Made by a program: the position numbers and the translations under genes. From the NCBI GenBank assembly GCA_019636815.1, contig JAHBWT010000004.1, positions 1 to 64,000 on the forward strand: a DNA stretch of 64,000 nucleotides, in the 5' to 3' direction. Shown here in pieces: positions 1-64,000 of the stretch. A model generated the notes under the pieces. It was not told where the DNA came from, searched no databases, and saw only the letters and a list, made by a program, of their open reading frames with translations. The stretch is from Nitrospira sp. (GTDB lineage Bacteria > Nitrospirota > Nitrospiria > Nitrospirales > Nitrospiraceae). Each line of letters begins with the position of its first letter. Within the stretch, counting starts at the first letter, position 1.

Positions 1-1
1 T

Positions 2-55
2 GTCACTCAGCGTCAGGAACAACCGACCGCCGAAGAAGTCGTCTGCTCTGATTAA
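2..55 (+). CDS. 3' end of an upstream gene (partial)
   Basis: One frame is open from the window edge to a TAA at 53-55 and encodes a short acidic tail ending EEVVCSD. This would suit the C-terminus of a gene that starts outside the window. The other forward frame also reaches a stop nearby, so only the position before pgm supports the choice. No function can be given. Confidence 0.3.
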   Translation, partial: VTQRQEQPTAEEVVCSD

Positions 56-196
56 GGGTTGTCTCAAAACGGGGTCAACGTCACCACTACCGCATGATGA
101 TGATCTTCATGTGTATCTAAAAAGATCGACCCTTTCGGCTGTATTCAGCTCTATTCGAGTTGACAGCGACCAAACAATAGAACTACACCTGTTCCT

Positions 197-1843
<1,647 letters not shown>

Positions 1844-1856
1844 TGCCCCTTGTTTC

Positions 1857-2660
1857 ATGAACGACCATAAGCTCCGCTGGTCTCTTCCCAAGCACGACTA
1901 TTGGTCCACACCATTTGCGGAGTCGTTGCTGCGCCATTTGGATCTTCGTTCGGGGATACGCATTCTCGATGTCGCCTCCGGCCATGGCATTCCAGCCTTC
2001 TATCTCGCCGAGCAGGTTGGTTCTTCCGGCGAAGTGCTCGCGGTCGATATCAGTGCCGGTCAGGTTGCTCGCGCGAGAGCGATCCAAGGATCGCAACTGC
2101 CATGGCTCCGCTTCGAATGCATTGACATGCGTTCCTTGCCACCTGATCTGCCGACTTTTGATCGAATCACCGGGAATCTTTCCGTGATGTTTTTTCGCCC
2201 AGACAGGTTCCAGGCCGTTCGAGGGTTGGTTAAGCATCTCAAACGAGAAGGCCAGTTGGTGCTCACGTTCCCATCCTATGGAACCTTTGATTCACTGTGG
2301 CAGCGGGTGGATCAGATGATGATCCAGAAAGGGCTGGCCGACGAGCGAGCACGATTTCAAGATTACCTTCACGAACGGCCCTCGGCGCAAGACGGACGGG
2401 ACTGGCTGGAAGCACTCGATCTGGAACGAGTCGAAGCCATCGAGTATCCGCTGGAAGTCGCAACCGGTCCCGGGCCAGAGTTTCTCCACCACCCGCTACT
2501 TCGTGGCGGCTTTCTTGATGACGTATACGAATGCTTTGAGGATCCGACCCACGCAGAAGAGTTCATGGAGGAGCTCTCAAAGGATGTCGAACGCTTTACA
2601 CCACTCATTGCACAGCGCTGCGTATTGTCGGGATGGAACAAGAGTTGCGGTTCAATCTGA
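1857..2660 (+). CDS. Class I SAM-dependent methyltransferase
   Basis: A Rossmann-fold methyltransferase of 267 residues. Motif I reads [11 protein letters not shown], followed by the acidic end of strand 2 (LAVDIS) that binds the SAM ribose, and a [11 protein letters not shown] motif II-like segment. The ATG at 1857 was chosen because it avoids overlap with pgm and the ten or so residues before it look non-structural; an in-frame start at 1821 is possible. The substrate cannot be read from the sequence. The gene converges on lipA with a 9-bp overlap. Confidence 0.8.
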
Positions 2661-3566
2661 AGAGACCTGCTGTTCAGCATGATAGGAGCTTCTCACCAGC
2701 GGACCTGATTCGACGTGGCTGAACCCCATGGCGAGCCCTTCTTCTTTCAGCAGCGCGAATTCGGAAGGATCGTAGAACCGGGCGACGGGCAGATGGTCTC
2801 TAGTCGGTTGGAGGTACTGGCCGATGGTGATAATGTCACAATCGACCGCTCGGAGATCCCGCATGACTGCTCGCGCTTCATCGAGCGTCTCCCCCATGCC
2901 CAAAATCAAACCGGACTTTGTCTTCGGCCCATGCTGCTTCGCCCTCGCAAGAAGCTCGATCGACCGTTGATACTTTCCTTGAGGGCGAATTGAGGGAAAG
3001 AGTCGCGCAACAGTCTCGATATTGTGATTCAAAATATCGGGTTTCTCCGCGCACACTGTCGCAAGCGCTGCCGCGCTACCTTCGAAATCCGGAATCAGCA
3101 CTTCGATTGTGCACGTTGGATTGAGCCGCCTGGTCTGCCGAATCGTCTCGGCAAAGATCGATGCCCCGCCATCCGGCAATTCGTCACGATTCACCGATGT
3201 AACGACGGCATGGCGCAGACCGAGAGCGCGCACCGCTTCCGCAACACGCCCTGGTTCAGCCTCGTCAAGCGGGAACGGCCTCCCTGTTTCTACTGAACAA
3301 TAGTGGCACCGCCTGGTGCAGATATCGCCCAGGATCAGGAACGTCGCCGTGCGAGCATTCCAACATTCCCACCGATTGGGACAACGGGCTTCTTCGCAGA
3401 TGGTGTGCAGATCAAGCTGTTCCAGTGTCTGTTTGATTTCAAGATAATCAGGTCCGGTTCTCGCATTGACCTTAAACCAGGACGGGAGCCGAGGTCGGCC
3501 ACTGATGGACGGCTGAGGGGTGAGGGATGATTGAGATCGGAGTTGGTCCAACGGGACAAAACTCAT
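2652..3566 (-). CDS. lipA: Lipoyl synthase
   Basis: A radical SAM enzyme that inserts two sulfurs into octanoyl groups on E2 and GcvH proteins. Both iron-sulfur signatures are present: the auxiliary cluster pattern [12 protein letters not shown] and the radical SAM pattern C-TRR-C-HY-C. The start at 3566 (MSFVPLDQ) gives 304 residues and overlaps the stop of the upstream gene in an ATGA arrangement, which suggests translational coupling. A longer in-frame start at 3620 would run deep into that gene and is less likely. Lipoylation would serve 2-oxoacid dehydrogenases and the glycine cleavage system. Confidence 0.95.
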
Positions 3567-3928
3567 GGCCGCGATCCATCCGAAGAGCCGGACTGAAACC
3601 AACTCATGACCTTTCCCCAAAGACCTGGATGCTCCCGCTCAGTTTGTGGGGGATCTGGATATTCCACCCAGAGTTCTTGTGAACCAAGATACACGCTGTC
3701 ACGAAAACTCATCTGGGTCTTGAGTTGCCGATATCCCTGCGATTGCAGGGTTTGAATCAAGATCGCCAAGGCTTCGTTCTGGGTAGGATGTGGCTCGGTC
3801 GTGATGCGGAGCGTCTCGTACCGGAGGATGGCCCGGTAACCTTGTCCATCGCATTCGAACTCGACAGGCCGGCTGAACCCTCGTTCCCGATTGTCCAATC
3901 CGGCGAGTTGATGTTTGTCGAGCCCCAT
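3563..3928 (-). CDS. Conserved small protein of unknown function, upstream of lipA
   Basis: A 121-residue soluble protein without a signal peptide or membrane segment. Its middle ([18 protein letters not shown]) and the pattern [18 protein letters not shown] suggest a small alpha/beta fold. Its stop overlaps the lipA start in ATGA, and the next upstream gene ends 13 bp before it, so the three minus-strand genes probably form one operon. No family was recognised. Confidence 0.65.
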
Positions 3929-3941
3929 CTAGCCACACGGT

Positions 3942-4328
3942 TCATGCAAGCGCTCGAAAAACGGCAACCAGATCGCTGAGCGCGATGGTTTTGTGTTGGA
4001 GCACGGTACGCTCAACCTGAATCCGCTCGCGAGTTGTTGTGTCGATCACGCCCGACTTCACACAGTCCGCACCGAGAGTCAGAAGCCGGTCACACTCATC
4101 GGCCAGCTTCCTCTTCACCACCGGATTGACCGAGAGAAGCTCCATGAGCTGTCGACGCGTCTCATCAAGGTGCCTCTGCAGGTCGGAATCAGGGTAGCTC
4201 TTCCGCGCAGCTTCATCGGAACATCGATCAAGGTACTGCGCCAAAAAGACATAGAGGCGCACAAGGGCGGCGGCGATATCAGTCTGATCGTTGGAGGAAA
4301 TTGCCACTACTCTTTTCCCTTCACCCAC
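3942..4328 (-). CDS. Small alpha-helical protein of unknown function
   Basis: A 128-residue protein that reads as almost entirely helical, rich in charged residues and with heptad-like stretches (DETRRQLMELLSVNPVVKRKL, DECDRLLTLGADCV). It has two or three cysteines and no export signal. It is the first gene of the probable operon leading to lipA. A chaperone or adaptor role would be a guess; no family was recognised. Confidence 0.6.
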   Translation of the reverse strand: MGEGKRVVAISSNDQTDIAAALVRLYVFLAQYLDRCSDEAARKSYPDSDLQRHLDETRRQLMELLSVNPVVKRKLADECDRLLTLGADCVKSGVIDTTTRERIQVERTVLQHKTIALSDLVAVFRALA

Positions 4329-4396
4329 TCACTCGCCATCAAGGACCATCGACATGTTAACAGCTGTTCTACCCATTAATTCCAATAACTGGTAAG

Positions 4397-4714
4397 CTAC
4401 ATCTCTAGCAACACCTTCACATCTTCACCTTCAACTTTGACCTGATAGGCCTCGACTTTCGCAGAAGGGTTATTCATACACGCCTCGGTGGTCACGTTGA
4501 ACCGCCAGCCGTGCCAAGGGCATGTGACGATCCCGCCTTCCAATTCTCCCTCTCCTAATGGACCCTCTCGATGACAACAGGTATTGTTGATCGCATGGAT
4601 CGTCCCATCCACATTAAAGACGGCGAGCGCCTTTCCATTCGCTTCTGCCACAATTCCATGTCCCGGTTTTACGTCGGCAAGGGCTGCAACTCGCACACAC
4701 TCTCCCATCCTCAT
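4397..4714 (-). CDS. Rieske [2Fe-2S] ferredoxin, NirD/BphF-like
   Basis: A soluble Rieske-type electron carrier of 105 residues. The two cluster-binding boxes are CCHREG (Cys-x-His type, with one extra Cys) and CPWHGWRF, about 18 residues apart as usual. There is no transmembrane anchor or signal peptide, so it is cytosolic, unlike the bc1 Rieske subunit. It lies 18 bp downstream of the Mrp-family ATPase gene and is probably co-transcribed. It may serve an oxygenase or reductase elsewhere in the genome, as no partner enzyme is nearby. Confidence 0.88.
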   Translation of the reverse strand: MRMGECVRVAALADVKPGHGIVAEANGKALAVFNVDGTIHAINNTCCHREGPLGEGELEGGIVTCPWHGWRFNVTTEACMNNPSAKVEAYQVKVEGEDVKVLLEM

Positions 4715-4732
4715 CCTCCAGAATGAAGTCCG

Positions 4733-5608
4733 TCAATTCGTGCTGAACGGCTGCTTGATCTTTTTCAGTAAACTGTCGATGGACGGACCTTCCTTTCCGG
4801 CATGACCCAAGGCTTCTGCGATCTTTTTCGCAATGTCCCGAAACGCGACTGCTTGCGGAGATTCTGGATTGGCCACGACGATAGGATGCCCTGTATCTCC
4901 GCCATCCCGAATGGCCGGATCGATCGGAATACGCCCCAGGAATGAAACCCCCACTTTAGCGGCGGCCCGCTCTCCGCCTCCATGGGAGAAAATATCTGTC
5001 CGCTCCCCACAGTGCCCACAGACAAAGAAGCTCATGTTCTCCACAATCCCCAGAAGCGGGACGTTCACCTTCTGGAACATCGCCATACCTTTGCGTACGT
5101 CGTAGAGGGCAACCTCTTGGGGCGTGGTCACGGTAATCGCTCCGGCTAATGGGACCATCTGTGACAAGGACAGTTGCACGTCGCCGGTCCCAGGGGGCAG
5201 GTCAATAAACAGATAATCCAAGTCTCCCCAAAGGACGTCGCGGAAGAACGCCTGCAAATATTGGTGAACCATCGGACCGCGCCAGACAAGTGGAGCTTCT
5301 TCCGGTACCAGAAAGGCCATGGAAATCAGCTTGACCCCGTAATTCTCGACAGGAAGAATTTTCCCATCTTTCTGTTCCGGACCGGTCGTGCTTCCCATCA
5401 TCATGGGAATGTTCGGACCGTACAGATCAGCATCGAGCAACCCCACCTTCGCCCCGGTCAATGCCAAGGCACAGGCCAAGTTGGCCGCAACGGTGGACTT
5501 GCCGACGCCTCCTTTCCCGCTGCTGATCGCGATGACATGCTTGACTCCGGGTATCAAATTATCTTGCGCCTGAGGCTGTGGGGCCCCATGGCCATGTTCA
5601 TCAGCCAT
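4733..5608 (-). CDS. apbC: Mrp/ApbC-family P-loop ATPase, iron-sulfur cluster carrier
   Basis: A 291-residue MinD/NBP35-like ATPase that carries Fe-S clusters to apoproteins. The deviant Walker A reads SSGKGGVGKSTVAANLA, with switch II DLPPGTGDVQLS, and the cluster-binding pair is in FFVCGHCGERTDIF (CxxC). The start at 5608 (MADEHGHG) has a GGGAG about nine bases upstream and avoids the less likely start 15 bp earlier. The position directly upstream of the Rieske gene suggests it may load that cluster, which is inference only. Confidence 0.9.
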   Translation of the reverse strand: MADEHGHGAPQPQAQDNLIPGVKHVIAISSGKGGVGKSTVAANLACALALTGAKVGLLDADLYGPNIPMMMGSTTGPEQKDGKILPVENYGVKLISMAFLVPEEAPLVWRGPMVHQYLQAFFRDVLWGDLDYLFIDLPPGTGDVQLSLSQMVPLAGAITVTTPQEVALYDVRKGMAMFQKVNVPLLGIVENMSFFVCGHCGERTDIFSHGGGERAAAKVGVSFLGRIPIDPAIRDGGDTGHPIVVANPESPQAVAFRDIAKKIAEALGHAGKEGPSIDSLLKKIKQPFSTN

Positions 5609-5832
5609 ACTTCGCTCTCCCATTTAAGTTGAACTCGACCTGATCTGGAATGAACAGAGACTCGATCAAGCCGCGACCATATTGAACATCATCATAAGCG
5701 AAGCGACGCCACAAATGATATGGGTCGGTCGGGCCATCGACGATGCACCGACTGGGGTAGTCGACACATGGACTTCAGTTATCAAGTCTGTATACTGAAA
5801 TCAGACAGAGCAATTTTTCCGTAGGAGTCGTG

Positions 5833-8784
5833 ATGACCACCCCGCCCTCACTTGAGCCGACCATCCTCCATATTGGCAGGCAATTGGCTCAACTCTCCGC
5901 AGGCCTGTCACCCTCCATCTTTGACACGCGCTGGTGGTCTCATTCAGCCATCAACCTGGCATTGAAGGATGCATCGTTTAAGACCCGTTTGTTCCACTTC
6001 ATCGATGTTCTGCCCGTTATTGAAGATGATGAACGAGTCGTCTCGCTCGCTGAAGAGTATTTTGGCCGGGAGAGCGGCGAGCTGTTCGGACTGCAATGGG
6101 GTCTTAGAGCGCTGACCTCAACCGGAATCGGCGCTCGCTTGACCGGCAGATCCATCCGAAAGCAGATCGAGCAGATGGCCAAGGTCTTTATCGCCGGTGC
6201 TTCGGTTGAAGAATCGATTCCCGTCTTGTCGCAGTTATGGAACGATGGGCGGGCTTGGTCGGTGGATCTGCTTGGCGAAGCGACGATCAGCGAACAGGAA
6301 GCCGATCACTATCGAGATCAATGTCTGAACGCGTTGGCTGCCCTTGGGAAAGCCACCAAGGGTTGGCCCTCCTCCCCGTCGCTTGAACGAGACCACTTGG
6401 GACCGATTCCCCGTGTGCAGCTCTCGCTGAAGATTTCGGCCCTTTCATCGAGATTGGACCCAATCGACCCGGACGGCAGTTATGAGTCGGTCGCCTCGCG
6501 ACTCCGCCCGCTGGTAGACCATGCGCAGGCACTCTCAGCCGGACTCATGTTCGATATGGAGCAGGCTGAAGCCAAGGGCCTGATTCTCGACATTTTCAAA
6601 CGGCTTTTTTCCGAACCGGCCTATCGTTCCTATGCCTATGCAGGACTTGCCTTGCAAGCCTATCATCAAGACACTGAGCGAGACATTCTCGACCTGATCG
6701 ACTGGGTTCGCACGCGCGCCGTACCGATTACGATTCGACTGGTGAAAGGCGCCTACTGGGATTCGGATACGGTGCGATACAGACAAGCCGGCTGGCCGTC
6801 TCCTCTTTTTGACCTGAAGGCTGAGACCGATCGCAATTACGAACGACTGATTCCGGTGCTCTTTGCACAGTCAGACCTGATTCGTCCCGCGTTCGGCACA
6901 CACAATCTCCGCACCTTAGCCGCCGTGGAAGCCCATGCGGAATCGATGGGACTGGCCTCCGATGCGAGAGAATACCAGATGATCTTCGGTATGGCCGAGC
7001 CGTTCCAAACGGCCATGGTGAAGATGGGCCGTCGCGTACGATTATACACGCCTGTAGGTCGCCTGCTGCCCGGCATGGCCTACCTTGTGCGGCGGTTGTT
7101 GGAAAATACATCCAATGAATCGTTTCTCAAGAAAGAGTATGTGGAATCCCAACCTCTGACCCGTCTGCTCGCTCCGCCAGAAACTTCAACGCTCCCTCCC
7201 AAGGTCACGACGACGCGCCCAGTGCAAGGGTTCGCCAATGAACCAGTCAGCGATTTTTCACAAGCTCATGTGCGCCAGGCCATGCACACAGCCATTGTAT
7301 CGGTTCAAGCTCAGCTTGGCCGACGATGGGAGGGTCGGGGATCCGATTTCAAACTGACCGGCCCATGGCTCGTGCCTCGAAATCCCTGTCGGCCGAATGA
7401 GGCCGTCGCCCAAGTACAAGGCGCAGAAGGGTCCGATCTTGGCCCAATCATCGACGTGACCTTGAAGGAATGGAATAACTGGCGATGCACCGCTCCAGAA
7501 GTGCGATCCGACATTCTGCGCAAGGCTGCCTCATCCATGAGCGACCGCCGCCACGAATTGGCCGCGTGGGAAATCTTCGAAGTCGGCAAACCTTGGCGCG
7601 AGGCAGACGCCGACGTGGCTGAAGCCATCGACTTTCTCCGCTATTACGCAGACGAGATGGATCGCGTGAGTCAACCAGTACGGTTGGGCAATCGTCCGGG
7701 GGAACTGAACCAACGCCTGTATGGTCCGCGTGGCCTGACGGCGGTCATCGCGCCATGGAACTTTCCACTCGCGATCCCGACCGGAATGGTCTCGGCGGCC
7801 CTGGTGAGTGGCAATCCTGTCCTGTTCAAACCTTCCGAACGTTCACCTCACCTTGGCGCACTGCTCACCGACATCCTGATTGTCTCGGGTGTACCGGCCG
7901 GTTGTTTGACGTGCCTTCCAGGTGGGCCAGAGATCGGGCAGGCACTCGTCGCCCATCCTCAGGTGGTGACCATCGCGTTCACTGGATCAAAGACCGTGGG
8001 TCTTCATATTCTGAGCGAAGCCGCTCGCGTGATCCCTGGACAGGGCATGGTCAAACGGGTGATCACCGAGATGGGTGGCAAGAACGCCATCATCGTCGAC
8101 GAAACAGCGGATCTCGACGAGGCGATCACGGGAGTCGTCACGTCGTTCTCAGGGTATGCCGGACAGAAGTGCTCGGCTTGTTCGCGCGTGATCGTTCACC
8201 GGGCGATCTACGACTCTTTCGTGACACGTTTACGAGAGGCTGTGTTGAGCTTGGAGATCGGCGATCCGGTGGAGCCCGGCACTAGGGTCGGACCGGTGAT
8301 CGATGCCCGGGCTCAGGCCGGTATCCGTCGATACATTTCTATAGGACTTGAGGAAGGGCGGTTACTCGTGCAAGGCCCCGTAGCTGAAGAGGGATATTTT
8401 GTCGGACCGACGGTCTTTGTCGATATCCGACCCCATCACCGATTGGCCCAAGAGGAAATATTCGGGCCGGTGTTAGCGGTCATGAAAGCAGACAGCTTTG
8501 CCGAGGCCATAGACGTGGCGAACGGTACCGACTATGCGCTGACCGGTGGAGTGTATACGAGGAGTCCGGTCAATCTCGCGATCGCCCGTAAACAGTTCGA
8601 CGTGGGGAACCTGTACCTTAATCGACCGATCACTGGTGCCCTGGTCTCTCGCCAACCATTCGGAGGACACCGCTTCTCAGGGGTCGGCGCGAAAGCGGGT
8701 GGGGAGGACTACCTGTCTCAGTTCATGATCACCAGAGTGACCAGCGAAAACACCCTTCGCCGGGGATTCGAATCCGTTCAATGA
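5833..8784 (+). CDS. putA: Bifunctional proline dehydrogenase / P5C dehydrogenase
   Basis: Oxidises proline to glutamate, passing electrons to quinone through FAD and then NAD. The N-terminal part (to about residue 440) is a proline dehydrogenase barrel with RLVKGAYWD and GTHNLRTL motifs. From about residue 500 it is an aldehyde dehydrogenase with the NAD-binding region PWNFPLAIP, the FTGSKTVG loop and the catalytic Cys in GYAGQKCSACSR. The 983-residue length fits short type A PutA without the DNA-binding ribbon-helix-helix domain, so it is probably not autorepressing. The ATG at 5833 sits five bases after AGGAG; a GTG at 5830 is too close. Its 3' end overlaps the convergent gene by about 108 bp. 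Confidence 0.95.
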   Translation: MTTPPSLEPTILHIGRQLAQLSAGLSPSIFDTRWWSHSAINLALKDASFKTRLFHFIDVLPVIEDDERVVSLAEEYFGRESGELFGLQWGLRALTSTGIGARLTGRSIRKQIEQMAKVFIAGASVEESIPVLSQLWNDGRAWSVDLLGEATISEQEADHYRDQCLNALAALGKATKGWPSSPSLERDHLGPIPRVQLSLKISALSSRLDPIDPDGSYESVASRLRPLVDHAQALSAGLMFDMEQAEAKGLILDIFKRLFSEPAYRSYAYAGLALQAYHQDTERDILDLIDWVRTRAVPITIRLVKGAYWDSDTVRYRQAGWPSPLFDLKAETDRNYERLIPVLFAQSDLIRPAFGTHNLRTLAAVEAHAESMGLASDAREYQMIFGMAEPFQTAMVKMGRRVRLYTPVGRLLPGMAYLVRRLLENTSNESFLKKEYVESQPLTRLLAPPETSTLPPKVTTTRPVQGFANEPVSDFSQAHVRQAMHTAIVSVQAQLGRRWEGRGSDFKLTGPWLVPRNPCRPNEAVAQVQGAEGSDLGPIIDVTLKEWNNWRCTAPEVRSDILRKAASSMSDRRHELAAWEIFEVGKPWREADADVAEAIDFLRYYADEMDRVSQPVRLGNRPGELNQRLYGPRGLTAVIAPWNFPLAIPTGMVSAALVSGNPVLFKPSERSPHLGALLTDILIVSGVPAGCLTCLPGGPEIGQALVAHPQVVTIAFTGSKTVGLHILSEAARVIPGQGMVKRVITEMGGKNAIIVDETADLDEAITGVVTSFSGYAGQKCSACSRVIVHRAIYDSFVTRLREAVLSLEIGDPVEPGTRVGPVIDARAQAGIRRYISIGLEEGRLLVQGPVAEEGYFVGPTVFVDIRPHHRLAQEEIFGPVLAVMKADSFAEAIDVANGTDYALTGGVYTRSPVNLAIARKQFDVGNLYLNRPITGALVSRQPFGGHRFSGVGAKAGGEDYLSQFMITRVTSENTLRRGFESVQ

Positions 8785-9579
8785 GGCCTTCTGCGGTTTA
8801 ATCTCGTGATCTTCAAGTTCTTCCGTAATTTCCGTGACCACCCCCCGATCCTCTTTCACAGCGGCTAATTCCTGTCGCTCGGCGTATTTCACCAGACCGA
8901 CGCCCTTCGCAAACCATGCCGTCATCACGTCGATCCCTGAAACCGTATGCCGGCTGCCGGAAAGATGGATCCGCATCTTCATCCGCGCCTCGACTTTGAT
9001 CACATCCTGAAACGTACCGGCCGGGACTGTGACGCTTTCACGTCCGATCACACTGCTCCAGCCTTGAACATCGACTGTTTCATCCGTTCCATCACGATCC
9101 ATGTCGCTACCGAAATTGAGTCCTGTACGATCAAATTGTTGAAATGAAGAGGGTATGGTTAAGGGAAACCGGAATATCTGATAGGGGGTAATCTGTTCTT
9201 CCAGCGGTGTGCCAGGCTCCGACCCATAGTACACAATGCCAGCCGCGTCTCGTCTATAGAAACTATCCGATGGCCCGTGATTGCCGGGATTCGTGTCGTG
9301 GAATACCGTCACGTTGACCCCATTGATGGTCTTGGTCCCCGACACCGTCGAAACGTTCGTGAAAAATTTGAGCTCGACCATCTGGAGCGGCCCTTCACTG
9401 ATCTGGCCTCGATAGCTCCACCGGCTTCCTGGAGCATCGGGGAAATACTCCTCGGACTTTGCGATTGTGACCGTCTCCCCGGCGCCCGCGACCTCGGGCC
9501 ATGGGTGAAATCCAGGTAGAATAGACAGGCCTATGATCGCTATCAACCACGTGACGAGTTTCCGTTTCAGCATACGCAT
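8677..9579 (-). CDS. Exported protein of unknown function
   Basis: A protein of about 300 residues that begins MRMLKRK and has a hydrophobic signal segment (LVTWLIAIIGLSILPG), so it should be exported. The mature part starts with YFPDAPGSRWSYRG, a pattern seen in beta-rich periplasmic or lipoprotein-like hypothetical proteins. Its final 35 or so codons lie antisense inside the 3' end of putA, so the true C-terminus could be an unusually long overlap or a late stop. A start at 9696 is possible but lies before the signal. Role unknown. Confidence 0.7.
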   Translation of the reverse strand: MRMLKRKLVTWLIAIIGLSILPGFHPWPEVAGAGETVTIAKSEEYFPDAPGSRWSYRGQISEGPLQMVELKFFTNVSTVSGTKTINGVNVTVFHDTNPGNHGPSDSFYRRDAAGIVYYGSEPGTPLEEQITPYQIFRFPLTIPSSFQQFDRTGLNFGSDMDRDGTDETVDVQGWSSVIGRESVTVPAGTFQDVIKVEARMKMRIHLSGSRHTVSGIDVMTAWFAKGVGLVKYAERQELAAVKEDRGVVTEITEELEDHEIKPQKASLNGFESPAKGVFAGHSGDHELRQVVLPTRFRADP

Positions 9580-9776
9580 GCTCCAGACGCAAGATTTTGA
9601 CGGTATCACAGGAGTCCCGACAGCGGCAAGCCGCTCAGCCGACAGCAGCTCGTTCGCTTGACCCGTGACTCGAGCTTGCCTTGAACTCTTTCTCATCGCA
9701 TATATTCGTCACCATACAGCCCCCGATTTGAATCCTGATCGATATCACGGACCGAATCAAAATGGGCCACAGATCA

Positions 9777-10166
9777 TCAGACTGATGCCGGCACATACAG
9801 ATGCACGCCGGGAATTTTCTTGAAATGAGCATCCAGACTGTACACACGGCAGTCGTGCTCGATTGCCAAGGCAGCAATGAGCAGATCCGACAGAGGCAGG
9901 GTTATGCCTTTGCGAAGCAAATGCGCAGAAAGATCACCCGTTCTCAGCCAGGTGGCTTGGGTGAATTCATAGTATCGCAAAGCCAGGAGGGCTTCTGAGA
10001 GCGTGGTTCGTTCGGACAAAGTTCGGCAGCCCTGAAGCAATTCGGCCAGAACGACACCGACCAGGGCGACCTCGTCTGCGTCGATCAGCATGTCGAGGGC
10101 CATCTTTTCAGGTGAATCTGGCCGGTTAAAGAAGGGAATCCAAACGGACGTGTCAGCGATGACCAT
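9777..10166 (-). CDS. vapC: VapC-type PIN-domain ribonuclease toxin
   Basis: A 129-residue PIN-domain protein. Acidic metal ligands are visible in order: Asp5 in IADTSVW, Glu42 in VLAELLQG, Asp94 in LPLSDLLIA and Asp112 in YSLDAHF. VapC toxins cut specific RNAs, often tRNA or rRNA, when free of antitoxin. The gene overlaps the preceding antitoxin gene by 14 bp, the usual coupled arrangement. Confidence 0.92.
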   Translation of the reverse strand: MVIADTSVWIPFFNRPDSPEKMALDMLIDADEVALVGVVLAELLQGCRTLSERTTLSEALLALRYYEFTQATWLRTGDLSAHLLRKGITLPLSDLLIAALAIEHDCRVYSLDAHFKKIPGVHLYVPASV

Positions 10167-10392
10167 GTCGGCGGCGTGTTAACACGGCTTGATGGCGAAT
10201 CTCAGCCTGTTCCAGGCCCTTCCAGTCGAGATCGAGATGAATCGCGCCGCTTAACGATTTGAGCTGATCCAACTTCTTACGCCGGATCATTTCCGCCGCG
10301 GCCTGATGGATCGCCTCAGTTTTCGTTTTCGCGGCGGTCACAGTCATCAGCTCCCGAATAAGCTTCTCGTTGAGATCCAGCGTCGTGCGCAT
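10153..10392 (-). CDS. vapB: VapB-type antitoxin
   Basis: A 79-residue protein starting MRTTLDLNEKLI, a ribbon-helix-helix N-terminus typical of type II VapB antitoxins with the helix pattern KTKTEAIHQAAAEMIRRKK. The C-terminal part, with LDLDWKGLEQAEIR, would wrap the toxin. A longer frame upstream was rejected because its extra sequence is proline/serine-rich and follows the ideal ATG poorly. Such antitoxins usually repress their own promoter, so the operator should lie just upstream of 10392. Confidence 0.88.
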   Translation of the reverse strand: MRTTLDLNEKLIRELMTVTAAKTKTEAIHQAAAEMIRRKKLDQLKSLSGAIHLDLDWKGLEQAEIRHQAVLTRRRHGHR

Positions 10393-10786
10393 GGGCCACT
10401 CCCTCGTCAGTATGCCTGTATCGTATGCAGTGGGTGTGCAGATGTCAACCGATCTCGAGGAGTGGACAGCCTGGCTGCGCTGGCTACTGCGGGATCTGGG
10501 CGAACCGAGCCATCTGCCATCCCATATCCTGTACTGGACCCCGAAAGAAGGCACCGTGTTACATGAAGCAACCGCGTGACCATGTGCTCTGCCACTTGGC
10601 TCTCGCCGACTGAGAGATCACGACCTGTCGCCGGCAGAGCAGCCTAATCGTCTAATTTTACGTAAGAATCCGTTCTCCCTGAGCCCTTCGGTAAGCTCAG
10701 GAGGGGCCTGTCGAAGGACGGTCCGCCTCAGAGCGCGTAGACCAATACCTTTAGTGAGTTTATCGAACCAGTCGCTTACCTTTCGC
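10393..10786. other. Gene-poor spacer between vapB and the GIY-YIG gene
   Basis: About 390 bp without a convincing gene. The left part should hold the vapBC promoter. A 45-codon plus-strand frame at 10442-10579 (MSTDLEEW start) has protein-like composition but no ribosome binding site and may be a gene remnant. The right part (about 10676-10720) contains a CCCTTCG...GTCGAAGG element related to the repeats beyond the next gene. Confidence 0.5.
10676..10720. repeat. REP-like element, CCTTCG/CGAAGG type
   Basis: Contains CTGAGCCCTTCGG, AGCTCAGG and CTGTCGAAGG, the same words as in the block at 11136-11291. The words pair as an imperfect palindrome. Elements of this kind are known as dispersed intergenic repeats in many bacteria; here it flanks one side of the GIY-YIG gene. 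Confidence 0.55.
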
Positions 10787-11050
10787 CTAGCGAGAGACTT
10801 CGGCCCAATCTCCTCGCATCATGGTTTCCTTCTTCTTGCGACTCCAGCCCTTGATCCGCCGTTCAGAAGCCACTGCCTCTTCACGGGTTGAAAACTCCTC
10901 TGAAAAAATGAGCGTGACGGGGCGTCTCGTCGCCGTGTAGCCAGCAACCTGACCCGTGCGATGTTCTGCCAGACGTCGTTCCAGATCATCAGTATGTCCC
11001 GTGTAATACGACCCGTCCGCGCAATGCAGGATATACACCCAGAAGCTCAA
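10787..11050 (-). CDS. GIY-YIG nuclease-domain protein (UPF0213/YhbQ-like)
   Basis: An 87-residue single-domain protein. The GIY-YIG signature appears as VYILHCADGSYYTGHTDD, followed by the conserved Arg in LERRLAEHR and the Glu in EAVASERRIKGW. Members are small, of uncertain role, and may act on DNA ends or branched DNA. The gene is closely bracketed by REP-like repeats on both sides, an association worth noting because single-domain nucleases sometimes travel with such repeats. Confidence 0.88.
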   Translation of the reverse strand: MSFWVYILHCADGSYYTGHTDDLERRLAEHRTGQVAGYTATRRPVTLIFSEEFSTREEAVASERRIKGWSRKKKETMMRGDWAEVSR

Positions 11051-11080
11051 GTGAGCGCCCCCACACTAAGTTCAAGATTC

Positions 11081-11291
11081 CGTTCGTAGTGAGCTGGTCG
11101 AACCATGAACGGAGCCGTGTTTTCTGCCCTTTCGCGAACCTGCCCTGAGCTAGCTGAAGGGTTCACGCTCGACCCCGCTCATGCTCAACTCAAAACTCCG
11201 TTCGTGGTGAGCTCCGTCGAACCATGAACGGGATCTCACGCCCTTCGACGAGCCTGTCCTGAGGCAATCGAAGGACTCAGGGCGAACGGAC
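11081..11291. repeat. Cluster of REP-like palindromic repeats
   Basis: Two copies of a palindromic unit CGTTCGTRGTGAGC...TCGAACCATGAACGG lie at 11081-11112 and 11199-11232; the arms CGTTC(G/A)TGGT and ACCATGAACG pair around a short loop. Between and after them are CCTTCGA/TCGAAGG units (about 11136-11170 and 11241-11291). The spacer from 11051 to 11346 holds nothing else. The units could form hairpins in RNA. Confidence 0.7.
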
Positions 11292-11346
11292 TATCGCAGG
11301 AATTTTAAACGCCCGGAGAAAAGGAAACAGGGTCAAAGCGTAAAGG

Positions 11347-13099
11347 TTATTTTACGTCCTGGGCACAACGGAACCCGAGGCTGTCGCCCCGTCCCGAGGG
11401 AGTGACCCTGCCCCGGCCCGCAGATCGCACAGAGCCCGGATCATCGCTCCAGGACCCACCGCGGAGCACCCGATAGTCCCCACTCGAAGGCCCTGTAGGA
11501 TTCCGCTCCGGGCTCTTGTCGTAATAGTTCGCGCCATACCAGTCGGCCACCCATTCCCACACATTGCCGGCCATGTCGAACAAGTGAAAAGGATTCGGCT
11601 CAAAGGAGCCCACCGGCGCCGTGCGCTCGTAACCATCGTTGTACCCCGCCATGATCACCAATCCAGGGTCCTTCTCATTCAAGAATTCATCCGCGACATT
11701 GGGCCACCTTGCGTGTGCCGGGCGTGCCGTTGCCCCACCAGTATTTCGTTTGTGTCCCGGCCCGCGTGGCATATTCGAATTCTGCCTCGGTCGGAAGCCG
11801 CTTACCGTACCATCGGCAATAGGCGTCAGCATCCTCCCAAGAGACAGACACCACCGGGTGCTCTGTCCGATTCGATGCGAAGACGGTCACCCCGCCTTCC
11901 GGCTGTCTCCAGGTGGCACCAGTAACATCCTTCCAGTCGCCATCCACTAGTCCTCGGGAGGTCCCTTCTTTCTCTGCAGTGGTGTGATGCCCAGTGGCCT
12001 CGACAAACTTCGCAAATAGGCGGTTCGTCACTTCGTACTGATCGAGATAGAAGCTGTCGATCTGAACTCTGTGCTGGGGAAGCTCGGGTTTATACCAGCC
12101 TTCGCAGGTCTGCTGATCTTTCTTCAGCTCCTTAACGCATGACAAGATCGCGCGATCCACCTCGTCTTTCGTGCTACCCATCAAGAAGCTTCCGGCCGGA
12201 ATCAGGACCATCGGCGCGCCGTCTTTCCCGGTGAACTTCTTCGCAGGAACAGCTGCCTGTTCTAACTTGGTAACCGTAGCCTGAGTTGACGGCTCTTCTG
12301 TCTTGGCAGGGCGGACTGTCTGCCGCGACTTGGTATCCGTCGTCTTGGTAGCCGTTGTTCCTTGGGTCGTGGTGGGTTTCGCCTGCGGTGCGGCCACCGG
12401 AGGCTTCTCGGCAGGCTCTGGCTCAGGGGACGGCGTAGCCACCGGGCTCTGGGTAGGCGATGGCTGCACTGGTGTCGGAAATGGTGGTGGATCGATGGGG
12501 CGAGGAGAAGGAATCGAGGACAAGAACAACTGGCCTGCAAAGGCTCCAATGACCACAAGCAAGCCAGCTCCGATGATGAGGTATGGCGGGGACTGCTTCG
12601 ACCGACCCCGGCCAGTTGGTGCGCTCGGTTGGTTCTCGTCCGCTCGTACCGGCGCGGGCTCCTGGCTCTGTGTCACAGGAGGTTGTGGAATGGCAGATTT
12701 CGAAGGAGCGCCGATCACACGAGCAAGATCTTGGACAAATTGGTCGAAGCCCGCGTGATCCTGTTCCGGTTGCCAATCCATCAAGTGCGCAGCTTGCACG
12801 TCTCTAAATTCTAGAGGGATCTTTACCTCTTCAAGAATCATTACCGGGAACAACACCCTTCGGCGCAGGCCTTCCCTCGCCTCATTCTTGACCCATTGCG
12901 ATTTCACGGATGTCTTGGTCCAGACGACCACCACGGCTTTCGATGCATCCAAGGCCTCTTCAATAACCTCGTCATACGACCGGCCTGTGGGAATGCGCCG
13001 ATCCCACCAGACCGGCCAGCCCTTCCGCTCCAAGGCATGAGCCAGGGGCTTAACCCGGTCCCTGTCTTCACTCGCGTAACTGATGAAGATGTCACTCAT
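11347..13099 (-). pseudogene. TIR domain + formylglycine-generating-enzyme-like protein, frameshifted
   Basis: Reading from 13099, the product has a TIR domain (about residues 1-130; [14 protein letters not shown], with Glu in [10 protein letters not shown]), a linker, one transmembrane segment ([16 protein letters not shown]), a long Pro/Thr/Lys-rich stretch and a sulfatase-modifying-factor (FGE) domain from about residue 300 ([13 protein letters not shown]). The frame ends at about 11687 after YWWGNGTPG. The rest of the FGE domain, with FDMAGNVWEWVADW and RVLRGGSW, continues in another frame to 11347. Removing one base from the GGG at 11701-11703 (plus strand) restores VANVADEF and a full domain of about 584 residues. 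It could be a real mutation, an assembly error or a programmed shift. Confidence 0.85.
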
Positions 13100-13335
13100 G
13101 GGGGTGAACGCGTCACTGAAGTCGCCGCAGTGTCATAGGGATATTGTCTGGGACCATGAGGGGCCCCAAGTGTAACGATGTTACGAAGAACTGTCTAGAA
13201 GCTGGACCAGGTACATGACACACGGCTTCGGCAAGCGTCAGTTGGTACATTGTCGGTTTTAATGGCTTTATCAGTATCCGACCCATTCCATCTATCGCTT
13301 GCCTTCGTGCATCGCTCCTCGCATAATTCGTCGCC

Positions 13336-14073
13336 ATGCAGTCCCCGATTGGACCAAAACCCGCCGTACTGGTCACCGGAGCTTCCGGTGGGATCGGGCA
13401 CGCCATGTGTGAGGGATTCGGAAAGGCCGGGTGGTACGTAGGCGTGCACTACTATCGCAATAAACCAGCGGCAGAAGAGACCTTACGACAGGTGCTGAAC
13501 ACAGGCGGAGCCGGCCACCTTTACCAGGCGGATATTCGAGAAGCTGAATCAGTTCGGCGCATGATCGACGTGTTCACCGGCAGCACATCCGGCTCGTTGG
13601 CCTTCGTGTGCAACGCGGGACTTGGACAGCGCGACTTGCTCGTGCGTCATTCTGAGGAGATCTGGGATGACGTCATCGCCACCAATCTGACGGGAATCTT
13701 TCATTGCCTACGCGCGATCGCACCTCCAATGATCGCTCGCGGAGGAGGTTCCATCATCGTGATCGGCTCCCACACAGGGTTCCATGGCGCCAGAGGCCAG
13801 AGCGCGTATGCCACATCGAAGGCCGGACTGATCGGACTCGTTCGGACGGCCGCGTTGGAATGGGGATCGCAGAACATTCGCGTGAATCTCGTGCTACCAG
13901 GCTGGCAGAAGACCGACTTGACCAAAGATGTGTTTCCGGAGGGACAAGGTTGGCTCGATCACGCGCTGCACCGTCCACCAAACATCCAGGAAGTCGTCGG
14001 AACCATCGTCCACCTGGCTCAGCTCAAGGATGTCTCGGGGCAAGTCTGGAACTGCGACAGTCGACATCTGTGA
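13336..14073 (+). CDS. Short-chain dehydrogenase/reductase, FabG-like
   Basis: A 245-residue NAD(P)-dependent oxidoreductase. The cofactor loop is TGASGGIGHAM, the CNAG motif follows strand 4, and the active site has Ser in VIGSHTGFHG and YATSK (Tyr and Lys). It resembles 3-oxoacyl-ACP reductases. bioD starts 42 bp downstream on the same strand, so it might supply the pimeloyl moiety for biotin, but this rests on position alone. The 236 bp upstream separate it from the divergent TIR-FGE gene and should hold both promoters. Confidence 0.85.
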   Translation: MQSPIGPKPAVLVTGASGGIGHAMCEGFGKAGWYVGVHYYRNKPAAEETLRQVLNTGGAGHLYQADIREAESVRRMIDVFTGSTSGSLAFVCNAGLGQRDLLVRHSEEIWDDVIATNLTGIFHCLRAIAPPMIARGGGSIIVIGSHTGFHGARGQSAYATSKAGLIGLVRTAALEWGSQNIRVNLVLPGWQKTDLTKDVFPEGQGWLDHALHRPPNIQEVVGTIVHLAQLKDVSGQVWNCDSRHL

Positions 14074-15474
<1,401 letters not shown>

Positions 15475-15478
<4 letters not shown>

Positions 15479-16080
15479 GGCAGGTCTCGCATGGAAGAGT
15501 GTTGCAACACCTTCTGTTTGACGATACGAAAATGTGCTTCGAGTTCCTGCCGCATGGCCATCGCCACCAGCCAATCCGGCACCATGGATTTGATTTCGAC
15601 GATCAGCTCGAAATCGGCACGGGTCTGATTCCCCTCTCCGGCGGGAGTGAGCTTCCACACTCGATGATAGCGCTTGAAGTCTCCACCCGTGAGGTCGGTC
15701 ACCAGACCGCCGTTTTCCAGTGGCCTCGACTCAGTGACTAACCGACGCTCTCCGGGCATCAGAGGATGCTCGATTCGCAGGTCCACTGTGGCCACCCCGT
15801 CACGGATGTTTAACTCGGCCACGCGCATTCGGACCTCAAAGAGATCAGGCCAGTGAGGGTAATCAGCCAGCAGCGCTTGGACGACTTCAGGACTCGCTGG
15901 AAAGAGCACCTGTGCCGTCGCGCGAACTCCACCCTCGGATTCAGCGGCGACCTTTAACCTGTCCGCCTCCGCCGCGAGGGAATTCACCGCTCCCCATCCC
16001 GGCGCCGCCAGAAAAACCGCGAAGAGAATCAGCCGGAGTGGAGCGGAAGAGCCCTCTCTTCGCTTATCCGACGATCGCAT
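15475..16080 (-). CDS. Exported SRPBCC/START-like protein
   Basis: A 201-residue protein with a signal peptide (LRLILFAVFLAAPGWGAVNSLAAEA) and a SRPBCC-like fold in the mature part: FPASPEVVQALLADYPHWPDLF matches the start of polyketide-cyclase/lipid-transport-like domains. It should lie in the periplasm and bind a hydrophobic ligand, perhaps a lipid or quinone. The start at 16080 overlaps the end of the DGQHR gene by 17 bp, so the three genes from 17176 down to 14804 look like one transcript. Confidence 0.75.
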
Positions 16081-17176
16081 CCAGCAGCCGTTGATGAATT
16101 TTTCGCACCCGTTCGAGCTGCCCTTTCGCCGGAAACCGTTCGTAGAATCCATCGGCTCGAAATTCCTTCGTCAACGGCGCCCAGGGTTTGACGATCTCGG
16201 CAAACGGCTTGTGGGAGCGTTGTTCTTCCCAATCAGCGATGAGCTTGCGATCCACGATCAGGTCGTCGAGCACGCGAATCAGCGCCTTGAGAGTGACATC
16301 GCGAGTGAACATGTACCGATCGTTCTGTCCCCAAACCTCGCCCATGACGTCCTTCACGCCCTTCAGATAATCACGGACCAAGGCGTAGCACCGGTCAGGT
16401 TTCATTCCCAGATGGGATTCCAGCCAACGCTGATGGACCGTCACAACCTTCAGCAGTTCATTGAATACCTCGGACTGTAGAATCCACTTTTCCTGTTTGC
16501 TCCGCCCTCCCAGCCGATTGATCTTATACTGCAACGGTGAGTCCGACTCGCCGTACAAGAGATTGACGACCTTGGCGGCGAATTTCTTTTCCGGACTCTC
16601 CCATGACACCTTTTCGTAGAGATCCACCAGATGCGATCGGTTGATCCGTGTATGGGTGGAGTTGATGATCACGAACATCTCTGTGGCAAAATCCGCGCTC
16701 CGTCCATCGAAGAGCAAACAGGGTACCTCGACTTGGGCGCTTTGATCCGGATGCTTCTCATGAAAAAAATGCAGCCCAGCGAGTCGATGTTGCCCATCGA
16801 TCATCAGATACTTCCCCTTCGGTTCACTCAGATGGCCGATGGAATCGGAGCCGTCCGCCTTTTGAAAACGAAGCGTTTCATCGGTAAAAAGGAGCACGGT
16901 GCCAGGAATCATCGGCTGCGCCACGACGGTCTCATAGAAATTGACGATCTGCTTGATCTTTTGTCGGTTCAGAACACGCTGAAAACCCTTTTCACTTCGC
17001 TCGATTCCCGCGATAAATTTCGCCACCTCATCGTGTTCCGAGAGCTTGGCCTGCTCGATCTCTTCACCCTCAAAATAATATCGGCTCGTAAACCGAACCT
17101 TGCCTAAGAGCTCACCGGCCTTGTACGCGATAAAATAGAAGATGCCCTCTTTTTGCGTGATCCGCGTCGCGAGCAT
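16064..17176 (-). CDS. DGQHR-domain protein, DndB-like
   Basis: A 370-residue protein of the DGQHR superfamily, named for the signature seen here as MIDGQHRLAGL. FVIINSTHTRINRSHLVDLY follows, as in DndB and related ParB/sulfiredoxin-like proteins linked to DNA phosphorothioation or restriction islands. The start at 17176 is set by AAGGAGG a few bases upstream; the ORF opens earlier at 17239 without one. No dnd, restriction or helicase genes are close, so it is an orphan whose substrate is unknown. Confidence 0.85.
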   Translation of the reverse strand: MLATRITQKEGIFYFIAYKAGELLGKVRFTSRYYFEGEEIEQAKLSEHDEVAKFIAGIERSEKGFQRVLNRQKIKQIVNFYETVVAQPMIPGTVLLFTDETLRFQKADGSDSIGHLSEPKGKYLMIDGQHRLAGLHFFHEKHPDQSAQVEVPCLLFDGRSADFATEMFVIINSTHTRINRSHLVDLYEKVSWESPEKKFAAKVVNLLYGESDSPLQYKINRLGGRSKQEKWILQSEVFNELLKVVTVHQRWLESHLGMKPDRCYALVRDYLKGVKDVMGEVWGQNDRYMFTRDVTLKALIRVLDDLIVDRKLIADWEEQRSHKPFAEIVKPWAPLTKEFRADGFYERFPAKGQLERVRKIHQRLLDAIVG

Positions 17177-17269
17177 AGGACCTCCTTGGCTAGCAGAAGC
17201 TGACGAGAGGATTCTACGCGGCCCTCTCCATGGCCGCAAGCTAAGCGCCTGTGCTACGATCCTGTCGCG

Positions 17270-17644
17270 ATGATTTCACAACGGTACAAGCTTGCCGCGT
17301 TACTCTCACTCCTTCTGTTTCTACCGACGATCCCTCCGGACGCCGGCACGCAGGAACCGGAGGACTCGCGGGCAACAACGGAGCTCTCGTGTAGTTTCTC
17401 GATGGACAAAGGTGAATCTGCACAGCCTTGTCACGTTCCATTCCCCCAAGGATGCCTGGTCGCCCATATCCCAGGCACCACGCAACCCTGGTCCACCATC
17501 TCCAAGGGCGGCCGATTACAATGTCGATTTGACAAAACAAAGACTGATTGGAAAACGAACATCGTCGGCACCTGCGGCCGATGCGAATCGGTTCGCTGTT
17601 CAGCGCAGTTCAGCGTCCGCTTCGATTGCTCCGCCCAGCCCTAA
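17270..17644 (+). CDS. Small exported cysteine-rich protein
   Basis: A 124-residue protein with an N-terminal hydrophobic segment (LAALLSLLLFLPTI) that fits a signal peptide. The mature part has about eight cysteines, including CGRCESVRC, so disulfides or metal binding in the periplasm are likely. It ends 15 bp before queG on the same strand. No family was recognised. Confidence 0.6.
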   Translation: MISQRYKLAALLSLLLFLPTIPPDAGTQEPEDSRATTELSCSFSMDKGESAQPCHVPFPQGCLVAHIPGTTQPWSTISKGGRLQCRFDKTKTDWKTNIVGTCGRCESVRCSAQFSVRFDCSAQP

Positions 17645-17659
17645 TTCCACGTCTCGCCG

Positions 17660-18667
17660 ATGTCCCTGACCACGACCATCAAACAAGAAGCTCGCTTGCT
17701 AGGATTCGATGCGGTCGGCATCGCATCGATCGGCAACAACGATCCCTCTTCGACCAGCAGTAACCAGAGCACTGGCTCGCGTGACGAGGAGCCGGCCACT
17801 TTCCCTCAGCGCCTATTTGATCGACTCAGCCAATGGATCCAGCGCGGCTATCACGGGAGCATGGCATGGATGGAACGTACACCTGAAAAACGCGCCAACC
17901 CCCGTCATGTGCTTCCAGGCTGCCGGTCGATTATTTCGGTGGGAGTCAACTATCTCACCGAACATCGCGCCAACGAACGACCGGGCTATGGTCGAATCGC
18001 TCGATACGCTTGGGGCAAGGACTACCACAAGGTCCTGCTGGACCGTCTTCAACGGCTGGAGCAATTCCTTCACAACTTGACACCTGAGGCGCACACTCGT
18101 TGTTATGTGGATACTGGCCCGATCATGGAAAAAGCCTGGGCCGAACGGGCCGGCCTCGGTTGGATCGGGAAACATTCGAATCTCGTCTCAGCCGAGCATG
18201 GCTCCTGGCTGTTGCTCGGAGAAATCCTCACGACGTTGGAGCTTGAGCCCGATGAGCCGGCGACCGATCTTTGCGGAAGCTGTACGCTCTGTATTCAGGC
18301 ATGCCCGACGAAGGCCATCACCGAGCCCTATATCGTCGACGCCACGCGCTGCATTTCCTACCTCACGATCGAACTTCGCGGCGATGCCACGGCTATCCCT
18401 CAAGAATTGCAATCGGAGATGGGGAACAAGATCTTCGGGTGCGACGATTGTCTTGACGTCTGTCCTTTTAACTTACGAAGTGAGCCGACTCGCGAGGAAG
18501 CCTTTCAGCCGTCCGATTTGGCCCTCTCGCCCGACCTGAAGAAACTTTCCGAGCTGGATGATTCGACCTTTTCCACGCTGTTTCAACACAGCCCGATTCG
18601 GCGGGCAAAGCTTCATGGGCTTCGTCGCAACGTGGCAATCGCGCAACGCAACATGGACCCCTTGTGA
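17660..18667 (+). CDS. queG: Epoxyqueuosine reductase
   Basis: Catalyses the last step of queuosine formation on tRNA, reducing epoxyqueuosine with cobalamin and two [4Fe-4S] clusters. The two cluster motifs are CGSCTLCIQACPTKAI and CDDCLDVCPFN, and the cobalamin-domain region has YVDTGPIMEKAWAERAGLGWIGK. At 335 residues it is the HEAT-repeat-lacking short form. A low-complexity insertion (DPSSTSSNQSTGSRDEE) near residue 30 is unusual. Confidence 0.93.
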   Translation: MSLTTTIKQEARLLGFDAVGIASIGNNDPSSTSSNQSTGSRDEEPATFPQRLFDRLSQWIQRGYHGSMAWMERTPEKRANPRHVLPGCRSIISVGVNYLTEHRANERPGYGRIARYAWGKDYHKVLLDRLQRLEQFLHNLTPEAHTRCYVDTGPIMEKAWAERAGLGWIGKHSNLVSAEHGSWLLLGEILTTLELEPDEPATDLCGSCTLCIQACPTKAITEPYIVDATRCISYLTIELRGDATAIPQELQSEMGNKIFGCDDCLDVCPFNLRSEPTREEAFQPSDLALSPDLKKLSELDDSTFSTLFQHSPIRRAKLHGLRRNVAIAQRNMDPL

Positions 18668-19102
18668 TCTCGCTTTTCGCGATATTCTGGTGTGAATCGA
18701 ATTAGATACGAGGTGTATCTTTTTAGATTCTCTGCATCCTCAATTATTATGAAGCTCGAAATTTGCATCGACCCAGCAGAGTTTTCCCAGCGCCTGATAG
18801 GTCATCAATTTTGCAAAGAAATTATACCTATTCCTCCCCATGGTAAGGCCGGTGGTACACATTGTACCTGGTGCCATTGACCATCAGCATCACATGCCGG
18901 AATGGAACACGCATTTATTTGACTCGGCAATGTACGCTGAAAAAAAATTGCATGCCTTGCGAAGAACAATGTATTTTTTCGACAGAATTTGGTAGATAAG
19001 TGACCCGGCGCTTGCTTGACAAGTGAATGGAGGGGGACCTAATTGGCCATACTTGTCAGAGCAACGTCTTTAATTCCATACATAATCTAAAGGGAGGCGA
19101 CT
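18668..19102 (+). promoter_or_regulatory. AT-rich nirK upstream region with candidate sigma-70 promoter
   Basis: A 435-bp spacer without a convincing gene, clearly more AT-rich than its surroundings. The best promoter is TTGACA at 19016-19021, a 17-bp gap, then CTAATT at 19039-19044. This gives a leader of about 50 bases before the AAGGGAGGCG ribosome site of nirK. The size and composition suggest regulator sites (nitrite/NO or oxygen response), but no FNR- or NsrR-type palindrome of good quality was found. Confidence 0.5.
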
Positions 19103-20056
19103 ATGCAGAGGTTTCGTTTACTCACATTAACTCTAGGACTTGGCGTCCTGTTGGGAGCCAGCGGGTGTATCACCATGCCTGGATCCGCAGGGGCAAAGGT
19201 CCACGATGTCACGTTCACAGCGACTGAATCTGAAATCGTCATCGACGGGAATGGGACGAAGTATAAAGCTTGGACCTTTAACGGTCAGATGCCGGGCCCG
19301 GTCGTCCGGGTCACCCAAGGTGATACCGTGAACTTCACCCTGATCGGCCATAAGGACAATGCCTTCCCACATTCGATGGACTTTCATGCAGCCGAGCTCG
19401 ACTTCTTGAAGAACTACCACCGTACGGTTGGACCGGGGGAGACACACAAGTTCTCCTTCGTGGCGAAAAAGCCCGGCGTGTTTTTCTACCACTGCGGCGC
19501 GAGCCCAATGATCCAGCACGTGGCGCGTGGTATGTTCGGTGCCATCATCGTTGATCCGAAGGATCCAAAGGTATGGCCAAAGGCCGATCGCGAATTCGTC
19601 CTGGTACAATCCGAGCTCTGGCAGAACCCGGACAATGTCCAGGCGATGTTTGATCGGAAATTTGATTACACAGTCTTCAATGGCGGTATCTTCAAGTATC
19701 ATCCCTTTATGCCAGGGGGAGAACCGTTGGAGGTCAAGGTGGGCGAGCGGGTGCGGATCTATTTTGTGAATGCCGGCCCGAACGAGTTCTCTGCGCTCCA
19801 TCCGATCGCCGAAATCTGGGACAACGTCTATGAAAGCGGCAATCCGGCCAACAAGTTCACGGGGGTTCAGACCTATGTGGTCGGGCCGGGCAGCGCAGCC
19901 ACATTCGATATGATCGCTGATGAAGCGGGAGCCTATCCTGTCGTTACTCACTCCTTAACCAGCGCCCTGCGCGGTGCGATTGCAGTGGTGGTCGCGAACC
20001 AGAATCCCAAGGACTATAAGGGCCAGTTGATGCCAAACACACCCTGGAATCCATAG
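19103..20056 (+). CDS. nirK: Copper-containing nitrite reductase, lipoprotein-like
   Basis: Reduces nitrite to NO in the periplasm. A two-cupredoxin-domain protein of 317 residues with all expected ligands: type 1 copper His90, Cys131, His139, Met144; type 2 copper His95, His130, His283; catalytic Asp93 and His233, in the contexts PHSMDFH, YHCGASPMIQH, SALHPIAEIWD and VVTHSL. The N-terminus ends in a lipobox-like ASGC, so it may be membrane-anchored. A globin and a cytochrome c follow on the same strand. Nitrospira NirK is known but its physiological role is debated. Confidence 0.93.
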   Translation: MQRFRLLTLTLGLGVLLGASGCITMPGSAGAKVHDVTFTATESEIVIDGNGTKYKAWTFNGQMPGPVVRVTQGDTVNFTLIGHKDNAFPHSMDFHAAELDFLKNYHRTVGPGETHKFSFVAKKPGVFFYHCGASPMIQHVARGMFGAIIVDPKDPKVWPKADREFVLVQSELWQNPDNVQAMFDRKFDYTVFNGGIFKYHPFMPGGEPLEVKVGERVRIYFVNAGPNEFSALHPIAEIWDNVYESGNPANKFTGVQTYVVGPGSAATFDMIADEAGAYPVVTHSLTSALRGAIAVVVANQNPKDYKGQLMPNTPWNP

Positions 20057-20105
20057 TCAGTCAGTGCGTCATGCACTCATTTTATTCTTACACAAAGGAG
20101 ACGAT

Positions 20106-20549
20106 ATGACATTCAGCAAGAAAATTGTTTGTACGGCTGTCGCAGTAGCGGCAACCTGGACCTTAAGCAGTGCCCCATCCTTTGCTGCAGACCGGTCGCT
20201 CTATGAGCGGCTCGGCGGGCAAGGCGCGATTCAAGCCGTTGTCACCAAGTTCATCGGCAACGTGGGAGCGGACAAGCGCATTAATGGCTATTTCGCGAAC
20301 GCCGACCTCAAGAAGCTCAACAAGCTCTTGGTCGAACAGGTGTGTGCGGCGAGCGGCGGCCCCTGCACCTATTCAGGTCGAGACATGAAGACGACCCACA
20401 AGGGCATGAAGGTCACCACCGCTGCCTTCAATGCACTCGTGGAGGACCTGGTCAGTGCGCTGGATACCTTCAACGTGCCGGAGAAAGAAAAGGGCGAGCT
20501 GCTCTCCGTCCTCGGACCAATGAAGAGTGACATTGTCGAAGTTCCCTGA
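20106..20549 (+). CDS. Exported truncated haemoglobin, group 1
   Basis: A 147-residue protein: a Sec signal peptide (to about residue 28, cleavage near SFAADR) followed by a 2/2 globin beginning [16 protein letters not shown] with proximal His98 in MKTTHKGM. Group 1 globins can oxidise NO to nitrate or bind O2. Export to the periplasm and position 49 bp after nirK suggest it removes NO made by that enzyme; this is inference. The start at 20106 is preceded by AAAGGAGAC. Confidence 0.88.
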
Positions 20550-20605
20550 CGGTGCAGCTTGGGCCCACAGTGGCAATCTCTCCTGTGTGGTCCACAGTTA
20601 GTCTT

Positions 20606-20640
20606 TCGTGGGCTCGGATCTGAGAGGTCCGGGCCCACGA
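20606..20640 (+). terminator. Hairpin after the globin gene, probable terminator
   Basis: A 13-bp stem, TCGTGGGCTCGGA with TCCGGGCCCACGA (one G-U type mismatch), closes a 9-base loop. It sits 57 bases after the globin stop. A T-tract is lacking on the plus strand, so it may be a weak terminator or an RNA 3'-end stabiliser. Confidence 0.5.
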
Positions 20641-20826
20641 CATCTTCATGTTGACATCCTAAACCAGCCTCCAACTCTACAACGATCTGAGCACCTTCGA
20701 TGGGACATTGGCACTGCCACCTTAGGACAATATCGTGGTATCATGTGCGCGGAATTTGCGGCTCTGGCCACACGGCTCGGGAAGCCATCCAGCCGCGGTA
20801 TCAGGAGTAATCACCAAGGAGGAATC

Positions 20827-21285
20827 ATGAGAGGTACCCGTTTGATGATGATAGTGTGCAGCCTAGTTGCCGTTGCCTCATGGAGTACGGTGGGATGGAC
20901 CGCGCCCGAAGCCGATCCATTGAAACCGCGTGTCCCTGATGCAGAACGCGGTGAAGCACGAAAACTGGAAAGCCCGGTAAAGGCCACACCCGAAGTGCTC
21001 GCAAAAGGCAAGGAGCTCTATGAAGGCAAGGGAACCTGCGCAAACTGCCATGGTCTGACCGGAGCAGGCGATGGCCCTGGCGGAATGCTGTTGACGCCGG
21101 GCCCACGAAACCTCATGAACTGCAAGTTTCACAAGAAGCGGAAGGACGGGGAACTGTTCTGGGTCGTCAAAAACGGAAGCCCGGGTACCGGTATGCCGGC
21201 TCTTGTCAAGGGAGGGATGATCACCGAAGAGGAAGCCTGGGCGATCATTGCATACGAACGGGCATTCTGTAAGGATAACGAATAG
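20827..21285 (+). CDS. Exported monohaem cytochrome c
   Basis: A 152-residue class I cytochrome c. It has a signal peptide (MMIVCSLVAVASWSTVGWTA), haem motif CANCH at residues 71-75 and a likely axial Met123 in GTGMPAL. The start at 20827 has AAGGAGGAATC upstream; frames starting earlier are not supported. Its place after nirK and the globin suggests electron delivery to NirK. A hairpin separates it from the globin gene, so it may be transcribed on its own. Confidence 0.9.
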   Translation: MRGTRLMMIVCSLVAVASWSTVGWTAPEADPLKPRVPDAERGEARKLESPVKATPEVLAKGKELYEGKGTCANCHGLTGAGDGPGGMLLTPGPRNLMNCKFHKKRKDGELFWVVKNGSPGTGMPALVKGGMITEEEAWAIIAYERAFCKDNE

Positions 21286-21314
21286 AGCCTGAACCGTTCT
21301 GCAAACGTGGCCTT

Positions 21315-21357
21315 GACGGCGAGTTGTAGTTGAACTTTCGACAGACAGCTCGCCGTC
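21315..21357 (+). terminator. Inverted repeat after the cytochrome gene
   Basis: A perfect 9-bp repeat, GACGGCGAG at 21315 and CTCGCCGTC ending at 21357, with a 25-base loop. It lies 30 bases past the stop and could stop transcription. The rest of the 331-bp spacer to 21616 shows no gene. Confidence 0.4.
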
Positions 21358-21616
21358 GGCATCACCCATTCAGTTCAATTCAGCCATCGGCTAACCCGTC
21401 CTTATCTCGCGCAGAGATCTCTTCAGTCAATACCTCGGAATCAGGAAGGTGGCCCTGCAACTCGTCGTGTGCCTCAAGCCTGGTCCACGAGACTCGTTAC
21501 CTCATTGCCCTTAGCTGCCAGCCGCCATCACCACCCCCTTTCTTTCTTCGCGGAAGGAGGTGTAGGCTACAAATGATTTTGAGGTTCGATAGGAGGCTAG
21601 ATCTAGGAGCACTCCG

Positions 21617-22954
21617 GTGAACCCTGATAGACTCCTCCTGGTTTCGCTAGGGTCCGATCTTAAGCTCGTCCTCCACGCTGCCTTTCTTCATGCCGATATT
21701 TTTGAGGCGGCCACAGTATCGGAAGGGCTCAGCATGTGGTCAGAGGTTTCACCTACTCTGGTCATTGTTGAGGGAAATCCACATACCCTGGGCCCCCTGC
21801 TCGAATATGCTCGTCAAGTCACACAGTCCGCACCCGTATTGGTCATTGGGAATCGGCACTCAGTTACAGATGCGGTGGAAATCATGCGTGCCGGAGCAGT
21901 CGATTACCTGACGAAGCCTCTTCGTTCGGATGATCTGCAGGCTGCTATCGCTCGGGTACTCGATCGCCCTTCCCTCCTCCCCTCATCCGCCTCGCAAGAT
22001 CCGTTTGCCTCCATCATCAGCGTCTCGCCACAGATGAACTTGATGAAGCAACTGGCCCGAGAGGTGGCCTCGACCGATGCCACTGTCCTCATTACGGGGG
22101 AAAGTGGAACCGGCAAGGAACTGTTCGCTGAAGCCATCCACCGTTCGAGTAGACGAGCCGCCGGTCCATTGGTCGCACTCAATTGCGCCGGTATCCCGGA
22201 GAATCTCTTGGAGTCGGAGTTATTCGGCTATGAATCGGGTGCCTTTACCGATGCCAAGCGAACCAAGCCTGGCCGATTCCAGCTGGCGGAGGGAGGCACG
22301 CTGTTTCTCGACGAAATCGGCGAAATGAGCTCGACTGCTCAGGCCAAACTGCTGCGTGTGCTGGAACATCACACCATCGATCCCTTAGGCGACACTCGCA
22401 GTCATAAAGTAAACATCCGAATCATCGCCGCCACAAACGAGGATCTGCTGGCCCAGATCAAGGCCGGCCGGTTTCGCCTCGATCTCTACTATCGGCTCAA
22501 CGTGTACCAATTGCGTATTCCGCCGTTGCGCGAACGGCTCGAAGATATTGAACCGATTCTCTTGATTTTTCTGGAGCGCATCCGAAAGGAGAGAGGATGC
22601 CGCATCAAAACTCTCTCGCCGCCAGCCCTTGCAGTTCTTGGGAACCACGACTGGCCCGGTAACGTCAGGGAACTACATAATGTCGTCGAGTGGCTCACCA
22701 TCACGTGCAAAGAAGACGTAATCCAGCCACACCATTTACCAGCTTCCGTGAAAACTCCTCCTTCAACCGATCGCCCGGACCTTGAATCAAAACCATCGTT
22801 GCTGGCCTTCGGACTATCGCTTCAGGAGATGGAGAAAAAGATGCTGGAAGAAGCGCTGCGAAAGGCCTCGGGCAATGTTTCGGAAGCGAGCCGACTCCTC
22901 AAGATGACTCGCAATACCTTGCGCTACCGGATGGCGAAATACCATCTGTCGTAG
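21617..22954 (+). CDS. Sigma-54-dependent NtrC-family regulator with degenerate receiver
   Basis: A 445-residue activator: receiver-like domain (1-115), AAA+ ATPase (about 135-370) with GESGTGKE Walker A, the sigma-54 contact loop as GAFTDA instead of GAFTGA, FLDEIGEM Walker B, and a Fis-type helix-turn-helix at the end (ASGNVSEASRLLKMTRNTLRYR). In the receiver, the phospho-accepting Asp is replaced by Glu52 (TLVIVEGNP), while Lys100 is kept, so ordinary phosphorylation is unlikely. No cognate kinase is adjacent. Its targets are unknown. Confidence 0.9.
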   Translation: MNPDRLLLVSLGSDLKLVLHAAFLHADIFEAATVSEGLSMWSEVSPTLVIVEGNPHTLGPLLEYARQVTQSAPVLVIGNRHSVTDAVEIMRAGAVDYLTKPLRSDDLQAAIARVLDRPSLLPSSASQDPFASIISVSPQMNLMKQLAREVASTDATVLITGESGTGKELFAEAIHRSSRRAAGPLVALNCAGIPENLLESELFGYESGAFTDAKRTKPGRFQLAEGGTLFLDEIGEMSSTAQAKLLRVLEHHTIDPLGDTRSHKVNIRIIAATNEDLLAQIKAGRFRLDLYYRLNVYQLRIPPLRERLEDIEPILLIFLERIRKERGCRIKTLSPPALAVLGNHDWPGNVRELHNVVEWLTITCKEDVIQPHHLPASVKTPPSTDRPDLESKPSLLAFGLSLQEMEKKMLEEALRKASGNVSEASRLLKMTRNTLRYRMAKYHLS

Positions 22955-23043
22955 TCCCTTTTGGCCCCCTTCACGCGCCACCCTTGGCGTGTATCTCATT
23001 ATGAAATACACGTACATCTCCTTTACGGACAATGATATCGATG

Positions 23044-25461
23044 TTACCGCAACTTCACCACCGTCACCCCGTCGCCGCCTTCTGACCGATCGCCGGGACG
23101 GAACTCTTCCACATAAGGCGAGTCTTTCAGATGCTCGCGCAAGACGGACTTGAGCCGACCCGTGCCATGGCCATGGATGATGCGCAGATACGGTGCGCCG
23201 TTGAGAGCCGTCCGATCCAGCGCCGCAACAACCTGATCGAGAGCCTCGTCCGCAGCCTGACCTCGCACATCCACCACTGTTTGCTCATCCAGCCCCAGTC
23301 CACTGCTCATCGACACTCGTCGGGGAGTCATCGCGGTTGATGTCGCCGGTGCCGCGTCAATACTCGCTTCATGCGCGAGACCGACAAGGTTCGAAACGCC
23401 GGCCAAAATCTCGCCCTCTCCGACCTTCACGCGCACGCGTTTTTTGCCTTGGGGCGCCTCCAACAAACTTCCGATCATGCCCAAGCCGGTAATTTCCACC
23501 CTATCGCCGACACGGAGCTGCTCGATGGGAATTGCCTGGACCAATGGTGTGAGATTCTGCGCGGCCTGCGTCTCCAGTTCATGAAGCCTCTGCTTCGTCT
23601 CCTTGGCTTTGATGAGCTTCTGTTCTCGTTTCAATGAGTCCACCGTGGCCTGCACCTCCGCTCGCGCACGCTGGAACTGCTCGCCAAGTTTCTTCTTGAG
23701 CCCTCGTCGAGCTTCCTGTTGGGCCTCCTCAAGCCGGACTCGAAGCGCCTGCGCTTCGCGAGCCGCCTCCTCGGCCTCCTGCCGGGCCTTCCGGGCCTTC
23801 TCACTGTCCTCAACAAGCTGGTGTTGCCTCCGCTGTAAATCAGCCATCAACTCATCAAGCCGTTGATCCTCACGTCGCAACCGCTTCCTCGCATCGTTCA
23901 AAATGCTTTGATCCATACCAAGACGGCCGGCGATCTCCAAGGCCGATGAACCGCCGGGAATGCCCATGAACAATCGATAGGTCGGCGCAAGCCGGTCGAC
24001 ATCAAATTCCACGCTGGCATTCGCAAAACCGGGGGTCGTCTGTGCCAGCTCCTTGAGCGCACCGTAATGCGTGGTCGCCACCACCTTCATGTTCAGTTCG
24101 GCCAAGCGGCACAGGAGCGCCTCAGCCAACGCCGCTCCTTCATGCGGATCCGTTGAAGTCACCGGTTCATCAAGTAGCACGAGCGAACGCTGGATACTGG
24201 GTGCGCTCGAAGTTGGTCCGGTCGCGCTCTCGGACAGAAGATGGATCATCTGCGTCATATGCGCGGAAAAACTGGATAGATCGCGAGCCAAGTCTTGGGC
24301 ATCGCCGATATCGGCATGGAGCTCGGTAAAAATAGCCATCTCGGATTCCGGAGCACAAGGCAGATGCAGTCCGGCCCGGACCATAAGGGCAAACAGCCCC
24401 ACGATCTTGAGCGTAACAGTTTTTCCCCCTGTATTCGGTCCGGAGATCACAAGGACACGGACTGTTTCATCCATATGAATATCGTTCGCCAAAACATGTT
24501 CTTTTGCGATGAGCAGCAATGGATGCCGTGCCTGTTTGAGCATGATCCGCCCCTTCTCATTCAAGATGACAGGGCCGCATTTCAATCGCCGGCTTATTTC
24601 AGCCTTGGCTCTGATGACATCACACTCAACCAGCACCTCGATTCCCTGGCTGATCGCTTCCGCTTTGGAAGCCACCAAACCGGTCAGCTCCCGTAGGATG
24701 CGCTGCACTTCTCGCTCCACCTCCAGATCGGCCACTTTGATGGAATTGTTCAGCTCGACCAACTCACGCGGCTCGAGAAAAACAGTGGCTCCGCTCGCCG
24801 ATACATCGTGGACGATCCCGGGAATCCTTCCCCGCATATCCGCCTTCACAGGCACGACATACCGGCCCTCTCGCTGGGCGAAATACGACTCTTGGAGTAC
24901 TTCCTCATACCTCCTGGAATGCAAGATCTGCTCGAGCGTCTGTCGCATCTCTTGCTTCAACTCCTGCGCCTGATGGGTCAAACGCCGCAGCTCCGGCGAG
25001 GCTGTGTCTTTCATGGAGCCGTCCGATTGGATCGCGCCCTCAATCGCTCTTAAGACGGTCCGCAGGCTCGTTGCGGCATGCAGCGGCTCCAGGATGCGCG
25101 CCAGAGCCCGTGTCTCAGCTTTATGGAGTTCAGCATAGCGCTCCATTTCTGCCATCAGTGCCAGAACGATGGCGCAATCTCGCAACTCACCGGACTCAAG
25201 CACTCCTCCCTTTCTCGATCGAGTCAGCTGTTCACGAATATCGGGGAAACCCAGCGTCGGCACCGGATCACTCCCGTTGAGCAAGCTCACCATCTCAGTT
25301 GTCTCTTGTTGACGCAGGCATGCATCTGCGAGTTCGCTCGACAACAAAATCGACCGGCATCGAGCGACTCCAACCGTGGATTGCGCATGTCGCGCGAGAA
25401 ATTCAAGTACGCGAGGCCACTCCAGCACATGCACTGCGCGTTCCGATAAGGTCTTGCTCAT
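23044..25461 (-). CDS. mutS2: Endonuclease MutS2
   Basis: An 805-residue MutS2: core and clamp helices, ATPase with Walker A GPNTGGKT near residue 345 and LVLLDEPVTSTDPHEG Walker B, a long coiled coil (about 530-640, rich in Arg, Glu and Lys), a KOW-like segment, and a C-terminal Smr nuclease domain with VDVRG and HGHGTGRLK. Family members split collided ribosomes or restrict recombination. The gene is divergent from gap across a 236-bp spacer. Confidence 0.95.
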   Translation of the reverse strand: MSKTLSERAVHVLEWPRVLEFLARHAQSTVGVARCRSILLSSELADACLRQQETTEMVSLLNGSDPVPTLGFPDIREQLTRSRKGGVLESGELRDCAIVLALMAEMERYAELHKAETRALARILEPLHAATSLRTVLRAIEGAIQSDGSMKDTASPELRRLTHQAQELKQEMRQTLEQILHSRRYEEVLQESYFAQREGRYVVPVKADMRGRIPGIVHDVSASGATVFLEPRELVELNNSIKVADLEVEREVQRILRELTGLVASKAEAISQGIEVLVECDVIRAKAEISRRLKCGPVILNEKGRIMLKQARHPLLLIAKEHVLANDIHMDETVRVLVISGPNTGGKTVTLKIVGLFALMVRAGLHLPCAPESEMAIFTELHADIGDAQDLARDLSSFSAHMTQMIHLLSESATGPTSSAPSIQRSLVLLDEPVTSTDPHEGAALAEALLCRLAELNMKVVATTHYGALKELAQTTPGFANASVEFDVDRLAPTYRLFMGIPGGSSALEIAGRLGMDQSILNDARKRLRREDQRLDELMADLQRRQHQLVEDSEKARKARQEAEEAAREAQALRVRLEEAQQEARRGLKKKLGEQFQRARAEVQATVDSLKREQKLIKAKETKQRLHELETQAAQNLTPLVQAIPIEQLRVGDRVEITGLGMIGSLLEAPQGKKRVRVKVGEGEILAGVSNLVGLAHEASIDAAPATSTAMTPRRVSMSSGLGLDEQTVVDVRGQAADEALDQVVAALDRTALNGAPYLRIIHGHGTGRLKSVLREHLKDSPYVEEFRPGDRSEGGDGVTVVKLR

Positions 25462-25673
25462 GTGTCATTCACCGTCCCGTCTGATACTGTTCCGAACTCT
25501 AGACAAGAGCAGTACGCGGAAGCAAGATACAGGGCTGCGGCGTGCACAGAGCTTGATCGCTGCCCATGTAAGGAAAGATGCCCGCCCTTCCCCTTGTATC
25601 TTGACAAGAAGGAGAAGGCGTCGATACTATCGCTTTTCGCATCAACTGCCCGGTTGTGTTCAGCCAAACCTAA

Positions 25674-26699
<1,026 letters not shown>

Positions 26700-26752
26700 T
26701 CACCCATTTCTTCATCTCCCAAACTTGGCTGTAGAGTAAGTAAGGAGCGCGC

Positions 26753-27952
26753 ATGAACTTGCACAAACAGACGATTGATGATGTGCAGCTTCGTGGGAAA
26801 CGGGTCATCATCCGTGCCGATTTCAACGTCCCACTCGATGAATCGCTCCAGATTACCGATGACACCCGTATCCGCTCAACCTTGCCGACGATCAATCGCG
26901 TCGTCGATGAGGGCGCTAAGGTCATCCTGTGCTCTCATCTTGGCCGCCCGAAAGGTGCGTTCGACCCCAAATACAGCTTGGCTCCCGTCGCCAAGCGTTT
27001 GGGACGGCTGTTGGGGAAAGACGTGACCTTCGCGCCTGATTGTACGGGCCCGGCCGTCGAGAAATTGGTCGCCAAGATGAAAGAGGGGGACGTGCTCCTG
27101 CTGGAGAATCTTCGTTTTCACGCCGGCGAGGAAAAAAATGATGATACCTTCGCCAAAGCCCTGGCTTCACTGGGCGATGTCTTCATTAATGACGCGTTCG
27201 GCGCCGCCCATCGGGCCCACGCCTCGACCGTCGGGATCACCAAGTACATCAAGGATTCGGCGGCGGGAGCACTCCTGAAAAAAGAAATCGAATATCTTGA
27301 GGGTGCCGTCGCGAATCCTGTGCGGCCGTTTGCCGCGGTTCTGGGCGGTGCCAAGGTGTCCGGAAAGATCGGCGTCATTGAAAACCTTGGGAAGAGGGTC
27401 GATAAGGTTATTATCGGCGGCGGCATGGCCTTTACCTTCCTCAAGGCGAAAGGCATGGAGATCGGTAATTCCCTCGTTGAAATGGACATGCTGGATTTTG
27501 CCCGAGGAATTGAAGACCATGCACTGTCAGCCGGAGTCAAATTCTATCTACCGGTGGATTGTGTGGTGGCTGCCAGTCGAGAGGTAGGCGCTGAAACAAA
27601 GATTGTTCCCGTCCAAGAGATTCCCAAAGGTTGGTACGCCTTGGACATTGGTCCGGCCTCAGTCAAACTGTTCAATGAAGCGGTCCAAAACGCCAAGACC
27701 ATCCTGTGGAACGGACCGATGGGTGTCTTTGAAATCGATGCCTATGCGAGAGGCACCTTTGCGATGGCCCATGCGATAGCCGATGCCTATGCCCTCACGA
27801 TCGTCGGCGGTGGTGAAACGGCTCTGGCCGTTCATCGGGCCGGGGTGTCGGAGAGCATGTCGTTCATTTCCACCGGGGGAGGCGCCGCTCTTGAGTTACT
27901 CGAAGGGAAAACACTTCCCGGTCTCGCGGCGCTCCCTGACCGTTCAAATTGA
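26753..27952 (+). CDS. pgk: Phosphoglycerate kinase
   Basis: Transfers phosphate between 1,3-bisphosphoglycerate and ADP. The 399-residue monomer shows the substrate motif RADFNVPLD near residue 22, HLGRPKG, and the nucleotide-binding GGGETALAV near the C-terminus. Good ribosome site (AAGGAGCGC). tpiA follows with a 40-bp gap, keeping the classic gap-pgk-tpiA order. Confidence 0.97.
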
Positions 27953-27992
27953 TCCCTATTCCTCATCGAGAGCAACGCCAGGGGGAATAACC

Positions 27993-28775
27993 TTGCGCAC
28001 AGGCCTGATCGTCGGCAATTGGAAAATGAACAAGACCGCGTCCGATGCGGCCATTTTCATCCGTGCCTTGAGTGAACGCCTTCATGGTCTCTCCTCACAT
28101 GTTGAGCTCGTCGTGGCTCCCCCATTCACCGCCCTACACGCGGTCCGCACGGCACTTGACGCTTCCTCTCCTCTGCAGCTTGGAGCGCAAGATATGTTCT
28201 GGGAGGATCAGGGTGCCTACACGGGAGAAGTTTCGGCACCGATGCTTGTAGACCTCGGATGTCGCTATGTCATTCTTGGTCATTCAGAACGGCGAACGCT
28301 CTTCGGCGAACAGAGCGACGGCATCCGTAAGAAAATCAGAGCCGCGCTCAAACATGGGCTCCGCCCGATCCTCTGCATAGGCGAATCGCTGAAACAGCGG
28401 GAGAGCGGAACGACGGACGACGTACTCACTCAACAGCTGAAGGAGAGCCTGCCCGGCTTCACCGCCGAGGCGTTGGATGGAATAACTGTTGCGTATGAAC
28501 CGATCTGGGCGATCGGCACCGGTAAGTCCGCAACGGTAGAGCAAGCTGTGGCAGCCCACCAAACGATTCGACGGGTCATGGCCACCACAATTTCTCCCGC
28601 GATCGCCGATTCCACTAGGATTCTTTATGGCGGAAGCGTCACACCCCAGAACATCGCATCCCTGCTCGCTTCCAACCATGTGGACGGCGCACTGATCGGA
28701 GGCGCTTGTCTCCAGGTCGATTCCTTTGCTACAATCGCGAGCGTTGCTTCAGCCGCTCGATCAATCGGAGTCTAA
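27993..28775 (+). CDS. tpiA: Triose-phosphate isomerase (TTG start)
   Basis: Interconverts DHAP and glyceraldehyde 3-phosphate. TIM barrel of 260 residues, with the N-terminal GNWKMN, catalytic His in ILGHSERR and Glu in AYEPIWAIGTG, and phosphate loop YGGSV. No ATG lies at the family start. The TTG at 27993 (LRTGLIVGNWKMN) has AGGGGGAAT upstream and gives normal length; the frame opening at 27783 lies inside pgk and is not used. Confidence 0.94.
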   Translation: MRTGLIVGNWKMNKTASDAAIFIRALSERLHGLSSHVELVVAPPFTALHAVRTALDASSPLQLGAQDMFWEDQGAYTGEVSAPMLVDLGCRYVILGHSERRTLFGEQSDGIRKKIRAALKHGLRPILCIGESLKQRESGTTDDVLTQQLKESLPGFTAEALDGITVAYEPIWAIGTGKSATVEQAVAAHQTIRRVMATTISPAIADSTRILYGGSVTPQNIASLLASNHVDGALIGGACLQVDSFATIASVASAARSIGV

Positions 28776-28781
28776 GATTTC

Positions 28782-29138
28782 ATGCTCTATACGCTACTTG
28801 TCGTCATTCACGTCTTTGTCTGCTTTCTGATGATCGGAGCCATTCTTCTCCAATCGGGGAAAGGAGCGGAGATCGGTGCCGCTTTCGGCGGCTCAAGTCA
28901 AACGGTGTTTGGCAGCCGTGGCCCAGCCAACTTTTTGAGCAAGCTGACGGTGGTCGTAGCGGCCATCTTTATGGTGACCGCCTTCAGTCTGGCGATTTTA
29001 GCGAAACAACGAAACTTTGCATCCACCGTCATCGACATGCAGCCAAAGAGCGAACCTACAACTCCAGCGGCTACCCCTCCTGCCCAACCCTCCGAGGATT
29101 CACATTCGGCAGGGGAGACTTCCGAGGGCAGCCACTGA
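28782..29138 (+). CDS. secG: Protein translocase subunit SecG
   Basis: A small two-helix membrane subunit of the SecYEG channel, 118 residues. Helix 1 covers LLVVIHVFVCFLMIGAILLQ, then the conserved GKGAEIGAAFGGSSQTVFGSRG loop and helix 2. A Pro/Thr/Ser-rich acidic tail follows. It starts 6 bp after tpiA, the common gap-pgk-tpiA-secG arrangement. Confidence 0.94.
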   Translation: MLYTLLVVIHVFVCFLMIGAILLQSGKGAEIGAAFGGSSQTVFGSRGPANFLSKLTVVVAAIFMVTAFSLAILAKQRNFASTVIDMQPKSEPTTPAATPPAQPSEDSHSAGETSEGSH

Positions 29139-29237
29139 TCCGATCAAAACCTTCGCGCTTCGCCGGCCACACAAGTCGGTTGCGCACCGGCGGGCCCATC
29201 CACTCGACAACCGCGTAAGGTAGATTTTTGTCGACCG

Positions 29238-30152
29238 TTAGATCCGGGTCAGCCAAGGCTCGTGCGCAGCATCTTCGCCACGCACGATTGAAAAGAAAGC
29301 GTTTTGAAGGGTTCGTGTGATCGGTCCCGGCGTGCCGTTTCCGATTCGACGGTTATCGATTTCTCGCACCGGGGTCAACTCAGCCGCCGTTCCGGTCACG
29401 AAGACCTCGTCGGCAATGTAGAGTTCATCACGCGTGAATCGTTCCTCGACGATGGCAATGTGTCGTTCTTGAGCCAGCTGCATCACAGAACTTCTCGTAA
29501 TCCCCTCGAGCACCGAGGTCAACGGCGTCGTTTTGAGTATACCCCGACGGATCATGAACACGTTTTCACCGGTTCCTTCGGCGACATAGCCTTCGGGATC
29601 CAGAAGAATCGCCTCGTCATATCCATCAGATTTCGCCTGTAGCTTCGCCATAATGGAGTTCACATAGTATCCGGATATTTTCCCTCTGGTCATGGACACG
29701 TTCACATGATGTCGCGTGAATGAGGAGATACAGGCGCGCATCCCATTCGCCAACGCCTCGTCTCCTAAATACGCCCCCCACTTCCACGCGGCAATGGCGA
29801 CACGAATGGGATTATCTCCCGGATGCACACCCATCGCCCCATACCCGATGTAGACCAGTGGGCGAATATAGCAGGCGTCGAGACGATTGATGCGAACCGT
29901 TTCCACGATGGCCTCGGCGATCTGCTTCTTGTCATACGGCATGATCATCATGCCGATATGGGCTGAATCGAACAGCCGGTCAACGTGCTCCTGAAGCCGA
30001 AAGATGGCGGAACCCGATTTCCCCTTGTAACACCGGAGCCCTTCGAACGCGGCCAGGCCGTAGTGGAGCGAATGTGTGAGGATATGGACATTGGCCTCCC
30101 CCCACGCCACAAATTTCCCGTCCATCCAAATTTTTTCGACCGGCTCCAGCAT
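29238..30152 (-). CDS. ilvE: Branched-chain amino acid aminotransferase
   Basis: A PLP-dependent class IV aminotransferase of 304 residues, making Leu, Ile and Val. Motifs include LTHSLHYGLAAFEGLRCY near the start, CYIRPLVYIGYG, the PLP lysine region RGKISGYYVNSIMAKLQAKSDGYDEAILLD and EGTGENVF. It converges on secG across about 100 bp. The PilZ gene lies upstream on the same strand, separated by 105 bp. Confidence 0.95.
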   Translation of the reverse strand: MLEPVEKIWMDGKFVAWGEANVHILTHSLHYGLAAFEGLRCYKGKSGSAIFRLQEHVDRLFDSAHIGMMIMPYDKKQIAEAIVETVRINRLDACYIRPLVYIGYGAMGVHPGDNPIRVAIAAWKWGAYLGDEALANGMRACISSFTRHHVNVSMTRGKISGYYVNSIMAKLQAKSDGYDEAILLDPEGYVAEGTGENVFMIRRGILKTTPLTSVLEGITRSSVMQLAQERHIAIVEERFTRDELYIADEVFVTGTAAELTPVREIDNRRIGNGTPGPITRTLQNAFFSIVRGEDAAHEPWLTRI

Positions 30153-30257
30153 TGGTGGCGATCTCCTCGGCTTAAGGATAATCGTTGCAAGTTCGTGTGC
30201 CGAGTGGAATATAGCGTGAGGCTACTCGGGGGTCAAGCAAACGGACCGGTCACGAGA

Positions 30258-30602
30258 CTACGAAGACGCGCAATACGCGCGCAGGCGAGAACTTAGAAAG
30301 GTTCCGATTCGATCTTCACCATCCGGGCTCATCGTCACGACTTTGGCACCAAACAGCAGCCCCCGTACCCAGCGAACGACCACCCGCTGGATTTCCACTG
30401 GCTCATCCTTATCCGGGAACGTAATCCGAACCACCAGTTCCATGCCAGGTACGACCTGGTGGTCGCCCAGCACCCGGAACCCGTTCCGGCAAAGATTCAT
30501 CACCGTTCCCTTGCCAAGAAAATCTCCACCCAAGTAATACATGACACAACGAACGGGAATCCGGTGATAGGTGCGGATCACGAACTTATTGACGTGAGGC
30601 AT
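30258..30602 (-). CDS. PilZ-domain protein
   Basis: A 114-residue single PilZ domain. The N-terminal RIPVRCVMYY corresponds to the RxxxR-type c-di-GMP-binding box, only partly conserved, and GTVMNLCRNGFRV corresponds to the (D/N)xSxxG motif. c-di-GMP binding is therefore plausible but not certain. No partner gene is evident. Confidence 0.75.
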   Translation of the reverse strand: MPHVNKFVIRTYHRIPVRCVMYYLGGDFLGKGTVMNLCRNGFRVLGDHQVVPGMELVVRITFPDKDEPVEIQRVVVRWVRGLLFGAKVVTMSPDGEDRIGTFLSSRLRAYCASS

Positions 30603-30758
30603 GTTCTTCCTTCTACCTTCCAGTCTGTGATATGAATGCTTCTCATCACGACTCTGACTCCGTGGCGCTCAGCATACGCGTCGTCGCTTGCTCCATCCTA
30701 GCCCTCCAATAGAGGGGGCCAACGGACACCTTAGAACCGCTGGCGCTCTTACCCCGGC

Positions 30759-30787
30759 TTGACAGCCCGTATCGCCACGTGTTAAAT
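30759..30787 (+). promoter_or_regulatory. Sigma-70 promoter of rplU-rpmA
   Basis: A perfect TTGACA at 30759-30764, 17-bp gap, and TTAAAT at 30782-30787. Transcription should start near 30794, giving a leader of about 23 bases before rplU, too short for a structured leader. Confidence 0.7.
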
Positions 30788-30816
30788 GAACCGTTCTTTA
30801 ATTTCGGAGAAGAGAC

Positions 30817-31131
30817 ATGTACGCAATCGTTGAAACGGGTGGTAAGCAATATCGAGTCGAAGCCGGATCCACGATTCAGGTTGCAAGCCTACCCGGAGAC
30901 GTTGGAGCCCAGGTCGAGCTCAGCCAAGTCCGTCTCGTGCATGGCGAAGCCGGGCTCGTGATTGGGCAACCGCTTATCAATGGCGCGAAGGTGACGGCCC
31001 AGATCGTGCGTCACGGACGAACTCGTTCGATCACCGTGTTCAAGAAGAAGCGCCGCAAGAATTATCGCCGCACCCGCGGGCACAGGCAAGGATTCACGAA
31101 GCTGCTTATTACCAATATTGCGTCGGCGTAA
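30817..31131 (+). CDS. rplU: 50S ribosomal protein L21
   Basis: A 104-residue ribosomal protein beginning [20 protein letters not shown], the family signature, and ending with the basic [16 protein letters not shown] rRNA-binding tail. It heads the L21-L27-Obg cluster conserved across bacteria. Confidence 0.97.
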
Positions 31132-31151
31132 CGGACTCGAGAGGACTTACC

Positions 31152-31415
31152 ATGGCAACAAACAAGGGTGGCGGATCATCGCGTAACGGCCGTGACAGTA
31201 ATCCGCAATATTTAGGCGTGAAAGCCTACGGCGGTCAGACCGTAACGGCCGGCAGCATCATCGTCCGCCAGCGCGGCACCAAGTTCTTTCCTGGATTCAA
31301 TGTAGACCTCGGGAGAGATCATACGCTGTTTGCCAGAATGAGCGGCGTGGTCAAGTTCGAAGGCGGGCAAGGCAGACGGAAAGTCAGCGTATATCCTATC
31401 CCCGCCAAATCCTGA
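31152..31415 (+). CDS. rpmA: 50S ribosomal protein L27
   Basis: An 87-residue protein beginning [17 protein letters not shown], with [24 protein letters not shown] diagnostic for L27. Its N-terminal tail reaches the peptidyl-transferase centre. The start lacks the cleaved leader found in Firmicutes. It lies 20 bp after rplU. Confidence 0.97.
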
Positions 31416-31540
31416 TTCTCCCCTCTCTATGTTCTCTGTTCCAATCCAGGCCAGGGAAATTCTCCCTGCCTGTGCGGCTCAGAGTCAGGTATGCTTTCTC
31501 ATCCTATATCACTGAACCGTTCGCAGAATGATGCCACCAT

Positions 31541-32566
31541 ATGTTCGTCGATGAAGCTCACATCAGCGTGCGAGCCGGCCGCGGAGGCAACGGCATCTGC
31601 AGTTTCCGGAGAGAGGCGCTTGTTCCACGCGGAGGTCCGGATGGAGGCGACGGTGGTGACGGTGGCGATATCGTCATGACTGCCTCTCATCGGCTCACTA
31701 CACTACTTGACCTCCGTTATCAAAATCAGTACGAGGCTCAGGACGGGCGAGCCGGAGGGGGGGCCAATTGCACAGGCCGTTCTGGAGAAGACCTGACCAT
31801 TGTCGTCCCTGTCGGCACCGTTGTTTCCGATGACGAGACCAAGGAAATGCTCGTCGATTTTGTTGAAGATGGTCAAACGGCCGTCATCGCGCATGGAGGC
31901 CGCGGAGGGAAAGGAAACAGCAATTTCGCCACTTCCATTAATCGAGTGCCGACGAAGTGCACTCCGGGAACCTCTGGTGAAGAGCGTACCTTGCGGCTCG
32001 AACTCAAGCTGCTTGCCGACGTGGGGCTCGTCGGATTGCCGAACGCCGGGAAGTCAACACTCATTGCTGCGATTTCAGCAGCGCGTCCAAAGATTGCCGA
32101 TTACCCATTCACCACGCTGGTTCCCAATCTGGGTGTTGTTCGCTGGGGATCCCACCGCAGCTTTGTCATGGCCGATATCCCGGGTTTGATCGAAGGAGCC
32201 CATGACGGGAAGGGCCTTGGTGTCCAGTTCTTACGCCACATTCAACGCACGGCTTTTTTGCTGCACTTGATCGATGTTTCCGAGTGGGCTACTCAAGACC
32301 CAGTAGCCGGTTTTGAGACTCTGCAACGCGAACTGGCAGCCTACGACCCAACTCTTATCCATCGGCCTTTTGCCGTCGTGGCAACCAAGGTCGATGTGAT
32401 CGGCACAAGTGAACGGCTTGCCGAGCTGCAGGCCTATTGTCGGCGCAGAGGCTATCCTTGCTTGGTAATCTCAGCCGCCACAAACAAAGGCTTGAGTGAC
32501 CTCATCACCTACGTCGGAAAGCAAGTCGATCTTTTACGAAAGATGCCATGCGAGACGAGCTCTTAG
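31541..32566 (+). CDS. obgE: Obg-family GTPase
   Basis: A 341-residue ribosome-assembly GTPase. The Gly-rich OBG fold occupies about residues 1-158 (DEAHISVRAGRGGNG), then the G domain with G1 GLPNAGKST, G3 DIPGLIEGAH and G4 TKVD. The stop overlaps proB by 19 bp. The 125-bp spacer before it may hold its own promoter. Confidence 0.96.
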   Translation: MFVDEAHISVRAGRGGNGICSFRREALVPRGGPDGGDGGDGGDIVMTASHRLTTLLDLRYQNQYEAQDGRAGGGANCTGRSGEDLTIVVPVGTVVSDDETKEMLVDFVEDGQTAVIAHGGRGGKGNSNFATSINRVPTKCTPGTSGEERTLRLELKLLADVGLVGLPNAGKSTLIAAISAARPKIADYPFTTLVPNLGVVRWGSHRSFVMADIPGLIEGAHDGKGLGVQFLRHIQRTAFLLHLIDVSEWATQDPVAGFETLQRELAAYDPTLIHRPFAVVATKVDVIGTSERLAELQAYCRRRGYPCLVISAATNKGLSDLITYVGKQVDLLRKMPCETSS

Positions 32567-33669
32567 TACAGGCTAAACGGATCGTCATCAAAATCGGCAG
32601 CAGCTTGCTCGCATCACGTGCGGAGGGCCTCCGGCCTGAACAGATTGAACGATTGGCGGATGAGATCGCCATGCTCCGAGCACAGGAGCGGGAGGTTCTC
32701 ATCGTCTCATCCGGTGCCATCATTTCCGGCATCCGAAAGTTGGGACTGAAAGATTACCCCAAAAACCTTCCGGTCAAGCAGGCAGCGGCAGCCGTCGGAC
32801 AAAGTCGACTAATACGGGCCTATGAAAAGGCCTTCGAGCGTCTCGCAATTCAAGTGGCACAGATCCTTCTGACGCACCACGACCTCACTGACCGCCGTCG
32901 CTTTCTCAATGCTCGCCATACCCTTTCAGCGCTTATCGGGTTTGGCATCATCCCCATCATCAACGAAAACGACACGGTTGCAGTGGACGAAATTCGAGTC
33001 GGCGACAACGACACCCTCGCGAGCGAAGTTGCTCACCTATCCGATGCAGATTTGCTGGTGATTCTTTCAGATGTCGATGGATTGTACACGGAAGATCCGC
33101 GTAAAAATCCCTCCGCCATCTTGATTCCACTCGTTCCTGAGGTCACTCCGGATATCGAACGCTTGGCGGGAGTTTCCAGCACATTTGAAGGCACTGGCGG
33201 GATGACCACTAAGCTGCGGGCGGCGAAGAAAGTCGCAGAGTATGGAATTCCGACGTTGATTATCAACGGCGAGCGGGCCGGACTCCTGCCGGCGGCCCTT
33301 GCAGGACAACCAGGAGGAAGCCTCTTTCTCGCTAAAGAACGCCGCTTGAACAGCCGCAAACATTGGATTGCCTTTACGCTGCGCTCCCGCGGCCAGGTAT
33401 ATCTCGATCAGGGAGCGGTCGAGGCCTTGAGCGCGCGTGGCAAGAGCCTACTTGCGTCTGGCATTCTCCGGGTGACCGGTCTATTTGAGGCCGGCGATCC
33501 GGTCAGTTGCCTCACGCCAGAAGGGAAGGAGTTCGCAAAAGGTCTTGTGAACTTTTCGTCCGACTCATTACATCAGATGAAAGGTCTCAAGACCGCGGTC
33601 ATTCAAGCGCAGTTTGGTCCCCAAGAGTACGAGGAAGTCATCCATCGAGACAATCTCGTCATTCTCTAG
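32548..33669 (+). CDS. proB: Glutamate 5-kinase with PUA domain
   Basis: First step of proline synthesis, phosphorylating glutamate. A 373-residue protein: amino acid kinase domain (about 1-255; VIKIGSSLL, NENDTVAVDEIRVGDND, GTGGMTTKL) plus a C-terminal PUA domain (from about 275). Overlap with obgE points to coupled translation. PutA in the same window catalyses the reverse pathway. Confidence 0.95.
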   Translation: MRDELLVQAKRIVIKIGSSLLASRAEGLRPEQIERLADEIAMLRAQEREVLIVSSGAIISGIRKLGLKDYPKNLPVKQAAAAVGQSRLIRAYEKAFERLAIQVAQILLTHHDLTDRRRFLNARHTLSALIGFGIIPIINENDTVAVDEIRVGDNDTLASEVAHLSDADLLVILSDVDGLYTEDPRKNPSAILIPLVPEVTPDIERLAGVSSTFEGTGGMTTKLRAAKKVAEYGIPTLIINGERAGLLPAALAGQPGGSLFLAKERRLNSRKHWIAFTLRSRGQVYLDQGAVEALSARGKSLLASGILRVTGLFEAGDPVSCLTPEGKEFAKGLVNFSSDSLHQMKGLKTAVIQAQFGPQEYEEVIHRDNLVIL

Positions 33670-33694
33670 CACCTTGGGTGATGAGTCCCGAGTC

Positions 33695-34435
33695 ATGGAT
33701 CGTCCGACAGCCCAGCATACGACACCCGCCGCACAAGCCTTCTCCTCGAAACGCCTCGGCTTATTTGGTGGTAGTTTCAATCCCATCCACAATGGCCACC
33801 TGGCAATTGCACGTGACGTGCGTGCGCGCATGAACCTCGCGCGCATCCTCTTCATCCCGACCGGCGATCCGCCCCACAAGCACAACCGATCGCTAGCTCC
33901 CGCTCCGTTGCGGCTTGATATGGTACGCCTTGCGATCGCCGACACATCAGAGTTCGATGTGTCGGCGATAGAAATCGATCGTACTGGAACATCATACTCC
34001 ATCGACACAATCCTCGAAATACGAGAGCAGTACGGTCAACCCGTGGAGCTCCTTTTTATCATCGGCCTGGATGCATTCCTCAAATTCCCGACCTGGAGAG
34101 CGCCCGAAGAGATCTTGAAGATGTGCCACTTCGTAGTCGTACCTCGCCCGGGGCGATTATTCCAATCTCTCGCCGCGATCCCCTTATTTCAGAACCTGGC
34201 TCCAGCGCCACTAGAACAGCTCGATGCCGGTGTCATTGACAGGTTTGACATTGCCATCCCTGAGACCTTAGGAATCACCTGTTTGTCTATCCCTCCCTGC
34301 CCGATCTCGGCCTCAGAAATCAGACGGAGAATTCGGAACGGACTACCGCTGGCAAATATGTTGCCGCCCTCGGTAGAATCTTATATACTTCAGCATAGCC
34401 TTTATCAGGAGGAAAGCGATCGTACGCGCATCTAA
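33695..34435 (+). CDS. nadD: Nicotinate-nucleotide adenylyltransferase
   Basis: Makes deamido-NAD from nicotinate mononucleotide and ATP. Nucleotidyltransferase motif LGLFGGSFNPIHNGHLAIA, the PPHK loop and the C-terminal ISASEIRRRIRNG (ISST-like). The start at 33695 gives 246 residues, slightly long because of about 20 extra N-terminal residues. It overlaps the proposed start of rsfS. Confidence 0.94.
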   Translation: MDRPTAQHTTPAAQAFSSKRLGLFGGSFNPIHNGHLAIARDVRARMNLARILFIPTGDPPHKHNRSLAPAPLRLDMVRLAIADTSEFDVSAIEIDRTGTSYSIDTILEIREQYGQPVELLFIIGLDAFLKFPTWRAPEEILKMCHFVVVPRPGRLFQSLAAIPLFQNLAPAPLEQLDAGVIDRFDIAIPETLGITCLSIPPCPISASEIRRRIRNGLPLANMLPPSVESYILQHSLYQEESDRTRI

Positions 34436-34838
34436 GGCCACCGCCCTTGCCGCAGCCAGGGCGATGCTCGATAAGAAGGCTTTGGATGTTCAAGTCCTCC
34501 ACGTTGCCCCGCTTACGTCGATTGCTGATTACTTGGTTATTGGGTCGGCTGAATCGGACAGACAGACCCGCGCAGTTGCCGACTCCATTGTCGACGAACT
34601 CTCTCGTGTAGGCCAACGACCGCTGAGCGTCGAAGGTACTTCCTCAGGCCAGTGGGTCCTGATCGACTTTGGGGATGTCGTTGCCCATGTCATGAGACAA
34701 GATTCCCGTGCGCACTATGCGCTCGAGCGTCTCTGGAGCGACGCGCAACGGGTTCCTGTTCCTGACGAATCATCGATCGTAACCGCACCACTGAAACGAC
34801 GCATCGTCCGGAAGGCGAACCCGCAAAAAACGGTTTAG
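34419..34838 (+). CDS. rsfS: Ribosomal silencing factor RsfS, possible AUC start
   Basis: Binds L14 and blocks subunit joining under starvation. The core DKKALDVQVLHVAPLTSIADYLVIG is diagnostic. The first ATG in frame (34464) lacks the N-terminal helix of the family. The frame stays open upstream and encodes an Ala-rich helix (SKATALAAARAM) without any ATG, GTG or TTG. An AGGAGG at 34407-34412 lies six bases before an ATC at 34419, so this ATC is the best-placed start, giving 139 residues. The short ATG form would be 124. nadD ends at 34435, so the two overlap and are probably coupled. Confidence 0.85.
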   Translation: MVRASKATALAAARAMLDKKALDVQVLHVAPLTSIADYLVIGSAESDRQTRAVADSIVDELSRVGQRPLSVEGTSSGQWVLIDFGDVVAHVMRQDSRAHYALERLWSDAQRVPVPDESSIVTAPLKRRIVRKANPQKTV

Positions 34839-34841
34839 GCT

Positions 34842-36242
34842 ATGTTCAAATTGCTGATCAGTATTTTCCTCATCAGCGCCGGCTTGTTCCTTTACAGCTA
34901 CTTCCGTGAACTCAACCCGGGGTTTGTCGTCATCCATACGAGCCCCGGAGCCGAGTTCGAACTCAGTCCAGTGACCCTCGTGCTGATTTCCATGGCATGT
35001 GGAGCAGTCCTTGCCACATTCGCCGTCGGCCTGCAACAAACCGCGCACCTCATCCTGAATTGGCGGAGCAACCGTCTGGTTCGGCGAAAGGAAAAGGTCG
35101 ATTCGCTCCATCGAGACGGGACCCATGCGTTCATGTCAAAGCGGACCTTGGAAGCGATCACCCTATTTGAAAAGGCTTTAGCCATTGATCCGAATCGTGT
35201 CGATTCACTCCTGTGGTTGGGAAACATCTACCGCTCCGAGCGGAATTTTCCTGAAGCCGTTCGACTCCATCAACACGCGCATCGGGTGGAAGATCGAAAC
35301 ATCGAAGTCTTGCTGGAACTGGCCAAGGATTTAGAGGATGCCAAACGATACGAAGAATCCCTCCAGGCGCTTCAGAAGATTCTCAAGATCGAGCCGGACA
35401 ACTTGACGGCGCTGATCCGGAAACGAGATCTGAATATCCGTATGGAACGCTGGAGCGAGGCGCTCGAAATCCAGCATCGCTTGGTCAAAGCCAACCTTCC
35501 CGCCGCCGAAAAGCAGCCGGAAGCAGCACGATTGGTCGGATGCCTGTATGAAGTCGGACGACAACTGCTCGAGCGTGGCCACCCTGATAAAGCCCGTCGG
35601 TACTTCAGAGGCGCCATCAAGAAGGATCGTAGTTTTCTTCCCGCTTACATCGGACTGGGCGAAATTCTGATTCACGAAGGGAAAACGAAAGACGCCGTCG
35701 AAATCTTGAAAAAAGTCTACTCGCGGACACGAAGCGTCATCATCCTGCATCGGCTGGAAGAGCTGTTCTTGGATCAGGGCGAACCGAGCGAAATTATCCG
35801 CGTCTATCAGGAGGCATTACAACAGAATCCGCAGGACCCCATCCTGCAATTCTATCTAGGCAAGCTCTATTACCGTCTGGAGATGGTGGATGAGGCTTTC
35901 GACCTGCTTTCGACGATTGAGGGCCCGCAGGATCACCTGTTGGATTATCACAAGATCATGGCCAACCTCTATTTGCGCAAGCAACATTTCGAAGAAGCCA
36001 TTGTTGAATTGAAGAAGGCCCTCAGTTTCAAAAAGCGCGTCGTGGTCCCTTATATCTGCACACAGTGTCAGCAGGAATCCGTCGAATGGGCGGGCCGCTG
36101 CCGACGCTGCGCCAAGTGGAACACGCTCACCGCCCTCCCCTGGCTCGAAGCGGCCCAGGTCGGAGCACATCCAGACGGCGAGTCCTCGTCGGTTCCGTCC
36201 GTCCCTTATGGAGGCATTGCTTCTCCGTTTGAAACCGTGTAG
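34842..36242 (+). CDS. lapB: LapB/YciM-like TPR membrane protein
   Basis: A 466-residue inner-membrane protein facing the cytoplasm. One N-terminal membrane segment (LLISIFLISAGLFLYSYF), a second hydrophobic stretch near 45-65, then about eight TPR units from residue 95 (AITLFEKALAIDPNR, YEESLQALQKILKIEPDN and so on) and a C-terminal rubredoxin-like zinc knuckle YICTQCQQES...CRRCAKW. LapB couples LPS assembly to LpxC proteolysis in enterobacteria; whether that holds here is not known. It starts 3 bp after rsfS. Confidence 0.85.
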   Translation: MFKLLISIFLISAGLFLYSYFRELNPGFVVIHTSPGAEFELSPVTLVLISMACGAVLATFAVGLQQTAHLILNWRSNRLVRRKEKVDSLHRDGTHAFMSKRTLEAITLFEKALAIDPNRVDSLLWLGNIYRSERNFPEAVRLHQHAHRVEDRNIEVLLELAKDLEDAKRYEESLQALQKILKIEPDNLTALIRKRDLNIRMERWSEALEIQHRLVKANLPAAEKQPEAARLVGCLYEVGRQLLERGHPDKARRYFRGAIKKDRSFLPAYIGLGEILIHEGKTKDAVEILKKVYSRTRSVIILHRLEELFLDQGEPSEIIRVYQEALQQNPQDPILQFYLGKLYYRLEMVDEAFDLLSTIEGPQDHLLDYHKIMANLYLRKQHFEEAIVELKKALSFKKRVVVPYICTQCQQESVEWAGRCRRCAKWNTLTALPWLEAAQVGAHPDGESSSVPSVPYGGIASPFETV

Positions 36243-36361
36243 GTTTCCCGCCAGTATCTGCTGAAGGCTGGACCCGGAGAGTGTGTGGACCTCCCCCTTC
36301 GATTCGACAGATCAAAACTCCAGCGGATCACCACATCGAAACTATTTTTTAGAGGATTTGC

Positions 36362-37354
36362 ATGAGCTACATGACTTTGGCAGACAAAGCGCTCCACGAC
36401 GAAGCCCTTACCGGGGCAGAATGCCATTCTGTGTTAGATGCACCGAATGACGATCTGCTCGCGTTGTTACATGCGGCCTTTCAAGTCAGATCCAAATACT
36501 TTGGCCGCACGGTCCGTCTCCAGATGTTGCAAAACGCCAAGAGCGGGGCCTGCCAGGAGGATTGCCACTACTGCTCGCAGTCGTCGATTTCGACAGCGCC
36601 GATCGAGCGATACAATCTCCTTCCGCAGAAAGAAATGATCGCGGGCGCTCGACAAGCCGCCGCGTCGAAGGCTCAGCGTTATTGTATCGTCATTAGCGGC
36701 CGGAGCCCGTTGGATCGCGAGATCGATGAAATCGCCGGATCCGTTCGTTCGATCAAGCAGGAAATTCCGATTCAAATCTGCTGCTCGCTCGGTCTGATGA
36801 ATGAATCCCAAGCCAGGCGTCTCAAGGCCGCCGGAGTCGATCGAGTAAATCACAACCTGAACACCAGCGAAGCTTTCCACTCGTCGATCTGTACCACCCA
36901 TACCTTCCAAGACCGGATTGCCACGATCAGAAACGCACGCGCGGCGGGATTGGAAATCTGCTCCGGCGGGATCGTGGGTATGGGCGAGAAGGATGAGGAT
37001 GTGATTGAGCTTGCCATGGCTCTGCGCGACGTAAAACCGGACTCCATTCCCCTGAACACCCTGCATCCTGTTGCCGGTACACCGCTAGAGACGTGTGATG
37101 CCCTCACACCACAACGCTGTTTGAAAGTGCTCTGTCTCTTCCGATTCCTGCATCCACGGACAGAGATCCGCATCGCCGGGGGCCGTGAACATAATCTTCG
37201 CAGCCTCCAACCATTGGCACTCTACCCGGCGGACTCCGTCTTTGTGAATGGTTACCTGACGACTCCAGGCGCGCCGGCTCCCGAAGTCTGGGGCATGATT
37301 CAGGATCTCGGCTTCACCATTGAAGTGGAGTACCAGCAACCTGTGGCTGGCTAA
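36362..37354 (+). CDS. bioB: Biotin synthase
   Basis: Radical SAM enzyme inserting sulfur into dethiobiotin. The radical SAM motif is C-QED-C-HY-C in GACQEDCHYCSQ, and the [2Fe-2S] region includes CCSLGLM and HNLNT. The 330-residue length is normal. It stands alone with a 119-bp upstream spacer, and ends at a strong hairpin shared with osmC. Confidence 0.95.
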   Translation: MSYMTLADKALHDEALTGAECHSVLDAPNDDLLALLHAAFQVRSKYFGRTVRLQMLQNAKSGACQEDCHYCSQSSISTAPIERYNLLPQKEMIAGARQAAASKAQRYCIVISGRSPLDREIDEIAGSVRSIKQEIPIQICCSLGLMNESQARRLKAAGVDRVNHNLNTSEAFHSSICTTHTFQDRIATIRNARAAGLEICSGGIVGMGEKDEDVIELAMALRDVKPDSIPLNTLHPVAGTPLETCDALTPQRCLKVLCLFRFLHPRTEIRIAGGREHNLRSLQPLALYPADSVFVNGYLTTPGAPAPEVWGMIQDLGFTIEVEYQQPVAG

Positions 37355-37414
37355 ATGGAAGGGTATTCATTGCCTACAACCCTGAGTTAGTCACCCGAGC
37401 TCTTCTTTACAGAA

Positions 37415-37446
37415 GGGCCTGGATGGCGAATATTCCACCCAGGCCC
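37415..37446. terminator. Bidirectional hairpin between bioB and osmC
   Basis: GGGCCTGGATGG pairs with CCACCCAGGCCC (11 of 12) around an 8-base loop. It sits between two convergent genes and could end both transcripts, though T-tracts are short. Confidence 0.65.
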
Positions 37447-37452
37447 GTCCTC

Positions 37453-38013
37453 CTATTTCCGCTCGATCTGGATCGACACCGGTACGGGATTTGACACGAT
37501 GTCGTAGACCGGCGAGAATTTAGTCAGTTCCTTCAATTGCTCAGATGACGCATCAGACTTCACCTTGAACTTGATGCGAATCTCTTTATACCCTCGACGG
37601 ACCTGATCAGAGAGACCTAGAAAGCCCTGCAGATCAAGATCTCCCTCTAACTGCGACTCTACGGACTCAAGCCTAATTCCCCGCGCTGCTGCGTGGTAGA
37701 CGAGCGAGGTGGTGACGCAGGCCGCCAAGGCGTGCAACACGAACTCAACTGGGTTGGCCCCCTTGTCCTGTCCAAGCAACACGGGTGGCTCGTCCGCATC
37801 AAGCACAAACGGGTTCATGCGTGATGTATCCTCCTGCCCAGCTGCATAGAATCCCTGGATCATGGAGCGATTGTGTCCTCCGCTGATCCAGCGGTTGACG
37901 GCTCGGAACTGTGACTTGGCCAACACTGGATCCTTCTGGATAGCCTGGACCGTCTGACCCAACCGCTCCACATCCACCCCATTGATCACTCCGTTCATAG
38001 TTGCTTGTGACAT
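37453..38013 (-). CDS. OsmC-family redox protein
   Basis: A 186-residue OsmC/YhfA-like protein. The C-terminal half has HALAACVTTSLVYHAAARGI with one Cys in the usual place, and the N-terminal part has GGHNRSMIQGFYAAGQEDTS. Such proteins reduce organic or fatty-acid hydroperoxides. AGGAGG lies just before the ATG at 38013; the frame opening at 38106 lies in the leader. A sigma-54 promoter and operators lie upstream and the sigma-54 activator gene is next, so it is probably inducible. Confidence 0.88.
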   Translation of the reverse strand: MSQATMNGVINGVDVERLGQTVQAIQKDPVLAKSQFRAVNRWISGGHNRSMIQGFYAAGQEDTSRMNPFVLDADEPPVLLGQDKGANPVEFVLHALAACVTTSLVYHAAARGIRLESVESQLEGDLDLQGFLGLSDQVRRGYKEIRIKFKVKSDASSEQLKELTKFSPVYDIVSNPVPVSIQIERK

Positions 38014-38112
38014 GACTAACCTCCTAGTACGGTTTTGGTTATTGAAATATTGCCGAAGCAAGAGCCGGTCGGCATTCCGGCAGAATGGTTCCCAATTCAT
38101 CCACACACCTGT

Positions 38113-38172
38113 TCAGCGGTAAGTAATCCCACCGTAATGAACCCGCCAACCAAGCTCACGTCGCGTTTCCAT
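38113..38172 (-). CDS. Possible 19-codon upstream ORF in the osmC leader
   Basis: The minus strand has AAGGAG (38184-38179), six bases, then ATG at 38172 and a 19-codon frame (METRREL start) ending TGA at 38113. It lies inside the predicted leader of about 190 bases. It could be a regulatory leader peptide or chance; only the ribosome site supports it. Confidence 0.35.
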   Translation of the reverse strand: METRRELGWRVHYGGITYR

Positions 38173-38213
38173 CACTTACTCCTTCTGCTGCTCACATCGA
38201 TGCAAATGCCTCA

Positions 38214-38230
38214 AGCAGCATTGATGCCAA
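38214..38230 (-). promoter_or_regulatory. Sigma-54 (-24/-12) promoter for osmC
   Basis: On the minus strand it reads TTGGCATCAATGCTGCT. The GG and GC doublets are 12 bases apart, as sigma-54 requires, with only small departures from TGGCACGNNNNTTGCT. Transcription should start near 38203, about 190 bases before the osmC ATG. An activator gene and an operator array lie upstream. Confidence 0.65.
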
Positions 38231-38295
38231 GACAGCAACTTAGATAAACCGATGGAATAGCAAGCAGATCGGAGCAGAAAAGAAGAACCATGCAG

Positions 38296-38330
38296 TTCAT
38301 GAAATCTCACGACTCGTGAAATCTCATGAG
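38296..38330. promoter_or_regulatory. Triple-palindrome operator (enhancer) upstream of osmC
   Basis: Three palindromes with equally spaced centres (about 13.5 bp): TTCATGAA at 38296-38303, TCACGACTCGTGA at 38307-38319 and CTCATGAG at 38323-38330. The units share GTGAAATCTCA words. The array starts about 70 bp upstream of the -24/-12 promoter, the usual place for a sigma-54 activator site. The rest of the 405-bp spacer holds the leader ORF. Confidence 0.65.
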
Positions 38331-38418
38331 AGGTTTTATGAAAAGTTGCAAATCCTCGTGAAGACAACTACGACAGAGTGCGATGAAAGAGAAGTAATGA
38401 TTCGAGGAAAAATCTGGG

Positions 38419-40362
38419 TTATCGAGGTTTCTGAATCTTCAACGCTTTCATGCGCGACGAAAGTGTGGAGGCGTTAAGTCCGAGTAATGAGGCCGCACCC
38501 TTTTCACCGGACACTTTCCACTTGGCCGTTTCAAGAGCTCTCAGGATATTGGTTCGTTCCAGTTCTTCGAGTTCCTTGGCTGAAAGAATGGCGTCGGGAA
38601 GAGCAGCGGGTCTGCTCGCTGGAACTCCGTGAACTGAAGGCGTCTCCGGCAAAGCTCGATCAAGGTTAAGCTTGCCGGCCTCTGCCGTAATGACGGCTCG
38701 CTCGATCACATTTTGGAGCTCACGCACGTTCCCCGGCCAATGATAGGTTTGCAGCCGACGAGCATCGTTAGCTGTCAGAGGCGCAAGTGTCCGCCCCATC
38801 TTCCCGGCGAACCGTTGAGCAAACACGGAGGCAAGACGCACGACATCGTTGCCCCGATCACGTAGAGGCGGCAGGCGGATCGGAAACACATTCAGTCGGT
38901 AGTAGAGGTCCTCCCGGAATGTGCCCTGCTTGACCGCTGCGGCAAGATCCCGATTGGTCGCGGCAAGCACCCGCACGTCGACCTTCCTGGTCTTCGAACT
39001 GCCGACCGGGTCGAACTCACCCTCCTGCAGCACGCGGAGCAATTTCGCCTGCAACTCAAGCGGCAATTCGCCGATTTCGTCGAGAAAGACGGTCCCCTTG
39101 TCGGCCAGAGAAAAACGACCTTCGCGCTTCTTGGTCGCCCCGGTAAAGGCGCCGGACTCGTGGCCGAAGAATTCACTCTCGATCAATGTAGCAGGGATGG
39201 CAGCACAGTTGACAATGACCAACGGCCGTTCGCATCGTTGGCCGGCAGCATGGATCGCCCGCGCGACCAGTTCCTTGCCGGTGCCGGTTTCGCCCATGAT
39301 GAGGACCGTGGTATCGGTCTCTGCGACTTGCGCAATGTCGCGAAACACTTGCTTGAGAGTCTGATGCTCACCGATCAGGGTGCCGTCCGGGTGCAGTGCC
39401 TGGAGCTCCTCCCTTAGGAGTTCCGTTTCGACGGTGAGCGACTGAATTTTCTGCTCCGCTTCAAGGCGGTCATGCACGTTGCGGAGAATCAACGTCGTGA
39501 ATTTTTGTCGGTGCAGCGCGAAACGAGACAGCGACGCCTCAGCGGGAAACGATTCGCCATCGGCACGGCATGCAGTCAGTCCCCCTGGAATCCAGCGCGA
39601 TTGCTGCCCCTCCAGGCGTCCATCAAGCTCTGCAATCAGTGTCTCCAGACGAGTGATGTCCTCCCTGCTGACAAAGCGCGTGAAATCTTGGCCAATCATC
39701 GTATCCGCCACGCAGGAGAACGTTTTCTCCGCGGCAGGATTGACGCGGGTAATCCTAAGTTGATCGTCCAACTCGATGATTGCGTCCATGGCGCTGCCCA
39801 GGAGTCGACCGACTTTTTCCTCACGCTCACGCACCTCCGCCTCAGCCCGCAGCCGCTGCAATTCGGCCGCGGCCCTGGCGGCAAAAATCTGAAATATTGC
39901 TTGGACGCGTGGCTCCTCGGGAATGGGACGCCGATCGATCACGGCCATATGCCCGAGTATCCGGCCATCCGTATCCTGGAGAGGCACACCCATATAGCTG
40001 ACCGCCCCAGCGACCTTCAGGTCTTCATCCTGGGGATAAATTTCAAGAATCCGGTCCGGGAAATGCACCAGCTTGGCCGTATCGATCACGCGCTCACAGG
40101 GCGTTCCCGCGATGTCCACTTCATAATCCTTAACCCACTGGCCATCCATCCAGAACGCGAGGGCGCGAAGACGGCGCGTCTCGGGGAAATATTCCGTCAC
40201 CCAAGCTCCGTGTGTACCGAGAGCTTTGGTCAGGTTCTGAACCAGAGCCGAGAAAAACTGTTGCCCGGTTTCCGTTGCGGTGCCTTCGAGGATCGCCCGC
40301 AAGGCGACATCGGTTTTAAGGTCCTGAAGCGGCTTGGAAGAATCGTCTGGCACACTATCCAT
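38419..40362 (-). CDS. Sigma-54 activator with GAF and PAS domains
   Basis: A 647-residue FhlA/NorR-like regulator: GAF domain (about 20-175), PAS domain (about 185-315), AAA+ ATPase with GETGTGKE, canonical GAFTGA loop and FLDEIGELP, and a Fis-like helix-turn-helix ending LLGLNASTLSSRMKALKI. The GAF domain is the likely sensor, with one Cys (TPCERV). It probably acts on the palindrome array and sigma-54 promoter of osmC, which lies just downstream on the same strand. Ligand unknown; peroxide or electrophile sensing would fit OsmC. Confidence 0.92.
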   Translation of the reverse strand: MDSVPDDSSKPLQDLKTDVALRAILEGTATETGQQFFSALVQNLTKALGTHGAWVTEYFPETRRLRALAFWMDGQWVKDYEVDIAGTPCERVIDTAKLVHFPDRILEIYPQDEDLKVAGAVSYMGVPLQDTDGRILGHMAVIDRRPIPEEPRVQAIFQIFAARAAAELQRLRAEAEVREREEKVGRLLGSAMDAIIELDDQLRITRVNPAAEKTFSCVADTMIGQDFTRFVSREDITRLETLIAELDGRLEGQQSRWIPGGLTACRADGESFPAEASLSRFALHRQKFTTLILRNVHDRLEAEQKIQSLTVETELLREELQALHPDGTLIGEHQTLKQVFRDIAQVAETDTTVLIMGETGTGKELVARAIHAAGQRCERPLVIVNCAAIPATLIESEFFGHESGAFTGATKKREGRFSLADKGTVFLDEIGELPLELQAKLLRVLQEGEFDPVGSSKTRKVDVRVLAATNRDLAAAVKQGTFREDLYYRLNVFPIRLPPLRDRGNDVVRLASVFAQRFAGKMGRTLAPLTANDARRLQTYHWPGNVRELQNVIERAVITAEAGKLNLDRALPETPSVHGVPASRPAALPDAILSAKELEELERTNILRALETAKWKVSGEKGAASLLGLNASTLSSRMKALKIQKPR

Positions 40363-40471
40363 CGAGTGGGAGTATGGGACGAGGTGGGAGCAGATTCAAG
40401 AGGAGGACGTATTCCCGATCCGCGATCCAACGTCGTGAGACGAGTCCCGATCGTGCTACACTTCGCCCGCC

Positions 40472-40936
40472 ATGTTCGACGTCATTCTCTATCAACCCGA
40501 AATTCCCCCCAACACCGGCAATATCATCCGTCTCTGCGCCAACACCGGAGCCAGGCTCCATTTGGTGAAACCGCTGGGATTTTCTCTGGAAGACAAGCAA
40601 CTGGTGCGGGCCGGATTGGACTATCATGAATTTGCCTCGCTCATCCTGTACGACAGCTGGACCGAATGCGCGGACCACTTTAAGGATCGCCGAATGTTTG
40701 CTCTCTCTACGAAAGGTACGCAGCGGTACGATCTGATACGGTATGCGGAAAACGATGCATTCGTGTTCGGTCCGGAAACAAGAGGGTTGTCGGCGGCCCT
40801 GCTTGAATCCTTTCCCAAGGAACGGCGCATCCGTGTGCCGATGCTCCCAGAAAGTCGCAGCCTCAATCTGTCGAACACCGTAGCAGTGTTGATCTATGAA
40901 GCCTGGCGACAGGTCGGCTTTGAGAAAGGACTTTGA
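40472..40936 (+). CDS. trmL: tRNA (cytidine(34)-2'-O)-methyltransferase TrmL
   Basis: A 154-residue SPOUT-family knotted methyltransferase modifying the wobble base of tRNA-Leu. It begins MFDVILYQPEIPPNTGNIIRLCANTGA and has the knot motifs FGPETRGL and RSLNLSNTVAVLIYE. It is divergent from the sigma-54 activator gene across 109 bp. Confidence 0.94.
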   Translation: MFDVILYQPEIPPNTGNIIRLCANTGARLHLVKPLGFSLEDKQLVRAGLDYHEFASLILYDSWTECADHFKDRRMFALSTKGTQRYDLIRYAENDAFVFGPETRGLSAALLESFPKERRIRVPMLPESRSLNLSNTVAVLIYEAWRQVGFEKGL

Positions 40937-41045
40937 CGGATGTTCATCTCGTGAATGGATGCGGCTCCATACGATAGCCGGACTGCTGATTCTTCGTGCC
41001 GTTCAACGTGGATGGCCAATAAGATAGGCTAGCGGAGATCAGAAC

Positions 41046-41149
41046 TGCTGTCCAAACAACAACGACCACGCATCTTCTGCTGCTCGGCCAGCAACGAATC
41101 GACTGAACCGTTAAAAATGACCTTGAACATAGCTGGCACAGGTTCTGCC
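41046..41149 (+). promoter_or_regulatory. Sigma-54 regulatory module A (two UAS plus -24/-12)
   Basis: UAS1 is TGCTG-N9-CAACG at 41046-41064 and UAS2 the same pattern at 41078-41096, 32 bp apart. The promoter TGGCACAGGTTCTGCC (41134-41149) has GG and GC 12 bases apart and matches the sigma-54 consensus well. A start near 41160 would drive the small genes at 41307-41773. The spacer 40937-41306 holds nothing else. Part of a four-copy family in this window. Confidence 0.75.
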
Positions 41150-41306
41150 TTTCCTGTGTCACGATGCTCGTCCTACTGGTCCTGTGTTTCGATACTGCTA
41201 AGATTCACATCAAATGTTTTCGACCAAGAGAGCTTTCGACACGGTACCATCCGTACCGGCCTGAAGATGGTGTGCGACTGAAGCTGAAGCGAAAGGCGAT
41301 CTGACA

Positions 41307-41549
41307 ATGACGAACCGGCTGCACAATAAGAAAGAAGAGGGCTTGGGTGATGATTGTGGAACAACTCGCCATTCTCCGGTCAACCCCACCGATGTCCCAC
41401 ACATCAACCACATGCTCCAGTCGGAACTCAATGCGGCGACCCCATTGGCCTCGTTGAGGGCACGGTCAGGTCCGCGCGATAGCTGGAAGGTTGAGAATCT
41501 CTCACACGAGCATGCAGCCCACAGTGAGGCGGAAAAATGGATGAGGTGA
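41307..41549 (+). CDS. Small protein of unknown function downstream of module A
   Basis: An 80-codon frame with a GAAAGG ribosome site. The product is hydrophilic, His-rich (HINHMLQSEL, SHEHAAHSEAEKW), with no signal or known domain. It overlaps the next frame by 13 bp. It lies about 150 bases beyond the predicted transcription start. Support is the context and the overlap; it could be part of a leader. Confidence 0.4.
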   Translation: MTNRLHNKKEEGLGDDCGTTRHSPVNPTDVPHINHMLQSELNAATPLASLRARSGPRDSWKVENLSHEHAAHSEAEKWMR

Positions 41550-41773
41550 CCTGCCGTCGGTTCCAGAGTCCCATGCATCCTATCGATCCGCTTGTTCCAC
41601 TCGATGTGCTACACGGCGGCAAGGATGACCGTATTCGCGCGTGGCGATGCCTTACTTGTGGCGACCTCATCGATCCGGTAATCATACAGAATCGCGTTCG
41701 ATCGAAGAACAAGCGAGCCATCAGGCGAGGCACGACTCCGCGCCAACCGGTGTTCAGACTTCCGGACTCGTAA
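41537..41773 (+). CDS. Small CxxC zinc-ribbon-like protein
   Basis: A 78-residue protein with a C-L-T-C pair in AWRCLTCGDLIDPVIIQNR, followed by basic residues. The pattern is like short one-knuckle proteins that bind zinc or RNA. A purine-rich GAGGCGG lies before the ATG. It is the last gene before module D and the probable product of the module A transcript. Confidence 0.6.
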   Translation: MDEVTCRRFQSPMHPIDPLVPLDVLHGGKDDRIRAWRCLTCGDLIDPVIIQNRVRSKNKRAIRRGTTPRQPVFRLPDS

Positions 41774-42054
41774 TGGCGAGCAAGAGAGCATCCACGAGGC
41801 AGCGGCCCGGGTAATTTCTTGGCGCTCTTCCCATCTAATCGACATCCACAATGCCGGCAACGACCATCGGGTTAGGTATCACACCATCCCTGAGACTGGT
41901 CCTCTGAAAAGTCGCGGTCTGCCTGAAGGAACGAGAAACTTCCAATCGGTTTAGAACCAGCTGATCCATCTCCTTGACATGGCACAGTCAAGCACAGCCA
42001 CAAGAAAGTATCAGCTGAACGCCGTATGGCCCTCGTTCCAGAATGAGTGGGCAC

Positions 42055-42158
42055 TGTTGCTGGAGCAACTCTCTCCCAACAGGCGATGCTGAACAGGGAG
42101 CATTGTGGGCTTGGTGGAATGACAATTCCTTCCAAAATGCAAGGGCACAATTTCTGCA
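42055..42158 (+). promoter_or_regulatory. Sigma-54 regulatory module D (two UAS plus -24/-12)
   Basis: TGTTG at 42055 and TGCTG at 42087 are 32 bp apart, and the GG of GGGCACAATTTCTGCA (42143-42158) lies 57 bp after UAS2, the same distances as module A. GG and GC are 12 apart. A transcript from about 42169 would carry the genes from 42242. The spacer 41774-42241 has no gene. Confidence 0.7.
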
Positions 42159-42241
42159 GACGCTACATGGGTATAGTAAAGGAAATCGACGACCAGAACT
42201 GAACTCAAGCCGATCACTCATCGTTGACATCGAGGTGGAAC

Positions 42242-42532
42242 ATGATTTCTCAAACCGTCGGACGTAACACCGTAGGGTCGGAGGGCATCGCGGTCGAAGC
42301 GAACGTGCTGGATATTTTAGAGCGGCACGGAGCAAAGACGCTGGATCAACTCGAAGGCGAACTGACGCACATCGGAAGCGCGCAACTGCTCTTCGCGATT
42401 GATCGCCTCAGTCGTTCAGGAAGGATCGCGATAGGCCCGCCCAGGAAAGGAGACTATCTCGTCTGGGTGTTACCCGAATCATTCGCCCGCATGGAGCAGC
42501 GTGAGCACGCTGCGGGGAATACCGGAGCCTAA
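42242..42532 (+). CDS. Winged-helix-like small protein
   Basis: A 96-residue protein whose middle reads like a winged helix: VLDILERHGAKTLDQLEGEL, then AQLLFAIDRLSRSGRIAIG, with a wing (GPPRKGDYLVWVL). It could bind DNA or act as an adaptor. GAGGTGG precedes the ATG at 42242. It is the first gene of the module D operon, five bases before the next. Confidence 0.6.
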   Translation: MISQTVGRNTVGSEGIAVEANVLDILERHGAKTLDQLEGELTHIGSAQLLFAIDRLSRSGRIAIGPPRKGDYLVWVLPESFARMEQREHAAGNTGA

Positions 42533-42534
42533 GA

Positions 42535-43029
42535 GTGATGGATTACAAAAGTGGGAAGATCGTGCGTCGAATCGGACAAAAGGCGCTGACGTTTCGGTTT
42601 CCGGCCGTTGTCGACGGCGAAGTGTCCTACATCGGTCCTAAAGAGTTTCTAGGGCAGTGGCTCGTCCTGAGCTTTGTGCCGGCTCTCGGGGAGTCCGAGA
42701 TCATGCTCTGGAATCGCCATGGACAGGAGTTGGCTGAGCTTGGGGTGGCGCTGCTCCTAGTTCCACCCGAGGCGCAGACGCTCCACGGAAAACAGTCTTT
42801 TTGCACCCAACATATGCATTTCGTGGTTGCGGGAGACCCAATGAGACGCTTGCAGCGTCTCTATGGCGGTCCGACCACGCAGTCGCCTGGGCGAGGCCGG
42901 ACGTTTCTGATCGATCCGGACGGGCTGCTCAGGTTCCATCTTGTGCATAGCCTCACTGAGCGAGGGATGGGAGTTCTCACTGAACTCCTGCAGGCCTATC
43001 AAGACGCGGAGATTGCGGCAGTGGTGTAA
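42535..43029 (+). CDS. Peroxiredoxin-like protein lacking the peroxidatic Cys
   Basis: A 164-residue thioredoxin-fold protein of AhpC/TSA type: LGQWLVLSFVPA gives the strand before the active site, and GRTFLIDPDGLLRF and the FVVAGD segment match the family. The peroxidatic Cys position (PxxxTxxC) is occupied by PALGESEI, so no catalytic Cys is there; the only Cys is Cys90. It starts 3 bp after the previous gene, with GTG/ATG alternatives at 42535 and 42538. It may be a redox chaperone or a ligand-binding relic. Confidence 0.75.
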   Translation: MMDYKSGKIVRRIGQKALTFRFPAVVDGEVSYIGPKEFLGQWLVLSFVPALGESEIMLWNRHGQELAELGVALLLVPPEAQTLHGKQSFCTQHMHFVVAGDPMRRLQRLYGGPTTQSPGRGRTFLIDPDGLLRFHLVHSLTERGMGVLTELLQAYQDAEIAAVV

Positions 43030-43158
43030 ACGCCAGGCCTTCGCGTCTCTTTCCCCTCATTGGCTGACTGGGCGGTGAAAGGTCAGTGCGGCCGTTTCAC
43101 GGCGGTGTATCGGCTTCTTGTGTTTTGGATGGGCTGGACCACACCAAAGGAGAATGCC

Positions 43159-44490
43159 ATGCGGAAACGCACGGGCAGGCAGACGTTTATGCTGATCACG
43201 ACCGCGATGGCCTTGCACGCTGCGCCAGCATTGGCAACGGATGGGCACATCTTCCATGGCGTCGGAGCCATCAACCAGTCCATGGGAGGAGCCGGCATCG
43301 CGACGTCGATCGACGCGATCGGCTCGAACCACAATAATGTCTCGTCCATCTCGTTCCTTGAGAGAAGCTCGATTGAGTTCGGCGCGGAACTCTTTCTTCC
43401 GAATCGCAGTACGGCCGGGTTTATCAGCGGCGGTCCGTCCGGGACGGTGGACAGCAACACCCGGGAAGCCATTCTTCCCAATTTTGGTCTCGTCTACAAA
43501 ACGAAGGGGCCTTGGACCTTCGGATTGACGGGGGTGGGCATCGCCGGGTTTGGAGTGGACTATCCGGCGAACAATCCGAACTCGAATGGCATATTCAATC
43601 CTCTTGCCACTCCCCAGTCCGCCGGCGGGTTCGGAGCCATCTACTCGAATTACCAGGTGCTGCAGGTCACGCCATCAGTAGCATACCAGGTGACGCCGAA
43701 GTTATCCCTCGGCGTAGGGTTCAACATCAATTGGGCTTCACTGGCCGCCAATCCGTGGCCGGCCACGGTGCCGAATGCATCCGGATTTCCTACCGGCGCC
43801 CATGGCGCATCGGCGTGGGGATGGGGCTTCACCGTCGGCGCAACCTACAAGCCGCTCAATAACTTGGCTCTCGGTTTGGTGTTCAAGAGCCCACAGTGGT
43901 TCGGGAGTTTCTCGTGGAATTCCCAATACCCCGATGGAACACCGACGAGTTTTGAGTATCGATTGGACTATCCCTTGATCGTCGGCGGAGGCGTGAGTTA
44001 CCAGCCGATCGAGCCGCTGCTGCTTGCGCTTGACGTCAAGTGGATCAATTACAGCAATACCAAGGGATTTGAGCGAGAGAACTGGCTTGCGAGCCCGGCG
44101 GGGCCCGGCCTGGCATCGGTGCAAGGATTCGGCTGGGAAAATATCTGGACCGTCTCACTCGGGGCTCAGTACAAGGTGACGCCCGTGTTCGCCGTGAGGG
44201 CCGGCTATAACTATGGCGGAAATCCCATTCCTTCCGAACAGCAATTCTTCAATGTGTTTGCTCCGGCCATTGTCCAGCACCACTTCACCGTCGGCGCGGG
44301 CTATGAGATCACCGATCACCTTGGTGTGAACCTGTCTTACTATCACGGCTTCTCGTCGGAGCAGTCGGGGCCTTTCATCAGCAACGGCGCTCCAGGCTTT
44401 CCTTCGATCAACCAACCGGTTCCCGGAACATTGGTGACCAACCGGTTGAGTGAAAATTCCATTGCCGCACAAGTCGCCTACAAGTTTTGA
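43159..44490 (+). CDS. FadL/OmpP1-family outer-membrane transporter
   Basis: A 443-residue outer-membrane beta-barrel for hydrophobic substrates. Signal peptide MLITTAMALHAAPALA, then NQSMGGAGIATSIDAIGSNHNN, the FadL N-terminal hatch pattern, alternating beta strands and a C-terminal aromatic end (IAAQVAYKF). The ATG at 43159 has AAAGGAG upstream; the frame open from 43060 is leader. In this sulfur-linked setting it might import hydrophobic organosulfur compounds, but that is speculation. Confidence 0.85.
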   Translation: MRKRTGRQTFMLITTAMALHAAPALATDGHIFHGVGAINQSMGGAGIATSIDAIGSNHNNVSSISFLERSSIEFGAELFLPNRSTAGFISGGPSGTVDSNTREAILPNFGLVYKTKGPWTFGLTGVGIAGFGVDYPANNPNSNGIFNPLATPQSAGGFGAIYSNYQVLQVTPSVAYQVTPKLSLGVGFNINWASLAANPWPATVPNASGFPTGAHGASAWGWGFTVGATYKPLNNLALGLVFKSPQWFGSFSWNSQYPDGTPTSFEYRLDYPLIVGGGVSYQPIEPLLLALDVKWINYSNTKGFERENWLASPAGPGLASVQGFGWENIWTVSLGAQYKVTPVFAVRAGYNYGGNPIPSEQQFFNVFAPAIVQHHFTVGAGYEITDHLGVNLSYYHGFSSEQSGPFISNGAPGFPSINQPVPGTLVTNRLSENSIAAQVAYKF

Positions 44491-44667
44491 CCAGGCGAGC
44501 GTCGCATGCTCGACCACATAATGACGACTCATCAATGCCTGCGGTAACGCCGACAGAGCCGGTTCAGATCAAACCTACTGGTCTTGTACGGCCCGCCCAT
44601 CAGCGCGACGTGGTCGTGAGCGAGCATCCATAAGGATGCAGCGTGACTCCGCATGCTGAAAACCATG

Positions 44668-44782
44668 TGCTGCCTCGCAAGCAGACGATCAACACGAATT
44701 GCTGAGTTTTCAGCAATCGGAACTGGCGCAATGGTAGGGATGGCTGAAACGACTTCAAACTGTCCGTGGCATCGATTCTGCT
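44668..44782 (+). promoter_or_regulatory. Sigma-54 regulatory module C (two UAS plus -24/-12)
   Basis: TGCTG-N9-CAGAC at 44668 and TGCTG-N9-CAATC at 44700, again 32 bp apart. The promoter TGGCATCGATTCTGCT (44767-44782) lies 68 bp after UAS2, which is the 57-bp spacing of A and D plus about one helical turn. It precedes the DsrE2-TusA operon by about 60 bp. The 350-bp spacer 44491-44841 shows no other gene. Confidence 0.72.
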
Positions 44783-44841
44783 TTTTCCGATTTATCTGGA
44801 TGAGACGGATCCCTGTGAGCCTAGTGATAAGGAGGAACCCG

Positions 44842-44910
44842 ATGAAACCACTGCGACTGATTCAATTCGACACCGACGGCATCCAGGAAAACGACGGAGC
44901 GACAGCATGA
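44842..44910 (+). CDS. 22-residue leader peptide coupled to dsrE2
   Basis: AAGGAGG at 44829-44835 is followed by ATG at 44842 and a 22-codon frame (MKPLRLIQFD start) ending TGA at 44910. The stop overlaps the dsrE2 ATG in ATGA, the mark of translational coupling. The peptide is acidic and soluble. It is the first frame of the module C transcript and may be a regulatory or carrier peptide. Confidence 0.6.
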   Translation: MKPLRLIQFDTDGIQENDGATA

Positions 44911-45434
44911 CGACCGAGGTCGCGCCATCGATCACCCTCGCCCAGCTTCATGAGTCCAAGCCAGACAGGGTCACGATCGTCGTCTTGAGCGGCGACCTGG
45001 ACCGGGTGATGGCGTCCTTTATCATCGCGACGGGCGCGGCGGCGATGGGGATGCCGGTGACGATGTTCTTCACATTTTGGGGCCTGAACGCCATACGCCG
45101 AAAGGGCGCGACCAGTTCGGCGCGTGACTGGCTGCGCCGCATGTTCGGCCTGTTGAATAAGGGAGGAGCGGGGCAACTGCCGTTGTCGCGGTTCCATTTC
45201 GGCGGGATCGGCACCAAGATGATGCACCGCGTGATGAAGCAGAACCGGATGCCCGGTGTTCCTGAATTACTGCATACTGCACAGGATCTCGGCGTACAGT
45301 TCATCGCCTGTACGACGACGATGGGGTTGATGGGGATCACCAAAGACACGTTGATCGACGGCGTGGATCAGTTGGCCGGCGTCAGTACCTATCTCGCAGA
45401 GGCCAAACAAGGTCAGGTGAACCTGTTCATATAA
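44907..45434 (+). CDS. DsrE2-like sulfurtransferase family protein
   Basis: A 175-residue DsrE/DsrF/DrsH-like protein. It begins with a Rossmann-like fold (VTIVVLSGDLDRVMASFIIATGAAAMGMPVTMFFTFWGL) and has a Cys near the C-terminus (GVQFIACTTTMGLMGI) in the DsrE2 active-site position. DsrE2 proteins pass persulfide sulfur between TusA and Hdr- or Dsr-type complexes. A tusA gene follows directly. No hdr or dsrAB genes are in the window. Confidence 0.85.
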   Translation: MTTEVAPSITLAQLHESKPDRVTIVVLSGDLDRVMASFIIATGAAAMGMPVTMFFTFWGLNAIRRKGATSSARDWLRRMFGLLNKGGAGQLPLSRFHFGGIGTKMMHRVMKQNRMPGVPELLHTAQDLGVQFIACTTTMGLMGITKDTLIDGVDQLAGVSTYLAEAKQGQVNLFI

Positions 45435-45449
45435 GGAAAGGTCGAGGTT

Positions 45450-45498
45450 AAGGCTCAGGCTGAGTCACGATCGATTTCTTGGCCTTAGCCTCAGCCTT
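45450..45498 (+). other. Intercistronic hairpin between dsrE2 and tusA
   Basis: AAGGCTCAGGCTGAG (45450-45464) pairs with CTTAGCCTCAGCCTT (45484-45498) over 15 positions with one mismatch and one wobble, loop of 19. It ends four bases before the GGAG of tusA and could set the ratio of the two products. Confidence 0.55.
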
Positions 45499-45511
45499 CA
45501 TGGAGTTGTTA

Positions 45512-45754
45512 ATGGCGCACGCTGACGTAAAGCTCGACGCTCTCGGCCTCTTCTGTCCGATGCCGATCATTCTGACCGCGAAGAAGATCAAAGAGCTGGC
45601 TGTAGGGCAGGTTCTGGAAGTGATCTCCGATGACGAAGGGATCAAGAAAGATATGCCTGCCTGGTGCCAGACGACGGAACATGAGTTGGTGGGGTTTGAA
45701 GAAGAACTCATCGCGAGCAAGCAGGCGTACAAGGCGTTTGTCAGGAAAAAGTAA
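45512..45754 (+). CDS. tusA: TusA-family sulfur carrier
   Basis: An 80-residue sulfur carrier. The active-site motif is LDALGLFCPMPIILTAKKI, with the CPxP Cys that carries persulfide, and the later MPAWCQTTEHEL is typical. The GGAG at 45502-45505 sets the start at 45512. It probably works with DsrE2. Its target is not in the window, but the cysteine desulfurase of the opposite operon could be the donor. Confidence 0.93.
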   Translation: MAHADVKLDALGLFCPMPIILTAKKIKELAVGQVLEVISDDEGIKKDMPAWCQTTEHELVGFEEELIASKQAYKAFVRKK

Positions 45755-45826
45755 GTGACTCCGCGGAACGCGGGAATGTGGTCGCATTGCGGGATTCACT
45801 CAAGTATTAACCAAGAGGAGCGTTTG

Positions 45827-47431
45827 ATGAAATGGCCACGATGGGTCGGCTCGCCGTTGCGGGCGGTTCATGTCGGGTTTGGGGTCGTTTTGTTTGGTCT
45901 CGGCATCTGGTCGGCATGTTCGTCGAATAACACGGATGTCTTCCCGCCTGCACCTGCTACAGACTATGAAGTCTGGGTCAGCGATCAAGCTCACACCCAA
46001 GGCATTACCGCAGGGACACCCACCGGCACGCACGGCGGGCACATATTGGTGTACGACGGCGTCGATTTGGAGAAAACACCCCCCGTCGATAACCCTCGGA
46101 TTGTGGACGCGACGGCCGACCTTTTCCCAACCGCCGATGTGACGACCGGCGGTCACGTCAGCCGCATCCATGGAATCCTTCCCAGCCCGGATCACGTGTA
46201 CATGGCGCTGAACTTCGTGGCCAGCGGCCATTTAGGCATCGTACACGGACAGACGAAGGCGCCGGTGTGCCTCTTCCGGACGACCGAGACCTCGACTGGC
46301 CGGCAAAACCACATGAGCTTCTGGACACCGGACGGGCGGTATCTCATCGTCGCCAATCAGAACGGGCGCATTGCCGAACGCGTCGATATCGTCAGAAATG
46401 CGCAGGGGCAGGTGGTTGGTTTCGTCTTCAACGCCGCCGCCAGTCTCGATTTGGTCGGAGGAGCGGGGCGAATCCTCACGCAGCCCGTGGCAGTGGATGT
46501 CAATCCGGCGGACGAAATCTCCTGCACGGTGAGCGGGACGGTGCCGGACAATCAGCCCACGACTACGCCCACCGGGGCGCTGAAACAGGCGGCGGGCATC
46601 CGTCCGACCAATAATTTGATCTGCCCGATCGCCGCCAGCAACAATCGGCACGCCTTCGCAACCCTCGGCGGAGGCGGGATGTTCGTCCTGGACGTCACCG
46701 CGACTCCGATCGCGATCGTCGCCGAGTACGATCTATCCGTCGTCCGTGCGGCCGGGTGCGGAGGCGTGCAATCGTCCGAGTACATACACCTCAATACCGG
46801 GACATCCGCGATGGGTGTCTCTGAATTTTCGATCTATCGTTTTACTCTGAATTATCCACAGGCTCCCGCGTTCAACCCGCCGAATCAGCCGCCTCCCGTG
46901 ACGGTGTGGGAAGACCCGGACAACGGAAAAGTCGCCGGCGTGGATCTGCCGGCGGGGACGAACCGTGACGCGCACGCCATGGTGGTGGTTCGGAACAGAC
47001 TGCCGGGCACGGCTAGGTATCTCCATCAGTTCGATCGCGTGCGGAACAACGTCGAGGTGTTCCGGTTGGCTCCCCCCTGGAACACGCTCGACGGTCAATA
47101 CGAAGGCTCCTACGACCTCACCACCACCGGCGTGTGCGGGCAGACCCTCGGAGCGCCCATGTCCAACGATCCGACGCCCGATTTGGGGGAAGTGTCGTTC
47201 GGCGGCAATCCGCAAGGCGATCGCATCTATGTCGCCCTTCGCGGTCCGTTTCCGGTGACCGTCGCCCACGCCGCGGACGGCAGTTGCCCCGGCCTCGGCA
47301 TCATCACACTCTCCGCCGACCGACGGTCGGGAGAGCTGACGACGGTGTTCGACACGACGGTGCTGAATAACGGCGGCACGGAAAATAGGAGCGATCCGCA
47401 CGCGGCGATCGTCCGCGCGAAGACATCCTAG
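45827..47431 (+). CDS. Exported beta-propeller-like protein, possible lipoprotein
   Basis: A 534-residue protein with an N-terminal hydrophobic segment ending GLGIWSACSSNN, a non-ideal lipobox, so it is exported and perhaps anchored. The mature part has repeated HGxHVSRIHG, PDGRYLIVANQNGR and FGGNPQGDRIYVAL segments, as in beta-propellers of the YncE type. Several His and Cys are spaced like metal ligands (NHMSFW, GCGGVQ). AGAGGAG precedes the ATG at 45827. Role unknown; it belongs to the module C operon. Confidence 0.7.
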   Translation: MKWPRWVGSPLRAVHVGFGVVLFGLGIWSACSSNNTDVFPPAPATDYEVWVSDQAHTQGITAGTPTGTHGGHILVYDGVDLEKTPPVDNPRIVDATADLFPTADVTTGGHVSRIHGILPSPDHVYMALNFVASGHLGIVHGQTKAPVCLFRTTETSTGRQNHMSFWTPDGRYLIVANQNGRIAERVDIVRNAQGQVVGFVFNAAASLDLVGGAGRILTQPVAVDVNPADEISCTVSGTVPDNQPTTTPTGALKQAAGIRPTNNLICPIAASNNRHAFATLGGGGMFVLDVTATPIAIVAEYDLSVVRAAGCGGVQSSEYIHLNTGTSAMGVSEFSIYRFTLNYPQAPAFNPPNQPPPVTVWEDPDNGKVAGVDLPAGTNRDAHAMVVVRNRLPGTARYLHQFDRVRNNVEVFRLAPPWNTLDGQYEGSYDLTTTGVCGQTLGAPMSNDPTPDLGEVSFGGNPQGDRIYVALRGPFPVTVAHAADGSCPGLGIITLSADRRSGELTTVFDTTVLNNGGTENRSDPHAAIVRAKTS

Positions 47432-47455
47432 GAGCGAAACAAGGGAGGTGCAATT

Positions 47456-47662
47456 ATGGCTCCGCTCAATGATGACGATGTTCCTCCCATTCATCATGTC
47501 ATTTTCCCAATGACACATGCCCTTCGCGCGTCGCGTCGCTCGCCGAGCTGGAAGCTGTTTCAAGGCTGGCGATCGCAGAACAAAAACCGACAGGCAGGAT
47601 TGCTGGGCAATGGTACAAGGAAGGCACAAGCATTGTGGCGCTGTTCGAGGACAGGTGGATAG
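47456..47662 (+). CDS. Short ORF with strong ribosome site, function unknown
   Basis: A 68-codon frame with AAGGGAGGTG before its ATG. The product is basic and starts MAPLNDDDVPPIHHVIFP. Its stop is immediately followed by the MgtC-like TTG start. Composition is not convincing in the second half, so it may be only a coupling frame. Confidence 0.35.
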   Translation: MAPLNDDDVPPIHHVIFPMTHALRASRRSPSWKLFQGWRSQNKNRQAGLLGNGTRKAQALWRCSRTGG

Positions 47663-48358
47663 TTGAACGTGACCGCGGACGACGTGGAAATGGTGTTACG
47701 TTTGGTCACGGGGGTAATTGCAGGGGCCCTGATCGGATACGAGCGGTCGTATCACGGGAGGCCGGCAGGCTTCCGTACACATGCACTGGTTTGTACCGCA
47801 TCCAGTTTGCTGATGCTGGTTACCGTCTATGAGGCCCATTGGGTTCGTGTGACCGCAGAGCTCGTCAGACTGGATCCGACTAGAATGGCTCAAGGAATAA
47901 TGACTGGAATAGGCTTCTTGGGCGCGGGCGTCATCATGAAGGATGGGCCCTCGGTCCGGGGACTCACGACGGCTGCGTCAATCTGGATAACGGCCGCCAT
48001 AGGCATTCTGGCCGGAATCGGATTCTACTTTCCGCTCGTCGTATCGGTCTTGCTCACGATCGGCATACTCTCGATGCTTCGCTGGATTGAGGCACGCATG
48101 CCCACTCAGACCTATTACCACTTCGAAGTTCGGTTCGCGCGAGCTTCCAACATGACCGAAAGCACACTGCGCACATTGATAGAAAGCCATAGGTTCACCA
48201 TCGCGAACTTCAGCTATCATCTCGACTCGGAAGGGCGCATGCGTCGTCACAGCATGGTCTTGCGCACCATTGACCGCTCGAGCGCATCGCGGCTGTCAGA
48301 AAAACTCGAGGCAACTGAATCCGTGCATGAGTTTCGCATTGCTCCGACAGGAGATTGA
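47663..48358 (+). CDS. MgtC/SapB-family membrane protein
   Basis: A 231-residue protein with four or five N-terminal membrane segments: RLVTGVIAGALIGYERSYHGRPAGFRTHALVC carries the family motif, then GFLGAGVIMKDGPSVRGLTTAASIW. The C-terminal 80 residues are cytosolic and ACT-like. MgtC proteins affect F-ATPase and magnesium homeostasis in pathogens; other members are of unknown role. The start is TTG at 47663 with AGGTGG upstream, or GTG two codons later. Confidence 0.88.
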   Translation: MNVTADDVEMVLRLVTGVIAGALIGYERSYHGRPAGFRTHALVCTASSLLMLVTVYEAHWVRVTAELVRLDPTRMAQGIMTGIGFLGAGVIMKDGPSVRGLTTAASIWITAAIGILAGIGFYFPLVVSVLLTIGILSMLRWIEARMPTQTYYHFEVRFARASNMTESTLRTLIESHRFTIANFSYHLDSEGRMRRHSMVLRTIDRSSASRLSEKLEATESVHEFRIAPTGD

Positions 48359-48407
48359 TGAATGTAGGTCATTTTATCTATCGTTATCGCACACTAAAAG
48401 CACGCCC

Positions 48408-48510
48408 TGCTGATCAGTCAACAGCATCCACGCATCTTCTGCTGGCCGATCAACAGCAAATCGACTAAACGGTAAGAAACAAACCGGATACGCCAGGCAT
48501 AACTTCTGCA
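48408..48510 (+). promoter_or_regulatory. Sigma-54 regulatory module B (two UAS plus -24/-12)
   Basis: Two perfect-arm palindromes TGCTG-N9-CAGCA at 48408-48426 and 48440-48458, 32 bp apart. The promoter AGGCATAACTTCTGCA (48495-48510) has GG 56 bp after the UAS2 start. Shares CACGCATCTTCTGCTG exactly with module A, which suggests duplication. It points to the gene at 48686. The spacer 48359-48685 shows nothing else. Confidence 0.75.
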
Positions 48511-48685
48511 CTGCTCGTGTCATGGCGCTTTCTCATTTGAGTGCACGCCCTATTGCGTAAATATGAGTGGAAACTATCCTGTTGCTGATTTTATAACTCT
48601 ATTCTCATTCTCGCTGTATACGTCTATGCCCATGAGGCACATCGGAACCTGTATCGCTTCCGATCACATCGCGTACTGAACCCTT

Positions 48686-49702
48686 ATGATGAATGCTTAT
48701 GATCGGAACAAATGGCCGGTGTTGGCTCTGCGCCATTTCAAGAAAGAATGGATGAGCGAAGAAGTGGAAAGAGAATCCTTCAGGGCCATGGCATTTGCGC
48801 GAATACAAACTCTTGTGAACGGCTTCGCTCAAATCGGATATCACCTCGCGGTGCTGTTCCTGAGTGCCGCCATCGCTCTCTCCCTGCCGGCGATAGCAGA
48901 CAGATTTCTCGTGTACTGGGCGAGGATCGACGATGACAGGACATCTCTGTTGATGTTGGAAGCGATCGTGGCAAGCCTCTTGATCCTCTTCGCGAACGTG
49001 ATCCGCCTCAGCGTTCGTGACAAAGCACTGGCCAAAATGGCGATCGGCGCCGGCCTGGTGTCGTATTATCCGAGTCATGAGCCCAGTGCGCGGAGACGGA
49101 TCAAGCAACTCAAAGAGAAGCAAGGGACGGGGCGGACCGTCATGGCGATCGGATCGAGCGGGTATGGAACGTTGACCGATCAGGTCGGAGATTTGGCTTC
49201 CGTCCTGGAGCGGTGCACGGGAGCCAAGATCTTACTGGTCAATCCATACAGCCCGGAAGCGCGGGCCCGAATTTGCGCGATCGCCGATCCGGACTACTCT
49301 GTGGAGTTATTTCAAGAGGAGGTTCGGCGCAGCATCGAACTACTCAAACGGCTGCGCGCGATGGGAAAATCTGTCAGGCTCAAATTTTACTCCGAACCCC
49401 CGCTCGTCAAACTGGTCATCCTGGGAGACTATCTTTGGTTACAACATTACCATCCGGACTTGAATGTCCGCACGATGCCTGAATATGTGTTCAGGCACAA
49501 CCCAAAGGATCACGGCTTGTACACGTTCTATTATCACTACTTCGTCCAACGCTGGAGCAGTTGCGACGTAGGAGATTATGATTTCGACAGAGAGGAGTTG
49601 GTCTATCGAGATCCCCACGACAGGTCAGACCGGAGAGTTCCATTCGGCCAGGAGTCAGAAGCATACCCTGGCACGATATCCGGATCCCTGCCTGCACGCT
49701 GA
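48686..49702 (+). CDS. Membrane protein with PLD-like cytosolic domain, unknown function
   Basis: A 338-residue protein with two membrane segments (LAVLFLSAAIALSLPAIA and MLEAIVASLLILFANVI) and a C-terminal soluble domain of about 200 residues (GYGTLTDQVGDL, ILLVNPYSPEARARI, LKFYSEPPLVKLVILGDYLWLQHYHPD). The soluble part resembles phospholipase-D-like folds without HKD residues. No family was named. It is the only gene beyond module B, so it probably responds to the same activator. Confidence 0.7.
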   Translation: MMNAYDRNKWPVLALRHFKKEWMSEEVERESFRAMAFARIQTLVNGFAQIGYHLAVLFLSAAIALSLPAIADRFLVYWARIDDDRTSLLMLEAIVASLLILFANVIRLSVRDKALAKMAIGAGLVSYYPSHEPSARRRIKQLKEKQGTGRTVMAIGSSGYGTLTDQVGDLASVLERCTGAKILLVNPYSPEARARICAIADPDYSVELFQEEVRRSIELLKRLRAMGKSVRLKFYSEPPLVKLVILGDYLWLQHYHPDLNVRTMPEYVFRHNPKDHGLYTFYYHYFVQRWSSCDVGDYDFDREELVYRDPHDRSDRRVPFGQESEAYPGTISGSLPAR

Positions 49703-49827
49703 TCGGTTCAGCACGGATCTCAGTCTTCTCTTCGGACAACCGGTATCACTCGAGCCGTTCTCATCTCCTCCACCGTCTCCTGATCTCACGTTCGTATGCT
49801 GTCAGGAAAGCGGCATCACCGCGATCG

Positions 49828-50910
49828 TTATTTCGTTCCTTGAGAACCGAGCATCCCGTACCGAATCAAGCGATCGCGAACCACATTTCGACTGATGCCT
49901 AGAAGCCGAGCGGTGCGAAGCTGATTCTGCTCGCAATAGACGTACGCCATACGAATGACTGTCTCATCAATCAGTCGATACAGATCCGGTGTCGTTGTCC
50001 TGTTCGCAAAAAGATGAGTCAGCGCCGTTTCGAGCGGCGGAAGCAGCGTCGCCGACGCCACTCTCGGTTCCTGTGGAGAAGACACGGGCAGGCGCAGGTC
50101 GTCAGGGCGTATGCTCGTTCCCGAGCAGACGAGGAGTGCATGGTGGATGGAATTTTCAAGCTCACGAATGTTGCCCGGCCATGGATACGAGAGAAGAGCC
50201 TGGACTGTTTCAGGAACAAGCTCGACTCGTTCGTAGCCGAGCCGCGCCCCGTAGAGATTCAAAAAATGCCGAACCAGCGGCATGATATCCCCTGGACGTT
50301 CCCGCAACGGAGGAAGGTCAACGGATACCACCTTCAGCCGGTAATAGAGGTCTCCTCGAAACCGGCCGGCTGTGACGGCCTCATCAAGCTTCACATTTGT
50401 CGCGGCGATCAATCGCGCATCAATCGGAATAGGGCGGCGCGAACCGACCCGTACGACTTCCCGCTCCTGGATCACCCGAAGCAATTTCGCCTGCAAGAGA
50501 AGGGGAAGATCCCCGATCTCATCCAAAAATAACGATCCTCCCCGGGCGGTCTCAAACCATCCTGCTTTATCGCTGACGGCCCCCGTGAACGAACCACGCT
50601 CATGGCCGAATAATTCGCTTTCCATGAGTGATTCGTTTATGGCGGCGCAATTGAACGCCACGAACGGACCCGATCGACGATCGCTCAATTCATGAATATG
50701 GCGGGCGATCAACTCCTTGCCGGTACCGGTCTCACCGATGATGAGTACCGTCGCGTCGCTGGGCGCAATATGTCGGACTTCACCCAGAAGAGACCTGGAA
50801 GCCTGGTCCTCGAATACCAAACAAGTGGCACGAGCGGAAAGGTCCAGCGCATGCGAGTTGGGAGCCATGCCGATCTGAATCGAAGAATCATATGTGATGG
50901 AGCTGCGCAT
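49828..50910 (-). CDS. Sensorless sigma-54 activator, SfnR-like
   Basis: A 360-residue AAA+ activator with no N-terminal sensor: the first 35 residues are non-conserved, then GETGTGKE, a contact loop GSFTGA, FLDEIGDLP, and a C-terminal Fis helix-turn-helix (LRTARLLGISRNVVRDRLI). Its size and layout match SfnR of pseudomonads, which is made under sulfur starvation. It faces module B and starts the gap next to the sulfur operon, so it is the best candidate for the TGCTG-N9-CAGCA sites. Activity would be controlled by its amount. Confidence 0.88.
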   Translation of the reverse strand: MRSSITYDSSIQIGMAPNSHALDLSARATCLVFEDQASRSLLGEVRHIAPSDATVLIIGETGTGKELIARHIHELSDRRSGPFVAFNCAAINESLMESELFGHERGSFTGAVSDKAGWFETARGGSLFLDEIGDLPLLLQAKLLRVIQEREVVRVGSRRPIPIDARLIAATNVKLDEAVTAGRFRGDLYYRLKVVSVDLPPLRERPGDIMPLVRHFLNLYGARLGYERVELVPETVQALLSYPWPGNIRELENSIHHALLVCSGTSIRPDDLRLPVSSPQEPRVASATLLPPLETALTHLFANRTTTPDLYRLIDETVIRMAYVYCEQNQLRTARLLGISRNVVRDRLIRYGMLGSQGTK

Positions 50911-50928
50911 ACTACACTCAGGGAACGG

Positions 50929-51906
50929 CTAAATGGTCCATTGCCCGATTCGTTGCTCGAGCGCCTTTGGCTGGATGGTGGCCGACGTGCGCATTTGCGC
51001 CTGGACGACATCGCTGCCGGCCGGCACGCTCTGCGTCAGCCACACGTTGCCGCCGATGATCGACCCTCGGCCGATCGTGATGCGCCCCAAGATCGTGGCT
51101 CCGGCATAGACGACGACATCGTCCTCCACGATCGGATGGCGGGGTTCTCCTTTGACGAGCACGCCGTGCTCGCCTTCCGTGAAGCGCTTGGCGCCGAGAG
51201 TGACGGCCTGATAGAGACGGACGCGCCGGCCGATGACGGTCGTTTCACCGATGACGACGCCGGTCCCATGATCGATGAAAAAATGGCTGCCGATCTCGGC
51301 GGCCGGATGAATATCAATGCCGGTCGACGAATGAGCGATGTCCGAGATCAAGCGAGCGACCAACAGCGCGCCCAGGCCATACAAGGCGTGGGCGATGCGA
51401 TAATAGATGACGGCGGTCATGCCGGGATAACAGAGCAGAATCTCCGACGCGCTGGTGGCCGCCGGATCGCCTTGGTAGGCGGCCTGTAAGTCGGTGAAGA
51501 GCAGCGCCCGTATGGCCGGGAGCTGGCTGGCGAAGGCGCCGGTGATTTCCCCGGCCTTGCGGTCGAGGGTCGGCTGCCCCGGTTGGTCATCGGGCTGGGA
51601 GGCGAACAGCAATCCCCTGCGAACTTGATCCTGCAAGAGAGGCAACGTTTGGTTCAAGGTATGGCCGACGAAATAGTCGATGTTCGTCTCATTCAAATCA
51701 GCCCGGCCATAGTGCGTCGGAAACAAGGCGGCGCACAGGCCCTCCACGATGCCGAGCAATCTGTTCCGAGAGGGCAACTCGTGAATCCGTCCGTGATGTC
51801 TGATGTTGTGGGTCAGCTCGCGCGAGGCACGCAGCTCCGTCACAATCTGATCGAGACTCCAGGTGGACGCCGCGGTTTCCTGCTGCCGCATCGTGTCGTC
51901 TTCCAT
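50929..51906 (-). CDS. cysE: Serine O-acetyltransferase, SrpH/EpsC-type
   Basis: Makes O-acetylserine from serine and acetyl-CoA, the acceptor for sulfide. The 325-residue protein has a long N-terminal helical part and a left-handed beta-helix of hexapeptide repeats (HSSTGIDIHPAAEIGSHFFIDHGTGVVIGETTVIG) with the catalytic His. The cargo gene lies 5 bp upstream, as in cyanobacterial srp clusters where srpH neighbours srpI. Last gene of the operon. Confidence 0.92.
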   Translation of the reverse strand: MEDDTMRQQETAASTWSLDQIVTELRASRELTHNIRHHGRIHELPSRNRLLGIVEGLCAALFPTHYGRADLNETNIDYFVGHTLNQTLPLLQDQVRRGLLFASQPDDQPGQPTLDRKAGEITGAFASQLPAIRALLFTDLQAAYQGDPAATSASEILLCYPGMTAVIYYRIAHALYGLGALLVARLISDIAHSSTGIDIHPAAEIGSHFFIDHGTGVVIGETTVIGRRVRLYQAVTLGAKRFTEGEHGVLVKGEPRHPIVEDDVVVYAGATILGRITIGRGSIIGGNVWLTQSVPAGSDVVQAQMRTSATIQPKALEQRIGQWTI

Positions 51907-51911
51907 GGCGG

Positions 51912-53678
51912 TCAGCGGCGCCGGAGGTCGTGCAGTGCCTGCACGAGAATATCGATTTCGTCGCGCGTGTTGTAGAACGCCAGCGACGGGCGGACGGTCC
52001 CTTCCAGCCCGAATCGACGCACAGTGGGCTGAGCGCAGTGGTGCCCGGCCCGCACCGCGATGCCGTGCCGATCCAAATGCCTGGCGATCTGCTCGTTCGG
52101 CATGCCGTCCATGACGAACGACAGCACACTGGCCTTGACGGCGGCCGTCCCGATGGGACGGAGCCCGCGAACGGATGAGAGCGCCTGTGTCGCGTACTCC
52201 AACAACTCGTGTTCATACGCGGCGATGACGGGCATGCCTATCCGGGTGAGATAGTCGATCGCTGCGCCGAGGCCCACCACTCCGGCGATATCCGGAGTGC
52301 CCGCCTCGAATTTTTGCGGAGCTCCCTGGTACGTCGTCTTCTCGAACGTCACGTCTTTGATCATGTTGCCGCCCCCTTGATAGGGCGGCATCTCTTCCAG
52401 CAAGGCGGCTTTGCCGTACAACACGCCGATGCCGGTCGGTCCGAATATTTTGTGTCCTGAAAACACGAAGAAGTCGCAGCCCATGGCCTGCACGTTGATC
52501 GGGAGATGCGGCGCGGACTGTGCGCCGTCCACCAGGACCGGTATCCCTTGCGCATGGGCCATCCCAATGATCGCTTCGACCGGATTGATCGTCCCCAAGG
52601 CGTTCGAGACCTGCGTCACCGCCACCAGCTTGGTGCGAGGGCCGAGCAGCGGAGCAAACTGTTCGAGGATCAATTCGCCGGCGTCGTTGATCGGCGCGAC
52701 CCGCAGCAAGGCCCCGGTCTGCTCGGCCAGGATCTGCCAGGGCACGATGTTGGCATGATGTTCCATCACGGTCAGGAGGATTTCGTCGCCTCGGCCGATA
52801 TGGGCACGCCCATAAGTCTGGGCCACCAGATTGACGGCCTCCGTGGTGCCGCGGACAAAGACGATTTCCTTGGTGTCGGCCGCGCCGATGAACTGCCGCA
52901 CTTTTTCACGCCCGCCCTCGTAGAGATCCGTTGCGCGGGCCGCCAAGGCGTGAGCAGCGCGGTGGATGTTGGAATTATCGCGGCCGTAGAAACGAGACGT
53001 GGCGTCGATGACGCCCCGCGGCTTCTGCGTGGTGGCGGCGTTGTCGAACCAGATGAGCGGGCGACCGTGGACTCGTTGGTGAAGCACGGGAAAGTCCCGC
53101 CGGATCGCGTCCACCTCGACTATCGACAATGTGGGACCGGCAGCGGGCTCTCGTGCTGCCGAGCCGGCGCGTGACCCGGCTTCACGTAGAAAGTAGAACG
53201 CCGGAGCGGCGTCGACCGTATCGGCATACACCTCCCGCGCGCTGAAGCTGCCGTTGCAACGAGGTTCCCCGAATGGGTACACCTCGTCGGAGTCGGTCCT
53301 GTGCTCGCCGGAGCCAAGCTCTTTTCGTGCCGGTGACAGATCAGGAGGTTCTGTTTGCCCGGCATGGACCGGCGGATGAGTCGTTGTGGTCGCCAAGGGA
53401 TAGCCGCCCGCTAGGCCCGGATTGTCCGGCCTGTCTATCGTCGGGACAGTGACGAATGAAGCCGGGAATGTCGAGGGCGTTCCGGCAATGCCCGGCACGC
53501 CTCCCGGTATTCCACCGAGGGCAGTCGGCGTAACCGGCAACACAGACGACGCTGCGGAAATCAGTGATGATGATTGGGCAGTGATGGCGGAATCCCTGTA
53601 CAACTCATTCGCTAATTGCGTGATCAACACCGTGTCGAACGAATCGGTGTCATGGTTGATCGGGTTGTGTGTGGTCAT
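51912..53678 (-). CDS. Encapsulin-cargo-type cysteine desulfurase
   Basis: A 588-residue type II cysteine desulfurase (SufS-like) with a 185-residue N-terminal extension. The enzyme part starts near residue 185 with DAIRRDFPVLHQ and has the PLP Lys410 (FVFSGHKIFG), His in HHANIVPW and catalytic Cys548 (GHHCAQP). The extension is Pro/Ala/Ser/Gly-rich and looks disordered, with two short hydrophobic motifs, VLITQLANELYRD (17-29) and PAFYFLREA (159-167). In SrpI encapsulins such extensions target the desulfurase into the shell. The start at 53678 lies 4 bp after the encapsulin stop. Confidence 0.92.
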   Translation of the reverse strand: MTTHNPINHDTDSFDTVLITQLANELYRDSAITAQSSSLISAASSVLPVTPTALGGIPGGVPGIAGTPSTFPASFVTVPTIDRPDNPGLAGGYPLATTTTHPPVHAGQTEPPDLSPARKELGSGEHRTDSDEVYPFGEPRCNGSFSAREVYADTVDAAPAFYFLREAGSRAGSAAREPAAGPTLSIVEVDAIRRDFPVLHQRVHGRPLIWFDNAATTQKPRGVIDATSRFYGRDNSNIHRAAHALAARATDLYEGGREKVRQFIGAADTKEIVFVRGTTEAVNLVAQTYGRAHIGRGDEILLTVMEHHANIVPWQILAEQTGALLRVAPINDAGELILEQFAPLLGPRTKLVAVTQVSNALGTINPVEAIIGMAHAQGIPVLVDGAQSAPHLPINVQAMGCDFFVFSGHKIFGPTGIGVLYGKAALLEEMPPYQGGGNMIKDVTFEKTTYQGAPQKFEAGTPDIAGVVGLGAAIDYLTRIGMPVIAAYEHELLEYATQALSSVRGLRPIGTAAVKASVLSFVMDGMPNEQIARHLDRHGIAVRAGHHCAQPTVRRFGLEGTVRPSLAFYNTRDEIDILVQALHDLRRR

Positions 53679-53682
53679 CGTG

Positions 53683-54645
53683 TCAGCCTTTCGGATAGAC
53701 ATATTCGTGATAGAACTTGGTCGAGACATTATCGAGACGGGCGATCGCATCATCCGTCAGCACCGCCGTGGAGAAATAGCGTGTGATGAGATGCGAGGCG
53801 ATCCCGTGATCGTTGGTGCCCATGTAGCGGACGGAGAGGCCGGGCTCAAGCTCGCCGGCGACCCCGGCCTTCTGCAGACCGACGACGCCTTGCTGCGATT
53901 CACCCACGCGCAGAAGTAGGAGACTCGTCTTGCCCTCCTTGTCGATCGCCAATTTATTGGTTGGAACCAATGGAATGCCTCGCCAGGTAAGGAACGGCGA
54001 GCCGAAGAGGCTCACGGTGGGAGGCGGCACCCCTCTCCTGGTCGCTTCACGCCCGAATGCCGCGATCGCTTTGGGATGACCGAGAAAGAAAGCCGGCTTC
54101 TTCCAGACCAGCGTCAACAGCTCGTCCAGATCATCCGGCGTGGGAGTCCCCTTGCGGGTCTCGATACGCTGCTGAGCAACCACCTCTTTCAAGAGTCCGA
54201 ATTCCGGGTGGTTCAGCAGTTCCCACTCCTCGCGCTCCTTCACCGCTTCAACCGTCAGACGCACCTGTTCGCGCAGCTGGTCGATACGATTACTGTACAG
54301 GTCGGTCACCCGCGTGTGCGTATGAATGACTGTTTGGATGGTACTCAGATGGTATTCACGCGGATGCAATTCATAATCGACGAACGTAGCCGGCAGTTGC
54401 GGCTCACCGGTATCGACCGTCAACAGTTCCACCTTCACGTCGCCGAATTCGTTGGCCGGTTTGCCTTTCGCGGCTTTGGCGACCCGATTGAGGCGGTACA
54501 CGCCGCCATCGACGTCGACCCACGGCAACAACTTGTGGAGCCACCGCGGAGTGATTTCAGTCATCTGCACCGCGGTGACGGTGGCGGTGGCGAGGTTGCG
54601 CGCCGCTTGGGCGCTCAGGCTGGTTCTCGTGTCGTTCTGACTCAT
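53683..54645 (-). CDS. srpI: Family 2A encapsulin shell protein, SrpI-like
   Basis: A 320-residue HK97-fold shell protein. Diagnostic segments are LSAQAARNLATATVTAVQMTEI and TPRWLHKLLPWVDVDGGVYRLNR at the N-terminus, a long helix (TDLYSNRIDQLREQVRLTVEAVKEREEWELL) and SRIRYMGTND-like C-terminal strands (SVRYMGTNDHGIAS). Family 2A shells package cysteine desulfurases, and that gene follows at 4 bp. The start at 54645 has AAAGGAC upstream. A serine acetyltransferase and cysteine synthase flank the pair, as in srpGHI. Confidence 0.93.
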   Translation of the reverse strand: MSQNDTRTSLSAQAARNLATATVTAVQMTEITPRWLHKLLPWVDVDGGVYRLNRVAKAAKGKPANEFGDVKVELLTVDTGEPQLPATFVDYELHPREYHLSTIQTVIHTHTRVTDLYSNRIDQLREQVRLTVEAVKEREEWELLNHPEFGLLKEVVAQQRIETRKGTPTPDDLDELLTLVWKKPAFFLGHPKAIAAFGREATRRGVPPPTVSLFGSPFLTWRGIPLVPTNKLAIDKEGKTSLLLLRVGESQQGVVGLQKAGVAGELEPGLSVRYMGTNDHGIASHLITRYFSTAVLTDDAIARLDNVSTKFYHEYVYPKG

Positions 54646-54667
54646 TGCGTTGTCCTTTCTGCTGTGA

Positions 54668-54684
54668 GCGGGCATGATGCCCGC
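54668..54684. promoter_or_regulatory. 17-bp perfect palindrome upstream of the encapsulin gene
   Basis: GCGGGCATGATGCCCGC is a perfect palindrome (8+1+8), 23 bp before the encapsulin start and between it and the moeB-like gene. It may be a regulator site, or an RNA hairpin that sets expression of the shell relative to the upstream genes. Confidence 0.55.
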
Positions 54685-54736
54685 AGGTGTAATGGATCTG
54701 TTACCTGTCGTCTCAAAGGCTCGTGGATATGCGGTC

Positions 54737-55570
54737 TCATCTTCTTCCTGAATCACCGGCAGGGGGAGTCCGTACTTGGCAGACCTCCTGTTCGTGGTCC
54801 GTGAGTTCGGTGATGGTCGGGTGCTCGCCGCAAAGCGGGCACCTGGGATTGCGCTTCACTCTGATCTCGCGGAACACGGTATGTCGAACGTCAAAATCAA
54901 GCAGCCGATCGGTCAAAGGCCGACCGATACCGAGAATTAATTTGAGCGCTTCGCTCGCCTGAATGGTTCCGATCACGCCCGCCAGTACTCCCAATACACC
55001 GGCTTCCTGGCAACTTGCCACTAAACCGGGCGGCGGCGGTTGCCCGAAGACGCACCGGTAGCAGGCCGATTGCCGCGGCACGATGGTGGTGACGCGCCCC
55101 TCGAACCTGAGAATGCCTCCATGCACGAGCGGCCTTCCTTCAAAGTGGCAGGCGTCATTGATGAGAAACTTGGCCGGGAAATTATCCACTCCGTCGAGGA
55201 CGACATCATAGCCGCGGATCAATTCGAGCGCGTTTGCAGCCATCAGCCTCGTTTCATGCATGGCCACCGCAACATCGGGGTTGAGAGCCTGTATTTTGTC
55301 TTTCGCCGAGAGCACCTTGAGGCGTCCGACGTCGGGAGTACGGTGAATCACTTGCCGCTGGAGATTGGACAAGTCCACGACATCGTCATCGATCAGGCCG
55401 ATGGTGCCGACACCGGCTGCAGCCAGATATAACGCCGCCGGAGATCCCAGACCGCCCGCCCCTACGATCAAGACGCGCGACCGGGCAATTTTCTTCTGGC
55501 CTTTCCCGCCGACCTCCGGCAGGAGAATATGGCGGCTGTATCGCGTGATCTGATCTTCCGTGAATCCCAT
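54737..55570 (-). CDS. moeB: MoeB/ThiF-family adenylyltransferase
   Basis: Activates the C-terminus of a ubiquitin-like sulfur carrier with ATP. A 277-residue Rossmann protein with GAGGLGSPAALYLAAAG, the DLSNLQRQVIH motif and zinc Cys pairs CYRC and CPLC. No rhodanese domain, so sulfur must come from another donor, plausibly the desulfurase. It lies 14 bp after the cysteine synthase gene and next but one to the carrier, a thiocarboxylate module. Confidence 0.92.
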   Translation of the reverse strand: MGFTEDQITRYSRHILLPEVGGKGQKKIARSRVLIVGAGGLGSPAALYLAAAGVGTIGLIDDDVVDLSNLQRQVIHRTPDVGRLKVLSAKDKIQALNPDVAVAMHETRLMAANALELIRGYDVVLDGVDNFPAKFLINDACHFEGRPLVHGGILRFEGRVTTIVPRQSACYRCVFGQPPPPGLVASCQEAGVLGVLAGVIGTIQASEALKLILGIGRPLTDRLLDFDVRHTVFREIRVKRNPRCPLCGEHPTITELTDHEQEVCQVRTPPAGDSGRR

Positions 55571-55583
55571 GTGGTTACCACTA

Positions 55584-56516
55584 TCAGTTCGTAGAGAAAT
55601 ACTTTTCCATGCTGAGGTATCGCTCGCCGGTATCGCAGAGCACGGTGACTACCGTCTTGCCCGGACCGAGCTCCACAGCCACCTGTTGAGCCGCCGCCAC
55701 GTTCGCTCCTGAAGAAATTCCTCCGAGCAAACCCTCCCAGCTGGCCAGGCGCTTGGAGATGCGATAGGCCTCGTCGTCCGTGATCGTTATCACTCCATCC
55801 ATGATTTTCCGATTCAAGATGACCGGCACAAACCCGGCTCCGATCCCCTGGATCTTGTGAGGGCCGGGAGGGCCTCCGGAAAGAACCGGAGATGCCGCCG
55901 GTTCTACGGCGATGACGCGAACCGCCGGGTTCCGTTCCTTGAACACTTCGCCGCAACCCGTGATCGTCCCGCCGGTGCCGACGCCGGCGACGAACGCGTC
56001 GATCCGGCCGTCCAGCGCGTTCCAAATTTCCACGGCCGTCGTGCTTCGATGCATCGCCGGGTTCGCGGGATTCGAGAATTGATCCGGCTTGAAGTATGAC
56101 GGGTCCCGGCTCACGATACAGTCGGCTTCCCTGATCGAACCCAGCATCCCCTCCCAGCCGGGAGTGCGCACCAGTTCCGCTCCATACGAAGACAAGAGAC
56201 TGACCCGTTCCAGACTCATGGTTTCCGGCATGACAAGGATCAATTTGTACCCGCGCACGGCCGCGATGAGCGCCAGACCGATGCCGGTGTTTCCACTGGT
56301 CGGCTCGACGATCGTGGCGCCGGGCTTCAGTCTTCCGCTCCGCTCAGCCTCATTGATCATATTGAGACAAATTCGGTCCTTCACGCTGCCGCCTGGGTTT
56401 GTGCTTTCCACCTTGGCATAGATGGTCGCACCACCCTCCGGCGAGAGCCGGTTCAGCCGAACCAGCGGAGTATTACCGATCAGTTCCGTAACATCGCGAT
56501 GTCCGTGAACAGTCAC
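55584..56516 (-). CDS. cysM: Cysteine synthase, CysK/CysM family
   Basis: PLP enzyme joining O-acetylserine (or O-phosphoserine) and sulfide or a carrier thiocarboxylate. The 310-residue protein has PLP Lys in ESTNPGGSVKDRICLNMI, the substrate loop PTSGNTGIGLA and the phosphate-binding GVGTGGTITG. The GTG start at 56516 overlaps the carrier stop in GTGA. Tight coupling to a ThiS-like carrier favours a CysM type acting on protein thiocarboxylate, as in the Mycobacterium CysM-CysO route. Confidence 0.92.
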   Translation of the reverse strand: MTVHGHRDVTELIGNTPLVRLNRLSPEGGATIYAKVESTNPGGSVKDRICLNMINEAERSGRLKPGATIVEPTSGNTGIGLALIAAVRGYKLILVMPETMSLERVSLLSSYGAELVRTPGWEGMLGSIREADCIVSRDPSYFKPDQFSNPANPAMHRSTTAVEIWNALDGRIDAFVAGVGTGGTITGCGEVFKERNPAVRVIAVEPAASPVLSGGPPGPHKIQGIGAGFVPVILNRKIMDGVITITDDEAYRISKRLASWEGLLGGISSGANVAAAQQVAVELGPGKTVVTVLCDTGERYLSMEKYFSTN

Positions 56517-56713
56517 CTGCCGCCTCCCATATAAAACAAGAACTCGACACGATCTCCCTCCTTCAGCGGCGTGCTGTCCAACCGATCCCGTTCGATCATG
56601 ACGTCGTTCAGCTCCACGGCAACCATCTGTGGTTCAATCTGCTTGGCACGCAGAAGATCCAAGAGAACCGACGCCTGAATGTCTTCGGGTTTTCCATTGA
56701 CCGTGATAACCAT
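56513..56713 (-). CDS. ThiS/CysO-like sulfur carrier with a C-terminal Arg
   Basis: A 66-residue beta-grasp protein. MVITVNGKPEDIQASVLLDLLRAKQI is ThiS-like, and the C-terminus is FYMGGGR. Carriers of this type normally end in Gly-Gly, whose carboxylate becomes the thiocarboxylate. Here an Arg follows, so either a protease removes it or the residue matters in another way. No JAMM protease gene is in this operon. Confidence 0.9.
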   Translation of the reverse strand: MVITVNGKPEDIQASVLLDLLRAKQIEPQMVAVELNDVMIERDRLDSTPLKEGDRVEFLFYMGGGR

Positions 56714-56740
56714 TGCCGGTGTTCTCTCCCGTTCCGGACG

Positions 56741-57160
56741 CTAGATAAACAATGTGGTTTCTGCGCCGGCGGTCAACGTCAGAATGGTCGGCAGCCCCAT
56801 GACCGCATCCACCCGCGCCGTGACCGCTTGTTCTTCCACGCCCATGTACTCCAGTCCTGCGCTGCAGGCGATCAACTGGAATGTACCCACGAGTCTGGCG
56901 TCTTCGAACATCTCTGAAATCTTGGGAACCTTTTTCTCCTTTAACAGACGCGCGACCTCGTCGACCGAAGAAGCATATTCCGGCGGGAAATCCACTTCAT
57001 CAATCCTCCCTTCCGCCAGTTTCTTGATCGTCCAGAAGAGCAGCACGACGATCACGTCTTTCCCCATTGCAGCAGCCGTCATGCCGAGTGTCGCCACCTG
57101 GTGGAGCTTGTCATAGGTCGCATTGTGGGCAAACAGCACGAAACGAGGCTTCTGTGTCAT
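56741..57160 (-). CDS. DsrE-family protein
   Basis: A 139-residue DsrE/DsrF-like protein (FVLFAHNATYDKLHQVATLGMTAAAMGKDVIVVLLFW) with a Cys in LIACSAGLEYMGV at the expected active-site position. It is a close relative in fold to the DsrE2-like protein at 44907. The ATG at 57160 follows a GAGGGA; the frame opens at 57181. It probably carries sulfur between desulfurase and the carrier module. Confidence 0.88.
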   Translation of the reverse strand: MTQKPRFVLFAHNATYDKLHQVATLGMTAAAMGKDVIVVLLFWTIKKLAEGRIDEVDFPPEYASSVDEVARLLKEKKVPKISEMFEDARLVGTFQLIACSAGLEYMGVEEQAVTARVDAVMGLPTILTLTAGAETTLFI

Positions 57161-57232
57161 GGATGTTCCCTCATGTATCAAGCATCTCTACCGGAAAGGC
57201 CGCCGCGTGCACGTCACGTCGTTACCAGAACG

Positions 57233-58300
57233 TTAGGAACTGGGCACCCTGAACACTTGCAGCTGCCTCGGGTGCACAAAGACCACGTCACCTTGCCGTA
57301 ACTCCAACTCACGATAGCGCTCTTTGGTCAATTCGACCTCGATCGTTTGGGACGAGTGCACGGCGAGCAATTCGACCCGGACGCGCGACCCGGCGGTGAG
57401 CACATAACGCACGGACGCTTCGAGCTGCGAAGTGTTGGTGCGGTGCCGACTCAGTTCCAGGTCGTGGGGACGGACGAACGTGACTTCATGCTCGTCCTCC
57501 AAGTCCTCGGGGAGGGCGAATTCTCCGTTCGGATGCTCCTGAGCGGATCGGTCATGGGGAATCCGTCCATGGAACACGTTGACGTCTCCGAGAAAGTGGT
57601 ATACGAACGGGGTGGCCGGTTGTTCATAGACTTCGTCCGGCGTGCCGATCTGCTCGATCTGCCCTTGATGCATGACGACGACTCGGTCGGACGCTTCCAG
57701 CGCCTCCTCTTGATCGTGAGTCACGAGAATGCTCGTAATGTGCAATTCGTCATGGAGCCGTCGAAGCCAGCGGCGCAGTTCTTTACGGACTTTGGCATCC
57801 AAGGCGCCGAAGGGCTCGTCGAGCAGCAGCAGTTTCGGTTCCACGGCCAACGCTCGGGCCAACGCGACTCGTTGCCGCTGGCCTCCTGAAAGCTGGGTTG
57901 GATATCGATTCGCCATCGCTTGCAACTGCACCAGCGCGAGCAATTCGTGAACCTTTTTGTGGATGCGCTCGGCCGAGGGGCGTTGCGCGCGGGGCAGCAC
58001 TTTCAAACCGAATGCGACGTTGTCCGCCACGGTCATGTGCCGGAACAGAGCGTAATGCTGGAACACGAATCCCACGTGGCGCTCGGAGATGTGTCGATCC
58101 GTCACTTCGACGTCGTTGAGGACGATCCGCCCTTGGTCCGGCTGTTCCAGTCCGGCGAGGATTCTCAGCAGCGTGGTTTTGCCGCAGCCGGAAGGGCCGA
58201 GGAGCGCGATCAGCTCACCGGACGGAACGTCGAGGCTGACGTCGTTCAACACGGTGAAGGTGCCGAATCGCTTGGTGATATGGTCGACCCGAATGCTCAT
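57233..58300 (-). CDS. cysA: Sulfate/thiosulfate ABC transporter ATP-binding protein
   Basis: Powers sulfate import. The 355-residue protein has Walker [10 protein letters not shown], signature [15 protein letters not shown], Walker [13 protein letters not shown]-loop VTHDQEEAL and a TOBE-like regulatory domain from about residue 240. It comes after the two permeases, as in sbp-cysTWA operons. Confidence 0.94.
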
Positions 58301-58315
58301 GGCGAGGCTCCTTGA

Positions 58316-59206
58316 TCAGTGCGTCTTGAGCGGCTCTTCGGCCGCCTCGACCGAGACATATTTGTGCTCGACGATGCTCTTGGCCGCCAGCGTCACGATG
58401 GCCAACAGCGTCAGGAGCGATGCCACCGCGAAGGCCGCCACGGCGTTGTACTCGTTATAGAGAATTTCGACGTGCAGCGGCATCGTATTGGTCAGCCCGC
58501 GGATATGACCGGAGACCACCGATACCGCACCGAACTCACCCATCGCCCGCGCATTGCACAAGATCACCCCGTAGAGGAGACTCCATTTGATGTTGGGAAG
58601 CGTGACGCGGATGAACGTTTGCCATCCTGACGCGCCCAGCGTGATGGCGGCTTCCTCCTCCTCCCTTCCCTGAGACTGCATGAAGGGGATGAGCTCGCGA
58701 GCAACGAACGGAACGGTGACGAAGAGAGTGGCGAGCACGATGCCCGGCAAGGCGAAGATGATTTTGATATCGTGCTCGGAGAGCCACGGTCCCAGCCACC
58801 CTTGCAAGCCGAAGAGAAGCACGTAGATCAACCCGGCAATGACGGGAGAGACGGCCAGCGGAATATCGATGATCGTGATCAAGACCTGTTTGCCGACGAA
58901 CTCGAACTTGGAAACGGCCCAGGCGATGGCGATGCCGAACGCGGTATTCAGGGGAACCGCCAAGGACGCCGCCAACAGCGTCAGGCGGATGGCGGCCAGC
59001 GCATCCTCGTCCATGAACGACACCACATAGCCGGAAAGTCCGTTTTTCAAGGCCTCCGCAAAGACCGCGACGAGTGGGATGAACAGAAACAGGGTGAGAT
59101 ATCCCAGCGCCAGGGCGATGAATCCCCAGCGGACCAGCGGATGTTCCGTCGTCAACGAAACTTTCCAGGTCGTACCTTTGGCTCTTAGAGCGATATCCGC
59201 AGGCAT
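58316..59206 (-). CDS. cysW: Sulfate ABC transporter permease CysW
   Basis: A 296-residue inner-membrane permease with six helices and the EAA loop ([29 protein letters not shown]) that contacts CysA. The start at 59206 ([11 protein letters not shown]) is chosen; the open frame before it is low-complexity and overlaps cysT. Ends 15 bp before cysA. Confidence 0.92.
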
Positions 59207-59216
59207 AGGCGTTTCC

Positions 59217-60086
59217 TCAGTGCGTCTCCCGCCGGTCGCTGCTCCACCATTGGAGCAAGTTGATGAGCAGCGACAACACGAACGATACGACGAGCATGAC
59301 GACCCCCAGCGCAGTCGCTCCCGCATAATCATACTGCTCCAACTTGGTCATGATCAGCAACGGAGTGATCTCCGACTTGAGCGGCATGTTGCCGGCGATG
59401 AAGATGACCGACCCGTATTCTCCGACGGCGCGCGCGAACGCCATGGCCATGCCTGTGAAAATGGCGGGCCACAGCTCCGGAAGAATCACGGCGCGAACGG
59501 TTTGCCAGCGGTTGGCGCCCAGGGTGATGGCGGCTTCTTCGGCTTCCTTGTCCAGCGCCTGGAGAACGGGTTGCACGGTGCGGACGACGAAGGGCAATCC
59601 GATGAAGGTCAGGGCCACCAAGACACCAAGCGGCGTAAAGGCCACCTTGATACCCAGCGGCTCCAGATGACGGCCCAGCCAGCCGTTCGACGAATAGATG
59701 GCGGTCAGCGCGATGCCGGCGACGGCCGTCGGAAGCGCAAAGGGAAGGTCTACAAGGGCATCCACGAACGAGCGGCCGGGAAAACGGTACCGCACCAGGA
59801 CCCAGGCCACGAGCGATCCGAACAAACCGTTGATCAGAGCGCCGATCAGCGAGGCGCCAAACGTCAACTGGTAGGAGGCGATCGCGCGGGGCTGCGTGAC
59901 GGTCTCCCAGAACTGCGCCCACGTCAGGGTGCTGGTCTTAATGAACATCCCGCTGAGAGGAATCAACACGATGAGGCTGAGATAGAACAACGAGAACCCC
60001 AGCGTCAGGCCGAATCCCGGAAGAACGCTCGGTTGTTTCAACGCGAAAGACATACGATTCCTTTGCGGTCGTTCGACGGCATTCAT
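59217..60086 (-). CDS. cysT: Sulfate ABC transporter permease CysT
   Basis: A 289-residue partner permease with the EAA loop [26 protein letters not shown] and six predicted helices. Its ATG overlaps the preceding sbp stop by 4 bp and it lies 10 bp before cysW, so translation is probably coupled. Confidence 0.92.
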
Positions 60087-61147
60087 TTCCGCTGCCGTGC
60101 GATCTCGTCATAGACTTGATCGAACGTTCCGCCGTCGGCAAAGTGCGTGTTGATCGCCTGTTTCCATCCACCCAAGAGGTCGTCGACCGACCACAACGTG
60201 CTCGCAGGGAATCGCGCGGCGTACTTGTCCGCGATGCGGGCGAGGCTGGGGCGGTAATGATGTTTCGCAGCAAGCTCCTGCCCCTCGTCCGAATACAAAT
60301 ATTCGAGGTACGCTTCGGCGATCGTTCGCGTGCCGCGCTTGTCGACCACGGCATCCACGACGGCGACGGGCGTTTCTGTGAGGACGCTGACGCTCGGGTA
60401 GACCACGTCGAACCGATCCGCGCCCAATTCTTTTTGGATCAGGGAGACTTCATTTTCGAACGTAAGCAGGGCGTCGCCGATCTCGCGCTGGGCGAACGTC
60501 GTCGTGGCCCCGCGTCCGCCTGTGTCGAAAACCGGGACGTTTTGCACGAACCGGCGGATGAAATCCCTGGCTTCCCTGTCGGTGCCACCCCGCTTCAGGA
60601 CCTGGCCCCAGGCGGCCAGGAAGCTGTATCGACCGTTTCCGGAGGTTTTGGGGTTCGGCATGACGATGGCGATACCCGGCTTGGCGAGGTCGTCCCAGTC
60701 GCGAATGTGCTTTGGATTTCCCTTGCGGACGAGAAACACGATGGTCGACGTGGAGGGGACGCTGCGATGGGGAAACCGAAGCCGCCAGTCTTCCCGGACG
60801 AGCTTACCCTTCTCGGAAAGGACGGCGATGTCGCTTTCCTGGTTCATGGTGACGACGTCGGCCTCAAGCCCGCCGAGGACGGCCCGCGCCTGCGCCGACG
60901 AGCCGCCGTGGGATTGCTTGACGACCACTCGCTGACCGGTTTTCTCCCGCCAGTACTTGACGAAGGCGGCGTTGTAGTCCTTGTAAAACTCCCGCGACAC
61001 GTCGTACGAGACGTTCAGGATCTCCTTGTCCTCGGTTTCAGCGAGGCCGAAGGCCGGCAACAGCAGGCCGATCCCCATCGTGGTTGCGAAGAAAACCACG
61101 TTGGTTCGCCACATACGTGACAGGCGTCGTCTTTTGAGGCTGTTCAT
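60083..61147 (-). CDS. sbp: Periplasmic sulfate-binding protein (first copy)
   Basis: A 354-residue exported binding protein: signal [22 protein letters not shown], then [17 protein letters not shown] and [25 protein letters not shown], the Sbp/CysP signature. It overlaps its paralogue's stop by 4 bp. Two close copies could differ in affinity or in sulfate/thiosulfate preference. Confidence 0.92.
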
Positions 61148-62163
61148 CGACCGGCCTTTTCGCCTTGGAGGTAGATTTGATCGAAAGTCCCGCCATCGGC
61201 GAAGTGCGTCTTATTGGCGTTCTTCCAGTTCCCGAAAAACTCTTCCAGCGTGAACAGCTCGATTTTTGGGAATTTGGTCTGTTTGGCGGCGACGGACTGG
61301 AGGCTGGGACGATAGTAATGCTTGGCGGCGATGGTCTGCCCTTCCTCCGAATAGAGGTATTCGAGATAGGCCTGTGCGACTTCTCGAGTACCCCGTTTGT
61401 CCACGATTTTGTCCACCAGACTGACCGTAGGCTCCGCCAGAATGCTGATCGGCGGCACGACGATGTCGAATTTGTCTTTTCCCAGACTTTCGCCGCTCAG
61501 GAGGATTTCGTTTTCCCAGTTGATCAGGACGTCGCCGATCCCGCGCTCCACGAACGTCGTCGTCGCACCACGCGCGCCGGAGTCGAGCACCGGCACGTTC
61601 TTGAACAAACGGGCGATGAAGTCCTTGGCTTTGGCTTCGTCTCCACCGGATTGTTTCAGCGCATAGCCCCAGGCGGCCAAGTAGTTCCATCGGGCGACTC
61701 CGGAGGTTTTGGGGTTCGGTGTAATGACGGAGACGCCGGGTTTGACCAGATCGTCCCAATTCTTGATGCCCTTGGGGTTGCCTTTGCGGACCAGAAAGGC
61801 GATCGTCGAAGAATACGGAGCGCTGTTATGCGGCAGTCGAGTCTGCCATTCGGCGGGAAGCAGAGAAGCTCTCTCCGCAATGGCGTCGATATCATAGGCC
61901 AGTGCCAAGGTGACGACGTCGGCTTCAAGGCCGTCGATGACGGCGCGCGCCTGCTTGCTGGAACCGCCGTGGGATTGCTTGATCGCGACGGACCGGCCGG
62001 TCTTGGCCAACCAATGTTTGGTGAAGGCCGCGTTGAATTCCTGGTAGAGCTCGCGCGTCGGGTCGTACGAGACGTTGAGCAGGGTTATGTCGCCCGCGGC
62101 GAGCGCACGGCTTGCAAAGAAGAGTGAGAAGGCCACAAGAATGAATCCGGCGTATTGCTTCAT
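61144..62163 (-). CDS. sbp: Periplasmic sulfate-binding protein (second copy)
   Basis: A 339-residue paralogue of the adjacent gene (shared [34 protein letters not shown] and PNPKTSG), so a tandem duplication. Signal [15 protein letters not shown]. It is the upstream copy in the operon and may be the more highly made. Confidence 0.92.
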
Positions 62164-62175
62164 GATGCTCCTTAT

Positions 62176-62940
62176 TTACGCGTGTGAGAGGTGGCTGGTC
62201 ACGGTTGCAGGCCATGTCTGAGATCCGGGCGCGCGGCCGCCGATCTGTCGTATGGCGGCTTGTGCAAGCAGGCGCGTCGAATCCAGCAGCGGGAGAGCCG
62301 AATGGTCTTCCGCGAACAGCAGGGGGAGCTCCGTGCAACCCAAAATGACGGCTTCTGCGCCTGTACTCGCCAGCCCGGCGATGATGTGCGACACGTCCGC
62401 GCGGGATACGTGTGTCCGCCGTCCCACAATCAATTCGGTTCTGATGATACGCTGAATGTGAATTCGCTCCTCTTTGCCCGGCACGAGCAATTCGATGCCG
62501 AGTTCCTCCAGCTTACCCGCATACATCGATCCTTCCATGACGGTTTGTGTGCCAAGCAATCCGACTCGACGGTATCCCAGACGGGCGGTCTCAGCTGCCA
62601 CGATGTCCGCGATGTGGAGCCAGGGAGCCGGCGAGTCGACCAGTTTGAAGACTCGATGCAGGGTGTTGTTCGGGCAAACGATGAGGTCGGCTCCCGCTCG
62701 TGCCAAGATCGTCGCCGACCGCGACATCAGCGCCGCCACACCGTTCCAATCGTTCCCGTCTATCAACGCCAGATAGGCCGATTGCGGAAAGGCATGGACG
62801 GTGAGTTGCGGGTGAACCTCAGGGGGAAGCAGCGTTTCCGCATACGCCGAGAGCATCCGATAGCAGAGTGCGGCTCCCTCGGCCGTTCCGGCCACGATAC
62901 CGACGTGGGATGGTCTTCCGATCACACCGTCTGCCATCAT
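62176..62940 (-). CDS. Aspartate/glutamate racemase-family protein
   Basis: A 254-residue cofactor-independent racemase with the two catalytic Cys in CPNNTLHRVF and LGCTELPLLF. It lies between the DUF2325 gene (4-bp overlap) and the sbp pair, an unusual place for an amino-acid racemase. Its substrate could be aspartate or glutamate; cysteine or another sulfur amino acid would fit the context but is speculative. Confidence 0.9.
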   Translation of the reverse strand: MMADGVIGRPSHVGIVAGTAEGAALCYRMLSAYAETLLPPEVHPQLTVHAFPQSAYLALIDGNDWNGVAALMSRSATILARAGADLIVCPNNTLHRVFKLVDSPAPWLHIADIVAAETARLGYRRVGLLGTQTVMEGSMYAGKLEELGIELLVPGKEERIHIQRIIRTELIVGRRTHVSRADVSHIIAGLASTGAEAVILGCTELPLLFAEDHSALPLLDSTRLLAQAAIRQIGGRAPGSQTWPATVTSHLSHA

Positions 62941-63245
62941 GGGTCCTCCCGATACCGGAGTGGGTCCAACCAGTCCGGTCCCGCCTGAGCACCGGCATCG
63001 ACCTGGCGGCCTCGTTTCTGAAAGTAGACGGGAAGACCGCGGCGCACCGCTTCTCTCCGCACTCTCTTCGCCAGCGCATGACTCACCCGGTCAAGCACCA
63101 CGACGATCGCATCGGTGGCTTTCGGGATCGACCGCACCAGATCGCGAGACTTGCGTCCGGTCCAATGTTCCACGTGTCTCCTCGTGTCGGCAGCACACCG
63201 CCGGAACATTTTTGCAGAATCACCGCCCACAACAAGAATGGTCAT
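62937..63245 (-). CDS. DUF2325 protein
   Basis: A 102-residue protein of the DUF2325 type: MTILVVGGDSAKMFRR, WTGRKSRDL and AIVVVLDRVSHALAKRVRREA match the family's repeated beta-alpha pattern. Function unknown. First gene of the tightly spaced operon, with ATGA overlap to the racemase. The 68 bp upstream hold no clear promoter. Confidence 0.75.
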   Translation of the reverse strand: MTILVVGGDSAKMFRRCAADTRRHVEHWTGRKSRDLVRSIPKATDAIVVVLDRVSHALAKRVRREAVRRGLPVYFQKRGRQVDAGAQAGPDWLDPLRYREDP

Positions 63246-63313
63246 GACGTCACCTCATGATTCGATGACCAGCGACGGAAATCTCCTCTGGCCGGTCGTG
63301 CCGGAAATTGTGT

Positions 63314-63958
63314 TCACGGCTGTGGCGTTTTTGTCAGCGCGTCCAACGCCTCTCGGTACCGAATCTGCAGCTCCTCTCGTTGATCGAGTGTGAACAGTCT
63401 CCATCCGGAACGGGCCTTGTACAGATGCTCTTCCGGTTCAAACGTCACATGAAAGCCCGGAGCCTGTTCCGGAACGTTCGGCATCTGACGGTCGTACTTG
63501 CTGATGTCCGGTCCGGGACTATGCCGGTCATGGACCTCGCTCAAGGTCAGATAGAGCAGATTTCCTCGAATGGACAGCCAACCGGATGTGGTTTCCTCTT
63601 CTCCGTACTCGGTCACGTGACCGAGGTGGAAATAGACACGCTGATCGGGTGAGGTCAGCTCCAAGGCTTTGGAGAGGGCCGGCGCGAGCACAGTCACCTC
63701 TTCATTGCGAAACGCTCTCGTCCGCTCGGCCTCTCCGGAATAGAGCCGGTGGACAAAATTCCGCTGTTTCCAGACACGCACTCCCCGCAGCAACGAACCG
63801 ACCTCGCTCGGAGTCAACGTCACCGGATGGGTGTTCGAAACGGAATCCGGATCTTTCTCCAAGTACACCCGATTGAGTCCCGATTTATAAATGACCGTCT
63901 GTGGAATCGCTGACGCACCCGCGCAGCCAGTTACGAGGCCGATGCTTAGAATAAGCAC
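63314..63958 (-). CDS. Lipoprotein of unknown function
   Basis: A 214-residue protein with signal and lipobox LVTGC (Cys12), so it is lipid-anchored. The mature part is a beta-rich domain of about 200 residues with SLLRGVRVWKQRNFV and VYFHLGHVTEYGEEETTSGWLSI. It lies 68 bp upstream of DUF2325 on the same strand and may or may not share its transcript. The window ends 42 bp beyond. Confidence 0.7.
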   Translation of the reverse strand: MLILSIGLVTGCAGASAIPQTVIYKSGLNRVYLEKDPDSVSNTHPVTLTPSEVGSLLRGVRVWKQRNFVHRLYSGEAERTRAFRNEEVTVLAPALSKALELTSPDQRVYFHLGHVTEYGEEETTSGWLSIRGNLLYLTLSEVHDRHSPGPDISKYDRQMPNVPEQAPGFHVTFEPEEHLYKARSGWRLFTLDQREELQIRYREALDALTKTPQP

Positions 63959-64000
63959 GGTGCGGACAAACCACGTAACGTTGCGATTGTTGCCGCCGTT

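Follow-up and report, generated by a model that had tools for sequence, protein, structure and literature searches.

The window analysed here, a stretch of 64,000 nucleotides of Nitrospira sp. DNA, carries on its forward strand the gene nadD (positions 33695 to 34435, with ATG at 33695 or TTG at 33614 as its start and a TAA stop at 34433-34435), followed by an overlapping frame for the ribosome-silencing factor RsfS (34419 to 34838, 139 codons and a stop). The frame is identified as rsfS by Pfam PF02410 (E = 3.8e-30, 104.4 bits against a cut-off of 21.6) and by the NCBIfam equivalog TIGR00090 (107.2 bits against a cut-off of 56.9). According to excerpts of PMC3400551, RsfS blocks subunit joining and works in stationary phase, and residues W77, D81 and R95 of the E. 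coli protein lie at its interface with uL14. The corresponding residues W79, D83 and R97, numbered with an offset of 2 relative to E. coli that was taken from chain 30qz_6, are invariant in 19 aligned RsfS sequences.

The start region of rsfS, on the same strand, consists of a Shine-Dalgarno sequence, AGGAGG, within the 3′ end of nadD (34407-34412), a six-base spacer, AAAGCG (34413-34418), of which offsets -5 to -1 are variable among relatives (entropy 1.3-1.9 bits), and an ATC triplet (34419-34421) that is the inferred start codon by virtue of its conservation in family genomes. The Shine-Dalgarno duplex energy is -10.3 at the ATC, against +1.1 at the first in-frame ATG (34464-34466), which specifies residue 16 and which we judge to be an internal methionine codon. 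A preliminary description had placed the start of rsfS at this ATC, overlapping the nadD stop and with no ATG, GTG or TTG in frame before the ATG at 34464; its coordinates all hold on re-reading, the overlap amounts to 17 nt, and the absence of canonical codons between the two candidate starts is confirmed. The rsfS frame is in fact open from 34377 to 34464 with no ATG, GTG or TTG found, and nothing among these three codons is usable as a start for rsfS in the window. The codon had been called non-standard, which is correct in the sense that it lies outside ATG, GTG and TTG; NCBI table 11 counts ATC among the permitted start codons.

The arrangement is not in itself remarkable. AGGAGG followed after six bases by ATC is expected 0.70 times per window in shuffled sequence and occurred at least once in 48 of 100 shuffles, so near to chance that a single sequence is no proof of a start. 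Among 64 long open frames of the window, picked mechanically and without obgE and nadD because both overlap their neighbours, an ATC with a Shine-Dalgarno energy below -9 lies within the first 60 codons of two: rsfS itself and the frame at 29241-30221, where the ATC is internal. The significance of the rsfS ATC is thus a matter of its conservation and not of the pattern as such.

Conservation of the ATC codon within the family

An rsfS match was obtained in 166 of 175 family genomes, of which 157 were fetched and 153 were readable at the start (L167 and L168 were dropped at contig ends, L197 and L199 for Ns). None of the 153 has ATG at the place of the window's ATC. ATC itself is present in 131, and the other 22, all of genus g14, carry AGC there with a GTG one codon upstream, so that no readable family genome lacks both; the AUC start proposed from the window sequence is thereby supported. 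Because of evident in-frame indels, the register of three loci (L062, L300 and L161) was adjusted manually; unadjusted, they read TCT, TCT and AAC. A second set of 80 named loci, 78 of them readable after L086 (N) and L089 (cut off) were dropped, gave ATC in 75 and AGC with the upstream GTG in three; the two sets overlap in assemblies and their counts are not summed. The complete genome of N. moscoviensis (NZ_CP011801) also has ATC at this position.

Outside g14 all three bases of the ATC are invariant (126 of 126 genomes) and the five preceding bases vary freely. The Shine-Dalgarno sequence upstream of them is retained, with G at -10 in 125 of 126 (the remaining one an N) and G at -8 in 124 of 126. 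The median energy of -10.3 before the ATC compares with +0.5 for the next canonical codon; at the ATC it is -8 or lower in 75% of the 126 loci, with Ns precluding a score for one of them, and the weaker values in a quarter of loci count against the start. Upstream canonical codons were considered as starts and rejected: in 81 of 153 loci there is none up to the nearest stop in frame or to where the fetched sequence ends, and those found, besides a GTG that adjoins the ATC place in 29 of 153 genomes, lie at least eight codons away at scattered positions. Five of the genomes with an adjoining GTG belong to genera other than g14 and have it directly before an intact ATC; these may use the GTG as start.

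The overlap with nadD allows the constraint on the ATC to be separated from that on the upstream gene. The nadD frame was located by tblastn in 125 of the 126 loci outside g14 (L322 gave no match), and its stop ranges from -14 to +29 relative to the ATC, which stays fixed. In 14 loci (L163 and L207 among them) nadD ends wholly before the ATC, and every one of the 14 retains it; in L027 and L028 the nadD stop shares the A of the ATC. In the 109 overlapping loci the T of the ATC falls at the wobble position of a nadD codon, GAT, AAT, CAT or TAT, and the synonymous NAC, which would destroy the ATC, is used in none of the 109. This wobble position that never turns to C, together with retention of the ATC where the genes do not overlap, argues for a functional start at the ATC and against a triplet present by chance. 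Inside rsfS, isoleucine is encoded by ATC 498 times, ATT 220 times and ATA 34 times (n = 752), and nadD coding may favour ATC over ATT where the genes overlap. On these comparisons the ATC is conserved between species beyond what other demands on the sequence would require.

The exception, g14, offers a natural experiment. Its 27 rsfS loci comprise three with ATC alone, two with GTG-ATC and 22 with GTG-AGC, a natural series of start codon replacement. In a tree built from the flanking nadD and rsfS DNA, in which the outgroup rows are long, the ATC-alone rows are basal and all 24 GTG rows form one clade (support 81/79), so that few independent events are represented. The GTG-ATC rows are nested among the GTG-AGC rows, as if the ATC was lost after the GTG had been gained, and the tree would allow that this loss possibly happened more than once. 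That the ATC gave way in loci with a GTG one codon upstream supports the ATC as a start of the gene.

Alternative accounts of the start

If translation began instead at the ATG at 34464 and the ATC were an ordinary upstream triplet, RsfS would lack its first 15 residues. This ATG is the first canonical codon of the frame, the first canonical codon stands at the same place (+15) in 97 of the 126 genomes outside g14, and the short form still scores above the NCBIfam cut-off. Against it, the ATG has no Shine-Dalgarno sequence (the energy of +1.1 given above); some relatives have CTG, ATC, TCC or TGC in its place; the next canonical codon is at least 19 codons down in 27 of 126 genomes and lies beyond K19-K20-A21, which is invariant in the 19 aligned RsfS sequences, in 26; and rsfS codons 5-15 are conserved mostly in the manner of coding sequence. 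The predicted structure has a helix at residues 2-18 (block-mean pLDDT 84-95; 19 sequences), and initiation at the ATG would leave only the end of this first helix, with residues 2-15 lost. A small second residue is expected where methionine aminopeptidase cleaves the N-terminal methionine. Counted from the AUC, the amino acid after the methionine is one of A, V, T, G, S and P in 125 of the 126 genomes outside g14, which fits a cleaved N-terminus and hence a start at this codon. By alignment offset, six of 16 distinct matched solved sequences (9q40, 30qz, 2o5a, 2id1, 6sj6 and 6sj5) have their first residue opposite query residue 3; 4wcw reaches two residues upstream of the ATC, and 28ye, 3ups and the organellar proteins deviate more. 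Taken together, a start at the ATG appears very improbable.

Slightly less probable again is that the ATC forms part of nadD or of an RNA signal and that RsfS is made by frameshifting from nadD. The two genes do share 17 nt, read in different frames, but the nadD stop moves across 125 loci while the ATC stays, 14 of the stops wholly precede it, and what is found upstream is a variable spacer followed by an invariant ATC. A base or assembly error in the window genome, a draft of 143 contigs, can be given a negligible chance: the ATC recurs in 131 of the 153 family genomes, including several assembled as a single contig (G053 and G115, for example), and N. moscoviensis has it too, which excludes a base error. 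Initiation of rsfS at the AUC is therefore, as judged from sequence comparison, very probable.

Putative weak starts of rsfS and infC across the phylum

Among 60 rsfS loci of other families, 33 have no in-frame ATG, GTG or TTG between the upstream stop, or a 25-codon limit, and aligned codon 7; the 60 are the 30 best-scoring of the phylum plus 30 chosen genomes from the order and class, so that this is no unbiased rate, and the 25-codon limit leaves room for starts further upstream, such as an ATG in L249. When one genome was taken from each of families f13-f40, 13 of 28 lacked such a nearby canonical codon (four loci are shared with the 60). As a control, 115 loci were read in the same way for nadD; its motif was recognised in 89, of which 86 had a canonical in-frame start no more than 25 codons upstream of the motif and three had none. 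In family f2 the place of the ATC is held by ATA in five of six loci and by ATC in one, and in three of the five a second ATC or ATA codon directly follows the ATA. In other classes 23 of 54 rsfS loci have a Shine-Dalgarno sequence and no canonical codon; the codon found 4-12 bases after it is TTA in 11, ATA in six, ATT in two, and GTA, GTC, ATC and CTG once each. TTA makes up 11 of 12 leucine codons at the start place, compared with 74 of 423 internally, and a UUA start of rsfS, if true, would be very unusual. A TTA lies 4-9 bases after the Shine-Dalgarno sequence in L212, L216, L219, L225, L228, L361, L362, L364, L370, L375 and L377. The distribution suggests that weak rsfS starts are older than Nitrospira. 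In E. coli K-12 (NC_000913), the one sample from outside the phylum, rsfS is annotated from TTG, and weak rsfS starts may reach beyond the phylum.

Such a start is known from infC, the gene of IF3 and the textbook case of autoregulation by that factor. Its start is ATT in E. coli and ATC in Streptomyces, according to parts of PMC5472188, and AUA in S. aureus, according to parts of PMC13009471. The consulted text of PMC5472188 further states that initiation at any codon but AUG, GUG or UUG is destabilised by IF3, that the non-canonical start of infC is the means by which IF3 autoregulates, and that repression of non-canonical starts by IF3 is documented for infC and sigR. In the genome of the window, an ATC follows AGAGGTGGCCT where infC is expected to start (read across codons), so that IF3 and RsfS share one weak codon there. 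Of 36 infC loci read in the family, 35 start with ATC and one, L122 of the same genus, with ATT.

Both rsfS and infC have non-canonical starts in families f1 and f2. In family f3 infC starts with ATG in nine of nine loci read (L111, L112, L113, L114, L132, L338, L345, L352 and L387), and this family seems, from its sequences, to have given up the weak infC start by which IF3 autoregulates elsewhere. Of 11 rsfS loci in f3, six (g28-g31) have a canonical-looking start and five (g24 and g32) ATT or ATC. In the six g14 genomes for which infC was read, infC starts with ATC in all and rsfS with GTG in four. A strict co-variation of the infC and rsfS starts, which we considered, is not upheld given the mismatches in f3 and g14.

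A possible link between IF3 and ribosome silencing

We propose that the strong AGGAGG places the 30S subunit so that initiator fMet-tRNA reads the AUC at 34419, with nadD translation perhaps delivering part of the ribosomes to the overlapping rsfS. The product would be methionine followed by a small residue, with its first helix complete. The weak codon would limit RsfS production and, if rsfS behaves as infC does, would expose rsfS to rejection by IF3; were IF3 scarce relative to 30S subunits, more IF3 and more RsfS would be made. Parts of PMC2268962 report that raised IF3 lowers re-initiation after an upstream gene, less so with a Shine-Dalgarno sequence, and because rsfS overlaps nadD this effect may matter here. 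The parts of the proposal differ in standing. That the AUC limits rsfS expression is probable on the sequence evidence; that IF3 sets the level of RsfS, which is argued by analogy, has an even chance. As a whole, an AUC start that keeps RsfS low, with possible exposure to IF3, is very probably the best explanation of the observations.

A serious competitor, somewhat short of even odds, accepts the AUC as start and sees in it a fixed low setting without regulation by IF3, the codon persisting because the nadD overlap and its history would make replacing it costly. The lack of a strict link between the rsfS and infC starts in f3 and g14 speaks for it, as does an AUU reporter of S. aureus cvfC1, which was low with no medium-dependent effect in the portion of PMC13009471 consulted. 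Persistence through overlap and history is harder to reconcile with the 14 loci that keep the ATC with no nadD over it, and with the recurrence in the phylum of rsfS loci that have no nearby canonical start and bear other codons after the Shine-Dalgarno sequence, as if weakness were kept and not one sequence. A broader version of the IF3 proposal would extend it to all Nitrospirota, with rsfS kept on weak, changing non-canonical starts (AUC, AUA, AUU and perhaps UUA) so that IF3 controls RsfS as it does itself, forming a switch that joins initiation fidelity, the level of free 30S subunits and ribosome silencing without a transcription factor. This extension is tentative, and we hold it to be somewhat less probable than not.

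Conserved non-canonical starts are already known from infC, sigR and ccpN, and rsfS is new to the list as far as the literature was searched. Like infC, rsfS starts outside AUG, GUG and UUG, and in the genome of the window both ATC codons follow a Shine-Dalgarno sequence; infC is described as autoregulated by IF3 (PMC5472188), and rsfS differs from it in overlapping nadD. The sigR gene of Streptomyces resembles rsfS in being stress-related, and gene finders likewise put its non-canonical start in the wrong place, but its start is GTC and its repression by IF3 was shown experimentally (both from PMC5472188), while the rsfS start is predicted from sequence; moreover sigR acts on transcription and RsfS on ribosomal subunit joining. 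S. aureus ccpN (AUA) and cvfC1 (AUU) share with rsfS a conserved non-canonical start and an extended Shine-Dalgarno sequence, and in poor medium their reporters reached about a tenth of what AUG versions gave; they are other genes, with starts mapped by ribosome profiling (PMC13009471, in the sections consulted), and the term rsfS has no occurrences in that paper. E. coli pcnB, going by the title of a cited reference, is likewise a chromosomal gene limited by a weak start, in that case AUU and with another function. E. coli K-12 rsfS belongs to the same protein family, and its annotated TTG is also non-ATG, yet it is a canonical alternative start; there, unlike in the window, cobC lies between nadD and rsfS. 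Among the matches listed in searches on IF3 and infC, on rsfS, ybeB and Iojap, on Nitrospira and on non-canonical starts, no title or abstract opening reports a non-canonical rsfS start, and a search on IF3 with hibernation gave no match.

The bacterial genes with a non-canonical start that have been characterised are few (PMC5472188), and gene finders limited to ATG, GTG and TTG truncate or misplace such genes. If rsfS keeps an AUC start in most members of this family of nitrifiers, a ribosome-silencing factor would join their number. Such a start suggests restrained production of RsfS, perhaps coupled to the proofreader of start codons, a testable link between IF3 and the shutdown of ribosomes in slow-growing bacteria.

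Follow-up and report, generated by a model that had tools for sequence, protein, structure and literature searches.

Enhancers of the NifA and NtrC type consist of upstream palindromes for the activator and a phased -24/-12 promoter. The modules described here differ from these in that the two palindromes of each pair are held at a fixed offset of 32 bp and the promoter is very close (56-90 bp). A further difference is the half-site found at the centre of half of the promoter-linked pairs in other genomes. The closest known counterparts of the candidate activator, EBP2, are SfnR and SfnR2 (Sfa3, PA2359), the sigma-54 activators of organosulfur metabolism in Pseudomonas, which fall in the same clade and are also sensorless. 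SfnR2 and SfnR reportedly regulate the utilisation of dimethyl sulfide and dimethyl sulfone, and we take PA2359 to be SfnR2. In genomes that encode relatives of EBP2, sulfonate and sulfone genes are preceded by this same paired site. Sfa3/PA2359 is 361 aa long (PMC3804575), which the P. aeruginosa protein encoded after tssA fits. SfnR and SfnR2 target monooxygenases, whereas the predicted targets in Nitrospira comprise DsrE2-TusA, a peroxiredoxin-like protein, FadL, MgtC and small proteins. Unlike SfnR and SfnR2, EBP2 is encoded in a sulfate-transport and encapsulin operon.

Two other systems bear on this locus. The shell protein SrpI of the Synechococcus elongatus family 2A encapsulin is up-regulated by sulfate starvation (PMC8049743), and there, as in Nitrospira, the shell, cargo desulfurase and EpsC genes lie in one operon. 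The Nitrospira operon ends in an SfnR-type sigma-54 activator (EBP), whereas in four other family 2A operons examined, on plasmids of other bacteria, no EBP is annotated within 9 kb. The PEP-CTERM box of the PrsK/PrsR system resembles the modules in its activator site, its spacer of about 60 bp and its -24/-12 promoter before surface-protein genes (PMC1569441). It differs in its motif, which ends in TTTACA, and in its regulator, which has a receiver domain and a kinase.

Paired sites and promoters

Four modules of a single design were found on the plus strand of the 64,000-nt window (the whole stretch of DNA analyzed). Each consists of two TGYTG-N6-CARCA palindromes 32 bp apart, followed by a -24/-12 promoter of the form GGCAY-N3-TTCTGC. 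Module 1 has palindromes at 41046..41061 (TGCTGTCCAAACAACA) and 41078..41093 (TGCTGCTCGGCCAGCA) and a promoter at 41134..41149 (TGGCACAGGTTCTGCC). In module 2 the palindromes are at 42055..42070 (TGTTGCTGGAGCAACT) and 42087..42102 (TGCTGAACAGGGAGCA) and the promoter is at 42143..42158 (GGGCACAATTTCTGCA). Module 3 extends from palindromes at 44668..44683 (TGCTGCCTCGCAAGCA) and 44700..44715 (TGCTGAGTTTTCAGCA) to a promoter at 44767..44782 (TGGCATCGATTCTGCT), and module 4 from palindromes at 48408..48423 (TGCTGATCAGTCAACA) and 48440..48455 (TGCTGGCCGATCAACA) to a promoter at 48495..48510 (AGGCATAACTTCTGCA). The earlier note had placed the site pairs at 41046/41078, 42055/42087, 44668/44700 and 48408/48440, exactly 32 bp from start to start, with the GG of GG-N10-GC following the first base of the second site by 57, 57, 68 and 56 bp (modules 1 to 4). 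All of these positions and distances are present in the sequence, and the four promoters read exactly as they had been quoted. Its description of the sites as starting with TGYTG is correct, and they are better written as the 16-bp palindrome given above. When all offsets from 16 to 60 were scanned in the window with at most two mismatches, offset 32 alone gave more than one pair (4 pairs), and no pair at this offset was obtained in 300 shuffles. The GG-N10-GC promoter was present in 4 of 4 modules in the window and 7 of 7 in the genome.

All genes behind these modules are on the plus strand. Module 1 is followed by two overlapping small ORFs (41307..41773) of 80 aa and 78 aa, the latter with a CxxC motif, neither having a Pfam match. 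The first gene behind module 2 encodes a small protein (42224..42532) that had been read earlier as a wHTH protein and also gave no Pfam match. An AhpC/TSA-family peroxiredoxin-like protein (42535..43029) and a FadL/TodX-family outer membrane protein (43159..44490) follow. Module 3 precedes genes for a DsrE2-type sulfur carrier (44907..45434; Pfam DrsE_2, 2.9e-51; start set by alignment with relatives), a TusA sulfurtransferase (45512..45754), a propeller-like protein (45827..47431; weak Cytochrom_D1 match, below cut-off) and an MgtC-family membrane protein (47663..48358). Behind module 4 is a protein (48686..49702) that the earlier note called a membrane protein; it has no Pfam match and is conserved in two relatives (G005 and G006, below).

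The pair pattern, again with at most two mismatches, occurs at seven places in the genome (about 4.01 Mb in 143 contigs), a count from which additional modules may be missing because the assembly is 95% complete; the reversed-pattern control gave none. Modules had previously been described from one 8-kb region. They do lie there but are not confined to it: three more were found on minus strands, two on contig C38 (at 4001 and 2694) and one on contig C121 (at 10220). All three have a -24/-12 promoter, at offsets of 55 and 57 in the C38 modules and 87 in the C121 module. Some predicted regulon members (a VPLPA-CTERM protein, a PhoB-like regulator and a PstS-like protein, on C38) have no plain sulfur link; the VPLPA-CTERM-like protein lies behind module C38b. 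The promoter subtype TGGCAY-N3-TTCTGC occurs only six times in the genome, and four of these are within modules. Its occurrences on contigs C52 and C77 have no upstream palindrome pair and look like chance matches in coding sequence. Scanning for single sites was uninformative (30 perfect palindromes versus 20 in the control). A literature search for the motif returned nothing relevant.

Modules 1, 4, C38a and C38b have about 110 bp of extended homology in common, and may therefore have arisen by promoter duplication and not independently of one another. The element ATCGAYTAAAGCGT, conserved between the sites and the promoter in these four, does not fit the IHF consensus. Such homology is what a recently duplicated promoter cassette would leave behind, in which case the modules would be alike by descent only and would have no common regulator. 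However, what modules 2, 3 and C121 share is limited to sites, offset and promoter. When orthologous modules were aligned, the palindrome arms and promoter hexamers were constant and most intervening bases differed. Unrelated Proteobacteria also show this geometry (below). Descent only is thus a highly unlikely account of the modules.

Conservation was assessed in 99 genomes of the same order, among which G000 is the window's own genome. The paired sites, on whose presence in related genomes the earlier note had staked its reading, were found there. Module matches numbered seven in G000, three in G005, five in G006 and five in G057; among those of G057 is an overlapping double, and one of those in G006 is probably due to chance. 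The remaining genomes have 0-2 matches each, most of them without module shape. Module 2 precedes orthologs of the 42224 protein and of the peroxiredoxin-like protein in G005 and G006 (offset 57) and a homolog of the 42224 protein in G057 (offset 55), so this small protein is kept behind module 2 in three relatives. In G005 and G006, module 3 is likewise syntenic before DsrE2-TusA (offset 69), as is module 4 before orthologs of the 48686 protein (offsets 56 and 57). A third spacing class, 85-90, was found before a conserved small-protein pair in all four genomes with EBP2 (G000, G005, G006 and G057), and, in G057 and G023, before a different small protein. In the Nitrospira set the spacing classes (55-57, 68-69 and 85-90) are about one and about three DNA turns apart. 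The corresponding Rayleigh test (p ~1e-5 near 10.25-10.5 bp) gives a p value that is too small, since orthologous modules are not independent.

EBP2 and its operon

Of the roughly 29 EBP genes in the genome, two, EBP1 and EBP2, are near modules in the window. EBP2 (49828..50910, minus strand) is an AAA+ sigma-54 activator (Sigma54_activat match, 3.7e-69) with an SfnR-type HTH, and is the predicted activator of the modules. It has no N-terminal receiver or sensor domain, the AAA+ domain beginning at residue ~28-32 of 360. EBP1 (38419..40362, minus strand) is the sigma-54 activator nearest to module 1, at about 700 bp, and has the complete architecture of an EBP, GAF and PAS domains included (GAF-PAS-AAA-HTH_8). 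That the modules are targets of EBP1 is nevertheless extremely improbable, and EBP1 was rejected as the activator because of its distribution across relatives. Close orthologs are found in about 25 of these, many of them module-free (G009, G010, G011, G015, G017 and others), whereas G057, with five module matches, has no EBP1 ortholog and G006 has only a 45% paralog. The HTH of EBP1 is also of a different type.

Orthologs of EBP2 (74-85% identity, plus the window's own) were found only in G000, G005, G006 and G057 of the 99 genomes. Assuming independent genomes, an exact 4-in-99 co-occurrence would arise by chance with a probability of 1 in 3.8 million, a figure that overstates the case because the four genomes may be related, so that their agreement does not represent four independent events. 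The exact co-occurrence of EBP2 with multi-module genomes, together with the orthologous placement of modules in three relatives, makes the 49828-50910 protein, which the earlier note had singled out for footprinting, the best candidate for the activator.

One genome departs from this distribution. G023 lacks an EBP2 ortholog but has a single convincing module, whose promoter, at offset 87, is perfect; this module is either a relict or the target of a second activator. Another EBP with the same recognition might act with or instead of EBP2 in some genomes, and about 29 EBP genes in the genome under study leave room for one. We consider this unlikely, since the multi-module genomes match EBP2 exactly and, among the EBPs sampled from this genome, only EBP2 has the recognition pattern NQ..TA..L.ISRN..R. 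The recognition region of the EBP2 group reads NQ[LVI]..[TA]A..L.[IL]SRN..R..L across most members.

EBP2 was placed in a tree of 66 EBPs. It falls in a clade of 37 rows (support 100/100), separate from the remaining EBPs that were sampled from this genome and its relatives. The clade also holds the Nitrospira orthologs of EBP2, EBPs from genomes with modules, and EBPs adjacent to msu or sfn genes, namely those beside msuE-msuD-msuC in P. aeruginosa and beside sfnG-msuE in B. glumae. The Nitrospira rows are sister to those of Methylococcales (97/95). Aligned over 96%, EBP2 shares 58.5% identity with a P. aeruginosa EBP encoded beside msuE-msuD-msuC and a second EBP. By clade EBP2 is designated SfnR-type; it is not called SfnR itself because no monooxygenase gene was found behind any of the genome's seven modules, the targets being other sulfur genes and surface genes. 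The proposal of a regulon under one activator is retained from the earlier note, whereas the suggestion that this activator is of no known kind is given up, because EBP2 belongs to the SfnR-type clade.

EBP2 ends a minus-strand cluster for sulfate uptake, cysteine synthesis and encapsulin, running from 62.2 to 49.8 kb. Read in that direction, the cluster encodes two sulfate-binding proteins (60083..62163, comprising 60083-61147 and 61144-62163; TIGR00971), the sulfate permeases CysT (59329..60086; TIGR02139) and CysW (58316..59332; TIGR02140), a CysA-type sulfate ABC transporter ATPase (57233..58300; TIGR00968), cysteine synthase A (55584..56516; TIGR01139, 438 bits) and a ThiF/MoeB-family adenylyltransferase (54737..55570). 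These are followed by an SrpI-like family 2A encapsulin shell (53683..54756; NF041162, 467 bits, cut-off 380) and by a family 2A encapsulin-type cargo cysteine desulfurase of the SufS family with a long N-terminal extension (51912..53753). The desulfurase scored 793 bits with NF041166, just under the cut-off of 800, and 551 bits with SufS. An EpsC/CysE serine O-acetyltransferase (50929..51906) separates it from EBP2. The order srpI-desulfurase-epsC-EBP2 is the same in 4 of 4 genomes with EBP2, and among the 99 genomes a family 2A shell scored above cut-off in exactly G000, G005, G006 and G057. No module was found before the encapsulin operon in the window, and the 700 bp upstream of srpI are coding sequence.

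The same paired site beyond Nitrospira

Exact pairs were sought in 84,980 genomes (257 Gb). At least 118 stretches were found, compared with about 4 expected at even base composition, and 80 loci among the matches listed were examined, many of them from Pseudomonas, Methylococcales, Methylophilus, Zoogloea and Enterobacterales. At 50-129 bp from the second site, perfect TGGCAY-N6-TGC promoters reached a density of 0.48 per 100 bp and reading, approximately 49-fold higher than the 0.0098 at 130-499 bp. Promoter distances in this wider set bunch at 57, 69, 80, 90 and 102 bp (Rayleigh p ~1e-15, best near 11.5 bp). A half-site at the pair centre was present in 31 of 62 promoter-linked pairs, which are not independent because close relatives recur; of the pairs that lack a promoter, 0 of 18 had one. 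At the P. aeruginosa and B. glumae plasmid loci, sites occur singly or at other offsets, and no 32-bp pair was found.

To relate the pairs to EBPs, 36 genomes were used whose loci had been picked by hand from the match list, odd ones being included as internal controls. A full-length EBP2-type protein, aligned through the HTH at 51-64% identity, was present in 28 of the 36. Seven of the eight genomes without one have pairs lacking a fitting promoter, and the eighth (L117) has a promoter. Stated for genomes with promoter-linked pairs, 28 of 29 have a full-length EBP2 relative (Fisher 1e-6). First genes behind the pairs include those for SsuD (616 bits, cut-off 518) and MsuE (225 bits, cut-off 212), as well as an SfnB-like protein (392 bits, under the cut-off of 431). 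The largest target-gene groups in Proteobacteria are sulfur genes.

These associations bear on whether the modules could be PEP-CTERM boxes of the PrsK/PrsR system. The genome does encode a PrsR ortholog (contig C56; TIGR02915, 574 bits, over cut-off), and it is a VPLPA-CTERM-like protein that module C38b precedes. But motif 1 of the published PEP-CTERM box is a 17-nt site with the TTTACA ending (PMC1569441), unlike TGYTG-N6-CARCA, and across genomes the module tracks SfnR-type EBPs, while sulfur genes form its largest target groups in Proteobacteria. We regard an assignment to PrsK/PrsR as very improbable.

Proposed regulation and its implications

With high confidence we propose that the four modules are the enhancer-plus-promoter units of one sulfur-limitation regulon, and that the sensorless, SfnR-type EBP2 is its predicted activator. 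As predicted from their sequence, the paired sites, four in the window and seven genome-wide, most likely serve a single SfnR-type sulfur-starvation activator as its platform for binding. In the mechanism proposed, sulfur shortage would raise expression of the sulfate-uptake, cysteine-synthesis and encapsulin cluster, and EBP2 would accumulate. Since EBP2 has no sensor, its activity is probably set by its amount. EBP2 would bind the paired palindromes, which by being three helical turns apart lie on one DNA face, so that its dimers would be seated on that face. The assembled AAA+ ring would contact sigma-54 RNA polymerase at the -24/-12 promoter, whose distance (about 56, 68 or 87 bp) would change by whole turns and so keep it in phase. 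EBP2 would in this way switch on DsrE2-TusA sulfane-sulfur transfer, the peroxiredoxin-like protein, FadL, MgtC and the small proteins. Because EBP2 lies at the end of the sulfur-acquisition operon, the satellite promoters would respond after induction of the operon. A hierarchy of CysB and SfnR has reportedly been described; the order proposed for Nitrospira (the operon induced, then the EBP2 targets) resembles it.

A wider reading is that a single grammar (a pair at exactly 32 bp, often with a middle half-site, and promoter distances set by helical turns) belongs to the whole clade of sensorless sulfur-limitation activators in at least two phyla, Nitrospirota and Pseudomonadota. In Nitrospira the activator would have been recruited into the encapsulated-desulfurase operon, co-switching the nanocompartment with sulfane-sulfur carriers and surface proteins. 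We find this reading plausible and lean neither toward it nor away from it.

An SfnR-type sulfur-limitation regulon is of a known kind; judged from gene content and site placement, it appears here to be wired to an encapsulin, to sulfate uptake and to DsrE2-TusA carriers. DsrE2, TusA and the peroxiredoxin-like protein likely work with the encapsulated desulfurase. In the literature searched, no activator or binding site was found described for the Nitrospira family 2A encapsulin neighbourhood, which now gains a candidate activator and a predicted binding site. The motif and spacing rule allows SfnR-type regulons to be read from sequence in many Proteobacteria, among them members in methanotrophs that have likely gone unrecognised. 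The modules also provide a natural data set on the tolerance of a sigma-54 activator to changes in promoter distance of whole turns, but not of half turns.

Central half-site and a module without EBP2

Among the 80 readable pair loci from the wider genome scan (L086-L165), in which close relatives recur, 31 of the 62 pairs linked to a promoter have a half-site midway along their 48 bp, compared with 0 of the 18 others. This central half-site is either CARCA at positions 23-27 or TGYTG at positions 22-26 of the pair. In G023, a relative whose complete genome has no EBP2 ortholog, one module (L077:4735) is well formed and its promoter is perfect.

SfnR-type activators and their neighbours

At L239, an SfnR-type activator (Sigma54_activat, 37-192) is joined in a single open frame to a C-terminal NMT1/SsuA-like substrate-binding domain (NMT1, 409-586). 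The same fusion was observed at L222, L238 and L240-L243, and hosts include several Enterobacterales, Azospirillum and Sorangium. The added domain may be a built-in sensor for sulfonate or sulfate. In a tree of 66 EBPs, the closest neighbour of the SfnR-type clade is the long-branched PrsR row of G000, the genome containing the window; its PrsR ortholog (TIGR02915, 574 bits) lies at C56:88542-89876.

Two other matches were recorded. Between cysK and cysA, window 56744-56950(-) weakly resembles DsrE, sharing 29% identity with DsrE2. C87:3278-4624 of G001, a relative without EBP2, matches encapsulin under the family 2A cut-off and is possibly a family 2B shell.

Proteins encoded behind modules

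Modules with offsets of 85-90 precede a conserved small-protein pair in all four EBP2 genomes (L014:10220 region, L068:10654(-), L070:11469(-), L074:4732 and L075:4240). One protein is about 75 aa and reads MPDYTKRWIELRRRE..., and the other is 54-69 aa with two CxxC motifs. VPLPA/PEP-CTERM-like sorting tails occur on module-downstream proteins in both G000 and Methylococcales (tail loci L013:1693-2487(-), L093 and L149), and because of this shared occurrence surface proteins may be an old component of the module regulon.
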